Notes: generated by a model from the letters alone, not told the origin. A stretch of DNA of 64,000 nt from an uncultured Flavobacteriales bacterium (GCA_913030835.1 CAJWDP010000005.1:1-64000); one strand, 5' to 3'. Counted from the stretch's first letter, positions 1-64,000 are shown. Numbers and translations are program-made.

Positions 1-1
1 T

Positions 2-604
2 CACGGAATTCGACAATACAATGGTCCCGTGTATGGAGATGGTAACAGTTACAATCTTCCAACGCAAGACCTGTACGATGCATTTGACCCAACCGATCCA
101 AGAAGGGATTTAACCATTCTGGACATCGATGCTTTTATTGCTGCTCAGGCAAACCCTGCCGACATAACCTACGCCATCGGAGCTGGAGGTCACACCGGAT
201 ACTACAACAACAAGTACATCAAACGCCAAGGGGAAATCGGATTGCCGGACAATGACCTAACCAGTCCTGTGAATTACCGTATGGTTCGATATGCGGATGT
301 CTTACTGATGGCTGCCGAAGCACACTATCAAAATGGCAATACTGGTACCGCAGAAAATTACGTTAACCAAATTAGAACCAGAGTTGGAATGCCGAGCATT
401 ACACTCAATTCCATCAATGATATATATACAGAACGAAGACTAGAGCTCGCTTGTGAAGGACACCGATTTTTTGATCTGGTTCGAACCGGTCAGGCGGCAG
501 CTAATATAGACGGATTCCAGCCTGGCAAGCACGAATTATTCCCAATACCTCAGGTAGAAATTGACCTTGCCGGGGGAAATTGGTCTCAAAATCCAGGATA
601 TTAA
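2..604 (+). CDS. SusD/RagB-family glycan-binding lipoprotein, C-terminal part (5' truncated by window edge)
   Basis: The reading frame is open to the left window edge, so only the C-terminal 200 residues are present and the lipoprotein signal lies outside. What is seen is the typical SusD tail: the helical segment RYADVLLMAAEAHYQNG, the block ERRLELACEGHRFFDLVR, and the end LFPIPQVEIDL...NPGY. SusD proteins sit on the outer surface, bind oligosaccharides and close over a SusC TonB-dependent channel, so a susC gene is expected just upstream, outside the window. The PKD protein and GH16 enzyme that follow with tiny gaps suggest one operon and a beta-1,3-glucan (laminarin) substrate; the substrate is inferred from the neighbours, not from this fragment. 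Confidence 0.93.
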   Translation, partial: HGIRQYNGPVYGDGNSYNLPTQDLYDAFDPTDPRRDLTILDIDAFIAAQANPADITYAIGAGGHTGYYNNKYIKRQGEIGLPDNDLTSPVNYRMVRYADVLLMAAEAHYQNGNTGTAENYVNQIRTRVGMPSITLNSINDIYTERRLELACEGHRFFDLVRTGQAAANIDGFQPGKHELFPIPQVEIDLAGGNWSQNPGY

Positions 605-605
605 A

Positions 606-1496
606 ATGATTACTATGACAAAACATTTCGCATCCATATCCATTGTCACTCTGCTCATTGTGATGACATTGATGAACTCGTGTAGAAAAGAGCGTCCGGA
701 AATGGGTCCCGAACCCACTGCGGCGGACGCTGAATTTACAATAACACCCTCAGCGTCAAATCCAAATATCATCGAGTTTTCTTTGAGCAACTCGGAATTA
801 CTAGCGAGTTGGGATTTTGGAAATGGACTCACAGGAACCGGTTCAACCGTAACAGGTGAATATCCTTATGCGGGAACATATACAGTAAGCGTTCGGATCT
901 TCACAAAAGGGGGAAGCGCAGAGAGTTCAAAAGAAATTGACATCGCCGTGGACGACCCAAGCTTAATCAACGACCCGCTATATCTTATGCTGACAGGCGG
1001 CCCCTCAGGACCGGGTTTCAAATCCTGGTATATAGATTCCACAGCAAACGGTCACCTTGGAGTAGGTCCGGATCCTGTTAGTCCTCTTGGAAATACACCA
1101 GAATGGTGGGCGGCAACCGCTCTCGACAAAGCTGGTGTCGGGTTATACGATGATCGATATGTATTTCGATTGACCGGTTTTGAATTTGACATGGTCAATA
1201 ACGGCCATGTGTATGTGCACAACACACTTGCAGGAGATTTCCCTGGTTCTTATGAAAATTCGTATGACTATACGGCGCCTTATACAGATCAGCTGGGTGA
1301 AACCTGGACCATAACTCAAGGAGCAGACACGACAATTTCGATATCAGGAGATGCTTTCTTGGGGCTTTATTCAGGAGTAACAACCTACAAAATACTGAGT
1401 ATAACCGATGATGAGCTGTACTTACAATACAAACACTCCTGCTCCTGTCCGGACGATGGCAACCTGCATTGGTATTTGCGCTTGCTTTCAGAATAG
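606..1496 (+). CDS. PKD-domain surface lipoprotein of the glucan utilisation locus (SusE-like position)
   Basis: I start at the ATG at 606, one base after the SusD stop codon, rather than at an upstream in-frame codon that would overlap SusD. The 296-residue product begins with a hydrophobic segment ending in a cysteine (TLMNSC), a plausible though imperfect lipobox. Residues about 35-120 form a PKD domain with the hallmark SWDFGNG and GTYTVSVRIF strands. The remaining 170 residues (GFKSWYIDST, EWWAATALDKAG, HWYLRLLSE) contain no family I can name with certainty. Proteins of this type, a PKD domain followed by a sugar-binding beta-sandwich, are known beside SusD and GH16 in laminarin loci of marine Bacteroidota, where they act as surface glycan-binding proteins. 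Binding of beta-glucan is inferred. Confidence 0.82.
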   Translation: MITMTKHFASISIVTLLIVMTLMNSCRKERPEMGPEPTAADAEFTITPSASNPNIIEFSLSNSELLASWDFGNGLTGTGSTVTGEYPYAGTYTVSVRIFTKGGSAESSKEIDIAVDDPSLINDPLYLMLTGGPSGPGFKSWYIDSTANGHLGVGPDPVSPLGNTPEWWAATALDKAGVGLYDDRYVFRLTGFEFDMVNNGHVYVHNTLAGDFPGSYENSYDYTAPYTDQLGETWTITQGADTTISISGDAFLGLYSGVTTYKILSITDDELYLQYKHSCSCPDDGNLHWYLRLLSE

Positions 1497-1533
1497 AATA
1501 CTTTTATACAATAACCGCATCAAAAAAGTAAAC

Positions 1534-2631
1534 ATGAAGTTGTATTCGATTTTAGCCGCCCTATTAGTACTGGCAATCAGCTGTAAAAAACCGGTAGAAG
1601 AGCCCGGGGTTCAGCTGCCAACTAACTTGGAAACTATCGTTACTGCAACTGAAGGCTTGGTTGAAGTGCAAGCCTCAGCGAGCGGAGCCAACTTTTTCAC
1701 GACTACCTTCTATGATGGAAGTAATGCAGTAGAAGTTGAATCAAATGACGGAATTGCCAGCTACACATTTATGGCCAGCGGATCGTATACAATCAGTACG
1801 AAAGCACACGCCACTTATGCAGAGTACATTGAAAAAACGGAGACGGTATCTGTAAGCATTCCTTCTCCCTCATCCGGGATACCTTCTACCGGGTATTCGA
1901 CACCAATGAGCTATCCGGGATATTCACTAGTTTGGAATGATGAATTTGACGGCAGTTCTCTGTCTTCTGCTTGGACTTACGACATTGGAACAGGCAGCTG
2001 GGGATGGGGAAATAATGAGCTACAGTACTATCGAACCGAAAATGCAGTTGTAGACAGTGGAGTCTTAACGATAACAGCAAAGGCTGAGAGCTTCGATGGT
2101 CAAAGCTACACCTCATCACGAATCAAAACGCAAGGACTGACGTCCTTTCAATACGGAAGAATTGATATTAGAGCAGTGCTACCCTATGGACAAGGAATTT
2201 GGCCTGCCCTATGGATGCTGGGTGACAATATTAGCACCGTCGGTTGGCCGCAATGTGGTGAGATCGATATCATGGAGCTGGTTGGAGGTACATCGGCATC
2301 TGGAGCCGGAGACAATCGGGTTCATGGAACATTGCACTGGGACGAAGGTGGCCATGCTAACTTCGGGGGTTCCAACGCCCTATCAACTGGCATATTTGCC
2401 GATGAATGGCATGTATTCTCAATCATCTGGGACTCCAATCAAATCCGCTTTTTGAGGGATGACGTACAATACCATGTAATGAACATTTCTGGAGCAGAAA
2501 AAACAGAATTTCACCAGAATTTCTTTTTCATTTTCAACATCGCTGTAGGTGGAAATTGGCCAGGGAGCCCTGATGCATCCACGGTCTTCCCACAGAGGAT
2601 GTATGTGGATTACGTTCGCGTATTTCAGTAG
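1534..2631 (+). CDS. GH16 endo-beta-1,3(4)-glucanase (laminarinase-like) lipoprotein
   Basis: The ATG at 1534 gives a clean lipoprotein signal (LLVLAISC, cysteine 17), so the longer upstream open frame overlapping the PKD gene is rejected. The 365-residue product has an N-terminal PKD/Ig-like region (about 20-110), a short Ser/Pro linker, and a GH16 catalytic domain from about 125 to the end (YSLVWNDEFDG...MYVDYVRVFQ). The catalytic signature EIDIME is intact, with nucleophile Glu243 and acid/base Glu248. The pattern WPALWMLG and the ending resemble bacterial laminarinases, which cut beta-1,3-glucan chains outside the cell. The 37-nt gap to the PKD gene suggests co-transcription. Exact linkage specificity cannot be read from the sequence. 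Confidence 0.93.
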   Translation: MKLYSILAALLVLAISCKKPVEEPGVQLPTNLETIVTATEGLVEVQASASGANFFTTTFYDGSNAVEVESNDGIASYTFMASGSYTISTKAHATYAEYIEKTETVSVSIPSPSSGIPSTGYSTPMSYPGYSLVWNDEFDGSSLSSAWTYDIGTGSWGWGNNELQYYRTENAVVDSGVLTITAKAESFDGQSYTSSRIKTQGLTSFQYGRIDIRAVLPYGQGIWPALWMLGDNISTVGWPQCGEIDIMELVGGTSASGAGDNRVHGTLHWDEGGHANFGGSNALSTGIFADEWHVFSIIWDSNQIRFLRDDVQYHVMNISGAEKTEFHQNFFFIFNIAVGGNWPGSPDASTVFPQRMYVDYVRVFQ

Positions 2632-2675
2632 TTACAGCAACGGGAACATCCTCTCTATTCGTATCGATAAAACAT

Positions 2676-2683
2676 TACATTTG
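2676..2683 (+). promoter_or_regulatory. Bacteroidota -7 box within a 14-bp palindrome, upstream of the Nudix regulator
   Basis: TACATTTG matches the Bacteroidota sigma-factor -7 consensus TAnnTTTG exactly and lies 27 nt before the ATG at 2711. It is embedded in the perfect inverted repeat ATTACA-TT-TGTAAT (2674-2687), which could be an autoregulatory operator. No convincing -33 TTG is seen. Promoter activity is inferred. Confidence 0.45.
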
Positions 2684-2710
2684 TAATTGAACCAATGCGA
2701 AATAAAGTAA

Positions 2711-3394
2711 ATGCCCCTAGATAATTTTAATTATTCCGTTTCCATCGACTGTGTCATTTTCGGCTATGACACTACTGATCTGAAAGTTCTGTTGATCAAA
2801 AGAGGAGAGGCACCTTATCTCAATTATTGGGCTCTTCCGGGAGATCTAATTAAAGAAAAGGAAAATATTGATGATGCCGTTTCCCGTGTCTTAAAAGATC
2901 TAACCGGACTATCCAACGTGTATATGGATCAGGTGAAAACATTTGGAGATGTTGGCAGACACCCATTGGGAAGGGTATTCACTGTAGCTTATTTCAGCTT
3001 ATTGAAAATTGAGGATTACCAGCTGAACCCATCTTCATTCGCAACGGAAGCAAAATGGCACTCTGTGAAGCGCATCGGTGAGCTGGCTTTTGACCACAAC
3101 AAAATATTTGCTACGTGCAAGCAAGAGCTAGTTAATTCGGTCAAGGTAAAACCGATTGGATTTGAGCTCTTACCGGAAGCGTTCACGCTTACAGAGCTTC
3201 AAAATTTGTACGAAACCATCTTGCAAACCACCTTTGATACTCGTAACTTTAGGAAAAAAATCCATTCTGTAGGATTACTCACGGAAACAGGAGAACTGCA
3301 AAAAAGTGTTTCCCATCGGCCTGCCAAGTTGTACCGATTTGACAAAGCGAATTACAAAAAGTTGATAAAGAGCGGCTATAATTTTGAAATTTGA
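2711..3394 (+). CDS. NrtR-like transcriptional regulator (degenerate Nudix domain plus C-terminal winged helix)
   Basis: The 227-residue protein has a Nudix fold at about 8-140 (DCVIFGYDTTDLKVLLIKR, YWALPGDLI) and a C-terminal winged-helix-like region (EAFTLTELQNLYETI...FRKKI...RPAKLYRFD), the architecture of NrtR-family repressors. The Nudix box is eroded: the second Gly is Asp45, Arg59 and Gly66 are kept, but the metal-binding Glu residues of REUXEE are Val60, Asp63 and Leu64, so hydrolase activity is unlikely. Family members in Bacteroidota control sugar catabolism genes in response to sugars or phosphosugars. It sits between the glucan locus and the Entner-Doudoroff operon and is the only transcription factor in this region, which makes it the best candidate reader of the 21-bp palindromes at 3538 and 9109. 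Confidence 0.88.
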   Translation: MPLDNFNYSVSIDCVIFGYDTTDLKVLLIKRGEAPYLNYWALPGDLIKEKENIDDAVSRVLKDLTGLSNVYMDQVKTFGDVGRHPLGRVFTVAYFSLLKIEDYQLNPSSFATEAKWHSVKRIGELAFDHNKIFATCKQELVNSVKVKPIGFELLPEAFTLTELQNLYETILQTTFDTRNFRKKIHSVGLLTETGELQKSVSHRPAKLYRFDKANYKKLIKSGYNFEI

Positions 3395-3537
3395 CCATAG
3401 CTGCACGCTTCCAAGGTAATTGAAGCTCATTTTCCAATTCAAGCAATTTCATTCCACCATTTTTCGGTTGACAATCGTCTGATTTCGATTTAATTTTTGT
3501 TTCGACTTGGTTTTTCGACAAAAATTGCTGAAATTAG

Positions 3538-3558
3538 TTATTGTATTATAAACAATAA
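3538..3558 (+). promoter_or_regulatory. 21-bp palindromic operator candidate, copy 1 (before the secreted T9SS protein)
   Basis: TTATTGTAT-TAT-AAACAATAA is an imperfect palindrome with 9-bp arms (one mismatch) and a 3-bp centre. It ends 27 nt before the ATG at 3586. It matches copy 2 before zwf at 18 of 21 positions with identical spacing, and both are followed by G on the plus strand. A 21-bp dyad is the site size reported for NrtR-type repressors. A weak -7-like TAATTTAA follows at 3567. Confidence 0.55.
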
Positions 3559-3585
3559 GAATACGCTAATTTAAAATTCTGACAT

Positions 3586-4503
3586 ATGAAAAACTTTTAC
3601 GTTAAGCTTTTTACCATCACTACAGCCTTCTGCCTTTTGATCAATCTGGCCTACACCCAGAATGATGTTGAAGCAAGTGCAACAGACAACTGGACTGGAT
3701 ACATCAATGTGTTCGACATGGGTGGAGGTTATCAATTTGGTAGCTCTTGGGGCGTCGCTGATCTCAAAACCACATTTGATTCAGCAGCAAACACAATCAC
3801 ACTCCAGCCCAACTTCAATACCTATCAAGATGCATTGGGGGGAGCCGCAAGTGACATCGATTACTGGACAAATTCACCCGATGGAGGTGTAACTCCGGGT
3901 CCAACAGGAAATAAATTAATGGATGCAAGTACGTATGCAGAACCTGGTGCAACTTTCAATGGAGTTGACCTTACCTTCAGAGGTTCGGTTTCTTCCCACA
4001 CCTTAGATACTTCACTTTATACTGCAGTGTATTTTATAAAAGCATTAGATCCTGGAGCAGGTTACTCCGATGCACTTGGTGGGTCGGGTGTTATGACTTT
4101 ACCCATGAGCGGAAATTTTTCAGTTACTATTCCGGGAAGCAGTTTACCAACGGGCTTAATTGTCCAGTACGGGTTTAATGTTTACGGTGTAAATGCAAAC
4201 CCTGCAGATGAAGCTACTTTGGGAAGTGTTGTAGTAACAGGAAGTGTCGCAACTTCAATGGAAGAGCAGTCTAAAGAGGATATTTTGATGTATCCCAACC
4301 CCGCAAACGAACAACTACAAGTAAGAACAAATGAATTCATTGATGAGCTTGTGGTTAGAGATTTAAGCGGAAAGCAAATTTTAGCGATGCAGGCAGTTGG
4401 CTCAAGCAAAGTAATTGACACGTCAATTCTGCCAAGTGGCATCTACATTTCTGAATTCAGAATTGGAAATAAAAGAGTATTCAAGAAGTTCGTTATACAG
4501 TAG
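3586..4503 (+). CDS. Secreted T9SS cargo protein, possible glucan-binding domain
   Basis: The 305-residue product has a signal peptide (AFCLLINLAYTQ) and a C-terminal type A sorting domain of T9SS at about 228-305 (LMYPNPANEQLQV, DLSGKQIL, LPSGIYI, KKFVIQ). The mature middle part of about 200 residues (TDNWTGYINVFDMGGGYQFG, WGVADLKTTFD, TITLQPNFNTY) is a single predicted beta-rich domain. From memory, similar W-x-GYMNVF-type domains occur attached to secreted polysaccharide-degrading proteins of Bacteroidota, but I cannot name a Pfam family. No catalytic signature is visible. Its palindrome is shared with zwf, so its expression is probably tied to glucose catabolism. A role as a glucan-binding protein is an inference from context. 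Confidence 0.8.
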   Translation: MKNFYVKLFTITTAFCLLINLAYTQNDVEASATDNWTGYINVFDMGGGYQFGSSWGVADLKTTFDSAANTITLQPNFNTYQDALGGAASDIDYWTNSPDGGVTPGPTGNKLMDASTYAEPGATFNGVDLTFRGSVSSHTLDTSLYTAVYFIKALDPGAGYSDALGGSGVMTLPMSGNFSVTIPGSSLPTGLIVQYGFNVYGVNANPADEATLGSVVVTGSVATSMEEQSKEDILMYPNPANEQLQVRTNEFIDELVVRDLSGKQILAMQAVGSSKVIDTSILPSGIYISEFRIGNKRVFKKFVIQ

Positions 4504-4527
4504 AACAGAGATGGATTAAGTGAGAAG

Positions 4528-4565
4528 AAAAAAGGGGAGCATTGCCGCTCCCCTTTTTATTTTTA
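4528..4565. terminator. Bidirectional rho-independent terminator
   Basis: A perfect stem AAAAAGGGGAGC / GCTCCCCTTTTT with a 6-nt loop (ATTGCC), flanked by A-tract and T-tract, lies between the convergent secreted-protein gene and eda. It can serve both strands. A very similar hairpin occurs at 15844. Confidence 0.9.
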
Positions 4566-4596
4566 GTCACATTACAATTTTCTTTTGATTTGCAAA

Positions 4597-5169
4597 TCAC
4601 TTACACAACCAAGACCCACCTACAGATACTACATTATCCAACTTGAGGTATTCTCTATAATTTGCCTCATTGATTCCACCGGTAGGACAGAATTTAACCG
4701 CATTAAATAAAGCGCCATACATCTTCAAAGCTTCTATTCCTCCAAATAGGTTTGCCGGAAAGAACTTTAAATGATCGCATTTCTGCTCCAAAGCCTGAAT
4801 AATTTCAGAAGGAGTGGCAACACCCGGTAAAAAAGGTATACCTGATTTCTCTAGAGAATTAATTAGATTAACTGTCGATCCTGGACTTACGATAAAATCC
4901 ACGCCATATTTGACGCACTGACCCACTTCATTTTCAGAACAAACAGTCCCTACTCCAACCGACAATTCATCTGAAAAATTATCTTTTAAATGACGAATTG
5001 CATCCCATGCAAATGGAGTCCTTAAGGTAATCTCTACACATTGTATACCTCGTCCCGCGACTGCGTTGCGCACCTGCTCAACTTCGTTCATATCACTGAC
5101 AGTCACAACGGGTATTTGTTGGTGTTTCTTCAGTATATTTTCAATCCCGTTCTGCTTCATATAATTCAC
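4597..5169 (-). CDS. eda: 2-dehydro-3-deoxy-phosphogluconate (KDPG) aldolase
   Basis: This class I aldolase cleaves KDPG to pyruvate and glyceraldehyde 3-phosphate, the last step of the Entner-Doudoroff pathway. The Schiff-base lysine is in HLKFFPANLFGG (Lys135 counted from the GTG), the catalytic Glu in VEITLRTPFA, and the phosphate-binding end FCPTGGIN is present. The 190-residue length is close to the family norm (about 205). The first possible start is a GTG that overlaps the edd stop by 4 nt (GTGA); an ATG three codons later (5160) is an equally good alternative. It is the last gene of the zwf-pgl-edd-eda operon and ends before a strong terminator. Confidence 0.95.
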   Translation of the reverse strand: MNYMKQNGIENILKKHQQIPVVTVSDMNEVEQVRNAVAGRGIQCVEITLRTPFAWDAIRHLKDNFSDELSVGVGTVCSENEVGQCVKYGVDFIVSPGSTVNLINSLEKSGIPFLPGVATPSEIIQALEQKCDHLKFFPANLFGGIEALKMYGALFNAVKFCPTGGINEANYREYLKLDNVVSVGGSWLCK

Positions 5170-6965
5170 AGTATTCCGGCCCCGTCCTCACTCTTACCAA
5201 CTATGTTCCGTAGGTTTTGAAAGAGATCACGTCCGTGACTTTCTTCATTAGCAATCACTTCACGAGAGGGGCGATTTTCTATATTTTCCACGCACTCTAA
5301 TACTCCTTTCTCAGCATCCAACTGAATGACATCACCGTCCTGAATTTTCCCGATTGCTCCACCATCGCAAGCCTCCGGGCTAACATGTATGGCAGCGGGC
5401 ACCTTTCCCGATGCACCTGACATCCGTCCGTCTGTAACAAGCCCTACTCTATATCCTCGTTTCTGCAGCACAGTTAAGGTGGGTGTCAATTTATGAAGCT
5501 CTGGCATGCCCTTCTGCTTCGGACCTTGAAACGGCAATACCGCAATAAAATCTCGATCCAACTCACCGTCTTTAAAGCGCTGAATCAGCTCACCCTGATC
5601 TGCAAACACAATTGCCTCAGCTTCAACTCGTCTATTCTCCTGCTCAACAGCAGATGTTTTCACAACTGCTATACCCAAATTGCCTTTCAACACCTTTAAA
5701 CCACCTTTTGGATCAAACGGTTCATTCACAGGACGAATGATCTTGGTATTCAAGGACTGATCAGGCCCAGATTTGTAGACAACATTTCCGTTGATCAGCT
5801 TCGGTTCCATTGTATATTTTCGGAGGCCTGGCCCTAGAATTGTATTCACGTCATCATGAAGCATTCCATTTTCACGCAATGTATGAATGACGTAAGACAT
5901 CCCTCCTGAGGCATGAAACTGATTTACATCAGCAAGTCCATTGGGATAAATTCGAGTTATAAGCGGAATCTCTTCTGCTAGATCGGAAAAGTCATCCCAG
6001 GTAAGCTTAATCCCTGCCGCTCTGGCTATAGCAACCAAATGCAACGTGTGATTAGTTGACCCTCCTGTAGCCAGCAGTCCTACTACACCATTAACGATGA
6101 CTTTTTCGTCCAAAATAAATCCTACCGACCTATTGATCTCCTTAGTTCTAATGTTCTTGACCAATACTTTAACCGCTTCGCGGTCGAGGGCTTCGCGCAT
6201 CGGAGTTCCCGGATTTACAAAACTGGACCCCGGGAGCTGCAAGCCCATAATTTCCATTAGCATCTGATTGCTATTGGCTGTACCATAAAATGTGCAAGTT
6301 CCGGGTGAATGATAAGAATCAGACTCTCCCTTCAACAGCTCTTCTCGGCCTATTTTGCCTTCTGCAAAATCCTGCCGAATTTTGGCTTTTTCGGAATTTG
6401 AAATTCCGCTCGTCATAGGACCACCGGGCATAAATACAGATGGCAAGTGTCCAAAACTTAAATTACCGATCAACAACCCGGGTACAATTTTATCACATAT
6501 TCCCAGATTGATCACCCCATCAAACATATCATGCGACAATCCAATTGCGGTAGATAAGGCAATGATATCCCTGCTCAGCAAAGACAGGTCCATACCCGGT
6601 TGACCTTGAGTAACACCATCGCACATTGCCGGAGTAGCACCTGCCACCTGAGCAGTTGAACTGAATTCATTGGCATATGTCCTTATTCGTTTCGGGTAAT
6701 CCTCATATGTTTTGTGGGCAGAAAGCATATCATTATAGGCCGTTATGATTCCCAGATTAGGCTCCTCTCCTGCTGAGAGAAATTCCTTATCGGTAGCGCC
6801 ACATGCAGCAAATCCATGAGCCAGATTTCCACAACTTAAATGGGCACGTCTGATGGACTGGTCGAAATTTTTATTACATCTTTCAATATACGCCGACCTT
6901 GTCTCGCTGCTTCTGCTTCGTATGCGGTCTGTAACCTTGGCTATAATTTGTTTTACTTCACTCAC
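5166..6965 (-). CDS. edd: Phosphogluconate dehydratase
   Basis: The 599-residue product dehydrates 6-phosphogluconate to KDPG in the cytoplasm. It is an IlvD/Edd-family iron-sulfur enzyme: cluster cysteines are visible in GICDKIVPG (Cys157) and [14 protein letters not shown] (Cys224), matching the 4Fe-4S positions of Edd, and further signatures are [22 protein letters not shown] and [16 protein letters not shown]. Length agrees with E. coli Edd (603), which separates it from the shorter IlvD. Translation starts at a GTG that lies inside the last codons of pgl (8-nt overlap), indicating coupled translation. Confidence 0.96.
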
Positions 6966-7638
6966 TCCAAAATATTTTTATGTCCGGTCGGGCTTTCAAA
7001 AAGCTATGAATTGGAAGCTGCTCATCACCCATAAGCACATCCAATTTCTTTTTTCCTGTAATCATTAGAAATATTTCCGATGCCTGACAAATCAATCGTT
7101 TACTACACGTAATCCTTTGGAAGGGAAATATTGGTGAGGTTGTGTAATGAAACGGAGTTGAATCCTCCATCAAAGCTTTTTCAGAAGCAGCATCATTCGG
7201 AAAAATAGATGCTGTATGACCGTCTCCACCCATTCCTAAGATCACTAGGTCCAAGCGTTCTTCAAAAATTGAATACGTTGTATCAAGTTGATCCAAATTG
7301 TAGCCAAGATCAACTCGATCCGTAACAAGGCCTAATAATTTTGCACTCCGCGCCTTTCCTCTTAACAATGTTTCAAAGATTAGCTTTTCATTGCTGTATT
7401 CACTCTCTCCCGACACAAATCGATCGTCAACCAATCCAAATGTGATCTGATCCCATGGCAAGGGAATATTTGACAATCTCTTATATAGCGGCACAGGAGT
7501 ACCTCCCCCAGAGAGCAACACTCTTGGACTTTTACTACTGTTTTGAATAGATTGGATTGTTTTTTCAAATGCTGAAACCATTTCATCCAGCAATTCCTCA
7601 GAAGTAGAAAAATCGCGTATGTTGAGTTCTTTTACCAT
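6958..7638 (-). CDS. pgl: 6-phosphogluconolactonase (DevB/SOL type)
   Basis: The 226-residue product hydrolyses 6-phosphogluconolactone. Family marks are LLSGGGTPVPLYKRL near residue 43, the FGLVDDRFV segment with following EYSNEKLIFETLL, and the glycine-rich LVILGMGGDGHTASIFP. This is the glucosamine-6-phosphate-isomerase-like type, not the beta-propeller Pgl. The ATG at 7638 overlaps the zwf stop by 7 nt and its own stop overlaps edd, consistent with a tightly coupled operon. Confidence 0.95.
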   Translation of the reverse strand: MVKELNIRDFSTSEELLDEMVSAFEKTIQSIQNSSKSPRVLLSGGGTPVPLYKRLSNIPLPWDQITFGLVDDRFVSGESEYSNEKLIFETLLRGKARSAKLLGLVTDRVDLGYNLDQLDTTYSIFEERLDLVILGMGGDGHTASIFPNDAASEKALMEDSTPFHYTTSPIFPFQRITCSKRLICQASEIFLMITGKKKLDVLMGDEQLPIHSFLKARPDIKIFWSE

Positions 7639-9065
7639 GATTGTGTTTTATCCATAATTTCTTCTCCCGGACCCCATGTTCCTGACTCGTACAGAACAAG
7701 TTTAGATTCTTTGAGCCAATGTTTCTTTATCGATTCGATCCATTTCCAAGCCGCTTCCAGCTCGTCGTACCGCATAAATAAGGTTTGATTTCCACGAAGT
7801 ATGTCTATGATCAGACGTTCATAAGCATATGGCATCCGTTTCTTGAAAGAATCTACAAAATCCAGTTTTAGCGAGATCGGCTTAAATCGATAACCTCCCG
7901 GTCCGGGTATTTTACTTAGCTGAACCAGCTCGATTCGTTCTTCCGGCTGAAGTCTGATGATTAATTTGTTCCCAAGCGCGACTTGAGAATCCGGGAATAT
8001 ATTGTGTTGAATAGCCTTGAAATTGATGACAATTTCGGAATAACGCTTGGTCATTCTTTTACCTGTCCTTAAATAAAATGGTGTATTCTTCCATCTCCAG
8101 TTGTCTATAAAGGCCTTAATTGCAACAAAAGTTTCTGTTTCAGAATTGTATTTTTCGATGTCTTCCAAATACGAATTCACCTTCTCCTCCTTCATTTTCC
8201 CTCGAGTGTATTGACCTCGCACCAAATGATCCGTTACCGAACCTTTTTTGAACATTCGCAACGATTGTAAAACTTTTAGTTTTTCATTTCGAACAGCGTC
8301 AGGAGTTAGTTTTGATGGTGGTTCCATTGCAATCAAACACAACAGTTGCAATAGATGGTTTTGAACCATATCCAACAAAGCTCCGGTCTTATCGTAATAT
8401 TCTGCTCTGTTTTCCACTCCAAGTTTTTCTGCTACCGTAATTTGAACACAATCAATATTCTCTGAGTTCCAAGCTCGTTCAAAAAGATGATTGGCAAATC
8501 GCAAAACCATAAGGTTTTGCACAGTTTCCTTGCCTAAATAATGATCAATTCTAAAAATCTGATCTTCTGTAAATGCAGTTAAAACAGCATTATTGATGGC
8601 ATCACTTGAAGTCAGGTCGTGACCAAGGGGCTTTTCCAAAACTACTTTACTATCTGCTTGGATCAATCCTTTTTCCTTGAGGGCGATACAAATGTCAGAA
8701 AAAGCTGAAGATGGTACCGACAAATAATATACCCTCTGCCAATCTACATGATTGTCCAATTCTACAGAGAGCTTATCAAATTCATGATGAGTCATTTTCG
8801 TTAAGTTCACCAATTGAACACGCTCCAGAAAAGATGCAATCTTATTTTCATGCTCGACCTCAATCGTCTTTTTGATAAAATCGGATAATTTACTTTTCAG
8901 AACCTTATCTTCTGAAATTGATCTTGAAATACAAAGAATTTTGAAGTCCATATTCAGCTGGCCATCCAACCAACGATAGAACAGGGCAGGGATAATCTTT
9001 CTACAAGACAAATCTCCGTCGCCTCCGAAAATTACTGCGTAAAATGGTTTTATATCCGTATTCAT
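7632..9065 (-). CDS. zwf: Glucose-6-phosphate dehydrogenase
   Basis: The 477-residue enzyme oxidises glucose 6-phosphate with NAD(P). The nucleotide-binding loop FGGDGDLS is at residues 13-20 and the active-site block RIDHYLGKE at 172-180, with the catalytic His in HYLGKE. I choose the ATG at 9065, which places the dinucleotide loop at the usual distance from the N-terminus; the longer open frame to 9122 runs across the promoter palindrome. It is the first gene of zwf-pgl-edd-eda. A -7-like TATATTTA and a 21-bp palindrome lie just upstream, so the whole pathway is probably controlled from this point. Confidence 0.96.
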   Translation of the reverse strand: MNTDIKPFYAVIFGGDGDLSCRKIIPALFYRWLDGQLNMDFKILCISRSISEDKVLKSKLSDFIKKTIEVEHENKIASFLERVQLVNLTKMTHHEFDKLSVELDNHVDWQRVYYLSVPSSAFSDICIALKEKGLIQADSKVVLEKPLGHDLTSSDAINNAVLTAFTEDQIFRIDHYLGKETVQNLMVLRFANHLFERAWNSENIDCVQITVAEKLGVENRAEYYDKTGALLDMVQNHLLQLLCLIAMEPPSKLTPDAVRNEKLKVLQSLRMFKKGSVTDHLVRGQYTRGKMKEEKVNSYLEDIEKYNSETETFVAIKAFIDNWRWKNTPFYLRTGKRMTKRYSEIVINFKAIQHNIFPDSQVALGNKLIIRLQPEERIELVQLSKIPGPGGYRFKPISLKLDFVDSFKKRMPYAYERLIIDILRGNQTLFMRYDELEAAWKWIESIKKHWLKESKLVLYESGTWGPGEEIMDKTQSW

Positions 9066-9095
9066 TGTATTCTGCCCTATTCGCGGAATCAGATA

Positions 9096-9103
9096 TAAAT
9101 ATA
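9096..9103 (-). promoter_or_regulatory. Probable -7 box of the zwf-pgl-edd-eda promoter
   Basis: On the minus strand the sequence reads TATATTTA, seven of eight bases of TAnnTTTG, 30 nt before the zwf ATG. Exactly 20 bases upstream lies TTATTG, which fits a -33 TTG element at the typical Bacteroidota spacing. That TTATTG is also the outer half-site of the palindrome 9109-9129, so a bound repressor would cover the promoter. Confidence 0.5.
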
Positions 9104-9108
9104 CAACC

Positions 9109-9129
9109 TTATTGTATATCAAACAATAA
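9109..9129 (-). promoter_or_regulatory. 21-bp palindromic operator candidate, copy 2 (zwf promoter)
   Basis: TTATTGTAT-ATC-AAACAATAA (plus-strand reading) has the same arms as copy 1 at 3538; only the 3-bp centre differs. It lies 43 nt upstream of the zwf ATG and spans the space between the putative -33 and -7 elements, the classic position for a repressor. Confidence 0.6.
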
Positions 9130-9286
9130 GCTAAATTAAATAATTGTTAAAAGTGATCTACTTTATTAGAGTCTTTCCTCGAATGTTATATGAAAAATCT
9201 CCATTTTTAATGTTTTTTATGTGTTTTCTGTGAACTTTTAGTCGTTTTTGGCTCATTTTTTATCTTTTTTCAATAGTTCACTATTT

Positions 9287-10222
9287 TCACCTTTTTTGAC
9301 TAACCTCTTTGTTCAAAGGGTAATCCAGCACATTAGTAATCAATAATTTTCTGGATTTCCAATACCTGTCATAATCAGTGGTTATGTGCACACCTTTCGA
9401 AATGCAATGAATAATTTTCAATTTGCCATCCTGATTTTCGAACACAATACCGGCATGATAAGCCCTGTGCCCTTTTGAAGATCTTGTACCAAAGAGAATT
9501 ACATCACCGGTTTGTGCAGCATTCTCACTTACCTCCTGACCCAAGTATGAAATTTTGTTTGCGTTATGGGGAAGCTTTACCCCAACCTGTTGAAATACAT
9601 ATTTCACATATCCGGAACAGTCAAAACCAGAAGGTGATTCCCCTGCCCACTTGTAAGGAACCCCAATATATTTCTGAGCAATCCATTTTATAGAATCCCT
9701 CTTTTTACCCGAATGACGAACAGGTAAAATCGTAGATGTACTTTTGCTTCTGGAAATAGAATATTGTTTACGAATCAAACCGGCAAATTCAGGTAGCGAA
9801 TCACCGAACAGCTGTAAATAATCTTCAGATAGCTTCAATGCTTTTTTACGATTCAACGTAGACAAGTAGCTCACTTTAGATTCCACTAATATTCTGATCG
9901 GCTCTATTTCATTCGAAAGTTGACTCCACTTTGAACCTTCTTTATCTCTAGATTTTGCCTGCTTGAGATAATATACAGCTTTACCATAGCGCCCGGCATT
10001 ATTAGATTGCTGGTACATCTGGTAATAACCAAGCGCCAGGAAATAATAAGGGACCGGATCTCTGGTATTTTTAACCTTCCACTTTGAGGCTTTTTTTAGA
10101 AGTCTTAGAGGATTTTCCTTTTCGTAAATGGAATACAACCGATCATAGCTTTTCGATTGGCTCCAACACACAATAGAACAAGAATACAAAAGCAAGGTGG
10201 CAAGTACAACAATTGCTTTCAT
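9287..10222 (-). CDS. Secreted NlpC/P60 cell-wall peptidase with N-terminal helical region
   Basis: The 311-residue product begins with a hydrophobic signal (LATLLLYSCSIVCWSQ), has a TPR-like helical region (about 25-150: YYFLALGYYQM, AVYYLKQAKSRD) and a C-terminal NlpC/P60 domain (about 175-300). The catalytic triad is visible: Cys202 in SGFDCSGYVKYVF, His256 in YHAGIV and His272 in IIHCISKG. Such enzymes cleave peptidoglycan stem peptides in the periplasm or outside. Whether the N-terminus is a lipobox (LYSC at residue 15) or an ordinary signal peptide is open. It stands alone; a 16-bp palindrome lies just before its start. Confidence 0.9.
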   Translation of the reverse strand: MKAIVVLATLLLYSCSIVCWSQSKSYDRLYSIYEKENPLRLLKKASKWKVKNTRDPVPYYFLALGYYQMYQQSNNAGRYGKAVYYLKQAKSRDKEGSKWSQLSNEIEPIRILVESKVSYLSTLNRKKALKLSEDYLQLFGDSLPEFAGLIRKQYSISRSKSTSTILPVRHSGKKRDSIKWIAQKYIGVPYKWAGESPSGFDCSGYVKYVFQQVGVKLPHNANKISYLGQEVSENAAQTGDVILFGTRSSKGHRAYHAGIVFENQDGKLKIIHCISKGVHITTDYDRYWKSRKLLITNVLDYPLNKEVSQKR

Positions 10223-10235
10223 ACTTATGTAATCA

Positions 10236-10251
10236 CCGTTTTTTAAAACGG
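10236..10251. repeat. 16-bp perfect inverted repeat before the NlpC/P60 gene
   Basis: CCGTTTT-TT-AAAACGG is a perfect dyad with 7-bp arms. It lies 13 nt upstream of the minus-strand ATG at 10222, so it falls either in the promoter or in the mRNA leader. It has no following T-run on the minus strand, so it does not look like a terminator; operator or leader hairpin are the options. Confidence 0.4.
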
Positions 10252-10342
10252 AACACTATATGATCAATTCAACTCTTGTATCTACTTATTACTATTCGAT
10301 GAATAGCTCTTTTTATTCGACGTACTGTTTTTTTATGTAGAC

Positions 10343-10350
10343 TAATTTTG
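10343..10350 (+). promoter_or_regulatory. Bacteroidota -7 box upstream of the FG-GAP/ASPIC gene
   Basis: TAATTTTG is an exact TAnnTTTG match about 100 nt before the first ATG of the downstream gene. No clear -33 TTG at 19-21 nt is present, and the region is AT-rich, so a chance match is possible. Confidence 0.35.
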
Positions 10351-10450
10351 TCTTTAGTGCAAAATTTTGTACTTTGAGTGAAACGCCACAGCAGCAATTC
10401 GTCGATTCCACAAGTTTTAAACCAAATATTATTTGGTTTTACTGGAATTG

Positions 10451-13400
10451 ATGTCTTGCTCTTACACTCTACCGCCTATGTTTCATTTGTACTCAAATTC
10501 CAAGGAATGCCCGCGTTATAATGGGCTATTGACAAGTATTGTTTCAATCCTATTTATACTCTGCTTTTGCTGTGGCTCAGAATCCACAGCTTCCTCCAAT
10601 CCAGACAGCTCAGCTGCACAAAGCAAGTCCAAAACTTTATTCAGATTAGTAAGTCCATCGGAGTCGGGAATTCATTTCTCCAACCAATTGAATGAAACCA
10701 ACGACATTAATTATTATCAATGGGATTATTTGTACAATGGCGGAGGATCAGCTATTGGAGATCTGGATAATGATGGCCTGCCCGAAGTTTATTTTACAGG
10801 AACAATATCAGGTGATAAGCTCTATAAAAACAAAGGCAACCTTTCCTTTGAAGACATCACCGACGACGCCGGAATTGGAGGCAGAGGCGGACTAAAAACC
10901 GGTGTGACGATGGTCGATATCAACAACGATGGTCTATTGGACATATATGTCTGCAGATCCGGTTTCTTTAAAGATGAACGCACACATGAGAATTTACTTT
11001 ACATAAATCAAGGTAATCTTAAGTTCGAGGAAAGGGCAGCTGAATATGGCTTAAATGATAATGGGAATTCCATTCACGCGGGTTTTTTTGACTATGACAT
11101 GGATGGGGATCTCGATTGTTATATCACGGGACATCCAGAATTTCGATTGACGTACAAACAACTATTTGCTGGTATTTCGAATCCGAGTGACAAGTATAGT
11201 GACAAACTGTACAGAAACGACGATGGTCAATTCATTAACGTATCAAAAATTGCTGGCATTCAAAATTTCGGACATGGTCTGGGCTTAGGCATAAGTGACA
11301 TCAACAACGATGGCAAAACAGACGTGTATGTAGCCAATGACTTTCAAATTCCAGATTACTTCTATGTCAATCAGGGCAACGGAACTTTTGCAGACCAAAT
11401 GAAGCAATCATTCCCTCACTGTCCATACTTTGCTATGGGCACAGATATTGCTGACTTCAACAACGATGGTTTGTTGGACCTATTTATTGTTGAAATGCTC
11501 GCTGCCGATAACAAACGTAAAAAGACCAATATGGCTCCAATGAATCCAGATCTTTTTTGGAAACATGTGGATGCAGGATTTCACTACCAGTACATGCGGA
11601 ACGCATTGCAATTAAACAATGGCAATGGCACTTTTACTGACATCGCTGATTTTGCCGGCATAAGAAATACAGACTGGAGCTGGGCTCCTGTTTTTGCAGA
11701 TCTGGATAATGATGGGCTAAAAGACATTATTGTAACCAATGGATATGTCCGCGATGTTCAAGACAAAGATTATTTAAATAAAACATCAGACATTGCCGCC
11801 TCCAAAGGTGGTTCTCTCTCCTTTGAAGAATTGCGAGACCACATGATCAGCACACCTTTGGCCAACTATGCTTATCGAAACGCTGGCGGTTATCGATTCG
11901 ATGACAAATCGGAAGATTGGGGATTCAATTTCTCCGGATATTCTAATGGCGCTGCACTTGGTGATTTGGATGCTGATGGTGATCTGGATATCGTAGTAAA
12001 CAACTATTTTGACCCGGCATGCGTTTACGAAAACACAACATCAGACAATCATAACAACAGCTATATTCGAATCAAATTTGAGGGACCCACAAAAAATATC
12101 AATGGTCTTGGAACAAAAGTAACTATCCACACCAGCGACAGCATTCAATTTCAGGAATTTCAAGTTACGAGAGGTTTTCAATCCTGTATGGAACCCTGTT
12201 TGCACTTCGGGCTTGGAAAACAGAAACAAATTGATCGAATAGAGGTCACATGGGCAGACGGAAATGAACAGACCTTAGAGAACGTCGTAGCAAATCAGCT
12301 TTTACTTGTTCGGCATTCCGATGCAGAGATCAAGATGAAGACAGAAGAACAAGAAAAGACAGGTCTTTTCAGGCCTGTAGGACCAAGCAGCGGATCTATT
12401 TTCACCCACAGGGAAAATGATTTCAATGATTATGAAAGAGAAATCTTGCTTCCACATAAAATGTCGCAATGGGGACCTGCTTTAGCACAAGGAGATGTAG
12501 ACGGTGACGGACTGGATGATTTTTATGTTGGAGGTGCTGCAGGCCAGCCCGGAATACTTTTTATACAAGATGGGCCACTCAATCTTACTACCATTTCCAC
12601 TCCAACGTGGACCGCGGATGCAGCTCATGAAGACGTTGCCGCTCACTTTTTTGATGTGGATGGTGACGGAGATCAGGATCTATACGTGGTAAGCGGAGGC
12701 AACGAATTTGATGGCTCCTCAACGTTGCTCCAGGACAGACTCTATCTCAATAATGGGGATCGAACATTTAAGCGATCATCGGGCTCATTACCTACCATGT
12801 TAACAAGTGGTGGTGTTGTATGCAGTGCAGACTTTGATGGTGACAACGATGCTGACCTATTTGTTGGAGGAAGAGTAACACCTGGAAAATATCCGGTCGC
12901 ACCCCGCAGTTACATTTTAGAAAACGTCAACGGTAAATTCAATGACGTCACCGAGCAAGCTGCTCCTGAGTTGTTAAAACCAGGACTTATCACTTCAGCG
13001 AAATGGACCGATTTTAATTCAGACAGCCAACCAGACCTGATTTTAGCCGGTGAATGGACCGGAATTTTGGTCTTTAAAAATAGTGGAGGCAAACTTAAAA
13101 ATCAATCCAAAAAGCTTGAGCTGGACCAGCATGTAGGCTGGTGGTTCGATATTCATGAAACAGACATAGATAATGATGGTGATCCTGATTATGTTCTTGG
13201 TAACCTGGGGTTGAATTATAAGTACAGAGCAACGAATGAGGAGCCATTTCACATCTATTGTCACGACTTTGATCACACTGGAAATTTGGATATTGTTTTG
13301 GGATATTACAATTCCGGGGAGTGCTTTCCCGTCCGAGGCCGACAATGTTCCAGTCAGCAAATGCCATTTATAAAAAAGAAATTCCCTACGTATAATGCCT

Positions 13401-13858
13401 TTGGGGAAGCCAACCTGTTTGACATCTATGGAGAGCATCTGGATACGGCGCTTCATTACGCCGCAAATGATTTTGCATCTTCCCTGCTCATTAATGAAGG
13501 AGATGGAACATTCACACTAAAGCCTTTACCAACAGAAATACAATTTGCTCCTGTGATGGCAACGGTTAGCGATGATTTCAACCGAGACGGGCATCAAGAT
13601 TTGTTTGTTGCCGGAAACCTCCATGTTTCTGAGGTAGAAACTCCCAGAGCAGACGGAGGTACAGGTAAAATTTTATTGGGTAAAGGGAATGGTGAGTTCC
13701 AAGTGCTTGGAATTAAAGAGGCTGGAATATTTACAGCACGTGACGTTCGTAATGTTGCTTTGTTGTCCACAGGAAAAGGAAATCCCGGCATGATCGTAAC
13801 AGCGAATAACAACAGCGGTGTTCAGTTGTTTCTGCAGAATAAATTAGCCGGAAAGTGA
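10451..13858 (+). CDS. Large FG-GAP/VCBS repeat protein with ASPIC/UnbV domain (CRTAC1-like), secreted
   Basis: Starts at ATG 10451 or 10478 are possible; the second leaves a tidy signal (SIVSILFILCFCCGSE), with a cysteine that may be lipidated. The roughly 1130-residue protein carries about fourteen calcium-binding-like FG-GAP motifs of the form DxDxDGxxD (DLDNDGLPEVYF, DINNDGLLDIYV, DVDGDGLDDFYV and others), building one or two beta-propellers. Between the two groups lies an ASPIC/UnbV segment (FQVTRGFQS...HFGLGKQ...EVTWADGNEQTL). Homologues are abundant in Bacteroidota and often accompany SusCD loci, but their role is unknown; adhesion or carbohydrate binding at the cell surface is the usual guess. 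No sorting domain is seen at the C-terminus, which agrees with lipid anchoring. Confidence 0.9.
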   Translation: MSCSYTLPPMFHLYSNSKECPRYNGLLTSIVSILFILCFCCGSESTASSNPDSSAAQSKSKTLFRLVSPSESGIHFSNQLNETNDINYYQWDYLYNGGGSAIGDLDNDGLPEVYFTGTISGDKLYKNKGNLSFEDITDDAGIGGRGGLKTGVTMVDINNDGLLDIYVCRSGFFKDERTHENLLYINQGNLKFEERAAEYGLNDNGNSIHAGFFDYDMDGDLDCYITGHPEFRLTYKQLFAGISNPSDKYSDKLYRNDDGQFINVSKIAGIQNFGHGLGLGISDINNDGKTDVYVANDFQIPDYFYVNQGNGTFADQMKQSFPHCPYFAMGTDIADFNNDGLLDLFIVEMLAADNKRKKTNMAPMNPDLFWKHVDAGFHYQYMRNALQLNNGNGTFTDIADFAGIRNTDWSWAPVFADLDNDGLKDIIVTNGYVRDVQDKDYLNKTSDIAASKGGSLSFEELRDHMISTPLANYAYRNAGGYRFDDKSEDWGFNFSGYSNGAALGDLDADGDLDIVVNNYFDPACVYENTTSDNHNNSYIRIKFEGPTKNINGLGTKVTIHTSDSIQFQEFQVTRGFQSCMEPCLHFGLGKQKQIDRIEVTWADGNEQTLENVVANQLLLVRHSDAEIKMKTEEQEKTGLFRPVGPSSGSIFTHRENDFNDYEREILLPHKMSQWGPALAQGDVDGDGLDDFYVGGAAGQPGILFIQDGPLNLTTISTPTWTADAAHEDVAAHFFDVDGDGDQDLYVVSGGNEFDGSSTLLQDRLYLNNGDRTFKRSSGSLPTMLTSGGVVCSADFDGDNDADLFVGGRVTPGKYPVAPRSYILENVNGKFNDVTEQAAPELLKPGLITSAKWTDFNSDSQPDLILAGEWTGILVFKNSGGKLKNQSKKLELDQHVGWWFDIHETDIDNDGDPDYVLGNLGLNYKYRATNEEPFHIYCHDFDHTGNLDIVLGYYNSGECFPVRGRQCSSQQMPFIKKKFPTYNAFGEANLFDIYGEHLDTALHYAANDFASSLLINEGDGTFTLKPLPTEIQFAPVMATVSDDFNRDGHQDLFVAGNLHVSEVETPRADGGTGKILLGKGNGEFQVLGIKEAGIFTARDVRNVALLSTGKGNPGMIVTANNNSGVQLFLQNKLAGK

Positions 13859-14183
13859 AACTTAACGATTAGAAACTGAATCCAAAGTTTCAACTTGCCC
13901 CTGATTCTACTTTGTTAAATATATTCTGTCTTTTAATCAAGGAACCCTGCTATTTGAACCAACACGTGCAATCTTAACAAGGCAAATTTTCCTCTTAATC
14001 CAATACAAAACGTCCAAAATCGATCCATTTTGTAGCATTTCAGTTTCCCAACGTGAAACTCGCTAAATCTCCCATTTGGAAAGGGTTTCAGACTTTTCAG
14101 AAAGAATATTCCCATATATGGAAATCTTCACTTAACTACAGCCGATCTAGGCGGTATACTTGCTTAACCAAACACAAGAAAGC
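13859..14183. other. 325-base intergenic region with two GAAACT/AGTTTC dyads
   Basis: No gene is supported here. The hexamer GAAACT and its complement AGTTTC form two separate inverted repeats: 13872-13877 with 13886-13891 (8-nt loop) and 14042-14047 with 14055-14060 (7-nt loop, opposite order). A -7-like TATACTTG (14155-14162) precedes the next gene. A short minus-strand open frame of 60 codons has no recognisable features and is not called. Confidence 0.5.
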
Positions 14184-14663
14184 ATGAATACAGTTAAGAA
14201 CATAGCAATCAAAAGTCTTCTTCAAGGAATCGGAATCACAGCTGTTCTTATTCTATTTACTAATGTTTTTTACAGCCAGTCGATTACTTCCTCTGAACGA
14301 GGAACGGTAACCTACCGAATTATCGCTCATAAAGCGAATGAAACGGCAATCGTAAGTACCTCGAACACGGCGAATCTTAAGAAATCTACTTCTTTATTTA
14401 TGCCTACCGCATTTACTCCGGATTCTGATGGGATCAATGATCAGTTCGGAGCCAAAGGAATTAATGTAAGAGATTTTCACCTGGAAGTATTCAACCGCTG
14501 GGGAGAGAAGATATTCGAAAGTACAGATATCAATACGCACTGGGATGGAACTTATCAAGGCAGCGCTGCTCAACAGGGGTCGTATGTATACAATGTGACT
14601 GCTTATGATATGGAAACCAACGAAAATATTTCAACTGCTGGAACAGTTGCTCTACTTAGATAA
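14184..14663 (+). CDS. Minimal CHU_C (gliding-associated, T9SS type B) sorting-domain protein
   Basis: The ATG at 14184 gives 159 residues: a signal peptide or membrane anchor (GITAVLILFTNVFYSQS), about 45 residues without recognisable domain, and a complete CHU_C/TIGR04131 domain (about 73-159) with FMPTAFTPDSDGINDQFG, LEVFNRWGEKIFES, HWDGTYQG and GSYVYNVTAYD. This domain normally forms the last 80-90 residues of very large adhesins such as SprB and targets them to T9SS and a PorP/SprF partner. Here almost nothing precedes it. The PorP/SprF gene follows at once, matching the sprB-sprF pairing. It could be a truncated adhesin remnant, a free-standing subunit, or a plug; the reading frame is intact, so I call a functional gene. 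Confidence 0.88.
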   Translation: MNTVKNIAIKSLLQGIGITAVLILFTNVFYSQSITSSERGTVTYRIIAHKANETAIVSTSNTANLKKSTSLFMPTAFTPDSDGINDQFGAKGINVRDFHLEVFNRWGEKIFESTDINTHWDGTYQGSAAQQGSYVYNVTAYDMETNENISTAGTVALLR

Positions 14664-14700
14664 GCCAAAACTTGCACCCTACAAAAGTCTGTCCATTATG

Positions 14701-14730
14701 AAAAAGCCCCGATTCTGGGGCTTTTTGCTT
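14701..14730 (+). terminator. Rho-independent terminator after the CHU_C gene
   Basis: The 10-bp perfect stem AAAAAGCCCC / GGGGCTTTTT with a GATTCT loop lies 37 nt after the stop codon. Outer sequences CCTACAAAAG (14678) and CTTTGTAGG (14728) can pair and enclose it. It separates the CHU_C gene from its PorP/SprF partner, which then has its own -7 box. Confidence 0.9.
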
Positions 14731-14808
14731 TGTAGGAGCAACGGGTTCACTTGGAAACCGATTTGGGCATTTGGGAAATTCCCCCTTCTATAGCCCTACT
14801 TACGGGCG

Positions 14809-14816
14809 TACATTTG
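14809..14816 (+). promoter_or_regulatory. Bacteroidota -7 box of the porP/sprF-like gene
   Basis: TACATTTG is an exact TAnnTTTG match 24 nt before the ATG at 14841 and lies after the strong terminator at 14701, where a promoter is needed. A -33 TTG at proper spacing is not obvious. Confidence 0.5.
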
Positions 14817-14840
14817 AATAAACCTAAACAAACACCGAAA

Positions 14841-15791
14841 ATGAGAGCATTACTAACAACATTCATCGCACTACTGGTCGCACTGACCGGTTTCGCTCAG
14901 GATGCTCATTTCACCCAGTTCTATGCGAACCCCATTTATCTGAATCCTGCTCTTGCAGGAGTAAGAGGTTGCCCTACGGTGACTATGAACTATCGAAATC
15001 AATGGCCAGGGATCAAAGATGCCTATACGACTTACAGTACTTCTTTCGATCAATACTCAGAAAAGCTCAACGGTGGAGTTGGATTCAACATATTACACGA
15101 TCGTGCAGGAAGCGGACGATTGAAAACAACTGCAGCCAGTGCAGTGTATGCCTATCAGTATCAGCTAAGCAAGAAGGTTACGGTAAAATTCGGAGGTAAA
15201 GCCACTTTCGTGAATAAGAGCATCGACTGGAACCAATTGGTATTCGGAGATATGATCGATGCAAGAGAAGGTGTGATTTATGAAACACAACAATCATTCG
15301 GAGAGCCGGTCAATTATTTTGACTTCTCAGCGGGAGCCATGGTCTTTGCCGATTACTTCTTTGGTGGATTTGTTGTGGATCATCTTACTCAGCCTGCTGA
15401 GGGATTGCTTGATCGGTATGCTACTTCTCTGCCCAGAAAATATACCCTCCACGCAGGAGCCAACATCCCATTGGGTAAAATGTGGAAGAAAGATCGGTCG
15501 ATCTCTCCGAACATAATGGTCACCAAGCAAAACGAATTCACCCAGGTAAATATGGGACTGTATTTGAGAATGCGAGAGCTTGTAGTAGGCGGATGGTACC
15601 GAAACAACGACAGCTTTATCGTATTGGCCGGGGTTGAAACCGAGAAATTCAAATTTGCTTATTCCTACGATGTAAGCACATCGGGAATATTGAGACAGAC
15701 ATTGGGCTCACACGAGCTTTCTTACACCGCTTACCTGCCTTGTAAGAAGAAACAAAAGAAAGTAAGAAAACTGTATTGTCCGGTTTTCTAA
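14841..15791 (+). CDS. PorP/SprF-family outer-membrane protein (T9SS-associated)
   Basis: From the ATG at 14841 the product has 316 residues with a signal peptide (FIALLVALTGFAQ) directly followed by the family hallmark DAHFTQFYANPIYLNPALAG, then YRNQWPGI and a beta-barrel-like body (GGVGFNILHDRAG, FDFSAGAMVFADYFFGGFV). PorP/SprF proteins are outer-membrane barrels that help secrete or anchor proteins carrying CHU_C (type B) sorting domains, and genes are usually paired. The preceding 159-residue CHU_C protein is its evident partner. The C-terminal basic tail (KKKQKKVRKLY) is slightly unusual. Because several PorP paralogues exist per genome I do not assign porP or sprF. Confidence 0.93.
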   Translation: MRALLTTFIALLVALTGFAQDAHFTQFYANPIYLNPALAGVRGCPTVTMNYRNQWPGIKDAYTTYSTSFDQYSEKLNGGVGFNILHDRAGSGRLKTTAASAVYAYQYQLSKKVTVKFGGKATFVNKSIDWNQLVFGDMIDAREGVIYETQQSFGEPVNYFDFSAGAMVFADYFFGGFVVDHLTQPAEGLLDRYATSLPRKYTLHAGANIPLGKMWKKDRSISPNIMVTKQNEFTQVNMGLYLRMRELVVGGWYRNNDSFIVLAGVETEKFKFAYSYDVSTSGILRQTLGSHELSYTAYLPCKKKQKKVRKLYCPVF

Positions 15792-15843
15792 AGAAGTTAG
15801 TAGTAACACGTTTTATAACCAGGTGGTGCTGGTAGTTAGGTAG

Positions 15844-15884
15844 AAAAAAGGGGAGCTTAGGATGCAAGCTCCCCTTTTTATTTC
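15844..15884. terminator. Bidirectional rho-independent terminator
   Basis: A stem AAAAAGGGGAGCTT / AAGCTCCCCTTTTT with a 7-nt loop lies between the convergent porP/sprF-like and M48 genes. Its core AAAAAGGGGAGC is identical to the terminator at 4528. Confidence 0.9.
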
Positions 15885-15906
15885 CTTGATCGATTTAATC
15901 AATACT

Positions 15907-16686
15907 TCAATGAATGTGATTGTCGATTTCCGGGATAAATTCCTCAATATCCTTCACCCTTCTCTCGTCACTAGGGTGCGTGCTTAATAGCTCCGGCACA
16001 TGACCACCATTGGCCGCCATTTTTTTCCAAAAATTGATCGCATGGCTAGGATCGTAACCGGCCATTTTCATATACACCAATCCGATCTTATCCGATTCCG
16101 TTTCATGTACTCTCGAAAATTTTAACACACCAAGCTGAGAGCCGATTCCGGCATAGTACAATAAGTGCTGTTTATCCTCCGCTGTTGTACCCTGTAAAAC
16201 CCCCAAAGCAACCTGAACCCCCATTCCTTGGCTCATTCGTTCATTTCCATGCCGAGCAATCGCATGCGCAATTTCATGCCCCATAATCGCAGCGAGTTCA
16301 TCGTCCGTGTCTACCAAGTCCAAAATTCCCGTATATACGACTACTAAACCTCCTGGCATGCACCAGGCATTAATAGTTGGGTCCTCTACCGTATTGAACC
16401 GCCATTCAAAATTCTCAACTCGTTTTAGCAGATGGTGCTTCGTTAAATGTTGAATTGCCGCCTCCTTAATTTTATTTCCCACTGAAAGCACTCTTTGAGC
16501 ACGAGGATCTGATACAGGTAGGACTTGGGCGTCTGCCAAAAATTGTTCGTAAGAAGTTTTACTCATACTGATCAGCTGTTCCTCGGGCAACAATTTCAAT
16601 TGTTTCCGATCTGTAATAGGAACTTTTGCACACGAGACAAAGAAGATTAGAATACACGACAAGTTTAGAATTGACAATGGTTTCAT
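15907..16686 (-). CDS. M48-family metallopeptidase lipoprotein
   Basis: Starting at the ATG at 16686 gives a lipoprotein signal ending in FFVSC (Cys19); the longer open frame overlaps clpS. The 259-residue product has the zinc motif HEIAH at 137-141 (AAIMGHEIAHAIARHGNERM) and the downstream third ligand region HETESDKIGLVYM. This is the periplasmic LoiP/YcaL-like M48 group, which degrades misfolded outer-membrane or periplasmic proteins. The protein ends soon after the catalytic domain, without TPRs, so it is not the long BepA type. It lies after clpS with a 46-nt gap. Confidence 0.93.
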   Translation of the reverse strand: MKPLSILNLSCILIFFVSCAKVPITDRKQLKLLPEEQLISMSKTSYEQFLADAQVLPVSDPRAQRVLSVGNKIKEAAIQHLTKHHLLKRVENFEWRFNTVEDPTINAWCMPGGLVVVYTGILDLVDTDDELAAIMGHEIAHAIARHGNERMSQGMGVQVALGVLQGTTAEDKQHLLYYAGIGSQLGVLKFSRVHETESDKIGLVYMKMAGYDPSHAINFWKKMAANGGHVPELLSTHPSDERRVKDIEEFIPEIDNHIH

Positions 16687-16732
16687 GATTCGGAATAAAC
16701 TAATGATTACTGTTCGACAAAAAAGATGCCAC

Positions 16733-17008
16733 CTATTCAATTTCCACTGTAAGTCCTTTATTCAGCAATGCTGAACAAACGGGCTCTAGCTCGTCATACG
16801 TGCCAGATTTCACCTGGCACTTTCCTGTATAATGAACCAAATACGCACACTGTTCTGCCTGTAGATGCCGATGCTTACAATATTTGACCAGCTGCTTGAT
16901 CACAAAATCAAAGGTGTTCACATCGTCATTGTACAACACAATGTTTCTAATATCAATTAATTGCTCTAATTCCTTGATATCTATTTCTTCCTGTGTATCT
17001 GTGCTCAT
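16733..17008 (-). CDS. clpS: ATP-dependent Clp protease adaptor ClpS
   Basis: The 91-residue protein has the ClpS core: RNIVLYNDDVNTFDFVIKQL (Asn-Asp-Asp contact segment), HLQAEQCAYLVHYTGKCQV and the end LNKGLTVEIE. ClpS delivers proteins with destabilising N-terminal residues to ClpAP and blocks other substrates. An acidic N-terminal extension of about 20 residues (STDTQEEIDIKELEQL) is as expected for the ClpA-binding tail. It precedes the M48 protease gene, making a small proteolysis cluster. Confidence 0.93.
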   Translation of the reverse strand: MSTDTQEEIDIKELEQLIDIRNIVLYNDDVNTFDFVIKQLVKYCKHRHLQAEQCAYLVHYTGKCQVKSGTYDELEPVCSALLNKGLTVEIE

Positions 17009-17145
17009 TGGTTGAAGCGTCTGTTTTTTCGTTCCTTAATTTTAAAGAAAAATTAGATAGGTTCATGAATCGAAAGCCAATATTTTTGGACTTATTGAAG
17101 ATTCTGACCTCGATAATGCTGGAAAATGACAACTACGGGAAAGGA

Positions 17146-20100
17146 TCATCTATTTTCCAGCTGCTCAGCCTCTTCCATGGTGATCTCTTTACCTTGGTAT
17201 AGCACCTTGATGTCCACTTCTAGCACATTCTGCTTATCCAACAGCTGCTTTCTGCTTCTCGCTGATTGTATCGTATTGAGCGGCCCGGAAGTAAGCTGCA
17301 GTGTTGTCTCATCAAGGAATTTTCGAACAATAATATCGCTATGCGGCAATAAAATCTCTGCTATTTCGGTCGGCACAGACCCGTCGTATGTGCCGATGTC
17401 AATGATGTATTCCAACCCTTCTATGACCGAACCAGAATCTCCATTCTCATCATCGTTAGGATTGGTTCCACCCCCTCCATCGGAAAAGACTCCATCTCCA
17501 AATTGCTCTATTAAATTACGTGCTTCAGAAAAAGTAGTTCTTTTACCATTGTAATATACCGTAACAAACGCATCTCGAACACCAATCCTGCGAACCTCAT
17601 CCTTTCTCAAACTAGCGGCTGGAATTTCCCTGTATCTTCCCGTTGAATATCTCAACAGCCCTCCTGAGGTCAGATTAACATTCAGCGGTTGAATATTAAA
17701 GAGGTCATCCCCCGTGACTTTCTTTGAAAACGCACCAATTTGTACGGTATAGAACAATCCTTTCAAAGATTCTACCGGTTGAGCATTTGGCGCATTTTCA
17801 AGCTCCTCATAATAGCTTATACCTGCTGTTGCAGAGTTCGAAGTAGTTGAACTACTGTTTTCAGAATTCGAATTATTTGATGTTGTTGTGCTTGCCGTAT
17901 TCGAATTCGCCGTTGAATTATTTGAAGAACTTTCAGCATTCGTGTTCGTCGACGTTCTGGAATTATCATTTGCTGCAAGCACTGGTGCTTCACCTAATGT
18001 TTCCACCTCTAGCCTTCTGGCCTCCGAAATCCGAATGGATTCGCCGTTGTATATAGCAACCACAAATGCATCATCAAATCCTAATCCTCTTACCTGATTC
18101 TTAACAGAATTCGCATTCTGATATCTGGTGAAATAACCTACTCTGTATCGGGTAATGTTGTTTCTTATTACCTCACCTGTTAGTGGCGTGAATCCTTTAA
18201 ACAAGTCCTGAGGTATCGGTCTTGAAAAAGCTCCAACCTGCACACGATAAACCAATCCCTCCGGCATCTTTGGATTTATTGGAATAGGGTTTTCTTCAGA
18301 ATAGCTGGATGATTCCCTTGAATTGTCAATTGAAACGATATCTTCTTCAATTTTGTCAGGGGCTTCAAAATTCGTTCCTCCTATTTCACTAATATCCAAC
18401 TCACCTGGACTAAGCGGAGCTTTGTCAAAATTTGACCTTCCAACAGCTTTGATCATACTAGCCAGCTCTTGATTTGGCATCGCCTCCAGGTAGTCATTTT
18501 GCGCCAATACGACCTGTTCCTTCATGAATTCCAGTTCATCCAGATCGCTCTCGACGGAGTCCGCTCTGTTCAGCTTTGCACTAGCCAATTGCTCAAGCTC
18601 AATAGCTTGACTCAACAAATTCTGTTTTTCTTGCTCATCTTCAGATTCAGCAGCTCGCTTGTTTAGTTCAGCAGCCTTTAGTTTATCTTGTTCAGCGCTG
18701 GACCTTAATTGAGGCACCAAAGACTCACCATTTTTTATGCTATTTTCAATGCGATCCAACCGATCTAAAAATTGCATGTGTGCCTCTTTGTATTCCGGTG
18801 ATTTTCTAACTTCTTTCACACTTTCATCAGTCAATGAAGCTAGCGTCTGATCATCTTTAATTCGCGTCTCAACCTGGTCAGCATTTGAATTTAGTTTAGT
18901 GGAAAGCTGTTTCTTTTGCTCTCCTGTTCTTTGCATTTCCTCACTCTCTGCCAAAAGCCTATTTTTCTCCTCCTCATTCTTAACCACCTGAGCGCTATCA
19001 GATAACACTTTCGCCTGCATGATCATGTCATTCCCCTCAGAAAGGAGAGTTGCGGCCAATGTTCTTTGCTTTGTCAATTTATCATTTACCTGATCAAAGT
19101 CGTTATTGCCGTCGGCAGGATAAACATTGAGCGCAGCCACCTCAGCTGCTTTCATATTCATGGAATTTGCAGCTGCCATATTCCTTATCGCCAGTTTCTC
19201 GAGCGTATTTGCCTTTTTCAGTGAATCGTTTTTCGCTGCAGCGTCTTTAATAGAAGATGCGTTCTCCCTTATGGTCTGAGCTTCATCAAATTGACGTTCC
19301 GCTACACGTCGGTAATTTATCGCATCCGTATAGGTAGAATTTGATCTGTCATTCGTTGAAATTGAGTTGATATCACTGGTCAATGATTCATTCAAGCTTT
19401 TACTTTGATTGAATTCCAACTCATTGGCCTGAGCAATTTCAGGTGCAACTTTGAGTTCAATTTTGGCTCTTTTCTTTTCGATCTTGGAAATTTTCTTGTC
19501 CAGCTTTTTTGTTTCCTTTTCATCCGCCTGCTCCTTTTCCATCTCGAGTATTTCAATCTCCGTGTCATACTCATTGATGTCCTCCAGCTGATCACTTACT
19601 TCTGCCAGCTTTTCTTGTGAGGTGCTAGAATTGAAAGAGTCCAAATTCGCCAGCGAAGTTTCCTCAATTTCCTCTACGGGGGTATTCTCTTTCGTAGATG
19701 GCGTATAATTGGTTGACACCTCATCAACGACATCTGTTTTATCCTCGGTTTTTTCAACACGTACATTCGCCGCAACTTCATTCAGTTCAGACGATAGACT
19801 CTTTAATTCAACCAATGCGGCTTCTTCCAGTGCAGAGGCTTCTTTTAAAAGTTGGCTTTTCGTTGAGTCATCCTGTGTTTGAGATGCTTTTTCTCTCATT
19901 TCCTTGGCTGAATCAAATGCTCGATTCACATTGGCCACCTTTTCGTCAGATGGCAAAGATTCAATAGAATCAATACCACCCGCTACTTCTATTTCCTTTT
20001 TGTAATTATCGATTTCTTCTATCAATTCTTTCTTTTCGAATTGATTGATCTCAACAAATGACTCGGCCACTTCGATTTCCTTCTTCAATACCTTTTCTTC

Positions 20101-23100
20101 CTGCTTTTCAATCTGTGCAATTAGCTTGCTTCGTTTCGATTCAGACATTTCTGAATCCGACTCCAGATCAATTTTCAGTGCCTCCAGCTCCAATTGCTCT
20201 GCATTCAAATCTTCCAACTCATCTTTTAGATCATCCATTACTTTTTCCGATTCCTCCGAAGCATATGATTTTTCATCCGTATAGGAGAATTCTTCTACTG
20301 AAGCAACAATTGTATTTTCAGAGGAAGTAACTGTTTCCGCTTCCTCTATTGCATTTTCACTGGTGCTTGTTTCCGAGGAATCGGCTGAACTGGATGTATT
20401 TGATGCGATCTCTGTTTCTGATGATGAGCGAATTACCTCTTCACTTTCAGCAATCTGATCATTCAGCTCCGCTTTTTTCCGGTTCAAAACATCAATTTCA
20501 TTTTGAATTTCCTCTTTTTCATTTTCATTGGCCTCCTTATACGACTCGTTCAATATCGCAACGTCCTCTTCAATCGATTCAACCCACTCATTCTTCAGCT
20601 CTATCTCAGCACTTGCTCTTGATATCGGGTTAGAAATTGTAGTGAGCCCACTTGCTTTAGTTTCAAAATCCTCATATTTCTCCTCATCCACTCTATTTAA
20701 TAACGATTCATTGCTGCTCGTTTCAGAACTATTGTTGACTTCTGAGCTGGTAGTACTTGCAATTTCCATCCATTCATTTCGCTCCTCCTCTTTCCTCACT
20801 TTTTCAAGCTTCAGCTCTTCTGCCTTATCGAGGTATTCCGTCCTTTTCAACTCGTCGGTCTCGGTGGAAGCAAGAGTCTCCATTTTCTCTATATCCTCAG
20901 CAAGTTCATCGATCCATTCGTTCGCAATATTTTCCTTTTCTCTTGCCTTTTCAATGGGATCTGTAATTTGTTCGGCTGCATTTTCCCGGTTCGACAACTC
21001 AACATATTCTTCTTTGTTGCCAATTTCATTTACCGAAATAGAGGTTTCAGTATTAGTTTCAGTCTCAGCTATATTATTCTCATCATTTTGAGCTATTTCC
21101 TCAACCAATTTCGTTTCCTTCACTTTCAACTCCTCGATCGTAGTTTCAAGTTGTTCACGCGTTGCGGGATCAGTTTCGCTCTTCAAGGCCTCATCAATTG
21201 CTGCAATGTCTCTTGACAGACGTTCCGCCTCAACTCTATTTGCCTCGTTTACCCGAGCGGTTTTATCCGGTCCATCAGGCAATTCACTCAAGGCCTGGCG
21301 AACAGAATCATAGGATTCTTCTTCTTTCGATGCCATAATTGCAGCCACCCGATCTTTTAATTGTTGACCGGGTCCGCTAGATGTATCGGTTTCTGTTTTT
21401 TCCTCGATTTGATTTTCTGCTAGAACTGTAGTAGTACTTTCAATAGAGGCATCTATTTCTCCCGACTGTATTTCCTCGCTCAGAGCCGTTTTCTCTTCCT
21501 CCGTTAATTCAGTGGCTTCTACATCAGCCAAATCATCGAAGAGACGCTCCAGAACCTCTGCCTCATCATTTAGCACGTCCGCATCTTTCTGCACTTCTTT
21601 CGCAAAAGCAAAAGCTTTGTCTGCATCTTTCTCTGTCTGCACAAGCAGTTCTTTTGCCTCATCAATTCTGATCTGAATATCCGGCTTTTGTTTCTTAGAG
21701 GCAGAATTGTACTGGGTTTCAAGATTCCTGATTTCCTGACGTATCTCGTCTTCATCGTTTCTCAGCTGCCTTGCTTTATTCATCAATTCCGTAGCCTCGG
21801 ATTGTTTTTCCCGAGCTTTCGCCGTGATCTGCTCAAATTCACTTTTGTCATCAACATCAAGTTTCCGTGCCTCCTCAACATACGATTTCAGCTCTTCCAG
21901 TTTGGTAATGGCATCTTCTGTACTTGAAGCATTTAGCGCTGTCCTGATGTCGTTCGCATAAATTTGTGATTGTTCCGCTTCTTTCTTTTTCTTTTCGTAC
22001 TGTTCTTCCAGAGTATTACCCAGATTCAGCGCTCCTGTGGCAACTTCATTATCGTTTTGTGATTTTGCATGGTATTCAGAAGCCAGTTGGATCAGCTGCC
22101 TTTTTTCCTGGGGGTTATCCACATTGTCAATCCCTTTTAAAATCTCTTCTGCCTTTTTTGCATTTTCCCGCGCAGATTTCATTTTCTCATTTGCAACAAA
22201 AAAAGCAACATCTCTTTTCTCTTTTATTTCCTGCATTTCTCTTGCTGACTGTGCTGCCATTGTATCGGCCAATGCAATCAGGTCTTCCTCATTGATTATT
22301 CCAAGCAATGTATCCTGGGCACTTACTGCCGTAGTGTCTTCAAGAGGTTCAAGTTTGTCCGCATTTTGCTCTACGTCCGATATCTGCTTCAAGACTTCAG
22401 CCATAATCAGCTCAGAGTTTTCGACCTCTTCATCAAATAAGTTGTTAATGACCAAGCGCTCTTCTGCACCATCCATTACAAGAGAGATTTCCTGCTTTAG
22501 TGGTTTCAGCTCCTTCTGATAGGGCACCTCAAACAAACCCGTATGGACTTTATCGGATTGTGGTGACTCTATGATGTATTGGTATCGGCCGCTTTTAGGT
22601 AAGATGATGAGAAACTTGCCGCTTTCACTTTTTGAATTGTAAACACCGACAATTTCATCTTTGATTACATCATTCACCTTAATTACAACACCCATGTTGT
22701 TTGGGTCTATGTCATTTTGAAAACGACCTGCGATAATGGCATTCAAAATTGGGTAGATTTCCACTTTAACATTGTAGACATCTACATAACCTCCTCTGGA
22801 TGATCTGGTAGAAGCAAAATACGCTTCCTTATTCAAAGAATCAACGATATACAATATGTCGTCATCCGGAGTGTTGATCTTGAAATCCATATTTTGAGCA
22901 GGACCGAATGTATTGTATTCACTATCATATGAACATCTGAATACATCGTAACCTCCCATTGAAGAATGTCCTTTCGAGCAGAAATAAAATGTCATTCCAT
23001 CTGGATGCAAAAAGCCATAATCCTCGTCAGAATCGGTATTTACCTGAACAGGCAATTTTTGTGCATTTGACCACTTTCCATTTGGTAATTTCTTGATTTG

Positions 23101-23781
23101 ATAAATGTCTTTGCCCGTTTCACCATCCTTACCATAGCTTGAATAAAATATATTATTCTGCTGGGTTGAAGGAAAATGTACCAATGGTCGATGGCCGATC
23201 TTTTTGTCATAGCTGGATTGAAATTCATCTGTTACTAAGACTTTACCCCCTATGTTCCTGAGGTCATAGCTATACTGCAGTCGATTGAACACTACTTCCT
23301 TCTTGTTGATCACGACCAATTCTGAAATGTTCTTCAACAGTTTTTTACCATTGTTGCACATTCGAATCTCCTGATCAACATTTAAACGTTCATATTGCTT
23401 TGTTGAACCTGCGCTTTTAAACTTGTTGTATGCCTTAATAGCATCTTCAAAACGATAATTCAGGTGGTATGCTTTTCCAATGAAATAATAGGCTCTTACA
23501 TCAATTGTGGGGTCTTTAATTGCGTATTGCAGATGTCCGAGACCTTTGAGTTTGTCTTCCTCAGAATAAAGTAAGCAAGCCCCGTATTTAAAATTCAGAT
23601 CTGCATTCGTCTGATCCAAAGCAAGGAGTGTTGAGAATTTTTCTTTTCCCTCGATGTAATTGCCCTCATCAAAAAGTTTATCGGCTACCTTGAAGTCTTC
23701 CTTGGATTGACCAAAAAAAGAAATGGTTACCATAATAGAGATAACCAAGAAAAAAATTCTATTTACAATTAGCGTATACAC
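17146..23781 (-). CDS. Giant periplasmic protein: TPR, PD40 propeller, regulatory-like domain, ~1300-residue helical repeat region, three SPOR-like modules
   Basis: The 2211-residue product starts at a GTG followed by a good signal peptide (IFFLVISIMVTISFFGQ). Domains in order: TPR helices (about 25-165: DKLFDEGNYIEGKEKF, AYYFIGKAYHLNYRFEDA); a PD40/WD40-like propeller (about 195-345: DEDYGFLHPDGMTFYFCS, GGYDVFRC); a carboxypeptidase-regulatory-like domain (about 350-440); a very acidic Glu/Lys/Ser-rich helical region (about 450-1790); and SPOR-like modules at about 1838-1925 (VYRVQVGAFSRP, RYRVGYFTRYQNA), 2000-2090 (FYTVQIGAFSKK) and a diverged one at 2118-2211, the first two separated by a Ser/Thr/Asn linker. 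The front half matches PorE-type T9SS envelope proteins, but the OmpA-like peptidoglycan-binding end is replaced by SPOR, which also binds glycan strands. I infer an envelope-spanning scaffold. It is the last gene of a long operon, 31 nt after plsY. Confidence 0.9.
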   Translation of the reverse strand: MYTLIVNRIFFLVISIMVTISFFGQSKEDFKVADKLFDEGNYIEGKEKFSTLLALDQTNADLNFKYGACLLYSEEDKLKGLGHLQYAIKDPTIDVRAYYFIGKAYHLNYRFEDAIKAYNKFKSAGSTKQYERLNVDQEIRMCNNGKKLLKNISELVVINKKEVVFNRLQYSYDLRNIGGKVLVTDEFQSSYDKKIGHRPLVHFPSTQQNNIFYSSYGKDGETGKDIYQIKKLPNGKWSNAQKLPVQVNTDSDEDYGFLHPDGMTFYFCSKGHSSMGGYDVFRCSYDSEYNTFGPAQNMDFKINTPDDDILYIVDSLNKEAYFASTRSSRGGYVDVYNVKVEIYPILNAIIAGRFQNDIDPNNMGVVIKVNDVIKDEIVGVYNSKSESGKFLIILPKSGRYQYIIESPQSDKVHTGLFEVPYQKELKPLKQEISLVMDGAEERLVINNLFDEEVENSELIMAEVLKQISDVEQNADKLEPLEDTTAVSAQDTLLGIINEEDLIALADTMAAQSAREMQEIKEKRDVAFFVANEKMKSARENAKKAEEILKGIDNVDNPQEKRQLIQLASEYHAKSQNDNEVATGALNLGNTLEEQYEKKKKEAEQSQIYANDIRTALNASSTEDAITKLEELKSYVEEARKLDVDDKSEFEQITAKAREKQSEATELMNKARQLRNDEDEIRQEIRNLETQYNSASKKQKPDIQIRIDEAKELLVQTEKDADKAFAFAKEVQKDADVLNDEAEVLERLFDDLADVEATELTEEEKTALSEEIQSGEIDASIESTTTVLAENQIEEKTETDTSSGPGQQLKDRVAAIMASKEEESYDSVRQALSELPDGPDKTARVNEANRVEAERLSRDIAAIDEALKSETDPATREQLETTIEELKVKETKLVEEIAQNDENNIAETETNTETSISVNEIGNKEEYVELSNRENAAEQITDPIEKAREKENIANEWIDELAEDIEKMETLASTETDELKRTEYLDKAEELKLEKVRKEEERNEWMEIASTTSSEVNNSSETSSNESLLNRVDEEKYEDFETKASGLTTISNPISRASAEIELKNEWVESIEEDVAILNESYKEANENEKEEIQNEIDVLNRKKAELNDQIAESEEVIRSSSETEIASNTSSSADSSETSTSENAIEEAETVTSSENTIVASVEEFSYTDEKSYASEESEKVMDDLKDELEDLNAEQLELEALKIDLESDSEMSESKRSKLIAQIEKQEEKVLKKEIEVAESFVEINQFEKKELIEEIDNYKKEIEVAGGIDSIESLPSDEKVANVNRAFDSAKEMREKASQTQDDSTKSQLLKEASALEEAALVELKSLSSELNEVAANVRVEKTEDKTDVVDEVSTNYTPSTKENTPVEEIEETSLANLDSFNSSTSQEKLAEVSDQLEDINEYDTEIEILEMEKEQADEKETKKLDKKISKIEKKRAKIELKVAPEIAQANELEFNQSKSLNESLTSDINSISTNDRSNSTYTDAINYRRVAERQFDEAQTIRENASSIKDAAAKNDSLKKANTLEKLAIRNMAAANSMNMKAAEVAALNVYPADGNNDFDQVNDKLTKQRTLAATLLSEGNDMIMQAKVLSDSAQVVKNEEEKNRLLAESEEMQRTGEQKKQLSTKLNSNADQVETRIKDDQTLASLTDESVKEVRKSPEYKEAHMQFLDRLDRIENSIKNGESLVPQLRSSAEQDKLKAAELNKRAAESEDEQEKQNLLSQAIELEQLASAKLNRADSVESDLDELEFMKEQVVLAQNDYLEAMPNQELASMIKAVGRSNFDKAPLSPGELDISEIGGTNFEAPDKIEEDIVSIDNSRESSSYSEENPIPINPKMPEGLVYRVQVGAFSRPIPQDLFKGFTPLTGEVIRNNITRYRVGYFTRYQNANSVKNQVRGLGFDDAFVVAIYNGESIRISEARRLEVETLGEAPVLAANDNSRTSTNTNAESSSNNSTANSNTASTTTSNNSNSENSSSTTSNSATAGISYYEELENAPNAQPVESLKGLFYTVQIGAFSKKVTGDDLFNIQPLNVNLTSGGLLRYSTGRYREIPAASLRKDEVRRIGVRDAFVTVYYNGKRTTFSEARNLIEQFGDGVFSDGGGGTNPNDDENGDSGSVIEGLEYIIDIGTYDGSVPTEIAEILLPHSDIIVRKFLDETTLQLTSGPLNTIQSARSRKQLLDKQNVLEVDIKVLYQGKEITMEEAEQLENR

Positions 23782-23812
23782 TCTTGACTGTACACTCTAC
23801 GTAAAAAATGGT

Positions 23813-24472
23813 TTATTTGTTATTTCTTCTGAGATTGAAGCTGACTTTCATCTTATTTTCCTCTTTTTTCAGCAGTCTGTCAATATTGGATCGATGCGTG
23901 TAAATCACTAATAATGACATGACTATGGAAAAATAGATCAGAGTAGGTGTGTCTTTCGCCTTGAAAATGAAAATTATTATGAATGGGAAAGCAACCGCAG
24001 CACAAAGGGCCCCGAGTGAAACGTATTTGCTGATTAAAAAGGTAATTAAGAAAACGCCGAATGCAATTCCGGCAGCTTCCGGATGTATGGCGAAAATAAT
24101 TCCCAACAAGGTGGCTACACCTTTTCCGCCTTTAAATTTGGCGTAAATGGGATAAATATGACCAAATACAGCAGACATTCCTACCGCAAGCTGAAAGTTC
24201 ACTAGCTGATTCGTACCGTGTCCGAACTCACAGAACATACTCAAAATGGTAACTGCTGCCCACCCTTTTATGATGTCCATAAAAAGAACCGGAAAACCTG
24301 CCCTTTTACCGAGTACTCTGAAGGTATTTGTAGCTCCCGCATTTTTACTCCCGTGCTCACGAACGTCAACACCAAAAAAAAGTGTTCCGATCCACACAGC
24401 AGAAGGCACAGACCCAATTAAATAAGCGAGTACTAATGCAATAATATTGTACAAATTTAGGATGTCATCCAT
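23813..24472 (-). CDS. plsY: Glycerol-3-phosphate acyltransferase PlsY
   Basis: This inner-membrane enzyme transfers acyl groups from acyl-phosphate to glycerol 3-phosphate, starting phospholipid synthesis. The three conserved cytoplasmic/active segments are present: YLIGSVPSAVWIG, VREHGSKNAGATNTFRVLGK and FGHIYPIYAKFKGGKGVAT. Length (219) and five or six hydrophobic segments fit the family. A basic C-terminal tail follows the last membrane helix. It begins 5 nt after the unknown 1490-residue gene and is the seventh gene of the operon that starts at 34462; glycerol 3-phosphate supply links it loosely to tpiA. Confidence 0.95.
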   Translation of the reverse strand: MDDILNLYNIIALVLAYLIGSVPSAVWIGTLFFGVDVREHGSKNAGATNTFRVLGKRAGFPVLFMDIIKGWAAVTILSMFCEFGHGTNQLVNFQLAVGMSAVFGHIYPIYAKFKGGKGVATLLGIIFAIHPEAAGIAFGVFLITFLISKYVSLGALCAAVAFPFIIIFIFKAKDTPTLIYFSIVMSLLVIYTHRSNIDRLLKKEENKMKVSFNLRRNNK

Positions 24473-24477
24473 ATGCT

Positions 24478-27400
24478 CTAATCTTCCATTCTTCGTAAAA
24501 AAGCTCTAGCTTTCGTTGGCGAAGATAACATAAACTGAAAATCTTCTACTCCTTTTTCTCCTTTGAACTTCGTATTATCCGTCTTGGTATCTTTGATTAT
24601 TTCATTGTATTCTTTATTAGCAGCATACGTCTGGAAAATACCTTTCTTGCCACTTTTATAGTTGAAATAATAAAAGTTCTTTCCGTCCAATTTCAAATAA
24701 ATATCAACCATATCGCCAGTTGAACGCTTCGTGAGTTCAATATAACCCTCGACATATTTATACACTTGTTTCTTCAAAATGTTACCAATGCCAATTTTTC
24801 CGACACTTCTATAGGAGTTCGTGGATTTGTTCCAGACAAATTTCACATCCGGTAAAATCATGGACTTCAACAGTTCTTCAGCGAAGTTTTTCTTTTTGAT
24901 CTCCCCATGAATGGTCAGATCGGAAATAATATTATCCGACTTTTCCAGACCACATATTTCTCGCAACGCAAGTTCAAAGGAAGGACTGGAATAGTCGAAA
25001 GACTCAAATCCCACTTTTGAAACGATGTCCTTGCCCATTTTTTCAAGTGCGTTTTCATTGAACGGAAAGTTCAACACAATCGTCGCTACGCCTTCCACTT
25101 CCTTTTTCACCGGAGAATAAAACACCTTACCATACGGCACAATGCTCAACTGTCCTGAATTGATTCCAAAGTTCATTTGACCCTGACCTCTAACAAAACA
25201 ACTATCCCGACTTAACGTAACCAAATTACCGGGTAAAGACTCTTCTCTCAGCTTTTCTTTTTCACCAATCTGATATACCTGTTTTTTCTTATTGAACCTC
25301 AAGAATCCTTGAGCCACAACTACATTCTTGTGTTTCTCATTCAATTTATTCGACAAAAATGTAGGATACAGGGATACAGAATCCGTATTCATAATAATTC
25401 CCGCTGCTACAGGATTTCCATTTTCGTCTTTCAGATCTTTCTCAACAGGAATGTAAATGTCTTTTGGGTCAATAGGCGATGAAAAGCTCATCCAGTTTCT
25501 TGCTATTCCGCCACAATTATGACTGATTTTAGTTAGCCCAGTGAAAAGTAGCTCCTTTTGTGCAGAAAACATTTCAACCTGTCCATAGTAGCTGAATTGA
25601 GGGCTCAATTTGAACTCCATTTTCTCCTTAATCTCACCTTTTGCATAGCTTCTTAGGGCGGTATCGGGCTCAATTTTATCAAAATAGATCTCCCTTGTTT
25701 TACCCAGCTCATCCTTGAACTGATAATAGCCCGACGACTTATACTCATTCTTGGCTTTGATGTCCGTAACGGCTTTAAGTATGGTATGGTATTTTGTTAT
25801 GTAATTGGTAACAATACTCGAATTGTTCAATGTCCGCATTTTGGCCTTACGCTCAATGTACACCTTATTGCTATCCGGATATATTCTTGAATCAGCAACC
25901 GTAATGTACTCTAAGTCTGTGCACGTAATCACTTTTTTCCGGACATCAAATCTGGCTTTAGGCGCCCTAAAGCTGAGAGAATCCTGTTTAGGATGTACTG
26001 AGAAGAAATTCGGACCGGCCAGATCCATGTCTGTTTCTATTTTCACATCGCTATCCCCTTTTTTACCGGCTTCCATTTCAAGATCATCACTCTTCATGTA
26101 CCAATTGAACTTGTCCATATAGCATATGTACTGGTTATCAGGAAATTCCACGAAGGACTCACCATCATTGGACTTGAACTCACTTTTCTTGGTATCGAAA
26201 TCAATGTGCGCATTCACATTGGTTGTCCTAAAGGCCAGCGCATCCAAATCAAAACTCAACAAGTCGAAGTCGGAGGTATCTGCATCGATCTGTCTTTCTT
26301 TGAATTTAAAATTTACTGCTAACAGCTCACCTTTTTTCATGATCGTCATTAATCCGTTTCCGGTCATCCCCTCTGGTCGCAAGGCCAATGTTCCGTTGAG
26401 TTTGGCAAGTGAATCATAAAAATCGAGAAGGTCTGTTTTATTAATACTGGATGCATATAAGACTTCTTCTTCAGGCACATACACCACTTTCACATTCGAC
26501 CCTCTCACATTGGGCAATTCGGGTGGACCAGGACCTCCTTTGTTCACATAAACCTCAGCTATAGCACTCAGAGAATTTGGTAAAAAGGTAATTTCTGACG
26601 ATTCCGCATGCGACGTTAAATAATCAATTTCTCCACTACCCTGCAGACCTTTATTACTGAGTTTAATTTCGTTTTCGTAGTTGGCCTTACCTAAATACAA
26701 CGGAATACCCCCTTCCGGAGCATCCCTTTGAAATCCTAAAGAATAATCATCCTGAACCGTAAGTGATTCCGTAATGTCAGGAAAAATTGAAGCAGAAACC
26801 AATTTGCCATCAAAGTGCATTCCTCTTGTAGCAAAGTTATCCAGACTATCCATGATAAACGGCTCTACTTCGAAATAGAATTTCTCTCTATCGTATTGTC
26901 CCTCATGGATATTTTTATTATCGTAAAAAACAAATGTCTTTTTTGTAATATTCATGACAGGATATTCGTGTTTTGTTGTATCCTTTCCAGATTTGTTTTT
27001 TTCGTGATCTATATCGATGTATCCGCGTGCCCCGACCAACTGACTTTGAAGTTTTCGAATTACATCTCCTGAAGTGTGTTTTTCCTTTCGCTTAACAAAA
27101 AATCGAATCCAATTGGTTTCAATCAAATTCAATCTAAACTTGTCGTAGTCAAAAGAAAACTCATCCCCGTATACTTCCGTTCTTCCGGCTAGAATAACGC
27201 CTTTGAATGTAAAGCTCCTATTCTTTTTAAGTATGATCTTTCCTTCATCTGGAAACACTTTGGTTCCCTGAGCACGACTTAAGGTGATGTTTTTAACCCC
27301 TTCCAGAGCCAGATCATAATTCAGCAAACTCAATGATCCATTGTATTTAACCCCACTTTCCGGCTCTGACACAAATTGTATTACGTCAAAATCCATTCTT

Positions 27401-28950
27401 CCTGATCTAGCTCCAATCCATCTATACATTCTCGATTTCACCGAAATTGTTCCCTTTGCTGAATTGTAGACCAGCAACCCCATGTTGTTGAGGCTGTATA
27501 ACAAGGGCTTCAATTGCGACATCGTTTTGCCTAAATAAGTTGCTAGATCTATCGCCTTAAAGTTCCTGGATCCATTTTTTTTCACAAAAGCCTTGATTCT
27601 AACCAATGGGTTGACACCCATCCCTGTCAATCTATCGTATCGGTACTGAGAGAAATAATTCTGGGATTCAAAGAAGGCTTTGTTCTCAGTACTGCCCATT
27701 AGTGTGCCAAAATTCATATTATCATCACCTATACGCCACGAGAGTGCTTCGAACTCCATATCAATTTTGTGAAACGAATTGAAGTAAGGGCTCTGACCCG
27801 TGCCTTGCCCCCCACGTATGAGTGTCAATTTTCGCTTTTCTAGTCCCTCATGAACATATTTAAGCTCAATTCCCGGATGATAAATCGAATCCTCCCCCAG
27901 CTTAATTTGAAGCTCTGCCTTTTCTGATGCAATACTTGTTGCGTTGATAACATAAATGATAGACTCTGCTGTGATGAATGGCTTCCCCTCGTACTTAATG
28001 GTAATTTTCGCCAGTTCTTCAAATGTACCTTTTCCAATGAGCCTTCCACCTTCCATCGTGAACCCACCATCATAGTCAATGTCCTGAAATATATTTTTTA
28101 TTATCAAACGTTTATCATAAGATTCGAACCGAGGAAACACCACTTTATCAGGTCCTCTATTAGAAAGAACTTTTTCGGCTAAAACACCAAGTATTGGTTC
28201 CTCAAAGTAGCTATTGTAAAACAAAACTGAATCCGCATTGTATCCCGCACTTTTCAGTCCTATCTTATAGTTCTTAAGCTCAGCATATGTCTCTTTTGGA
28301 TCCAACCCAGCGCGTTTCCAGGTAACCTTGCCACCTTTACCAAGCCAAATGTTCTTAAGTGGATCAAAAGTGCCGGCAGTTTGATAAATCACGCCGCTGT
28401 CTCCTTTGGACATGCATTTCAAGTCAATTTTTTCGAAAACAACCAGCGGAGTTTTGTCTTTGAACTTAAATTTAAATTTCGGAGCACTTGCCTGCCATAC
28501 CGTTGATGAAGATTGAAAAATGATATTCTCATTGAACAAGTTTGAGCTCATTTTGAGGAAATCGGAGAATTTTTGTTTATTTCTTGCCGCCAACTGATCG
28601 ATTGTTTGGTGCCAATCTTCAAAAGCACCGTCAGGCTGTTCTTTTCTAAAAAAGTTGGATAATGAAGTCAAATAGGCCTTGTAATCAGGGTAAGGCTTCA
28701 ATTTTTGCTTGAGAATCAGATTGGCAGTTTTATACACGATCATCCTCTGATTACTACTGAACTTACCTCCGTACCATTGTGTTTCAAATTCCTCCATGAA
28801 TCTTTTTGCATCCCCCCTATCAACCGTTGCCAACCAATCCTTCGATTGCTCAAAAAACTCGGTAGAGTCTGTAGAAAAAGAACTAAACTGTCCATGGGTC
28901 AAGGTTGTCAATAAACCCAACACAACTATTAACGCACTTTTTAATCTCAT
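24478..28950 (-). CDS. Very large secreted protein of unknown function (1490 residues)
   Basis: I start at the ATG at 28950, which is followed by a signal peptide (ALIVVLGLLTTLTHGQ); the longer frame would overlap prmA. I recognise no named domain. After an alpha-helical N-terminal part (to about residue 170) the sequence is dominated by short alternating beta-type segments with repeated patterns of the kind F-x-F-K-x-K and ending phrases such as LVVFEKIDLKC, GSLSLLNYDLALEGVK, TFKGVILAGRTEVYGDEF, HYPVMNI-like blocks. This suggests a long beta-structure, perhaps of the AsmA/TamB/LptD-like lipid-conduit kind, but that is speculation. There is no T9SS sorting domain, so a periplasmic or outer-membrane-associated location is likely. 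It lies between prmA (4 nt) and plsY (5 nt). Confidence 0.9.
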   Translation of the reverse strand: MRLKSALIVVLGLLTTLTHGQFSSFSTDSTEFFEQSKDWLATVDRGDAKRFMEEFETQWYGGKFSSNQRMIVYKTANLILKQKLKPYPDYKAYLTSLSNFFRKEQPDGAFEDWHQTIDQLAARNKQKFSDFLKMSSNLFNENIIFQSSSTVWQASAPKFKFKFKDKTPLVVFEKIDLKCMSKGDSGVIYQTAGTFDPLKNIWLGKGGKVTWKRAGLDPKETYAELKNYKIGLKSAGYNADSVLFYNSYFEEPILGVLAEKVLSNRGPDKVVFPRFESYDKRLIIKNIFQDIDYDGGFTMEGGRLIGKGTFEELAKITIKYEGKPFITAESIIYVINATSIASEKAELQIKLGEDSIYHPGIELKYVHEGLEKRKLTLIRGGQGTGQSPYFNSFHKIDMEFEALSWRIGDDNMNFGTLMGSTENKAFFESQNYFSQYRYDRLTGMGVNPLVRIKAFVKKNGSRNFKAIDLATYLGKTMSQLKPLLYSLNNMGLLVYNSAKGTISVKSRMYRWIGARSGRMDFDVIQFVSEPESGVKYNGSLSLLNYDLALEGVKNITLSRAQGTKVFPDEGKIILKKNRSFTFKGVILAGRTEVYGDEFSFDYDKFRLNLIETNWIRFFVKRKEKHTSGDVIRKLQSQLVGARGYIDIDHEKNKSGKDTTKHEYPVMNITKKTFVFYDNKNIHEGQYDREKFYFEVEPFIMDSLDNFATRGMHFDGKLVSASIFPDITESLTVQDDYSLGFQRDAPEGGIPLYLGKANYENEIKLSNKGLQGSGEIDYLTSHAESSEITFLPNSLSAIAEVYVNKGGPGPPELPNVRGSNVKVVYVPEEEVLYASSINKTDLLDFYDSLAKLNGTLALRPEGMTGNGLMTIMKKGELLAVNFKFKERQIDADTSDFDLLSFDLDALAFRTTNVNAHIDFDTKKSEFKSNDGESFVEFPDNQYICYMDKFNWYMKSDDLEMEAGKKGDSDVKIETDMDLAGPNFFSVHPKQDSLSFRAPKARFDVRKKVITCTDLEYITVADSRIYPDSNKVYIERKAKMRTLNNSSIVTNYITKYHTILKAVTDIKAKNEYKSSGYYQFKDELGKTREIYFDKIEPDTALRSYAKGEIKEKMEFKLSPQFSYYGQVEMFSAQKELLFTGLTKISHNCGGIARNWMSFSSPIDPKDIYIPVEKDLKDENGNPVAAGIIMNTDSVSLYPTFLSNKLNEKHKNVVVAQGFLRFNKKKQVYQIGEKEKLREESLPGNLVTLSRDSCFVRGQGQMNFGINSGQLSIVPYGKVFYSPVKKEVEGVATIVLNFPFNENALEKMGKDIVSKVGFESFDYSSPSFELALREICGLEKSDNIISDLTIHGEIKKKNFAEELLKSMILPDVKFVWNKSTNSYRSVGKIGIGNILKKQVYKYVEGYIELTKRSTGDMVDIYLKLDGKNFYYFNYKSGKKGIFQTYAANKEYNEIIKDTKTDNTKFKGEKGVEDFQFMLSSPTKARAFLRRMED

Positions 28951-28954
28951 AAAT

Positions 28955-29785
28955 TTATACCTGGTAAGATAATAACGACCAACCGTCCTTTTCCATTTTT
29001 TTATCAAAAACCAATCCCAAATTCTCTGCCTTACTCTCTAATAGCTCATTATCGGTGGTGTAAAACCCACTTAAAAGCAACCGACCTCCATGATTCAATG
29101 CATTCACATATATCTCCATGTCCTTTAGTAGAATGTTACGATTAATATTAGCTAAAATAACATCAAATTTTTGGTTGTCAATCTGTTCTGCCCCCCCTTT
29201 GTAAATGCAAATATCTTCTAACTTATTCAACTTAAAATTTTCTATAGAATTGTGGTAAGCGTAATCTTCAATATCAATTCCAACTACACGATCAGCTCCT
29301 CTCTTTTTTGCCAAGATGGCAAGAATCCCGGTGCCGCACCCCATGTCCAGCAAGTTCTTTCCAATCAAAGGAACATCCAGCAATTCCTGAACCATCAGAT
29401 ATGTTGTTGGATGATGGCCCGTCCCAAAAGACATATTCGGTGCAATAACAATTTCTAGTGCATCTCCATCCGATGGGGAATGAAACGGTGCTCGAATCAA
29501 ACACTTTCTATCCACCCATATCGGATCAAATTCATCTTCCCATTTCTTGTTCCAATTTGTCGATTCAATTTCCCTAACACGATAGGAAAACTCCAGTGCT
29601 CCTATTTTCAGCGCATGCAAATTGTCAAATAAATCCTCATCAAATTTGACCTGTTGAATGTATGCTTTCACCCCAGCTGAAGTGTTTACAAAACTTTCGA
29701 ATTCTATTTCAGAAAGTTCATAAACCAACACCTCTCTCGCCGGGAGCAAAGGATTCAAAAAAAATTCAACTTCTACGTAGTTCAT
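28955..29785 (-). CDS. prmA: Ribosomal protein L11 methyltransferase
   Basis: The ATG at 29785 (MNYVEVEFFL), two bases after the tpiA stop, is chosen over an upstream frame running inside tpiA. The 276-residue protein has the PrmA signatures: NMSFGTGHHPTTYLM, the SAM-binding motif LLDMGCGTGILAILA with acidic end VVGIDIEDYA, and the catalytic region DVILANINRNIL. It trimethylates L11 using S-adenosylmethionine. It is part of the tpiA-centred operon, an arrangement I recall as common in Bacteroidota. Confidence 0.95.
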   Translation of the reverse strand: MNYVEVEFFLNPLLPAREVLVYELSEIEFESFVNTSAGVKAYIQQVKFDEDLFDNLHALKIGALEFSYRVREIESTNWNKKWEDEFDPIWVDRKCLIRAPFHSPSDGDALEIVIAPNMSFGTGHHPTTYLMVQELLDVPLIGKNLLDMGCGTGILAILAKKRGADRVVGIDIEDYAYHNSIENFKLNKLEDICIYKGGAEQIDNQKFDVILANINRNILLKDMEIYVNALNHGGRLLLSGFYTTDNELLESKAENLGLVFDKKMEKDGWSLLSYQV

Positions 29786-29787
29786 TT

Positions 29788-30531
29788 CTAGAATGATTGT
29801 GCAATCTGCAAAAAGCTTTGGGGATCCATAGATGCCCCGCCAATCAATCCTCCATCTACATCCTTGCAACTAAATAAGTCCTTGGCATTTGTTGTATTGC
29901 AACTCCCACCGTACAATAGGCATACATCATCTGCTATATCCGAGCCATATTTTTCTCTAACAACAGAGCGAATAAAGTAGTGCATTTCCTGAGCCTGATC
30001 TGAGGTTGCAGTTAATCCAGTGCCTATAGCCCATACCGGTTCATACGCAATGATTACTTTTCCAAATTCGCTATTGGATAGCCCAAAAAGATCATTGGAA
30101 ATTTGATTTTTTACCACATCAAAATGGGTATCATTACGCCTTTCTGACTCTGTTTCTCCACAACAGTATATTGGGAACAATCCATTATCCAGAATAGCAG
30201 TGACCTTTGCCTTTAAAAATGAAGAACTTTCCAAAAAGTATTTTCTACGTTCACTATGTCCCACTAAACAATAACTGGCCCCTGCATCTGATAACATGGC
30301 GGCAGACACTTCACCCGTATAAGCCCCACTTTGCTCCGAATGACAGTTTTGACCGCAAAGTTTAGCATTTCCTTTTATGGAATGAAGTCCCTGCAAATAC
30401 AAATTAGGGGGAGCAACTATTGCATCTACATCATCAGGCCATGTCATTTGGTTCAATTGACTAAAAAAATTATGTGCGGTCTCACCCGTCATATTCATTT
30501 TCCAATTGGCAGCTACAATTTTTCGTCTCAT
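29788..30531 (-). CDS. tpiA: Triosephosphate isomerase
   Basis: The 247-residue glycolytic enzyme interconverts dihydroxyacetone phosphate and glyceraldehyde 3-phosphate. Active-site residues are intact: Asn9 and Lys11 (AANWKMN), His92 (LVGHSERR) and Glu164 (AYEPVWAIGTG); the phosphate-binding LLYGGSCNTTNA and GGLIGGASMD are present. The permease stop lies one base upstream of its ATG, so it is co-transcribed with the genes on both sides. Confidence 0.98.
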   Translation of the reverse strand: MRRKIVAANWKMNMTGETAHNFFSQLNQMTWPDDVDAIVAPPNLYLQGLHSIKGNAKLCGQNCHSEQSGAYTGEVSAAMLSDAGASYCLVGHSERRKYFLESSSFLKAKVTAILDNGLFPIYCCGETESERRNDTHFDVVKNQISNDLFGLSNSEFGKVIIAYEPVWAIGTGLTATSDQAQEMHYFIRSVVREKYGSDIADDVCLLYGGSCNTTNAKDLFSCKDVDGGLIGGASMDPQSFLQIAQSF

Positions 30532-30532
30532 T

Positions 30533-31855
30533 CTATCTAATTCTAACTCTCGGATCTAAAAATCCGTACAGTACATCTACTAATATATTAATCAACACAA
30601 AGAACACAGCGATAACCAGTGTTATTCCCATTGCAACGGGTAAATCCTCACCTAAGACAGATATTACCAACTGATTTCCAATGCCATCCCAATCAAAAAC
30701 CCTTTCGACAAATACTGCTCCTGCTAAAAGGGAAGCAAACCAACCAGAAACCGCTGTTACTACCGGGTTTAGTGCATTTTTTAAGGTGTGTTTAAAAATC
30801 ACTCTAAATGATGAGACTCCTTTTGCCTTAGCTGTTCGAACGTAATCCTGAGATATTACATCAAGCATCGAACTTCGAGTAAGCTGCATCACAATAGCCA
30901 ATGGCCGAATTCCAAGTGTTATTGCAGGTAAAATAAGTCGGTCCCAATGGTATCTGTATTCTCTGGTCCATTCATCCCGCTCAGCCAAAACACCAGTTCC
31001 TTCCAGGCCTGTACCCGGCAAATCAGTGTAAACAGATATACCTGGAATCAATTCTGAACCTGACAAGCCATTAATGACCACTCCTAGCAACCAAATGACA
31101 ACACCCAACAAAAACCATTTCACAGTCATTTCCAGTAAAAATCCCCAAAGTATTTTCTTGGAAGAACCGATACTTGATTTCTTTTTCTTCTGAAGTATTA
31201 CGCCGAAAACCAGGCCGAGCATCAAAAAGAAAAATGGCAAGACAGGCAGACTTGTGACTTCAGTCCATAAACTTCCGCCGATCCAGGCAATAATAATTCC
31301 CGACAAATAAGAGGGTGCTGACATCCCCAGAACTGCAAATACCAGCGAGCTATTATCAAAAAAGGACCCTCTATTCAACGCTGCAAATATTCCTAAAACT
31401 ATTCCAAAAATAGTTGCGATAAGAATCGATGCAACTGCCAATATTGCCGTATCCGGCAGTGTACTCTTAATGATGTCGGAGACCTCTCGATCGGTGCTAT
31501 ATGATCTTCTCAAATAAGGATACTTCAATACCAGTGTGCGATTTTCACTCCAATCCAGGAGCTTTAGATAGGTATACTTGGTATCATCTAAGAAGATATA
31601 ACTCGATTGAACCGAAGTGTTGTGCACGGACACCGGCGACAAATCGTTGAGGTACAAAGCATATCTTGACATCAGAGGTAAATCGAGTCCCAAATCATGC
31701 CGAATAGATTGCAAAATTTCCTGATTTGCATTTTGTCCACCAAGCATTAAAGATGGATCGCCCTGTTTGAAGTTGAAAAGAAAGAAAACGATGGTAATTA
31801 CCCCGAACAAAACAAGTAAGCCATAAAAGAGTCTCCTTATAATGTATCTAAACAT
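30533..31855 (-). CDS. DppB/OppB-type ABC transporter permease, orphan, with internal insertion
   Basis: The 440-residue protein has the binding-protein-dependent permease organisation: N-terminal helix YIIRRLFYGLLVLFGVITIVF, the GDPSLMLGGQN loop, a TM core (DTAILAVASILIATIFGIVLG) and the EAA-like cytoplasmic loop (MLDVISQDYVRTAKAKGVSSF) followed by ALNPVV and VFVERVFDWDGIG. OppB/DppB proteins have about 310-340 residues; here about 100 extra residues lie in the middle (about 215-310), with two hydrophobic segments around KKKKSSIGSSKK. No OppC, ATPase or binding-protein gene is in the window. It imports small peptides or a similar solute with partners encoded elsewhere, or has changed role. 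Confidence 0.85.
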   Translation of the reverse strand: MFRYIIRRLFYGLLVLFGVITIVFFLFNFKQGDPSLMLGGQNANQEILQSIRHDLGLDLPLMSRYALYLNDLSPVSVHNTSVQSSYIFLDDTKYTYLKLLDWSENRTLVLKYPYLRRSYSTDREVSDIIKSTLPDTAILAVASILIATIFGIVLGIFAALNRGSFFDNSSLVFAVLGMSAPSYLSGIIIAWIGGSLWTEVTSLPVLPFFFLMLGLVFGVILQKKKKSSIGSSKKILWGFLLEMTVKWFLLGVVIWLLGVVINGLSGSELIPGISVYTDLPGTGLEGTGVLAERDEWTREYRYHWDRLILPAITLGIRPLAIVMQLTRSSMLDVISQDYVRTAKAKGVSSFRVIFKHTLKNALNPVVTAVSGWFASLLAGAVFVERVFDWDGIGNQLVISVLGEDLPVAMGITLVIAVFFVLINILVDVLYGFLDPRVRIR

Positions 31856-31857
31856 GC

Positions 31858-33855
31858 TTACTTCAGATCTTTAAGTTGAGGAATTCTATTGCAGTCCCAT
31901 TTACCTTTTACAATTCCTTTTTCCAAATAGACCATTCCAGGGTTTGAACGAACCACGATTTTCAGTTCGGTTTGATCACAAATATAATAAGGAAAATAAA
32001 ATTCTGTTTCGCGTTTAACTTCTTCAGCTAGTTCATCAGAAGCACTAGATACAAAGACGATTTGAACACCATTACTCTCCGCTTGTGAGACTACATCCTT
32101 CATGGATTTCAGGCTTTCCTCATTCACCTTTTCCAAATCATAACACACAACCCATAACACCCGATCCTGATTAAGCACGTAATTGGTAACATCAATTTTA
32201 GGATCATTTGGTGGCCGAACAACTACGTTTGAGTCCCCGACGTATTCCCATAATCCATTGATCATGGGATACAATGAATCCTTAAATTCTGTTTTTAAAA
32301 CCAACTCGATTCTGTTCTCGATCGTATTTTTCATAACATAATAATCTTCACTGTACCCTGGGTCGTACTCCATTTCGATATTGAATCGAATGGCGCTATC
32401 GCGTTTTTTCAATGAATCTAGATCACTATAGCTCTGCAACAACTGGAAATCATTTATCTTACGTTCATACCCGGTTTGCAAAACGTGTTTTTCACCATCA
32501 TAATCAATTGCTAAATAGGTGCTATTGAAAGAGGAGTCTTCCCACAATCTAAGGGCAGTATAGGAGGTGTCAACCACAATCGTATCTTTTCCAGTGTGTC
32601 TGTTCCGCCACAACCAATTCGTGTAGTATTTCATTTCGGGCAATTGCTCTTCAGGCCCTAATTTCAAATTTCGCTCATACGCTGACATCATATTGTCAAT
32701 TACGCTATCTCCAATTTTATATGGCCTATAGTCTTTTATTGGCAAGAACGTATACGTGTATAAAGCGAATCCATATGAACATAAGGCCATTACAATTGCT
32801 ATGGCAAAAACTTGTTTTGCACCGGGTTTCATTACACTTTTAAGACCATAATACAGAATACAAGCTACCAGGGTAAAAAATAAAGGGAACCACCAACCAA
32901 ACAAGCCTCCACCAAACAACGCGATGAGAATTAAACTTCCTCCAATAATCACCACATCGTCACTAAGGGAATTGATACGAATAGTGCCCTGCTTAAAAAA
33001 CAACACTAAGACAAAAAAGACAAGGAAAACATCCTTATAAAATGATTCTCTTGGTGTCAATGATCTGCCTACAGATCCCTTCAAAGCATCACCAAAACAC
33101 CCACAATCTTCCACACATTCCCAATAGAAGTTGGGAATTGGAATTTGCTGTGCAGCCAGGATACTATTCGAATCCGGATTTTCCTGATCTATTTGTCTTC
33201 TTGCATCCACTGCCAGCTTAATTGTATCTGCAAATGGTGATACCATTCTATCTGCCTTAAAAAAAGCACGTTCATACTTTATTTTTCCAGTTTCCTTGTC
33301 TCCGCTCAAAAAAGCTTGATCACCCTCACTTAGCTTTCTTGAAATACTTGAGTAGTCCGTACGATTTGAAACACAATCAGCCGTGAAATTGGTTAACCAA
33401 GCAAAAAATACAGTCATTAGCAGAATCAGTGTAGTTGCTAGTCTGGACCATGCTCCAATCAAAATTGCCAATCCTAAGAGTACCTCAGCGCCACTAATTA
33501 GGATAGACAACAGCAATGAGTAATGTTCAAACACGGCCCACCCTGCGCCTAGTGACTGGGGCCTGAAATATTCTTCCAATTTGAATGCGAATCCAATGGT
33601 GTCATTGGCCTTTATTAATCCGGACACAATAAATAACCCTCCGACAACGATCCTGGACAATACCACAGCAGAATTTTCTCCACCTCGTCCAAGCAGCAGC
33701 AGAATCCCAAGCAAGGAAGCCGCGAAAGTCATTATCCAATAAATGTTGAAATCATCGACTATTTCCGGAGCTGATATTCCAAAATAAACCAGCAGGACCG
33801 CACCCAACAGATATACAACACCCTGTACTTTAAAGATTGCCTTGAATTTGCCCAT
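31858..33855 (-). CDS. DoxX/BT_3928-like membrane protein with C-terminal thioredoxin-like region
   Basis: Starting at the ATG 33855 (a TTG lies three codons earlier), the product has 665 residues. The N-terminal half carries about eight hydrophobic helices; the block SRIVVGGLFIVSGLIKANDTIGF and LLSILISGAEVLLGLAILIG is DoxX/MauE-like. A periplasmic-type loop holds the cysteine cluster CVEDCGCFGD, reminiscent of MauE-type proteins involved in disulfide chemistry. A long hydrophilic segment (about 375-560) follows, and the end (VLWVVCYDLEKV, SNPGMVYLEKGIVKGKW) looks like a thioredoxin fold without a CXXC pair. It is similar to BT_3928-family proteins found beside DUF1599 and tpiA, but longer than I expect. 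Function unknown; redox or quinone-linked envelope role is a guess. Confidence 0.8.
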   Translation of the reverse strand: MGKFKAIFKVQGVVYLLGAVLLVYFGISAPEIVDDFNIYWIMTFAASLLGILLLLGRGGENSAVVLSRIVVGGLFIVSGLIKANDTIGFAFKLEEYFRPQSLGAGWAVFEHYSLLLSILISGAEVLLGLAILIGAWSRLATTLILLMTVFFAWLTNFTADCVSNRTDYSSISRKLSEGDQAFLSGDKETGKIKYERAFFKADRMVSPFADTIKLAVDARRQIDQENPDSNSILAAQQIPIPNFYWECVEDCGCFGDALKGSVGRSLTPRESFYKDVFLVFFVLVLFFKQGTIRINSLSDDVVIIGGSLILIALFGGGLFGWWFPLFFTLVACILYYGLKSVMKPGAKQVFAIAIVMALCSYGFALYTYTFLPIKDYRPYKIGDSVIDNMMSAYERNLKLGPEEQLPEMKYYTNWLWRNRHTGKDTIVVDTSYTALRLWEDSSFNSTYLAIDYDGEKHVLQTGYERKINDFQLLQSYSDLDSLKKRDSAIRFNIEMEYDPGYSEDYYVMKNTIENRIELVLKTEFKDSLYPMINGLWEYVGDSNVVVRPPNDPKIDVTNYVLNQDRVLWVVCYDLEKVNEESLKSMKDVVSQAESNGVQIVFVSSASDELAEEVKRETEFYFPYYICDQTELKIVVRSNPGMVYLEKGIVKGKWDCNRIPQLKDLK

Positions 33856-33907
33856 ACCGATCAATTACTATAAATCTACGCTGAGTTGCATGTAACACAG
33901 TTAAGTT

Positions 33908-34462
33908 TTAACCTTCTCTTAACTTTTCTTCAGTCATTAATATCATAGCAAACATGGAATAATTCAACATGTCCATGTAATTTGCATCAATGCCCTCCGA
34001 AATAATTGTTTCGCCCATATTATCTTCGATTTGCTTCACTCGTAACACTTTCATTAAAATTAAGTCTACCAGTGATGAGATCCTCATGTCTCTCCAAGCT
34101 TCACCGTAGTCGTGATTCTTCCTAAGCATAAGGTCGCGTGTTTCTCCTAAATGCTTTGCATAAAGTGTCTCAACATAATCCAGCTCAAGCTCTAATTCTT
34201 CGGTTTCAGTTAATTCCAGCTGGATGAGAGACATGATACAGTAGTTGACAATTCCCACAAACTCGTCTTCAATGCTCTCTCCTACCTTATTTTCACCGGT
34301 CTCCTGTATCGTTCGAATCCTATTCGCCTTTATAAAGATTTGATCGGTTAAAGAGCTCGTTCTCAGAATTCTCCATGCCGTTCCATAATCCTTAGTTTTC
34401 TTAATGAAAATGTCTTTACATTTGTCTGCAACCCCGTTGTATTGGTCAACTGTTTTAATCAT
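33908..34462 (-). CDS. DUF1599 (nucleotide modification associated domain) protein with internal duplication
   Basis: The 184-residue protein is made of two copies of the same about 80-residue helical unit: IFIKKTKDYGTAWRILR...SIEDEFVGIVNYCIMS and LMLRKNHDYGEAWRDMR...GIDANYMDMLNYSMFA. The K-x-x-DYG-x-AWR motif defines DUF1599, which resembles all-alpha NTP pyrophosphatase (MazG-like) folds; biochemical role is unproven. It is the first gene of the operon running to 17146, followed by the DoxX-like gene after 52 nt. Its start codon is only 16 nt from the divergent folP start. Confidence 0.9.
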   Translation of the reverse strand: MIKTVDQYNGVADKCKDIFIKKTKDYGTAWRILRTSSLTDQIFIKANRIRTIQETGENKVGESIEDEFVGIVNYCIMSLIQLELTETEELELELDYVETLYAKHLGETRDLMLRKNHDYGEAWRDMRISSLVDLILMKVLRVKQIEDNMGETIISEGIDANYMDMLNYSMFAMILMTEEKLREG

Positions 34463-34478
34463 TAAATCCCTGAAATAA

Positions 34479-35354
34479 ATGGGTACGAAAGATAGGGTTT
34501 TTTACCAAAAAAATGAGATTACTTGCAAGGGTAAAAAAATTCACCTGAGCACACCCAAAATTATGGGTATTTTGAACTTGACACCCGACTCTTTTTATAC
34601 AAAAAGCAGGCAAACCTTTAAGAGCAGTCTAATCGCATGCGAAAAGATGCTGAATGACGGGGCCGAATTTGTGGATGTTGGTGGCTACTCAACAAGACCA
34701 GGAGCATCCGAGGTCAGCACAGAAGAAGAGATCAACAGAACTATTCCGGTCATTGAAGCCATTTCAAATGAGTTTCCCGAATTGGCAATATCCATTGATA
34801 CTTTTAGATCTGCTGTGGCCGAGATAGCATTGGATGCTGGTGCGTCAATGATCAACGACATATCGGGAGGAGAGCTAGATGCTGAAATGTTTAACCTGGT
34901 GGCTTCTCGAAATGTACCTTTTGTCCTCACGCACATGCAAGGGACGCCACAAAATATGCAAACCAACCCAACCTACTCTTCGGTTGCAACGGAAGTGCGT
35001 TCGTCATTGGAACAACGATTGTGCACTCTTAAATCGATGGGAGCAACTAATGTTATCGTTGATCCTGGATTTGGGTTTGGCAAAACTTTGGATCAAAATT
35101 ATGAGCTGTTAGCGAATTTTGATTTACTTAGGAAATTGGGCGTCCCCCTGCTTGCCGGGGTTTCAAGGAAATCCATGATCTATAAACTTCTGGACACCAC
35201 AGCAGAAAAAGCGCTAAACGGCACCACAACACTTCATACGCTATTGCTAGAGAAAGGGGCTTCGATTCTGCGTGTGCACGACGTAAAAGAAGCCGCACAA
35301 TGCATCACTTTATGGTCTGCTTATTCCAGGATGGATTTGTCAAAGCATAAGTAG
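34479..35354 (+). CDS. folP: Dihydropteroate synthase
   Basis: The 291-residue enzyme condenses p-aminobenzoate with dihydropterin pyrophosphate for folate synthesis and is the sulfonamide target. Signatures: IMGILNLTPDSFY, the VDVGGYSTRPGA loop, ISIDTFRS, MINDISGG, PFVLTHMQGTP, IVDPGFGFGK and AGVSRKSMI. The ATG at 34479 gives 28 residues before MGILN, a usual N-terminal length. Divergent from DUF1599 with 16 nt between start codons; its 3' end overlaps the convergent next gene by 50 nt. Confidence 0.97.
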   Translation: MGTKDRVFYQKNEITCKGKKIHLSTPKIMGILNLTPDSFYTKSRQTFKSSLIACEKMLNDGAEFVDVGGYSTRPGASEVSTEEEINRTIPVIEAISNEFPELAISIDTFRSAVAEIALDAGASMINDISGGELDAEMFNLVASRNVPFVLTHMQGTPQNMQTNPTYSSVATEVRSSLEQRLCTLKSMGATNVIVDPGFGFGKTLDQNYELLANFDLLRKLGVPLLAGVSRKSMIYKLLDTTAEKALNGTTTLHTLLLEKGASILRVHDVKEAAQCITLWSAYSRMDLSKHK

Positions 35355-35763
35355 CTCCCTGTTCGAGCAGCCACTTTATAGCCTCAGACTGAGAAGTAAA
35401 AACCCGTGTCGGTTTAATCGGATCATTGAAGCGAATGTAGAGATTAGCGATTAACCGCTGTGCTCTGTCCTTTACCAAGATCGCATCAGCTATTGTGTAC
35501 TGATTTTGGTCAGAAGATGATGCCCATTCCCTCACTTCTGCATCTACTGTCGCATTTTGACCGGCTTCGAAAAGATGCAAATACTTGTTGTTTTTCCCCC
35601 AGGCCTTTACCACTTCCAGCGAGGCATTAATATCCTTCATCGTAATGTGAGCATCACTCTTTACCCGATAGTGCAGAATATTGTCAGATCTCCAAACAAA
35701 GGCAATTTGTTCCATCTGAAATTTGTTCACAATACTATCATAGTCAAACTCTAAGAAATTCAT
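35305..35763 (-). CDS. DUF7793/STAS-like small protein
   Basis: The 152-residue protein has the pattern I associate with DUF7793/SpoIIAA-like proteins of Bacteroidota: HITMKDINASLEVVKAWG, KYLHLFEAGQNATVDAEVRE, TIADAILVKDRAQRLIANLYIRF and TRVFTSQSEAIKWLLEQ, i.e. alternating strands and helices of a STAS-type fold. Function unknown; possible lipid-binding or partner-switch role. Its last 50 nt are read from the complement of the folP 3' end, so the two convergent genes overlap. About 180 gene-free bases separate its start from menA. Confidence 0.75.
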   Translation of the reverse strand: MNFLEFDYDSIVNKFQMEQIAFVWRSDNILHYRVKSDAHITMKDINASLEVVKAWGKNNKYLHLFEAGQNATVDAEVREWASSSDQNQYTIADAILVKDRAQRLIANLYIRFNDPIKPTRVFTSQSEAIKWLLEQGATYALTNPSWNKQTIK

Positions 35764-35947
35764 GGCTCCTCTCCTTACGTAGAATCCGTAAATTTGTTCC
35801 CAAATCAGATCGGTTTTTACTTAATTCAGCAAGCAGTACACAAAGGTTTCTGTTTCCGATTGGTTCTATTGGACGATGCAATGCTAAGGCAAATCCTTCT
35901 CTACCATTTTCATCGCTTTTTAATAGAAAGTTACCATCTTTATCAAC

Positions 35948-36847
35948 ATGAAACTTAAAGCATGGTTTTCTGCATTGCGCTTGCGCACGCTTCCTCTAGC
36001 TGTCTCATGCGTTATTACAGGCGCTGGAATTGCCTGGCAGCAAGATATGTTGAATTGGGAGATAACATCATTAGCCCTGTGCACGACAATATTTTTGCAA
36101 ATATTATCCAACCTAGCTAACGACTTTGGGGACGGAGTTAAAGGGACTGATAACGATGCCAGAATTGGCCCTACAAGGGCACTCCAGTCAGGTGCAATAT
36201 CCCAATCTGAAATGAAATTGGGCATCTATGTCTCTGCGTTGATTTCGTTCACTTCAGGTTTATGGCTATTACTGGCTTCACTCCAATTCAATTGGACCTT
36301 TTTTATCATGTTATGCATCGGTCTTTTAAGCATCGGGGCAGCAGTAAAATACACCATTGGAAAGAGTGCGTTTGGCTACAAAGGCCTTGGTGATTTATTT
36401 GTATTCCTATTTTTTGGACCGGTTGGTGTTTTGGGCACATCCTTCTTACAAATTGGATCATTTGACTGGATGCACTTGTTGCCAGCAGCCTCCATCGGGT
36501 TGCTTTGCACCAGTGTTCTAAATCTGAACAATATGCGCGATCATAAGAACGATAAGAATAGCAATAAGAACACAATGGTTGTATACATGGGTTACCGCAA
36601 CGCGAAACACTATCACGCCGCACTTACCATTCTACCTATGCTGCTTTTTGGAACGTATGTGCAAATAACTGCAAACAGTTTGAGTTGGACGTATTTTTCA
36701 ATCCCGTTCTTTGTCGTCTTACTCGTACTTATTCGAATATATCGCATTCAAAATGAGAAATTGATGGATGGCTACTTGAAAATCCTTGCGCTTACCACCT
36801 TTTTCACTTCTGTAATTTTTATTCTTTCCTTGGTATTTACTTTTTAA
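35948..36847 (+). CDS. menA: 1,4-dihydroxy-2-naphthoate octaprenyltransferase
   Basis: This integral membrane UbiA-family enzyme (299 residues, eight or nine hydrophobic helices) prenylates dihydroxynaphthoate in menaquinone synthesis. Both Asp-rich metal motifs are visible: NLANDFGDGVKGTDNDARIG with GPTRALQSG at about 56-80, and NLNNMRDHKNDKNSNK at about 200. MenA rather than UbiA is favoured by the NDxxDxxKGTD form and by menaquinone being the sole quinone in most Bacteroidota. No other men genes are nearby. Confidence 0.95.
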   Translation: MKLKAWFSALRLRTLPLAVSCVITGAGIAWQQDMLNWEITSLALCTTIFLQILSNLANDFGDGVKGTDNDARIGPTRALQSGAISQSEMKLGIYVSALISFTSGLWLLLASLQFNWTFFIMLCIGLLSIGAAVKYTIGKSAFGYKGLGDLFVFLFFGPVGVLGTSFLQIGSFDWMHLLPAASIGLLCTSVLNLNNMRDHKNDKNSNKNTMVVYMGYRNAKHYHAALTILPMLLFGTYVQITANSLSWTYFSIPFFVVLLVLIRIYRIQNEKLMDGYLKILALTTFFTSVIFILSLVFTF

Positions 36848-36856
36848 TTGTAAGGG

Positions 36857-37123
36857 TTAAATTTCTATATCATATTGATCAGAATCATCAACAATTTCAA
36901 AATCCAATTTTGACTTCACCTGCTCTTCCTGCAATCTAAGCGGCAGTTCAACTTTTAACTTATTAATGATCTGCTCACAAATTTCCCTTTCCACCTTATA
37001 TCGCTTTTTGGATTTACTCAAAACAACGTCAGCAAAAAAACTGAATATTCCGCCCTTATGTGCCGTCAATAGCTCATCTACATTTTCTACTTCAAGTTTA
37101 ATTTTGATTTCCATTTTGCGCAT
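36857..37123 (-). CDS. Small hypothetical protein (88 residues)
   Basis: The ATG at 37123 (or 37114) gives a soluble charged protein with a beta-strand start (MEIKIKLEVENVDELL), a central hydrophobic FSFFADVVLS, a helical KVEREICEQIINKLKVEL and an acidic end (VDDSDQYDIEI). I recognise no family. It is convergent with menA, 9 nt beyond its stop, and divergent from the GNAT gene. Codon pattern is plausible, but without a homologue the call is moderate. Confidence 0.5.
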   Translation of the reverse strand: MRKMEIKIKLEVENVDELLTAHKGGIFSFFADVVLSKSKKRYKVEREICEQIINKLKVELPLRLQEEQVKSKLDFEIVDDSDQYDIEI

Positions 37124-37232
37124 TTTATTTGCTTTCAAAACTACCGATATTTTTACATCTCCGTTGCGATCATAGAGTCAATTTTACAACTTTCATTACC
37201 TTATGCGCTTGCATTTGAATTGAATTGAATTC

Positions 37233-37736
37233 ATGATGGAGAGTCAAATAAGGTTAGCAAAGGAAGAAGACCATGATGCGATAGCTCAATTGTTCCGCAG
37301 ATGCTCTTTAGCAATGAGGTCGGAGGGAATTATGCAGTGGAGTGAAGACTACCCGAAACCAACCGAATTAAGTAACGACATCAGTAACGATTCTCTATGG
37401 ATTTACTTATTGAATCAATCCGTTGCGGGAACCATAACAATTAATGGAATTGAACATCCGGAATACAAAAAAGTGAATTGGATTCATTCAAATTTCCAAG
37501 TTGTCCACAGACTAGCTGTACACCCTGAATATCAAAGAAATGGCATTGCCCGAAAGTTAATGCAATTCGCTGAAGAACATTGCGCAAATAGTGGATATAC
37601 ATCCATTCGATTGGATACCTTCACCAAAAATCCCGTGAACATAAATTTTTACTCTAAGCTTAATTATGACCAGGTAGGAATGATTTATTTCAAATCCCAC
37701 ACGGAACCATTTGCCTGCTTTGAAAAACTTCTTTGA
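37233..37736 (+). CDS. GNAT-family N-acetyltransferase
   Basis: The 167-residue protein follows the GNAT fold: IRLAKEEDHDAIAQLF at the start, a central strand SVAGTITING, and the acetyl-CoA motif A VHRLAVHPEYQRNGIARKLM with the Q-x-x-G-x-A loop, then SIRLDTFTKNPVNINFYSKL. Substrate is unknown. A 44-nt gap leads to the histidine kinase gene on the same strand, so co-transcription is possible. Confidence 0.88.
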   Translation: MMESQIRLAKEEDHDAIAQLFRRCSLAMRSEGIMQWSEDYPKPTELSNDISNDSLWIYLLNQSVAGTITINGIEHPEYKKVNWIHSNFQVVHRLAVHPEYQRNGIARKLMQFAEEHCANSGYTSIRLDTFTKNPVNINFYSKLNYDQVGMIYFKSHTEPFACFEKLL

Positions 37737-37780
37737 TTCTAAGAAAAGTTATCGATTATTTTTAAGTATTTTCCCCACCA

Positions 37781-39889
37781 ATGAAAACAGTAGTAACGGG
37801 TCTTTTATTCTTTGTCACATCACTTGTCTATTCTCAATTTGACAACCTCAAAATAGACTCGCTGCTGTCTGAGTTGGATGGTGCCAAAAATAAGCTTGAC
37901 ACCTTGGAAATTGCTTTTACTCTTTGTGATAATCACGAAAAATTTGATGAAAAAATCGTTTACGCAAAATTTGCCATCGAGATTAGCAAAACCATGCGAT
38001 CCGGAAAGTTTCTCGCCCTTGCTTATCAGAATATGTCTGAATTGCATGCTGATAACCTGCACTTTCAAGACGCCATTTCATGGAAATCCATGGAGATCGA
38101 AGTATGGGAAAAGTACAATTACAAACTCGAACTGGCAGACAGCTACTATGAACTTGCCGAACTGAATGAAAAAATTGGTTCCAGTTCAGATGCTCAAATT
38201 GCATTCGAAGAAGCCCTTGAGATATACGAAAAAATGGATGCTTACAAAGGTGTAGTGCGCGTAAAAAATAGTCTGGGCAAACTTCATAGAAACTTAAATG
38301 ACCTTGCTAACTCACTGGAATTCTATTTTGATGTACTTGATCTTGAAAGAGATCAGGAGATGGATGTTCAGGAAGCAAACACCTTGCTGAACATTGGAGA
38401 AATTTATAAGCTCCAGAAGGATTTTGATCAAGCCCAAAGTTTTTATCAAAAAGCAATAGAAAAGTACAGAGTTGCAAATTCACCGCTTGGAATCGGAAAG
38501 ACAACCAACAATCTTGGTAACATTTATCTTCAGAAAGGAGATTTGAATCAAGCGCTAACCTATTACAACAGTGCACTAATTTTATTCATTGAAGCTGGGG
38601 AAGAAACGTTAATGGCCAATGCATACAACGATATCGGTTTGGTTAAAGAATCTCAAAATAAATTTAACGTTGCGCTAAGTAATTTCGAAAAATCTCTAGA
38701 GCTTAAATTGCAAAACAACTTGATCTACAGTGTTCCCAGCACCTATGCAAACATTGCTTCAGTACACGGAAAACTCGGGAATCGAAAATCGGCAAAATTG
38801 TATTTTGACAAAGGCATAGACATGGCCAATAAATATGTGATACAAGATGAGCTCGCATATCTGTTCAATAAGAAAGCCGAATATGAAGAGCAAAATGGAA
38901 ATTTAGGTCAAGCACTGGCTTTATTTAAGCAATGTCTACTTTATAAAGACAGTGCAACTAAAAAGGAAAATGCAAGAAGAATAGCCGAGCTTCAAACGAT
39001 TTATGCGCTGGGAGAAATAGAGGAAAAAAATGAATTGTTGGAACTTAAAAACCAACTACTAACTAAAGACAAGCTAGACGAAAGAAACAGAAAAGTCCAG
39101 CTGCAGGTTGTTATCTATGGCCTGATCATAATCGTAATTTTAGTTGCACTGCTTCTTGCTAACAACTATAGAAAGCTTAAATACATCAGAAGCATAACCG
39201 CTCAATTAAAGGAAACCAATGAGGAGTTGACAGAAACTTTAATAAGTAAGGATGAGAAAGAGCTGCTCCTGAAAGAAATCCATCATCGAGTGAAAAACAA
39301 CCTGCAGGTAATCAGCAGTTTGATTCGGCTGCAATCATCAAAAGTTGAAAACACGAAAGTTGAAGGACTGTTTCAGGAATGCGAAGTTCGAGTAAAATCC
39401 ATGGCTTTGGTGCATGAGGAACTGTACAGAACGGATGACCTGTCAAGTGTAAATCTAACGGAATACATACGAAAGTTAGGCAATGATTTGCTTGACGCTT
39501 ACGTAATCGACAAAAAAATCGGATTCAGCTATGATGTTGGGGTCAGTTTTATGGGAATAGACACCTTAATCCCATTGGGTTTAATGATCAATGAAATAAT
39601 CAGCAATAGCCTTAAACACGGTTTCAAAAACAACGCTATTGAAGACCCTGAAATCTATATAAACATTCAGTTCACGGATCTGAAAGAGTACGAAATGACG
39701 ATCGGAGACAATGGGTCAGGCATGTCTGAAGATATCAACTTCGATTTTCCCGAAACGTTAGGTCTGGACCTAATTCTTACTCTAACAGATCAATTGGAAG
39801 GGTCAGTAGAGAGAATTCCAAAATCCAAAGGCACACACTACCTTGTCAAATTCAAGGATTTGGACATCCGAGGAATTATTCACAAATAA
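37781..39889 (+). CDS. TPR-containing sensor histidine kinase (HisKA_2 type)
   Basis: The 702-residue protein has a signal peptide (TGLLFFVTSLVYSQ), a periplasmic TPR array at about 60-400 (for example ANTLLNIGEIYKLQKDFDQA, TTNNLGNIYLQKGDLNQAL), one membrane helix at about 443-463, a short coiled coil, a HisKA_2 dimerisation domain with the phospho-acceptor in KEIHHRVKNNLQVISSL (His502) and a HATPase domain with N-box NEIISNSLKHGF and G-box IGDNGSGM. No response regulator gene lies beside it. TPR sensors of this design are common in Bacteroidota; the input, probably a protein partner in the periplasm, is unknown. Confidence 0.93.
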   Translation: MKTVVTGLLFFVTSLVYSQFDNLKIDSLLSELDGAKNKLDTLEIAFTLCDNHEKFDEKIVYAKFAIEISKTMRSGKFLALAYQNMSELHADNLHFQDAISWKSMEIEVWEKYNYKLELADSYYELAELNEKIGSSSDAQIAFEEALEIYEKMDAYKGVVRVKNSLGKLHRNLNDLANSLEFYFDVLDLERDQEMDVQEANTLLNIGEIYKLQKDFDQAQSFYQKAIEKYRVANSPLGIGKTTNNLGNIYLQKGDLNQALTYYNSALILFIEAGEETLMANAYNDIGLVKESQNKFNVALSNFEKSLELKLQNNLIYSVPSTYANIASVHGKLGNRKSAKLYFDKGIDMANKYVIQDELAYLFNKKAEYEEQNGNLGQALALFKQCLLYKDSATKKENARRIAELQTIYALGEIEEKNELLELKNQLLTKDKLDERNRKVQLQVVIYGLIIIVILVALLLANNYRKLKYIRSITAQLKETNEELTETLISKDEKELLLKEIHHRVKNNLQVISSLIRLQSSKVENTKVEGLFQECEVRVKSMALVHEELYRTDDLSSVNLTEYIRKLGNDLLDAYVIDKKIGFSYDVGVSFMGIDTLIPLGLMINEIISNSLKHGFKNNAIEDPEIYINIQFTDLKEYEMTIGDNGSGMSEDINFDFPETLGLDLILTLTDQLEGSVERIPKSKGTHYLVKFKDLDIRGIIHK

Positions 39890-39975
39890 TGAATGTCAAT
39901 CAGGGTAAAAATCATACTTTGCGGGAACAGATCAAGGATCATACAATTAACAAATAGGGATTACGGTAATAACAA

Positions 39976-42024
39976 ATGAAAGTACAGAATTACATTGAGG
40001 GAAAATGGCATGAAGGAGAGGGCGTAGAACTTGAATTGCACCACGCCATTACAGGTGAGCATTTAGGAACAACATCCAGCCAGGGTATTGATTATATCTC
40101 CATAATGAACTATGCCAAAAATGTAGGTGGACCAGCACTTCGTAAAATGACTTTTCAAGAGCGCGGCAGAATGCTGAAAGCACTTGCCTTGCATTTGATC
40201 GGAATCAAAGAAAAGTTTTATGCATTGAGTTCAGCTACAGGAGCAACAAGAATCGACTCGTGGATTGACATTGAAGGAGGAATTGGCAATTTATTTGCCA
40301 ATGCATCGCTAAGAAAACAATTCCCCGACCTACCCTATTACGTCGATGGTGAGGCTGCTCCACTTTCCAAAAACGGCACATTCATTGGTCATCATATCAT
40401 GGTCCCTAGACAAGGTGTAGCTATTCATATCAATGCATTTAATTTTCCAATTTGGGGAATGCTCGAAAAAATAGCGGTCAACCTGATGGCAGGAGTTCCG
40501 GCTATTGTAAAACCATCAGAATTTACTTGCTACCTAACGGAGTTAATGGTAAAAGAAATAGTGGCTTCTAATATACTTCCCGAAGGTTCACTCCAATTGG
40601 TATGTGGATTAGGTCGAGGAATTATTGACCACGTGGACCACAACGACATGATTACGTTTACCGGATCTGCCAAAACAGGTAAAATGCTAAAGGGTCTGCC
40701 GCACATCATCGAAAACTCCGTTCCATTCAATCTCGAAGCGGATTCCTTAAATGGATGTGTTCTAGGTGAGGATGCTGTTCCCGGCACACCCGAATTTGAC
40801 TTGTTCATCAAAGAGGTGCAAAAAGAAATTACGGTCAAAACCGGGCAGAAATGTACCGCTGTCAGAAGAATTTTAGTTCCTGCAAAACTAGTGGAAGATG
40901 TGCAGTCAGCTCTTTCCAAAAGACTGGAAAAAACAGTGATTGGAGACCCGTCTAACGAAGCGGTTCGGATGGGTGCATTGGCAACAAAAACGCAGGTGAC
41001 TCGAGTGAAGGAAAATGTATCCAAGCTATTAGCAGAACAGGCTCTTGTTTATGGAGACCTTGAAAAGTTTGAGGTGGTCGGTGCAGACAAACAAAAGGGA
41101 GCGTTCTTTTCTCCCATCGTAATGTTGAATGACGACCCGTTTAACAAATTGGCAGCACACAACGTGGAAGCTTTCGGACCCGTATCTACCATTATGCCTT
41201 ACAATTCGCTTTCTGATGCAGTTGAGCTAATCAAGATGGGGAAAGGATCACTCGTAACATCTATTGTTACAGCCAATGATAAACTTGCCCGAGAATTTGT
41301 TACTGAAGCCGCTTGCAGCAACGGAAGAATTTTAGTTCTGAATGAACGATGTGCAAAGGAGAGTACAGGTCATGGTTCTCCAATGCCATTGCTAACACAT
41401 GGTGGACCGGGCCGCGCAGGAGGTGGTGAAGAAATGGGGGGAAAACGAGGAATTTTACATTATTTGCAACGTACTGCGATCCAAGGACATCCCCAAACGA
41501 TTACAGCCATTACACAGCGTTTTCAGGTTGGTGCAGATCAACCGGAAGCCAATCCCCATGTCTTCAGACAGCATTTTGAAGAGTTACAGATCGGAGATAC
41601 TGTTTTTACCCATAAGCACACCGTTACTGAAGCAGACATTGTCAATTTTGCCAATGTAAGCGGCGACAATTTCTATGCCCATATGGACGCCACGTCATTG
41701 GAGGGAACCATTTTCGAGCAGCGTGTTGCCCACGGTTATTTTGTTCTTTCTAAAGCGGCAGGATTATTCGTTGATCCTATTAAAGGACCGGTACTGCTCA
41801 ACTATGGTATCGATGAAGCACGATTTGTTAAACCTGTGTACCCGGGTGCTACATTGGGCGTTAAATTTACCGTGAAAGAAAAGACGGATCAGGAAAAGAG
41901 ATCGGAGGAGGACATTGCCAAAGGAATTGTCCGATTTTTGGTCGATGTTTACGATGAAACAGGTGAGACAGTGGCATTAGCAACTATTCTCACAATGGTG
42001 AGAAAGTTGGACCAATCCAGCTAA
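39976..42024 (+). CDS. paaZ: PaaZ-like bifunctional aldehyde dehydrogenase / enoyl-CoA hydratase
   Basis: The 682-residue protein joins an aldehyde dehydrogenase (about 1-520) to a MaoC-type hydratase (about 535-680). Seen: general base Glu254 in NLEADSLN, nucleophile Cys293 in TGQKCTAVRR, and in the hydratase the D-x-x-x-x-H pair in SGDNFYAHMD with VAHGYFVLS. In phenylacetate degradation PaaZ opens the oxepin-CoA ring and oxidises the aldehyde. The hot-dog domain and length match PaaZ. Only an enoyl-CoA hydratase follows (12 nt); the PaaABCE epoxidase and PaaK ligase are not in the window, so the pathway may be split or the enzyme may serve other CoA-linked aldehydes. Confidence 0.92.
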   Translation: MKVQNYIEGKWHEGEGVELELHHAITGEHLGTTSSQGIDYISIMNYAKNVGGPALRKMTFQERGRMLKALALHLIGIKEKFYALSSATGATRIDSWIDIEGGIGNLFANASLRKQFPDLPYYVDGEAAPLSKNGTFIGHHIMVPRQGVAIHINAFNFPIWGMLEKIAVNLMAGVPAIVKPSEFTCYLTELMVKEIVASNILPEGSLQLVCGLGRGIIDHVDHNDMITFTGSAKTGKMLKGLPHIIENSVPFNLEADSLNGCVLGEDAVPGTPEFDLFIKEVQKEITVKTGQKCTAVRRILVPAKLVEDVQSALSKRLEKTVIGDPSNEAVRMGALATKTQVTRVKENVSKLLAEQALVYGDLEKFEVVGADKQKGAFFSPIVMLNDDPFNKLAAHNVEAFGPVSTIMPYNSLSDAVELIKMGKGSLVTSIVTANDKLAREFVTEAACSNGRILVLNERCAKESTGHGSPMPLLTHGGPGRAGGGEEMGGKRGILHYLQRTAIQGHPQTITAITQRFQVGADQPEANPHVFRQHFEELQIGDTVFTHKHTVTEADIVNFANVSGDNFYAHMDATSLEGTIFEQRVAHGYFVLSKAAGLFVDPIKGPVLLNYGIDEARFVKPVYPGATLGVKFTVKEKTDQEKRSEEDIAKGIVRFLVDVYDETGETVALATILTMVRKLDQSS

Positions 42025-42036
42025 AATTTTAAGAAT

Positions 42037-42810
42037 ATGAGCAGCGCAATAGAACAAGGAGATATACGTGAGAGTAGCACAGCAAATGGAGTTGCAACCA
42101 TTGAGTTCTTCCACCCAATGAGTAATTCTCTTCCGGGACAGCTATTATCTAAACTCACAGAAGCGATAAATAAGGCTGGAAAAGACGACGCTGTTCGTGT
42201 CATCCTCTTAAAATCCTCGGGGGATCGTGCATTTTGTGCCGGTGCTTCTTTTGATGAATTGTCTTCCATAGAAAACCTGGAAGAAGGAAAACAATTTTTT
42301 TCCGGCTTTGCCAACGTCATCAATGCAGCAAGAAAATGCCCAAAGCTCATTATAGGAAGAGTGCAAGGTAAAGCCGTAGGTGGAGGAGTTGGTTTGGCCA
42401 GCGCAGTAGACATTTGTTTTGCAACCAAATATGCCTCCGTAAAATTATCCGAGCTGGCAGTTGGAATTGGTCCCTTCGTAGTAGGACCGGCAGTGGCTCG
42501 CAAAATCGGTATATCAGCCATGAGCATGCTTGCCATAAATGCTACCGAATGGTATACGGCAGAATGGGCAAGAGAAAAAGGAATTTACTCGGATATTTTC
42601 GACAGCGCTGAAGAAATGGATGAAGCAATCAAAAAGCTGAGCGATCAATTGTCTCGTTCAAATCCGGAAGCCATGGTTATGCTGAAGAAAACATTTTGGG
42701 AAGGGACTGAAAATTGGGATGAACTTCTTTCAGAACGAGCAGCAATCAGCGGCAAATTGGTTCTTTCAGATTTCACCCGAAATGCGATTGCATCCTTTAA
42801 ATCAAAATAA
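42037..42810 (+). CDS. Enoyl-CoA hydratase/isomerase family protein
   Basis: The 257-residue crotonase-fold protein has the oxyanion-hole segments DRAFCAGASFDEL and GRVQGKAVGGGVGLASAVDICFAT and the following KLSELAVGIGPFVVGPAV. The acidic residue expected in the second catalytic position falls in SELAVGI, so activity is plausible. It starts 12 nt after paaZ and likely shares its message; PaaF- or PaaG-like roles are possible but cannot be separated by sequence reading alone. Confidence 0.9.
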   Translation: MSSAIEQGDIRESSTANGVATIEFFHPMSNSLPGQLLSKLTEAINKAGKDDAVRVILLKSSGDRAFCAGASFDELSSIENLEEGKQFFSGFANVINAARKCPKLIIGRVQGKAVGGGVGLASAVDICFATKYASVKLSELAVGIGPFVVGPAVARKIGISAMSMLAINATEWYTAEWAREKGIYSDIFDSAEEMDEAIKKLSDQLSRSNPEAMVMLKKTFWEGTENWDELLSERAAISGKLVLSDFTRNAIASFKSK

Positions 42811-42999
42811 GCAGTCGTCTAATTTCTTTTTGATTATACTATTCATCGCCTTCAATCGTTTAATCTTCAGCTAATCCCAATTGAGCTGTCATTGGTAAAC
42901 TCAAACGGAACGACGGTTGGTTGGCTATTGGCAAAGTTCTTATCATTTGTTAATTTCAAACATTGGCATCCCTGATAAAATACACTAGTAAAAGACCAC

Positions 43000-43947
43000 A
43001 TGAATAGATTACCTAAAATAATATCCGTTTTCATTTTATTACTGGGGTGTCATACCTTCAATGCGCAGGAAACGTATTACAATGAAAAGCCCGATAGTAT
43101 TGCAAAAATTATTACGATCAAGGGAACCGTTTATACCGGTTCGATTTTGTCAGATGACGGTAAAATTTTAACCATTGAATCAGCAGAAGTAGGAAAGATC
43201 GTCATCGACAAGATTGACATCAAAAAGATCGAGTACATCAAAAATACTGAACAGAATGCAGATGGATTTAAACTGTCGTTGTATGAATATGGCTTCGCGC
43301 CAACTGCATTCAATCTTCAAAAAAATCAAGTAAGCCTTCAGAATCATTATTTTGCCTATTGGGTTGTTGAATACGGAATAACCGACAACATCAGTATTGA
43401 CGCCGGTATTACTTATCCATTGGTCATGCCCATAAAATTTGGACTTAAAAGTTCAGTAAAGCTTGCCGAAGATCTACGGTTAGGCGTTAAAGCAAATGCA
43501 TACGTCACAATGGATTACTACGGTTTAGGAAGTCATACGAATAACACGTCTACAATAATCACTCCGTTTAGCATGGGTTATAATGCTTCCGGAATGCTTA
43601 CTATTGGCGATCCGTCGATCAATTTGACTGTAGGGGGAACATATTACAATTTTGACGCTGATTTAGTTGCAAGCCATATCATGGGTTATGCCTTATTTCT
43701 CGGAGGACACAAACAATTCAAAGACAAGCTTGGATTGTCCATGGAATTACTTTATTTACAAGACTATACACAGACCTCGCTTTTTTCATTCGGAGTTTTA
43801 CTCAAGTACTTCAGGTCCCCTACAAAACTGTTCACTATTGGTCTAGAAACGCCAACTTTTCCGAGAGTCAATGCGTTCAGCACTCATACAGCGACCCAGT
43901 ATCTGGTTATCCCGCTACCCTATGTGGGATTTAGAAAATTATTTTAG
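43000..43947 (+). CDS. Putative outer-membrane beta-barrel protein
   Basis: The 315-residue product has a signal peptide (SVFILLLGCHTFNAQ), a small beta domain at about 30-85 (ITIKGTVYTGSILSDDGKIL, VIDKIDIKKIEYI) and then a barrel-like part of alternating aromatic strands (YWVVEYGITDNISIDAGITY, SMGYNASGMLTIGDPSINL, GVLLKYFRSPTKLF) that ends in ...YVGFRKLF, a typical C-terminal aromatic barrel strand. I recognise no named family. Upstream 189 bases contain no gene and no clear signal. Confidence 0.75.
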   Translation: MNRLPKIISVFILLLGCHTFNAQETYYNEKPDSIAKIITIKGTVYTGSILSDDGKILTIESAEVGKIVIDKIDIKKIEYIKNTEQNADGFKLSLYEYGFAPTAFNLQKNQVSLQNHYFAYWVVEYGITDNISIDAGITYPLVMPIKFGLKSSVKLAEDLRLGVKANAYVTMDYYGLGSHTNNTSTIITPFSMGYNASGMLTIGDPSINLTVGGTYYNFDADLVASHIMGYALFLGGHKQFKDKLGLSMELLYLQDYTQTSLFSFGVLLKYFRSPTKLFTIGLETPTFPRVNAFSTHTATQYLVIPLPYVGFRKLF

Positions 43948-43996
43948 ACAAACATCTACCGTATCGGAATTATAAAGGAATCGTTTGAAATTACTA

Positions 43997-44027
43997 TTGT
44001 GTAAATTATCCACATGAATTACTTTTG
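43997..44027 (+). promoter_or_regulatory. Bacteroidota promoter (-33 TTG and -7 TACTTTTG) of the DUF349 gene
   Basis: TTG at 43997-43999 and TACTTTTG at 44020-44027 are separated by 20 bases, the best complete match to the TTG-N19-21-TAnnTTTG pattern in the window. The predicted transcript start near 44033 leaves a leader of about 45 nt before the ATG at 44078. Confidence 0.6.
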
Positions 44028-44077
44028 TCTTCCTTGATTATCGCAGTCAAAATGTGACTACGAAAATGTGAAATGAA

Positions 44078-45772
44078 ATGAACAAGCCAGAGATTAAGAA
44101 ACAGCTCGAGGAAATCGTAAACAAAGAGGACATTCAAGATTTTATTGATGACGGAAAACAACTGATCAAAACGTATCAGAATCTTCTGGATGAAGAAGAG
44201 AGTGTCAAAAATGAAACACAGGACGATGAGACTCTTCATGATGAAGAACTATCAGCTCATGATGATGATGAGATCACACCATTGATTGAGAAATTCAAAT
44301 CAAGAATGATCGAGCTGGAAAAATCGATTCAACAAAAAGAAAAGAAGAATCTCGAAATTAAGCAAGGACTCATATCAAGACTTAGAAACTTGATCCAGCA
44401 TGAAGAGAACATCGGCGCTCTCTTTGCCGAGATCAAAGAAATTCAGGAAAGCTGGAAAGATACCGGCAATATTCCTAGAAAAATTGCCCAACAGATCAAT
44501 CAGGAATACCACAATTTGATCGAGCAATTTTTTTACAACATCAACATCTACAAAGAGCTCAAGGAAAATGACCTGAAAAAAAATTACTCACTGAAAAATC
44601 AGGTCGTTCACAAAATGAAAGAGCTGCTGGACCAGGAAAGAATATCCGTTGTTCAAGATCGTCTTAGAAACTTACAAAATGAATGGGCTGAAATTGGTCC
44701 GACCTATCAGGAAAATTGGGAGAAGCTCAAAAATGAATTTTACACTACCCAGAATGAAGTGTACGAGAAGATTAGAGTTTTTTATGAAGAAAGAAAGGTA
44801 CAACAGGCCAAGAGCATTGAACTAAAAAAAGAACTTCTTCAAAAGGCAATCGAGCTGAAATCCAAGGAAATAAAAGACATGAAGACCTGGGATTCCGTAA
44901 CAAAGGAGTTTGTTCAACTGCAGAACGATTGGAAAAGTGCCGGACATTCAAATTCAAAAGAAAATAAGACGTTGTGGGTAGAATTCCGATCTGTTTGCAA
45001 TGATTTTTTTGATCAAAAGTCAGCGTTCTTCAAATCACAGAACAAAGTGTACAAGAAAAACGAGGGATTGAAATTGGAATTGATCGAAAAAGCCAAAAAG
45101 CTCATTGATACCGAAAACTTCAAAATGGGCACAAAGGAAATCATCGAGCTCCAGAAAAAATGGAAACAGCTTGGACATGCGGGCCGACACTCTGAACATA
45201 AGCTTTGGAAGAAATTTAAATCCGCAGGTGACGAATTCTTCGAGAAAAAAGAATCGTTCTTTAAAGAAAAAGATGCCGCACAATCCAATCACTTGCAGTT
45301 AAAGGAAAAACTCATTGAAGAAATCACCGGATATAAGCTAAAAGACAACCGGGAAGAAAGTAGTAAAGACCTGAAAGAATTTTCAAATCGATTTTCACAA
45401 ATCGGAGATGTTCCCTTCTCTAAAAAAGATAAGATAAACAAGAGCTTCCGATCCGCTATGAACGAGCATTATTCCAATTTAGGCTTATCTAATCATGAAA
45501 AGGATCGACTATTCTTTGAAACCAGGATCGATCAAATCCTATCCAGTCAAAACCCCGGAAAGTTGATCCGTGATGAAAAAGACCGAATCCGAAAAAAGAT
45601 CAATGGACTCACCAGCGAAATCAATCAGTATGAAAACAATCTGGGATTCTTTAAAAACAGTAAGGGTGCGGAAGCCTTACTGGGAGAGGTAAATGCTAAA
45701 ATTGAAAAGGCAAAAGATCAAATCACCAACCTCAAGAATCAGCTGAAATCGCTACCAAAAGAAGAAGCGTAA
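44078..45772 (+). CDS. DUF349 repeat protein
   Basis: The 564-residue, highly charged cytoplasmic protein has an acidic N-terminal region (about 45-70: DDETLHDEELSAHDDDE) and five DUF349 helical repeats, each with a Leu-Gln-x-x-Trp-x-x-x-Gly core: IQESWKDTGNIP, LQNEWAEIGPTY, LQNDWKSAGHSN, LQKKWKQLGHAG and FSNRFSQIGDVP, followed by a C-terminal coiled coil. DUF349 proteins are widespread in Bacteroidota; their molecular role is not established, though links to RNA or stress have been suggested for some. It has its own strong-looking promoter. Confidence 0.93.
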   Translation: MNKPEIKKQLEEIVNKEDIQDFIDDGKQLIKTYQNLLDEEESVKNETQDDETLHDEELSAHDDDEITPLIEKFKSRMIELEKSIQQKEKKNLEIKQGLISRLRNLIQHEENIGALFAEIKEIQESWKDTGNIPRKIAQQINQEYHNLIEQFFYNINIYKELKENDLKKNYSLKNQVVHKMKELLDQERISVVQDRLRNLQNEWAEIGPTYQENWEKLKNEFYTTQNEVYEKIRVFYEERKVQQAKSIELKKELLQKAIELKSKEIKDMKTWDSVTKEFVQLQNDWKSAGHSNSKENKTLWVEFRSVCNDFFDQKSAFFKSQNKVYKKNEGLKLELIEKAKKLIDTENFKMGTKEIIELQKKWKQLGHAGRHSEHKLWKKFKSAGDEFFEKKESFFKEKDAAQSNHLQLKEKLIEEITGYKLKDNREESSKDLKEFSNRFSQIGDVPFSKKDKINKSFRSAMNEHYSNLGLSNHEKDRLFFETRIDQILSSQNPGKLIRDEKDRIRKKINGLTSEINQYENNLGFFKNSKGAEALLGEVNAKIEKAKDQITNLKNQLKSLPKEEA

Positions 45773-45900
45773 ATTAACACAACCTACTTATTTCAAGGAT
45801 TGGACAATTTTGGCCACAAAGTAGTATATTTCCAACCTTGAAAAAACAGCTTTTACTTGCCAATCGAAAATCGATTGGTTTCCAAATAATTATTGCACAA

Positions 45901-48048
45901 ATGAAAACTTCGCTTTATCTGTTTCTTTTACTATTTGTAACCCTGTCATTTGCGCAGGATAAGTCACTGGATCTAAACATGGCAGTTACCGGGTATGATG
46001 CCGATAGCAAATCGTGGCTATACCCGCAGAGATTATCAGGCTTGAAATGGGTTCCCAATACCCAAAAGTATTCGCATCTTATTGAAAGATCAAGCGGATT
46101 GGTGATAACCAATGGTAAGGAAGCCGATACCATAACCGTTGCTGAGGTTTCCGCCGCAACCGAAAAGGAGTTAAGGAGTATTCCTTTCTTAAGCTGGAAG
46201 GATCAGCATACTTGTTTCATTAAAATCGGATCAACCTACTATGAATACGACGTAGCATCTAAGAAGTCTAAAGAGATACTATCCTGCCGAGAGGGGTCAG
46301 AAAATCATGACTTCAACAGCAGCGCCAATCTATGTGCCTTTACAGTAGATCACAATTTGTATATAGCATCCGCAGAAAATAGCGAATTACCGGTAACCAA
46401 GTTTAACGATGAGCAAATCGTTTCAGGTCAGGCAATAGCCAGATTTGAATTTGGCATAACGAAGGGCACTTTCTGGAGTCCAAGTGGCGAAAGACTAGCG
46501 TTTTATCAAAAGGACGAATCTAGGGTTCACGATTATCCTTTGCTGGACATGACGAAAACTCCGGGACAGCTGGAATCAATCAAATATCCGATGGCAGGAC
46601 AAAAGAGTGAGCTGGCAAAAATTGGAATTTACGAGGTAAAATCTGGGGAAATTACGTACCTGAAGACCGAATCCAGCGGTTTGGATGAGGAGCATTACCT
46701 GACCAATGTTGCCTGGGATCCAAACAATGTTCATGTGTACGTTGCAGAAGTGAACAGGGATCAAAACCATATGAAGCTCAATAAATACGATGCAGCTTCC
46801 GGTGAATTACTGGCCACTCTGTTTGAAGAAAAAAACGAGAAGTATGTTGAGCCGGAGAACCCTCCCCTATTCGTACCGGGAGTTCCCAACGAATTCCTTT
46901 GGTTCTCTGAACGAGACGGGTTTATGAACCTGTTTCGATACAATACGAACGGAGAGCTGCTGGGCAAAGTAACTCCTGTCGATTGGGTGGTAAAAAAAGT
47001 TGTCGGCTTTAACAGTAAAAGTACTGAAGTAGTTGTGGAAGGAACCGGGTCAGACCCAAGGGAAAATCATGCGTTTGCTTTCAATTTAAAAACCGGGAAA
47101 ATGCGCCAATTAACAAAAACGAATGGCACACATTATGTCCAATTGTCAACAGACGGCAAGAAGATGCTTGATACATATTCATCCATCTCGGTGCCTAAAA
47201 ATGTCGACCTCATTGATCTTAAATCGCTCAAAGCAGAAAACATCTTCTCAGCTGCAAATCCATTAGCGGATTACAAATACGGAAGCACAGAATTTTTGAA
47301 GCTTAAATCGTCTGACGGGTCTGATCTGTACGGAAGAATAATCAAACCGTCCAATTTCAATCCTGAGCAGAAATACCCGGTTCTCGTTTATGTGTACGGG
47401 GGCCCACATGCTCAATTGGTCACGAACACGTGGTTAGGCGGCAGCAGAATGTGGATGAACTGGATGGCTGAGCAAGGATATATTCTATTCACACTTGACG
47501 GTCGTGGATCGGCATACAGAGGATTTAATTTTGAGAGTTGCATCCATCGTCAGCTGGGCAAACTGGAAATGGAAGACCAGCTTATTGGCGTGGACTATTT
47601 GAAATCACTTCCTTATGTTGATCAAGATCGCATGGCTGTTCATGGATGGAGCTTTGGAGGATATATGACCACCTCTCTTATGCTTAACTATCCCGATATC
47701 TTCAAATGCGGTGTTGCGGGGGGGCCGGTAATCGACTGGAAATGGTATGAAATCATGTATGGAGAGCGATACATGGACCGTCCTGAACAAAATGAGGATG
47801 GCTATAAAGAAACCAGCTTAATTGATAAAGTAAGCAACTTGAAAGGCGAGTTACTTTTGATACACGGAACAGTTGATGATGTGGTCGTGATGCAGCACAA
47901 TCTAGCTTTCGTAAAGGCATGTGTTGAAGCAGGTGTTCAGGTTGATTTCTTTCCTTATCCAAACCACAAACACAATGTACGTGGAAAAGATCGAGTTCAC
48001 CTGATGACTAAAGTGCTCAATTACGTCATGGAGGAAATGGCAGATTAG
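45901..48048 (+). CDS. Dipeptidyl peptidase IV-type S9 serine peptidase
   Basis: From the ATG at 45901 the product has 715 residues and a signal peptide (YLFLLLFVTLSFAQ); the upstream frame is discarded. An N-terminal eight-bladed propeller (DPPIV_N, about 90-440) precedes an alpha/beta-hydrolase peptidase domain (about 490-715). The triad is Ser584 in HGWSFGGYMTT, Asp660 in HGTVDDVVVMQ and His691 in YPNHKHNV. The glutamate pair that binds the substrate N-terminus appears as ARFEFGITKG or VEPENPP-like segments; I cannot fix which. It probably releases dipeptides from exported or imported peptides in the periplasm. Confidence 0.94.
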   Translation: MKTSLYLFLLLFVTLSFAQDKSLDLNMAVTGYDADSKSWLYPQRLSGLKWVPNTQKYSHLIERSSGLVITNGKEADTITVAEVSAATEKELRSIPFLSWKDQHTCFIKIGSTYYEYDVASKKSKEILSCREGSENHDFNSSANLCAFTVDHNLYIASAENSELPVTKFNDEQIVSGQAIARFEFGITKGTFWSPSGERLAFYQKDESRVHDYPLLDMTKTPGQLESIKYPMAGQKSELAKIGIYEVKSGEITYLKTESSGLDEEHYLTNVAWDPNNVHVYVAEVNRDQNHMKLNKYDAASGELLATLFEEKNEKYVEPENPPLFVPGVPNEFLWFSERDGFMNLFRYNTNGELLGKVTPVDWVVKKVVGFNSKSTEVVVEGTGSDPRENHAFAFNLKTGKMRQLTKTNGTHYVQLSTDGKKMLDTYSSISVPKNVDLIDLKSLKAENIFSAANPLADYKYGSTEFLKLKSSDGSDLYGRIIKPSNFNPEQKYPVLVYVYGGPHAQLVTNTWLGGSRMWMNWMAEQGYILFTLDGRGSAYRGFNFESCIHRQLGKLEMEDQLIGVDYLKSLPYVDQDRMAVHGWSFGGYMTTSLMLNYPDIFKCGVAGGPVIDWKWYEIMYGERYMDRPEQNEDGYKETSLIDKVSNLKGELLLIHGTVDDVVVMQHNLAFVKACVEAGVQVDFFPYPNHKHNVRGKDRVHLMTKVLNYVMEEMAD

Positions 48049-48073
48049 TTGAAATTTGGATTAACTTTAACAG

Positions 48074-49429
48074 GTGTACGCAATTGTTGATATTGAAACG
48101 ACCGGAGGACAACCCAAGGACTCAAAAATAACCGAGATCGGTATCGTAATTTCTGATGGCACCAAGGTAATCGAAACCTACGAAACGCTAGTAAATCCTG
48201 AACGCGACATCCCCTATTTTGTAACAAAGCTAACCGGGATAGATGCCAAAATGGTAGCCAACGCGCCAAAATTTTATGAGGTTGCGAAACACATTGTGGA
48301 AAAGACCAAAGACATGATCTTTGTCGCGCACAATGCTAGCTTCGACTACAATCATATTCGAAAAGAATTTAAGGAGATTGGCTACGAGTATAAAAGAGAT
48401 ACCGTCTGCACCGTTCAATTGTCTCGCCGTGTAATTCCTGATCAGGAATCGTACTCTTTGGGAAAATTATGCAAATCACTTGGAATAGACCATTCTAACC
48501 ACCACAGGGCGCTCAACGATGCGGTAGCTACCTCGAAACTTTTGCATCTATGCCTAAGTAAAGATCAAGTAGAGCTTGAAAATATCAGGAACACCAACAT
48601 TTTGTATGACAGGCTCGACGTACATAACCTGCCCAACAAAACCGGGATCTATTATTTTCTAAATCGAAGCAATGATGTTATTTACATAGGGAAGAGTAAA
48701 AACATCAGACAAAGAGTAAAAACACATTTGGCAAACTACCACACAAAAAAAGGCCAGAGCATCGTTGAGCAAATCGACAAAATCGATTATGAAATTCTTG
48801 GAAGCGAATTGGTCTCGCTCTTGAAAGAATCTAGTGAGATCAAAAAATACAACCCGGTTTACAATAGACAGCAGAGAAAAAAGCTATCTGCCTGGTGCAC
48901 CTATGCTTACACAGCCAACGATGGTTTTTTCCGAATAGCAATAAGTAATAAGCCGATCAATCAAGCTTTTTACATCAATAGCCATACATCGAAACAAGCT
49001 GCACGGGAAGCGCTATTCAAATGGTGCGAGAAGTACCGATTGTGCCAGAAGTTATGCGGATTGTATAAAGCGAGAGAAAAGGAGCCTTGTTTCAATCATA
49101 GCCTAAAGCAGTGCAATGGCGCCTGTTGTGGTCAGGAAACCATGGACAAATACAACGAAAGGGTCCAACAACTTATCGACGATCAGGAAATACCGGATAA
49201 ATCGTTTTACATCATTGACCGTGGCCGAAATAACGAAGAAAAATCCTGCATTAAAATTGAAAACGGACGCTATGTAGGATTTGGTTTCTTCGACCGATCC
49301 ATTCACTACACGAACATTATTGAATTGGATAGCTACATTGATTCATACGAGGACAATAAGGACGTAAGAACCATAATACGGTCATTCTTGCATCAAAAAA
49401 AGGTGAGAAAGATCATTCCTCTCGAATAA
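48074..49429 (+). CDS. DnaQ-type 3'-5' exonuclease fused to GIY-YIG nuclease with UvrC-like Cys segment
   Basis: The start is a GTG; it is required because the first catalytic Asp lies at residue 6 (YAIVDIETTGG). The 451-residue protein has a DEDDh exonuclease (about 1-165; VDIETTGG, VAHNASFDYNHI, HHRALNDAVAT), then a GIY-YIG nuclease (about 195-280; GIYYFLNRSNDVIYIGKSKNIRQRVKTHL), then a Cys-rich segment (CQKLC, KEPCFNHSLKQCNGACCG) resembling the cysteine region of UvrC/Cho, possibly an Fe-S or zinc site. Similar fusions occur in bacteria as DNA-repair nucleases. It follows the DPP gene by 25 nt. Confidence 0.92.
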   Translation: MYAIVDIETTGGQPKDSKITEIGIVISDGTKVIETYETLVNPERDIPYFVTKLTGIDAKMVANAPKFYEVAKHIVEKTKDMIFVAHNASFDYNHIRKEFKEIGYEYKRDTVCTVQLSRRVIPDQESYSLGKLCKSLGIDHSNHHRALNDAVATSKLLHLCLSKDQVELENIRNTNILYDRLDVHNLPNKTGIYYFLNRSNDVIYIGKSKNIRQRVKTHLANYHTKKGQSIVEQIDKIDYEILGSELVSLLKESSEIKKYNPVYNRQQRKKLSAWCTYAYTANDGFFRIAISNKPINQAFYINSHTSKQAAREALFKWCEKYRLCQKLCGLYKAREKEPCFNHSLKQCNGACCGQETMDKYNERVQQLIDDQEIPDKSFYIIDRGRNNEEKSCIKIENGRYVGFGFFDRSIHYTNIIELDSYIDSYEDNKDVRTIIRSFLHQKKVRKIIPLE

Positions 49430-49634
49430 TTGGTTGCAATTTGTATCATCAGGGCATATTTATGGCAAGTATAACCCTAATTTCACTTAGGAATTAAACG
49501 TTAAATCGACCTGGAATCCATAGAAATATTCGTGTTTTCTTTGTTTTGTTAGTTTTCCTGTGGATTATGGATTTTACGGCGAATTTTTATTCTGTTTTTC
49601 ATAACTTGCAGTATAGAAATATTGCCCATTTTAT

Positions 49635-51728
49635 ATGGCGACAGCAGCACAGAAAGAACTCAAAAATAAAAAGTTAAGTAAGGATTTGCTTCTCAATGCT
49701 TTAGAATTAATGGCCACAGCAGTAGCCATGACCAAGCTATACGAAGAAAACAAAGCAATTACGTCTAAATATGTTCATGCTACTTCACGTGGACACGAAG
49801 CAATACAACTTGCTTTGGGAATTCAATTAAAGCCTCAGGACTTCGTCTCTCCTTATTACCGAGACGACTCTATTTTACTTGGAATCGGAATGTCTCCATT
49901 CGATTTGATGCTGCAGTTACTGGCGAAAAGAAACGACCCATTCTCAGGAGGAAGAACGTATTACAGTCATCCTTCATTAAATGATTCGGATAAGCCTAAA
50001 ATTCCGCATCAGTCCTCCGCAACGGGAATGCAGGCCATTCCTACAACAGGATTGGCAATGGGAGTTCAGTACAGAGAAGTAACGGGATTGGATAAACACA
50101 AATCTCCCGAAGAAAAGCCCGTAGTGGTTTGTTCTCTTGGAGATGCATCCTGTACAGAAGGTGAAGTCTCGGAAGCATTCCAGATGGCTGTGCTCAAAAA
50201 ATTACCCATAATTTATCTTGTACAGGACAATGAATGGGATATCTCAGCAAACGCAGAAGAAACTCGAGCACAGGATATCTCCCACTATGCAAAAGGGTTC
50301 AAAGGCATGGGACTTAGGACCATCAATGGTTCCGATTTTACGGAATGCTACAATACCCTGCAGGAAGTGATCGGATTGGTCAGAAAAGAGCGAAGGCCAT
50401 TCATTGTGCATGCGAAAGTCCCTTTGCTCAATCACCATACATCGGGAGTTAGAATGGAATGGTATCGGGACGACCTAGAGGAACATGCAAAGCGTGATCC
50501 TTTTCCTCTATTGAAAAAACAGCTTTTGGAGCTTGGGGTCGACGAAAAAGAATTGTCCAAATTGGAAAATTCGGCAAAAGAAAAGGTCGAAGCGGATTAT
50601 CAGCGTGCATTAAAAGAAGAAGATCCAAAGCCAGATGATCTTACCAACTTCATTTATGCGCCTACACCTGTAACCGAAGAAAAAGGCGTGCGATCGCCCG
50701 AAGGAAAAGAACCAACCGTAATGGTAGATTCTGCATTGTTTGCCGTTCGAGAATTGATGGAAAAACACCCCGAATGCTTACTCTACGGACAAGATGTTGG
50801 TGGAAGACTTGGCGGTGTATTCCGTGAGGCAGCTACATTGGCTCAGCAGTTTGGCGATGAACGTGTATTTAACACCCCTATTCAGGAGGCGTTTATCGTA
50901 GGTAGTACGGTAGGAATGGCTGCAGTTGGTCTAAAACCAATTGTAGAAGTGCAATTCGCAGACTACATATGGCCCGGATTGAACCAGCTTTTTACTGAAG
51001 TCAGCAGATCCTACTATTTATCTAATGGAAAATGGCCTGCATCTATGATTCTTCGTGTGCCGATTGGCGCATACGGATCCGGCGGGCCATATCATTCATC
51101 CAGTGTTGAATCAGTTGTTACTAACATAAGAGGAATCAAGGTTGCTTACCCATCCAATGGAGCCGATCTAAAAGGTTTGCTAAAATCCGCTTACTATGAC
51201 CCTAACCCAGTCGTAATTTTTGAACACAAAGGGTTGTACTGGAGCAAGATCAAAGGCACTGAAGGTGCAGCGACAATAGAACCTGATGAAGATTATGTTA
51301 TTCCGTTTGGAAAAGCAAGGGTGACTCTAGAAACTGAAAAAGAAAAAGTTGCTACCGGAGAAACAATAGGAATCATTACCTACGGAAGGGGTGTGTACTG
51401 GTCAGAAGAGGCCGCAGCTTCTTTTCCCGGTCAAATAGAAATTCTAGACTTGCGCACACTCAATCCCATCGATGAAGAAGCCATGTTCTCGCTAGCCAAT
51501 AAGCACGGCAAGATAATAGTCGTAACAGAAGAGTCCTGTGAATGCTCATTTGCATTGAGTCTTGCCGGTAGAATACAAAAAAAATGTTTCGAGTCATTGG
51601 ATGCACCAATTGAACTTGTCGGATCGGTTGATACACCTGCCATTCCCCTGAATTCCACACTGGAAGAAACACTTCTGCCAAATGGCAAAATAGTTAGCGA
51701 AGTCATTCAAAAACTTCTAAACTATTAG
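49635..51728 (+). CDS. Fused alpha-beta E1 component of a 2-oxoacid dehydrogenase (branched-chain type)
   Basis: The 697-residue thiamine-diphosphate enzyme combines E1-alpha (about 1-330) and E1-beta (about 365-697). The alpha part shows HATSRGHEAIQLALG, YYRDDSILLGIG and the ThDP motif region LGDASCTEGEVSEAF...LVQDNEWDIS; the beta part shows ALFAVRELMEKHPECLLYGQDVG, NTPIQEAFIVG and EVQFADYIWPGLNQL. Together with E2 and E3 encoded elsewhere it would decarboxylate branched-chain 2-oxoacids. The ThDP motif reads GDA...DN instead of GDG...NN, which I believe is usual in this Bacteroidota subgroup. Confidence 0.93.
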   Translation: MATAAQKELKNKKLSKDLLLNALELMATAVAMTKLYEENKAITSKYVHATSRGHEAIQLALGIQLKPQDFVSPYYRDDSILLGIGMSPFDLMLQLLAKRNDPFSGGRTYYSHPSLNDSDKPKIPHQSSATGMQAIPTTGLAMGVQYREVTGLDKHKSPEEKPVVVCSLGDASCTEGEVSEAFQMAVLKKLPIIYLVQDNEWDISANAEETRAQDISHYAKGFKGMGLRTINGSDFTECYNTLQEVIGLVRKERRPFIVHAKVPLLNHHTSGVRMEWYRDDLEEHAKRDPFPLLKKQLLELGVDEKELSKLENSAKEKVEADYQRALKEEDPKPDDLTNFIYAPTPVTEEKGVRSPEGKEPTVMVDSALFAVRELMEKHPECLLYGQDVGGRLGGVFREAATLAQQFGDERVFNTPIQEAFIVGSTVGMAAVGLKPIVEVQFADYIWPGLNQLFTEVSRSYYLSNGKWPASMILRVPIGAYGSGGPYHSSSVESVVTNIRGIKVAYPSNGADLKGLLKSAYYDPNPVVIFEHKGLYWSKIKGTEGAATIEPDEDYVIPFGKARVTLETEKEKVATGETIGIITYGRGVYWSEEAAASFPGQIEILDLRTLNPIDEEAMFSLANKHGKIIVVTEESCECSFALSLAGRIQKKCFESLDAPIELVGSVDTPAIPLNSTLEETLLPNGKIVSEVIQKLLNY

Positions 51729-51850
51729 ATCTAATCCATCAGTGATTGCATACCACTAAAAGGGCAAGGTATTTGATGTAATTGGAGCGAACTACTCAGT
51801 ACCGATCGACTGCTAAAGAAGTTAGTAAAGATTGATTTTTTTGAATATTG

Positions 51851-51858
51851 TAAATTTG
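51851..51858 (+). promoter_or_regulatory. Bacteroidota -7 box directly before an ATG (possible leaderless mRNA)
   Basis: TAAATTTG matches TAnnTTTG exactly and ends 5 nt before the ATG at 51864. If transcription starts at the usual distance downstream of the -7 box, the mRNA would begin at or next to the start codon. An ATTG at 51831 is a possible but rather close -33 element. Confidence 0.45.
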
Positions 51859-51863
51859 TATCT

Positions 51864-52442
51864 ATGAGATTAATACTATTCCTGTTGATTTGTTCAACGG
51901 GCCTGACTTCATTAGCGCAAGATAAAGAGGCTTCAAATTCCTTAGAAGGAGTGCCATTTAGCCAACGCCTATACACTGGAGGCGACCTGGGCTTTAGCTT
52001 TGGCAACATCACTTTTGTCAATATCAACCCAATCGTCGGTTACCGAATAGATAAAAAATGGTCTGCCGGAATTAGTGCCAAGTACATTTATTATCGGGAG
52101 CGATTTCCAGAGTACAACTGGGAATACAGCAATTCCATGTATGGAGGTAGTGTTTTCACACGATACCTGATTGGTAATTCCTTTTTAGCGCATGCTGAAT
52201 TTGAAGCGGTCAATGCAGAAGTCAGGGAATTTTTGTCCACCACGTTGACTAGGAAATGGGTTCCCATCGGACTTTTAGGAGCCGGATATAGACAGGGTTT
52301 AGGTAATACATATCTGCAAGTTCTGGTTTTATACGATGCAATCAACAATCGCAATTCTCCGTATCGAAACGAATATTTATTTGGACCAACTAATATCCCT
52401 CTTATACTTCGCGCCGGTTTCATTATTGGTCTAGGTAATTAG
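51864..52442 (+). CDS. Small putative outer-membrane beta-barrel protein
   Basis: The 192-residue product has a signal peptide (ILFLLICSTGLTSLAQ) and about eight amphipathic strands (YTGGDLGFSFGNITFVNINP, WSAGISAKYIYYRERF, YLQVLVLYDAINN) ending in ILRAGFIIGLGN. The size and pattern fit an eight-stranded OmpW/OmpX-like barrel widespread in Bacteroidota. No function can be assigned. The leader may be absent (see the promoter at 51851). Confidence 0.78.
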   Translation: MRLILFLLICSTGLTSLAQDKEASNSLEGVPFSQRLYTGGDLGFSFGNITFVNINPIVGYRIDKKWSAGISAKYIYYRERFPEYNWEYSNSMYGGSVFTRYLIGNSFLAHAEFEAVNAEVREFLSTTLTRKWVPIGLLGAGYRQGLGNTYLQVLVLYDAINNRNSPYRNEYLFGPTNIPLILRAGFIIGLGN

Positions 52443-52505
52443 AACAGGATTCGTTGTTAGCAACGGCTTCATTTTTCTATCTTTAAGTACCACAATTTCT
52501 TTACC

Positions 52506-55457
52506 ATGCGAATAAACAAAGCGTTGCTTTTAGCAATGATCATTTTTGCCTGTCTACCTGCTTTTTCATTCGATCATAGAATAGTTGCATCCGAATCAAC
52601 AGAATACAAGCAGTATTTTAACTCGGCATATGAGAACTATCCTGAGATTCCGAGAGGCGTTCTTGAGGCCGTGTCCTTTAGCTATACACGGTTGCAGCAT
52701 CACGATTACAATGAATCCTCACCAAAAAGCTGTAGTGGAGTACCAAGAACCTATGGGATCATGGGGCTTACTGAAAATGGCAAAGGCTATTTCAAAAACA
52801 ATTTGAAATATGTTGCCGTGCTATCCGGAATCAGCAAACAAGAGTTGATGACTGATCCGGAACTAGCCATCTTCGGGTATGCCAAAGCATACTCTGCACT
52901 GTTGAAAAAATCATCAGATAAAGGATGGGTTAAGCACGCCAATGTGCTACGAACATTAAGCGAATTGCCCCAAAACACGATACAACAAGATTTTGCTTTA
53001 AACAGTCAATTGTATGTGATGTTTTGGTTTCTGCAACAGGAGGAATTTCAATCTCGTTTCGGGTTTCCAAACCATGAGATAGATCTTTCAGCGCTTTTTG
53101 GAAAAGAAAATTATAAGGTGCTTTCGGCCAGAAATGTTAGTATTTCTGATGAGGGTATCAAAAGTAGTGGGGGCTCAAACTATTCAAAGGTTTCAAGGCA
53201 TTGCTCAGATTATCCGGGGTCCATTTGGGTAGCCGCAGATGCTTCCAACTTTTCTTCAAGAGCAGGCACATCAATTTCCGCAATAACAATTCACGACATT
53301 GAGGGAACCTATGCAGGGGCTATTTCTTGGTTTCAAAATCCCATTTCAAATGTTAGCGCACACTACTGTCTTCGTTCAATTGACGGACAGGTCACGCAGA
53401 TGGTTTGTGAATCAGATAAAGCATGGCACGTGGGAACCGAAAATCCCTATACCGTAGGGCTGGAACACGAAGGAAAAGCAGATTATGAAGGTTGGTACAC
53501 GGAAGCCATGTATCAGTCCTCTGCAAGTGTTTGTCTCAACACAATGAACAACTATGGCATAGATCCCTTGCGATCACATCAGGGACCTCCCGAATACGGC
53601 ATCAACATTTTGGGTTCATGCATAAAATTAAAAGGGCATCAACACTTCAGTGGCACGTCTCATCGGGATCCCGGACTCAACTGGGACTGGGCTTATTTTT
53701 ACCGCTTATTGAACGATGGAACCACCCCTTCCCCAATATCCATTACCTCTTCCAGCGGCACAATTCACGATTCCGGAGGTGCCTCAGGAAACTACGGAGA
53801 CGACGAGAGATTGTATTGGTTGATCGAACCTCCAGGAGCAACATCAGTAACTATTTCATTTACCTCATTTGATCTTGAGCTTAATTGGGACTACATGTAT
53901 TTGTACGATGGAAATTCCGTTCACGACGATCTTATTGGCGTATATACCGGAACCTCCACTCCAGGGACGATTACAGCTGAAAGCGGATCCGTATTAATAG
54001 AATTTCGATCCGATTGCGCGACCACTAACCCTGGATGGACAGCCAGCTATACATCCTCAACTGCACCACTGTCATGCCCAGTTCCATCCGGACTGTATCA
54101 AACCGGCATACTTCCTGTTTCGGCAAGTCTGCATTGGTCGGGAAGTGCAGCAAACTACCTGTTAAGGTATCGTGATCATACCTATAATCCGTGGAGCTAT
54201 CTAACCGTAGCTGACACCCTAGAAGTTCTCACCGGATTATCATCCAATAGCGAATACTATTGGGGCGTAGCTTCAATTTGTGGCACAGACACTTCCAGTT
54301 TCGCCGGCAGCATGTTCACAACCCCGGCTATTTCAACACCATTTACCATTTCAAAATGCGACGGCACATTTCGAGATTCAGGAGGGCCTATGGGTGTTTA
54401 TATGAATTCGGAAGATTATACCTGTACAATTGATGCAACCGGCCCAATTACCATGTCCTTCGCATCCTTCGCCATTGAAAACAGCTATGATTTCTTGTAC
54501 GTGTATGACGGACCAACAACTGCTTCACCTCAAATCATTGGGAGTCCATTTACAGGATTAGTCGGACCGGGTTCTTTTACATCTTCGGGGAACAGCATCA
54601 CATTTCGTTTCACCTCAGATAATAGAACCACAGATTCAGGATGGGAAGCGGAATGGAATTGTACTCCTCCCGGACCATCAATTCCCACGGCATCCTTTAC
54701 CACTTCCTCAACAACAATTTGTTATGGAGACAGCATACAACTGGTCAACACTTCTGTGGATGCAGACACCTATAATTGGGTGATTCCCGGAGCAAGTCCA
54801 ACAACAAGCTCGCAAACCGATCCATGGGTTTTGTTTGCAACTTCCGGAAGCTACAGCATAGAGCTAATAGCGAGCGGAGCAGGAGGCAGTGACACCTTGA
54901 TGCAAACGGTCAATGTAACTGTTCTGCCGAATCCAGCAGCTAGTTTTACAGAAAATGCAGACACCCTTTTTGTCCCTTCTGCTACACTCTACCTTACAAA
55001 TACATCTACGGATGCAAGCACTTATTACTGGGATTTTGGTGATGGTAGCTCTTCCACAGACGTTAACCCTTGGCACAACTACAGCACTCCCGGACAGTAT
55101 ACTGTGCTATTGGTTGCTTACAGCTCATCCTGCGGGAATGATAGCGCATTCCTTACAGTAGAGGTCTTTAGTGCTGCGGACATTCACGAAGAGCAGATCG
55201 TTGATTTTCAAATTTCTCCTAATCCAACTATTGGAGAAACCTCTATAACGCTGAATAGCCGCTATTCTGGACATTCAGAATTGATACTCACAGATACAGA
55301 GGGACGAGTAATCCGAGTCAAACCACTGCAACTACAACCGGGTAAGAATACTTTCTTACTCGACTTTAATGAGCTGGGACTAGCAGCTGGAAATTATTTC
55401 TTACGATTGTCAACGAATTCCTCGCAAACGACGAGGCCCATTGTATTCCGAAAATAG
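52506..55457 (+). CDS. Secreted multidomain N-acetylmuramoyl-L-alanine amidase with CUB, FN3, PKD and T9SS sorting domains
   Basis: The 983-residue product has a signal peptide (LLAMIIFACLPAFSF). Residues about 35-175 resemble a lytic-transglycosylase fold (PEIPRGVLEAVSFSYTRLQH, Glu54; PRTYGIMGLTENGKGYF). Then comes an Amidase_2 domain (about 255-405) with zinc ligands His263 (AITIHDI), His378/380 (KGHQHF) and Asp388 (SHRDPGLNW). It is followed by a CUB domain (about 415-515), FN3 (about 525-610), a second CUB (about 620-720), two PKD domains (about 730-900; YYWDFGDGSSS) and a type A sorting domain (FQISPNPTIGETSI, AAGNYFLRL). It is thus exported by T9SS and may attack foreign peptidoglycan rather than its own wall; that is inference. 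Confidence 0.93.
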   Translation: MRINKALLLAMIIFACLPAFSFDHRIVASESTEYKQYFNSAYENYPEIPRGVLEAVSFSYTRLQHHDYNESSPKSCSGVPRTYGIMGLTENGKGYFKNNLKYVAVLSGISKQELMTDPELAIFGYAKAYSALLKKSSDKGWVKHANVLRTLSELPQNTIQQDFALNSQLYVMFWFLQQEEFQSRFGFPNHEIDLSALFGKENYKVLSARNVSISDEGIKSSGGSNYSKVSRHCSDYPGSIWVAADASNFSSRAGTSISAITIHDIEGTYAGAISWFQNPISNVSAHYCLRSIDGQVTQMVCESDKAWHVGTENPYTVGLEHEGKADYEGWYTEAMYQSSASVCLNTMNNYGIDPLRSHQGPPEYGINILGSCIKLKGHQHFSGTSHRDPGLNWDWAYFYRLLNDGTTPSPISITSSSGTIHDSGGASGNYGDDERLYWLIEPPGATSVTISFTSFDLELNWDYMYLYDGNSVHDDLIGVYTGTSTPGTITAESGSVLIEFRSDCATTNPGWTASYTSSTAPLSCPVPSGLYQTGILPVSASLHWSGSAANYLLRYRDHTYNPWSYLTVADTLEVLTGLSSNSEYYWGVASICGTDTSSFAGSMFTTPAISTPFTISKCDGTFRDSGGPMGVYMNSEDYTCTIDATGPITMSFASFAIENSYDFLYVYDGPTTASPQIIGSPFTGLVGPGSFTSSGNSITFRFTSDNRTTDSGWEAEWNCTPPGPSIPTASFTTSSTTICYGDSIQLVNTSVDADTYNWVIPGASPTTSSQTDPWVLFATSGSYSIELIASGAGGSDTLMQTVNVTVLPNPAASFTENADTLFVPSATLYLTNTSTDASTYYWDFGDGSSSTDVNPWHNYSTPGQYTVLLVAYSSSCGNDSAFLTVEVFSAADIHEEQIVDFQISPNPTIGETSITLNSRYSGHSELILTDTEGRVIRVKPLQLQPGKNTFLLDFNELGLAAGNYFLRLSTNSSQTTRPIVFRK

Positions 55458-55481
55458 CTCTGATTTTATTTCGGAGTCGGT

Positions 55482-56198
55482 TTACTGACTCTCCCCGGGT
55501 TTTCCAATATCAAGAAGCTCCATTTCAAAAATCAATGCGCTGTACGGCTCAATTGGACCTCCGGGTGTGCCGGTTTCTCCATAAGCCAATTCGCTTGGCA
55601 AATAGATTTTCCATTTAGAACCAACTGACATTAATTGCAGTGCTTCAGTCCAACCCGGAACAACTTGATTTACCATATACGTTAACGGCTCGCCTCTTTC
55701 AACCGAGCTGTCAAAAACGGTACCGTCAATTAATGACCCCGTATAATGCGCTACAAATTGATCATTCAATCCAGGTTTTGGACCAGTTCCAGCGGTAATG
55801 ACTTCATACTGCAATCCGCTTGGCAGAGTAGTTACTTCCTCTCTTTGACCATTTTCTGCCAAAAACTGATCTCCCAGCTCCTTATTTTTCAAAAAAGGTT
55901 TGGACTTTTCCTGCTGAAGCAATGCAAAGGCCTCTTCAAAACTAACTTTCAAACTATCGCCTTTAAAGGCTGCTTCAAATCCAGCAACATAGGCTTCAAA
56001 ATCCAAATATTCAATCAGCTGTTGCTGTATTAAACCTTCAATTTGCTGCGCTCCTAACGCATACGATATTTTGGAATTCGCCGAATCCAGATTAACCTCA
56101 CTATCCTTTGATGCATCAGCATCAGAAACGGCATTGTTACCACCACAGCTCACGAACAAGTAGAACGACGCTGCAAAAACAGATACAAACTTTCTCAT
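55482..56198 (-). CDS. FKBP-type peptidyl-prolyl isomerase lipoprotein (downstream copy)
   Basis: The ATG at 56198 gives 238 residues with a lipobox (YLFVSC) and is one base beyond the stop of the upstream paralogue. A helical FKBP_N dimerisation region (about 45-120) precedes the FKBP domain (about 130-235: SGLQYEVITAGTGPKPG, DGTVFDSSVERGEPLTYMV, VVPGWTEALQLMSVGSKW, LPSELAYGETG). This is the Mip/FkpA organisation, a periplasmic foldase. It is clearly a tandem duplicate of the next gene; the two share long identical stretches in the FKBP domain. Confidence 0.94.
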   Translation of the reverse strand: MRKFVSVFAASFYLFVSCGGNNAVSDADASKDSEVNLDSANSKISYALGAQQIEGLIQQQLIEYLDFEAYVAGFEAAFKGDSLKVSFEEAFALLQQEKSKPFLKNKELGDQFLAENGQREEVTTLPSGLQYEVITAGTGPKPGLNDQFVAHYTGSLIDGTVFDSSVERGEPLTYMVNQVVPGWTEALQLMSVGSKWKIYLPSELAYGETGTPGGPIEPYSALIFEMELLDIGKPGESQ

Positions 56199-56199
56199 C

Positions 56200-56901
56200 T
56201 TAATTTTCAATATCAATTAGCTCTACTTCAAAAATAAGTGTAGCAAATGGACCAATTTTCCCACCTGCCCCACGCTCTCCATATGCAAGATCGTATGGTA
56301 TGAATAGTTTCCATTTTGATCCTACAGGCATCAGCTGTAGGGCCTCAGTCCAACCTTTGATCACTCCATTCACAGGAAAAGAAATCGGCTCTCCACGTTC
56401 TACAGAACTATCAAACACATCACCATTTAAAAGTGTACCGTGATAATGAGTTTTAACCTTATCTGTTGGACCTGGTTTTGGACCCGTTCCTTCCACCATG
56501 ATCTCATATTGCAATCCACTGGCTAATGTGGTTACCTTACCTCGTTTCCCGTTCTTCTCCAAGAATTTTGCACCTTCGTCTTTTGCGGCTTGTGCTCTTT
56601 TCAACTGAACATCCTGCATGTAGGTATTCACAATTGACATGCTTTCCTCGTCCGTCATCTTGAGTTCACCTCCCGACAGCACATCATTTAAGGCTTCTGC
56701 AATGATTTCTGGATTGAGTGATTCCATCCCCTGTCCTGCGAGACTTCTTCCAATATTAATACCTATACCATAGCTAACCGAGTCTATTTCCGTCTTTAAT
56801 TCCATTGTTTTATTGTTGTTCACTGATCCCTTTTGTGTATTACATGCTGAAGCAATAACTACCAACAAGAGGATCGCAATGTATGGTTTAATCAAATTCA
56901 T
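56200..56901 (-). CDS. FKBP-type peptidyl-prolyl isomerase lipoprotein (upstream copy)
   Basis: The ATG at 56901 gives 233 residues with a clear lipoprotein signal (LLLVVIASAC). The FKBP_N part (about 40-115: DSVSYGIGINIGRSLAGQG) retains the typical YxxGxxxG pattern better than its paralogue, and the FKBP domain (about 125-230) has FDSSVERGEPISFPV, VIKGWTEALQLMPVGSKW and IPYDLAYGERGAGG. It is first in a two-gene operon and divergent from the DUF255 gene, whose start is 126 nt away. Confidence 0.95.
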   Translation of the reverse strand: MNLIKPYIAILLLVVIASACNTQKGSVNNNKTMELKTEIDSVSYGIGINIGRSLAGQGMESLNPEIIAEALNDVLSGGELKMTDEESMSIVNTYMQDVQLKRAQAAKDEGAKFLEKNGKRGKVTTLASGLQYEIMVEGTGPKPGPTDKVKTHYHGTLLNGDVFDSSVERGEPISFPVNGVIKGWTEALQLMPVGSKWKLFIPYDLAYGERGAGGKIGPFATLIFEVELIDIEN

Positions 56902-57027
56902 TAGTAGCTTTTCCTGCAAAAGTAACATTACCAACCAATGTTTAGCTTATAAAGAGAAAGAAAATTGATATCCGAAGTCAAAAGTGTACTTTTAATCCCA
57001 AGATCCCATTCATCAAAGGATAATCGT

Positions 57028-59175
57028 ATGAAGAGAAATTCAACATTCAAAGCATTCGTCTGGTTTTATCCGCTGATTCAGTCCGTTTTGCTCATTCTTA
57101 TAATTCTGCCATCATGCGGGCAGGGAAATTCAACTTCCAATACGAAAGATGATAACCAGCACCAATACAGTAATTATCTTATTGATGAAAGCAGTCCTTA
57201 TCTCCTTCAACATGCCCACAATCCGGTAAACTGGTACCCATGGGGCGACGAAGCGCTACAAATAGCCACTGCTCAAAACAAAATGTTAATCATTAGTATC
57301 GGATATTCATCGTGTCATTGGTGCCACGTCATGGAACACGAAAGCTTTGAAGATACGGCAGTAGCACGTTTCATGAACGAGCACTTTGTATGCATTAAGG
57401 TTGATCGGGAGGAGCGACCCGATGTTGATCAAGTATATATGACGGCAGCGCAGCTGATTAGTGGTAGTGGAGGTTGGCCGCTGAATGCTCTTGCCTTACC
57501 CAATGGCAAACCCTTTTATGCAGGCACTTATTTTCCAAAGTCGGATTGGATGAAGGTACTGCAGTACTTCGTTAAAATGAACAATGAAACGCCGGAAGCC
57601 ATTTACGAGCAGGCCGAAAAAGTAACCGAAGGAATCAACACCATCGATAACGTGACCTTGTCAGCTTCCACTATCAACTCCTCGTTAGAAGATCTATCAG
57701 AAGGATTTCAACAATGGAAAGAAAATGCCGACCCAGTAAAAGGCGGGGGTAAACGAGCGCCCAAGTTTCCCATGCCTGCCATGTGGGAATACTTACTTCA
57801 GTACAACCACCTCAGCCAAGACAAAGAAGCACTTGACCTTGTACAGACCACTTTGGACAATATGGCTTATGGAGGAATCTATGATCACGTTGGTGGCGGC
57901 TTCGCCCGGTATTCAACGGATGTAGATTGGCTGGTGCCTCATTTTGAAAAAATGCTCTATGATAATGGACAGTTGGTTAGCCTCTATTCCCATGCCTGGC
58001 AAGTCACAAAAAATCCACTATACAAAAGAACTGTGCAAGAAACTCTCGACTTTATTGAACGGAAAATGACTTCAACGGAGGGTGGGTTTTATTCTTCTCT
58101 GGATGCAGATAGCGATGGCGAAGAAGGCAAGTTTTATGTGTGGAAAAAATCAGAAATTGATTCGATTCTTTCAGAGGATTCAAAACTTTTCTCCGATTAC
58201 TACAACGTAAGCAGAATGGGCAACTGGGAGCATGGGAAAAACATTCTGCATAGAAAAGAATCCGTTGAACAGTTTGCCAAAAAATATAAAATGAATCCAA
58301 GCGATTTGTTAGAGCAACTAGATGCAGGAAAAAAAGCGCTGTTAAAAGCGAGAAATACGCGGATAAAACCCGGGTTGGATGACAAAATATTGACTGCCTG
58401 GAATGGGCTTATGCTACAGGGGTATGTAGATGCTTATCGTGCATTGGATGATGATCGCTACTTAAAAACCGCTATAAAGAATGCCAATTTCATTGTAAAA
58501 AATGCATACAACAAAGATGGAGGGCTCAACCGAAATTATAAGAACGGAGTTTCCACGATTCCCGGGTTTCTTGATGACTATGCTTTTGTGATCTCTGCAT
58601 TTATAGATCTCTACCAAGCTACTTTCGACGAGTTTTGGTTGGACGAGTCACTCAAGCTAACGCAATATTCAATTGATCATTTTTTCGATACCAAATCCGG
58701 CATGTTTTTCTATACAGATATCGACCACGCTGAGCTTATATCTCGCAAAATGGAGGTTTCAGATAATGTTATCCCCTCCTCCAACTCAGCAATGGCAAAG
58801 AATCTATTTTTTCTGGGGCACTATTATTACAATCAGTCATTCTTAGACAAAGCAGAACAAATGCTATCGAATGTCCAGAACGATATTCAAGCCAATTTAT
58901 ATTTCTATGCGAACTGGGGTGTTCTGCAAGCACACCATGTTGAGTCGCCTTTTGAAGTGGCGATTGTTGGTAAAGAATGTGCGATTAAAAGAAAACAGCT
59001 GGATCGCCATTATTTACCCAACGTTCTGTTTCTGGGAGGTAAAAAAGAAGGGAGTCTGGAATTAATGGAAGGAAAGCTAATGAAAGGAGAAACCACAATT
59101 TATGTGTGCAAAAACAAAGCCTGCCGATTGCCGGTTTCGCAAGTAGAAGATGTACTGAAACAATTAAAAGAATAA
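57028..59175 (+). CDS. DUF255 thioredoxin-domain lipoprotein (YyaL/SPATA20 family)
   Basis: The ATG at 57028 gives a 715-residue protein with a lipobox-like ILPSCG (Cys25); the longer frame toward 56965 lacks a signal at its N-terminus. The N-terminal thioredoxin-like part carries the family signature [39 protein letters not shown] and [12 protein letters not shown]; the rest is an (alpha/alpha)6-barrel ([30 protein letters not shown]). Cytoplasmic homologues are more usual, so lipid anchoring is a small oddity. The biochemical function is not settled. It ends 9 nt before the methyltransferase gene. Confidence 0.93.
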
Positions 59176-59184
59176 CCCATAATC

Positions 59185-59826
59185 ATGGATTTTTTACCTA
59201 CAGATATTGAAAATTACGTTGAAACATTTACTTCCGGTGAGTCAAAAGTACTGCACGAATTAAACCGGGAAACCAATCAGAAATTCCTGATTCCTAGGAT
59301 GTTGTCGGGCCATTTACAAGGGAGAGTTTTAAGTCTATTTAGTCATCTGCTTCGACCCCGCCGAATACTTGAAATCGGAACCTACACTGGGTATTCGGCT
59401 TTGTGTCTTGCCGAAGGGCTTCAATCAGATGGTAAGCTCATTACTATTGATGTTAATGAAGAGCTTGAAGATGTAGTAAATCGCTATGTCCAGAAATCCG
59501 GATTGTCTGAGAAAATCGAATTTAGAATTGGAAATGCAATGGAATTGATTCCCGAAATGAACGAATTATTTGACCTGGTGTTCATAGATGCAGACAAAAC
59601 GAATTACTCCAACTATTTTGACCTAGTCATAGATAAAGTCAGGCCTGGTGGTTGTATTATCGCAGACAATGTACTTTGGAGCGGCAAAGTAATTCATGAT
59701 AAAGAAAATCAGGATGAAGATACTACTGCGCTGGTAGCTTACAATCAAAAGGTTCAAAACGATCCGCGCGTCGAAAATGTGCTAATGCCCGTTCGAGATG
59801 GCTTAATGATTGCACGAAAGCTTTAG
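59185..59826 (+). CDS. O-methyltransferase (caffeoyl-CoA OMT-like family)
   Basis: The 213-residue SAM enzyme has the class signature RRILEIGTYTGYSALCLAEGL (SAM-binding), LITIDVNEE, the metal-binding FDLVFIDADKTNY and IIADNVLWSGKV. Bacterial members methylate catechol-like compounds or tRNA wobble uridine (TrmR); the substrate here is not evident. It follows the DUF255 gene by 9 nt and its last 4 nt overlap the convergent barrel gene. Confidence 0.93.
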   Translation: MDFLPTDIENYVETFTSGESKVLHELNRETNQKFLIPRMLSGHLQGRVLSLFSHLLRPRRILEIGTYTGYSALCLAEGLQSDGKLITIDVNEELEDVVNRYVQKSGLSEKIEFRIGNAMELIPEMNELFDLVFIDADKTNYSNYFDLVIDKVRPGGCIIADNVLWSGKVIHDKENQDEDTTALVAYNQKVQNDPRVENVLMPVRDGLMIARKL

Positions 59827-60554
59827 CGAGCCAGGAATAAGTACAACCCTGCATTGCAGGCCGGAGGTTGGCGAGGGTCATCTTTCAACTTGTTATTTAG
59901 CAGATCATTTGCCCGGTAGCGAAGATACACGTTGTAATAGCTGTTTCCATATCTGAACTCAAGACCATACAACAATTTATTGGTGTATTTCAACCGCCTG
60001 GTTTTAAGGGTAGACCTATTGACCTGGTCATCGTTGGGATGTTTGAATTTGACCGCATGACTTGAGGTGATCATCAATTCTCCATACACTGATAAATCAA
60101 TGTATTTTCCTAAGTGGTTCCCCCTCTTTCCCATATTGATTCGAAAATAGGGAGCAAACTGGGCAGAAGAGTAGCTCAGCTTATCAACTAACAGCGAATC
60201 CGGTTCAGGCGCCGAGTAAAACTGTTGAAACAACGATCCCTCATGGGGCCTGTAACGATATTGATTCAGCTCACATCTAACATCGTATCCCAAAGAAAAA
60301 GTATTGCTCAATCTTCTTTTGGTTCGCACTCCATACCCCAATGAAAAGGAAGACCAACCACGAATAAGAGATACATTTTCTTCTTGAAGTCCGAAATTGA
60401 ATCCAACCGAAAGCATGCTATGTACGTACTTCTTTTTGTTCGGTCCAAAATCATCCTCAGCAAGAATTTCTTCTGTCTTTTTACGGAGCAGAATTTCCTG
60501 GCCTGTGATGGACAAGCAAAACGTGATCAATAGAAATGTAATCAAGTGTTTCAT
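59823..60554 (-). CDS. Putative outer-membrane beta-barrel protein
   Basis: Counting from the ATG at 60554, the 243-residue product has a signal peptide (LITFLLITFCLSITGQ) and repeated beta-strand patterns with aromatic residues (HSMLSVGFNFGLQEENV, SSFSLGYGVRTKRRLSNTF, YGLEFRYGNSYYNVYLRYRA) ending in NAGLYLFLAR. No family recognised. It lies 5 nt after the S8 peptidase gene and is probably co-transcribed with it; the two might act together at the cell surface. Confidence 0.75.
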   Translation of the reverse strand: MKHLITFLLITFCLSITGQEILLRKKTEEILAEDDFGPNKKKYVHSMLSVGFNFGLQEENVSLIRGWSSFSLGYGVRTKRRLSNTFSLGYDVRCELNQYRYRPHEGSLFQQFYSAPEPDSLLVDKLSYSSAQFAPYFRINMGKRGNHLGKYIDLSVYGELMITSSHAVKFKHPNDDQVNRSTLKTRRLKYTNKLLYGLEFRYGNSYYNVYLRYRANDLLNNKLKDDPRQPPACNAGLYLFLAR

Positions 60555-60559
60555 CACTG

Positions 60560-62236
60560 TTAAAAATGTATTTCCTTGGTTACTCCCCGATAATGAAATC
60601 TTAATGTCCCATTCAAATTTTCTATATCCAGCTGCAGTATGGGGTTTTCATCGACACTTACAACTGAAAACTCATCCAGATAATTCGCGTTGTTTTCAAT
60701 GTGATAGTAAAATAGTTCACGCTTTTCGAAAGGATGCTCTTCGTCAATCGGTAGATTCACATTCTCATTGATGCGTTCCATTATCTTATTTGCAACCCGG
60801 TCAGGTATATTGGTCTGAACATCCAATGAATCCTGATTCAAATATTCATCCCGGATGCCGACAGTGATCGTTTCCTGCTCAATATGGATATTAAAAAGGG
60901 AATCGGGGTGCAGTGCTTGTTTTGGTTGATCTTGAAGAAATGCAGTAGCTTGCGGTACTCCATACCCGTGTGCATAATCGAAGTAGGGATAAAGATCCCC
61001 TGATTGCTCGATCCTTTTTAATAATTCCCAGTTGGACAATCCGGGGTTGGCTTGCCAGGCGCAAGCAGCAAAACCTGCAATTAATGGGGCCGAAAAGGAG
61101 GTTCCTTGGGTCATGTGTAATTTGTCGTTTACTCCGTATGCCACAACATGCCCAACACCAGTCACATTTGGCTTGAGCTCTTTATCTGCCGAGGGACCAA
61201 ACGACGAAAAACTCGTATGAAAACCGCTCCAAGGATTGATGGCTCCAACAGCTAAAACACTATCACCATCCGCCGGAGCGGCCATCATCATCCAATTGTT
61301 CTTATTTCCTTCATTTCCAGCGGAAGAAACAACCAGAATTCCCTTTGAGCTGGCCAAGTTCGCTGCTTTGGTAATAACCGTGGTGTTCCCATCCATATCC
61401 GTTTTGAAATGACTTCGTCGCGTGTAACCCAAGCTACTGTTTATAATGTCAACACCATTCTTGTCCGCCCATTCCGCAGCAAACAACCATGCCTCCTCTT
61501 CCGCCAGACCTTCCTTCATTAGTTTTTCGGTTATTGCCAATAAAAAATCGGCATCCGGAGCTACACCTAACATTATCGAATCGCCAGCAATGCCGGCAAT
61601 GCAGGAAAGAACAGTACTTCCATGGGAAATTTTTCTGTATACATTTTCTGTTTTTCGAATAAAATCATAGGTTCCTTTTATTCCATCTCTAGATCGTATG
61701 TGTTCAAACATTTCAGCTTCATCAACACCGGGAAAACCCGCATCAAAGATTGCAATTCTGATTCCTTTCCCTCTGTATCCGTTTGCTGCAAATTTATCCG
61801 CTTGCATCCGCTCTATCTGAAAACGCATTAGATCCTGGCGTTCAAAATCTGAATCAGATTCGACACTTTCTTCTGTACTGCAAATCATTTTGACAAATCC
61901 CGAAGGTTCTACATGCTTAACAAAAGGTAGTTTTTCTATGGCTTCGATCTGTTCCTCATTCGCCATAACCACCGCTGCATTCAACCAACGAGACGCTCCC
62001 AAATATTCATCAACCCTATTGGAAACTTCCGATTTGTACAACATGTTTACCGGGAGATCTGTAGAATGGTTTAGGGGATAGCTGATCCTATTTCTTCTGG
62101 CAATCGCATTTGGGTGGAAATAGTTCTCAGCCTCGAAGGAAACATTGTTTTTGTCTGTAAAATATACCCAGTACTTCTCTTGAGAATTTGCACCAAAAAA
62201 GGTCAATAAAAGTGCTATGATGAGTAAATCCTTCAA
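60560..62236 (-). CDS. Secreted subtilisin-like serine peptidase (S8)
   Basis: The only start that keeps the signal peptide (LLIIALLLTFFGANSQ) is a TTG at 62236; an in-frame stop lies four codons upstream. The 558-residue protein has an N-terminal inhibitor-like region (about 20-110), and a subtilase domain with Asp165 (IAIFDAGFPG), His205 (SHGSTVLS), oxyanion Asn308 (SSAGNEGN) and Ser380 (GTSFSAPLIAG). The last 100 residues may be a divergent secretion or beta domain, but no standard T9SS motif is seen. It is the first gene of a pair with the barrel protein. Confidence 0.93.
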   Translation of the reverse strand: MKDLLIIALLLTFFGANSQEKYWVYFTDKNNVSFEAENYFHPNAIARRNRISYPLNHSTDLPVNMLYKSEVSNRVDEYLGASRWLNAAVVMANEEQIEAIEKLPFVKHVEPSGFVKMICSTEESVESDSDFERQDLMRFQIERMQADKFAANGYRGKGIRIAIFDAGFPGVDEAEMFEHIRSRDGIKGTYDFIRKTENVYRKISHGSTVLSCIAGIAGDSIMLGVAPDADFLLAITEKLMKEGLAEEEAWLFAAEWADKNGVDIINSSLGYTRRSHFKTDMDGNTTVITKAANLASSKGILVVSSAGNEGNKNNWMMMAAPADGDSVLAVGAINPWSGFHTSFSSFGPSADKELKPNVTGVGHVVAYGVNDKLHMTQGTSFSAPLIAGFAACAWQANPGLSNWELLKRIEQSGDLYPYFDYAHGYGVPQATAFLQDQPKQALHPDSLFNIHIEQETITVGIRDEYLNQDSLDVQTNIPDRVANKIMERINENVNLPIDEEHPFEKRELFYYHIENNANYLDEFSVVSVDENPILQLDIENLNGTLRFHYRGVTKEIHF

Positions 62237-62336
62237 GTATTGAAACTAATTTAACGTAAATACCATGATGAAGGTTTACATTATCAACTGTTGGCCGAAA
62301 ATTCATTTTGTATAACTTCACAAAAAATTTGATTCC

Positions 62337-63347
62337 ATGCTTAATTTCATCAGTGATACAGTCACAAAACCAACCAACGAAATGCTACATGCAATGATGA
62401 ATGCTTCAGTTGGTGATGATGTCTTCGCTTCCGATCCCACAATAAATGATCTTCAACAAAAAGCGGCGAAGATGTTCAATATGGAAAGTGCACTATTTTG
62501 CCCTAGCGGAACAATGACCAATCAAATTGCCATTGCCGTGCATACCAATCCGGGGGACGAAGTAATCTGCAGCTATCAATCTCACATTTACAATTATGAA
62601 GGAGGCGGAATAGCCAGAAATTCCGGCGCTCAGGTTCGACTGGTGGGAAATGAATCCGGAATCCTAACCGCCCAAGACGTACTTTCCAACATTAACCCCA
62701 GTGATTCTCATTACACCAACACTTCGCTCGTTTCGATTGAAAATACAACCAATCGAGGAGGTGGAAAGTGTTATAACATCGAGGATGTTCGGGCAATAGC
62801 ACATGTATGCCGGGAAAACGGATTAAAATACCATCTGGATGGCGCCAGACTGTTCAATGCCCTTATAGCTAAAAATGAAAACCCAACAGATTATGGAGAT
62901 CAATTTGATTCGATTTCTATCTGTTTATCCAAAGGATTAGGAGCCCCAGTTGGATCTCTTTTATTGGGCTCTAATGACTTCATAAGCAAAGCGCACAGGG
63001 TACGAAAAGTAATGGGTGGCGGAATGAGACAGGCAGGATACCTTGCAGCGGCAGGAATATTTGCACTTGAAAACAATGTTGCACGACTTGCTGATGACCA
63101 TAAACGAGCCAAGAAGATTGCTGAGCTGGTGAAAGGAGCCCCCTTCATTGCCGGAACAGAAGAGCCAGAAACCAACATTTTAATGGTTGATCTTTCAATA
63201 TCATCGGCAGAATACCTAAAAAAGCTGGAAGACAAAGGCATGCTCGCAATAGCTTTTGGCCCAAATAGAATACGAATTACCACGCACCTGGATGTTTCAG
63301 AATCTGACATAGATCAGGCCATCAGCATCATGAAAAATTTGGATTGA
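62337..63347 (+). CDS. ltaE: Low-specificity L-threonine aldolase
   Basis: The 336-residue PLP enzyme cleaves threonine or allo-threonine to glycine and acetaldehyde. It starts with the typical FISDTVTKPTNEML; the PLP lysine is Lys199 in SICLSKGLGAPVGS, His and Asp contacts lie in CSYQSHIYNYEGGG and LKYHLDGARLFNA. Full family length. Its stop is 5 nt from the end of the convergent crcB-like gene. Confidence 0.95.
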   Translation: MLNFISDTVTKPTNEMLHAMMNASVGDDVFASDPTINDLQQKAAKMFNMESALFCPSGTMTNQIAIAVHTNPGDEVICSYQSHIYNYEGGGIARNSGAQVRLVGNESGILTAQDVLSNINPSDSHYTNTSLVSIENTTNRGGGKCYNIEDVRAIAHVCRENGLKYHLDGARLFNALIAKNENPTDYGDQFDSISICLSKGLGAPVGSLLLGSNDFISKAHRVRKVMGGGMRQAGYLAAAGIFALENNVARLADDHKRAKKIAELVKGAPFIAGTEEPETNILMVDLSISSAEYLKKLEDKGMLAIAFGPNRIRITTHLDVSESDIDQAISIMKNLD

Positions 63348-63352
63348 TCCTT

Positions 63353-63721
63353 TCAAACAGATTGAAATCTGGAAATGAAATAAAGCACTCCTAAACACAC
63401 AAGTATACTGAGCAGCACATTGGCAATCACCCAACCCCATTCACCACTTTTCATCAAGTTGAGTGTTTCAAAACTGAACGTAGAAAAAGTACTGAACCCT
63501 CCACAAAATCCAACCAATACAAGCGCTTTGTACGCTTCGTTTAGCTGATTCTTTGAAGCAAAAAACAAAACAAAAACTCCCAAAACAATGCATGAAGTTA
63601 GATTGGATAGAAACGTTCCTAACGGAAAATGACCCGCATATAGCTTGCCCGAAAGTAATCCGAAACCGTATCTCGCCAGACTTCCCAAACCGCCACCTAT
63701 GAATATTGCTAACCAGGTCAT
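63353..63721 (-). CDS. crcB: Fluoride channel FluC/CrcB
   Basis: The 122-residue membrane protein has four hydrophobic helices and the CrcB motifs IGGGLGSLARYGFG at the N-terminus, the pore segment GTFLSNLTSCIVLG (the conserved Asn is present) and GFCGGFSTFSTFSFE with the phenylalanine box. It exports fluoride as a dual-topology dimer. The ATG overlaps the stop of the upstream PAP2 gene by 4 nt. No fluoride riboswitch is seen because the upstream sequence is coding. Confidence 0.94.
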   Translation of the reverse strand: MTWLAIFIGGGLGSLARYGFGLLSGKLYAGHFPLGTFLSNLTSCIVLGVFVLFFASKNQLNEAYKALVLVGFCGGFSTFSTFSFETLNLMKSGEWGWVIANVLLSILVCLGVLYFISRFQSV

Positions 63722-64000
63722 TTACTCAAAGTTAATAGATTGGAAAAAAACCTATACATCAACCATCCCAAGAACAAACCTAAAATTGAACCGCAGCAAA
63801 TATCCGCAGGATAATGAACCCCGATGTAAATTCTCGAATAACCAATTAGAGCTGCAACTAAAAATCCAATCCAAAGTACTTTCCTGTTAAGAGAAAATCC
63901 TACAAATGTGGCTATTGCAAACATATTTGCGGCATGCGCTGAGAGAAAACTTGCATCGATCTTTCCTCTATACCGCGCCCCTTCGACAATCAAATTATGC
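63718..64000 (-). CDS. PAP2-family phosphatase, C-terminal part (5' end beyond window)
   Basis: The frame is open to the right window edge; the visible 94 residues include the second and third phosphatase motifs of PAP2 enzymes: SFLSAHAANMFAIATF (Ser-x-x-x-His) and YSRIYIGVHYPADICCGSILG (Arg and His-x-x-x-Asp), followed by a terminal membrane helix. Such membrane enzymes dephosphorylate undecaprenyl pyrophosphate, phosphatidate or similar lipids. It overlaps crcB by 4 nt and is the upstream member of that pair. Confidence 0.92.
   Translation of the reverse strand, partial: HNLIVEGARYRGKIDASFLSAHAANMFAIATFVGFSLNRKVLWIGFLVAALIGYSRIYIGVHYPADICCGSILGLFLGWLMYRFFSNLLTLSK

Follow-up and report, generated by a model that had tools for sequence, protein, structure and literature searches.

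What kind of protein is encoded by the very long open frame at 17146..23781 in a 64,000-nucleotide stretch of DNA from an uncultured Flavobacteriales bacterium (the window), and what might it do in the cell envelope? The frame lies on the minus strand, as do its domains and the conserved neighbors given below with their coordinates, and comprises 2211 codons without an internal stop, from a GTG start at 23781, 31 bases past plsY, to a stop that ends at 17146. The closest relative, L001, matches it over the full length with 59.7% identity and shares the start VYT, and identity of this extent across the whole length places the frame far beyond chance. A signal peptide (aa 1-25, 23707..23781; MYTLIVNRIFFLVISIMVTISFFGQ) is followed in order by TPR, a TolB-like PD40 propeller, a transthyretin/regulatory-like domain, an acidic helix-forming spacer, and three SPOR-fold modules. 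The signal peptide lacks a lipobox cysteine, and no lipobox was seen in the N-terminal sequences of any member of the family. The gene product, referred to here as the giant, is thus a genuine exported protein of very large size, and it belongs to one order of Bacteroidota. A PHROGs search gave no match to it.

When the single giant sequence was compared with Pfam, matches to SPOR, PD40, and TPR were all weak, and the domains were therefore tested at the level of the family. The head was modeled with AlphaFold2 (mean pLDDT, 84) before fold comparison. Residues 26-150 (23332..23706) matched TPR chains with Z scores of about 10-11, and Pfam TPR matched there as well. The best propeller match of the head, for residues 157-345 (22747..23313), was TolB in the TolB/Pal structure 2hqs (Z 11.3, with 128 residues aligned at an rmsd of 3.0), and the assignment was also made by Pfam and by profile-profile comparison. 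Residues 348-451 (22429..22740) gave transthyretin-type matches in the same model (Z 9.8) and were recognized by Pfam and profile-profile comparison as a carboxypeptidase-regulatory-like domain. Among 17 aligned family members, Pfam PD40 was found in all 17 and CarboxypepD_reg in 3. A profile of giant heads aligned with a PorE-like profile, built from seven proteins that all come from the giant's own genome, with a probability of 100% and an E value of 1.2e-71 over 447 columns, leaving a big gap in the propeller, which is shorter in the giant than in PorE. The N-terminal order of TPR, PD40 propeller, and regulatory-like domain that the original prediction had likened to PorE was thus borne out by Pfam, folds, and profile comparison alike, and, judged by these comparisons, the N-terminal domains are homologous to those of PorE-type proteins within the host's order.

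The prediction had also placed three SPOR-like modules at the C terminus, and structure prediction of the tail gave three SPOR-fold modules, with pLDDT values mostly above 80 within them. The best solved match of the tail was the SPOR domain of RlpA (6i05, Z 7.8) and that of module 2 was the SPOR domain of CwlC (1x60, Z 6.7, 28% identity), both of moderate strength. A second structural alignment ranked SPOR chains at the top, and a Foldseek search with the whole three-module tail as the query returned nothing below E 0.001. Independently of the fold comparison, Pfam SPOR matched 32 of 32 tails. Module 1 occupies aa 1841-1931 (17989..18261), as indicated by the model, a fold match, Pfam, and the family profile; module 2 occupies aa 2007-2100 (17482..17763), on the basis of 1x60 and the family profile; and module 3 occupies aa 2121-2210 (17152..17421), on the basis of 6i05 and the family profile. 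By the family profile, every tail read had two strong SPOR modules followed by zero to three weaker ones.

SPOR domains bind glycan stripped of its peptides and prefer such denuded glycan (PMC6895207). Modules 1 and 2 each kept the signature Gln and the residues that follow it in 59 of 59 rows, module 3 kept it in 3 of 42, and later modules never did, with some rows representing one genome entered twice. The spacing of the signature in modules 1 and 2 is that of Q270, A273, and F274 in RlpA (PMC6895207). Because the signature is kept in these two modules and lost after them, modules 1 and 2 are likely glycan binders, whereas the remaining modules probably do not bind glycan, or do so differently; the earlier suggestion that the SPOR modules bind glycan strands would therefore hold for the first two and probably not for the third. 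The host genome encodes two Amidase_3 amidases, one of which shares its frame with a Pfam SPOR match, and these enzymes could supply denuded glycan.

Head and tail are joined by a spacer of ~1330 residues (aa 452-1780, 18442..22428), delimited by composition and repeats, in good agreement with the ~1300 residues of helix-forming, Glu/Lys-rich linker initially described. It contains 232 Glu and 117 Lys, has 326 acidic versus 167 basic residues overall (pI 4.37), and is poor in Pro and Gly. Within it we found a degenerate helical-hairpin unit of ~60 aa, with the consensus EELEEEAEQLFKEAEDLREEAANEKDESEKAELLKEANELEELAIQKQQKAAELYEEADE, a pattern that reads as a helix pair flanking a short polar turn. 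The giant studied here has seven copies, at aa 846-906 (21064..21246), 952-1012 (20746..20928), 1061-1121 (20419..20601), 1280-1328 (19798..19944), 1489-1549 (19135..19317), 1580-1638 (18868..19044), and 1691-1751 (18529..18711). The search, seeded with seven look-alike stretches and iterated across 25 family members, yielded 68 copies in 21 proteins, with zero copies in shuffled and reversed controls in every round. At the search threshold, 4 of the 25 giants had no copy, and three f9 proteins were without any in the final listing. A simple continuous coiled coil was rejected, the helix/heptad-range signal being significant in few 90-residue windows, and hairpin repeats therefore fit the spacer better, the three f9 proteins notwithstanding. 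Tandem DNA repeats underlying the spacer were also sought and rejected, giving a single weak 21-base match.

PorE of the Porphyromonas gingivalis T9SS (NF052230) shares with the giant the TPR, PD40 propeller, and carboxypeptidase-regulatory-like domain, in that order, and a C terminus that binds the wall (as predicted for the giant). PorE binds peptidoglycan through its C-terminal end (PMC7192894) and binds the PorP barrel of the outer membrane (PMC9143113). The giant differs in having SPOR modules rather than OmpA, the helical spacer, and no lipidation, and in not being the best PorE match of its genome. It scored 62.6 bits against the T9SS_PorE model NF052230, whose curated cut-off is 600, and no match to an OmpA_C-like peptidoglycan-binding domain was found in it, SPOR standing in that place. 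The best PorE-like protein of the host genome, L077, is a separate one that covers PorE end to end, OmpA included, at 531 bits (no lipobox is apparent in its N-terminal sequence). The giant is therefore not PorE itself, and the view that it is a PorE whose C terminus has been replaced does not hold. The CHU_0125 family (NF053607), OmpA-like outer-membrane integrity proteins, has a related propeller head and the same outer-membrane-to-wall logic, and loss of CHU_0125 damages outer-membrane integrity (PMC5891637). Unlike the giant, members of this family have an OmpA end and neither spacer nor SPOR, and the giant matched NF053607 at 77 bits (cut-off, 620) in the propeller only, the OmpA end being absent. 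Across the 3.1-Mb host genome there are 30 PorE-related matching stretches (L077-L106), and most of the frames concerned end in OmpA, a few consisting of the head alone. In a tree of heads, the giants formed one fully supported clade relative to 14 PorE-like paralogues, all from the host genome, and nearest to them, with moderate support (88/85), were two proteins that have the head and no OmpA.

The original prediction regarded the protein as a one-off PorE/SPOR chimera. It is instead an order-wide family. The tail profile matched 243 of the 299 genomes of the host's order at E 1e-5, although many of these matches may be ordinary SPOR proteins; among the matches listed, at least 114 of the 299 genomes had the tail within a frame of at least 1400 aa, and such frames had a median length of about 2156 aa, the longest reaching 3551. 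Head and SPOR pair were confirmed together in full-length proteins from eight families (f1, f2, f3, f4, f7, f8, f9, and f10), which rules out a lone chimera or an assembly artifact. Giant-like heads of similar strength were also found in f5 and f13. In the genomes of f6, f11, and f12, and in part of those of f8 and f13, the heads found were all of the ordinary PorE-like type. No giant was found in some near-complete genomes of the order, and it is thus not indispensable everywhere. In a survey of 392 genomes of the phylum, long-frame tails occurred solely in the host's order and elsewhere the matches were shorter SPOR proteins, an absence that holds at the sensitivity of the tail profile, which distant versions may escape. 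Overall, the domain identities first proposed were upheld, and the replaced PorE end and the status of lone chimera were not.

The named relatives (L001-L020) come mostly from Flavobacteriales, Vicingaceae, and Crocinitomicaceae MAGs. One contig labeled Verrucomicrobia (L016) carries a complete Bacteroidota-type locus and is most likely from a misnamed bin. Three genomes of family f9, genus g37 (G059, G068, and G125), have frames of ~1150 aa whose head resembles the giant's more weakly, with E values of about 1e-39 to 1e-51; these may be relatives that have been shortened. Directly upstream of the 3551-aa giant lies a separate 154-aa frame (L071:3160-3621) that matches the giant in TPR only and is perhaps a duplication remnant.

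Gene order in the window is tpiA, prmA, a gene for a 1509-aa secreted protein, plsY, the giant, clpS, and an M48 peptidase gene. Locus comparison identified plsY (23813..24472), which is upstream in many loci, and the 1509-aa gene (24478..29007) as conserved upstream neighbors and clpS (16733..17008) and the M48 gene (15907..16740) as conserved downstream neighbors; clpS, usually with M48, follows the giant in most loci. In f1, f2, f3, f4, f7, f8, and f10, also at loci that lack plsY, the 1509-aa gene is either immediately upstream of the giant or separated from it by one gene, and it usually stands after prmA or beside plsY. In f9 the giant is located elsewhere. The 1509-aa protein, for which no convincing relative was found in Pfam or PDB, is conserved in the host's order and also occurs in certain families belonging to other orders of the same class, where no giant lies alongside. 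Near the giant and facing it, the window also contains (14160-15791) a gene for a T9SS-signal protein of the CHU_C type and, after it, a gene for a PorP/SprF barrel (14751-15791). A PorP-type partner fixed by neighborhood was considered and rejected, as the barrel gene is not a neighbor at any other locus read. Positions 52506-55457 of the window encode a 983-aa protein with Amidase_2, CUB, and PKD domains.

Like the giant, FtsN, DamX, DedD, and RlpA end in a SPOR fold that carries the conserved Gln signature; the giant family differs in its two to five SPOR-fold modules and its giant spacer. Those four proteins are a few hundred residues long and are not known to have a TPR-propeller head. 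The Tol-Pal system (TolB, Pal, and CpoB) shares with the giant TPR and a TolB-like propeller coupled to wall binding. Tol-Pal also includes the TolQRA motor, and its TolB has an N-terminal Rossmann domain; by fold comparison the TolB-like propeller is the only element of TolB seen in the giant. The giant differs from Tol-Pal in being one chain in which SPOR replaces OmpA, with no Pal/OmpA domain and no known motor partner. We found no description of a SPOR-PD40 giant in open-access papers, in keeping with the earlier remark that no described system has this architecture. Bacteroidetes are reported to lack tol-pal loci, and the same study suggests that PorE serves as an outer-membrane tether, or compact Tol-Pal, in Bacteroidota, with possible septal trafficking (PMC12204202).

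We tentatively favor, with somewhat less than even confidence, the reading that the giant is anchored in the wall and acts in the periplasm as a scaffold that links the outer membrane to peptidoglycan, its SPOR modules pointing to the division septum. SPOR modules 1 and 2 would grip peptide-stripped glycan strands, the kind of strand to which other SPOR proteins are drawn at the septum, and the third SPOR-fold module would serve another use. The head, which is PorE's module, would engage outer-membrane or envelope proteins; because the giant has no lipid anchor, its contact with the outer membrane must go via a partner. The acidic helical-repeat spacer would set the reach from head to tail, and the net effect would be an outer membrane held or drawn in where the wall is split. 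In Proteobacteria the job proposed here is Tol-Pal's, and the idea would parallel the published proposal of PorE as a compact Tol-Pal. The SPOR modules make the septum a likely place, yet septal placement is probably the weakest step of this scheme, and a general tether would be a safer reading than one tied to division. No known divisome gene adjoins the giant gene, which counts against the favored reading, as do the finding that no PorP-type gene was a conserved neighbor in the loci read and the near-complete genomes of the order in which no giant was found. A stronger version, in which the giant would be the order's dedicated device for outer-membrane constriction and a single-chain stand-in for Tol-Pal, reading the septum via SPOR and pinning or pulling the outer membrane via the head with an adjustable spacer between them, seems unlikely.

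The giant could instead anchor surface machinery to the wall in a general way. The head would then hold a PorP-type barrel together with the surface protein it carries, or some other complex of the outer membrane, along the entire cell, and SPOR would be a grip without septal targeting. We take this possibility seriously while doubting it: the numerous PorE-like paralogues in the host genome argue for it, but the anchor that is strictly kept is SPOR and not OmpA, SPOR prefers denuded glycan (PMC6895207), and a PorP homologue is not a conserved neighbor in the loci read. It is distinctly unlikely that the giant is an envelope-assembly scaffold that helps the 1509-aa protein, and perhaps also PlsY, to move or position lipid or material of the outer membrane. 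The upstream linkage, seen in seven families and also at loci that lack plsY, would fit such a role, but the 1509-aa protein exists in other orders with no giant beside it and the f9 giant sits elsewhere.

We give very little credence to the idea, raised in the original prediction, that the giant is a T9SS component. The PorE-type head gives this link its sole basis, and SprA is present in 292 of the 299 genomes of the order; SprA being nearly universal there, co-occurrence of the giant with T9SS is uninformative within the order, and SprA is present also in genomes in which the giant was not found. T9SS is known from much of the phylum, while the phylum survey found the giant only in the host's order, and the same genome has the separate PorE-like protein with OmpA. 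It is equally improbable that proteins, and not glycan, are what the SPOR modules bind, in which case the giant would be a scaffold on which wall synthases gather. The glycan signature is missing from module 3 and those after it, and penicillin-binding proteins are interaction partners of DedD and DamX (PMC7642682), both of which speak for such a role, but modules 1 and 2 keep the glycan signature strictly.

The scaffold reading bears on what holds and constricts the outer membrane of Bacteroidota in the absence of tol-pal, a role for which the giant would be a concrete candidate. The family also illustrates that the same head can end in either an OmpA or a SPOR wall anchor, and that the length of the spacer behind it can differ severalfold from species to species.
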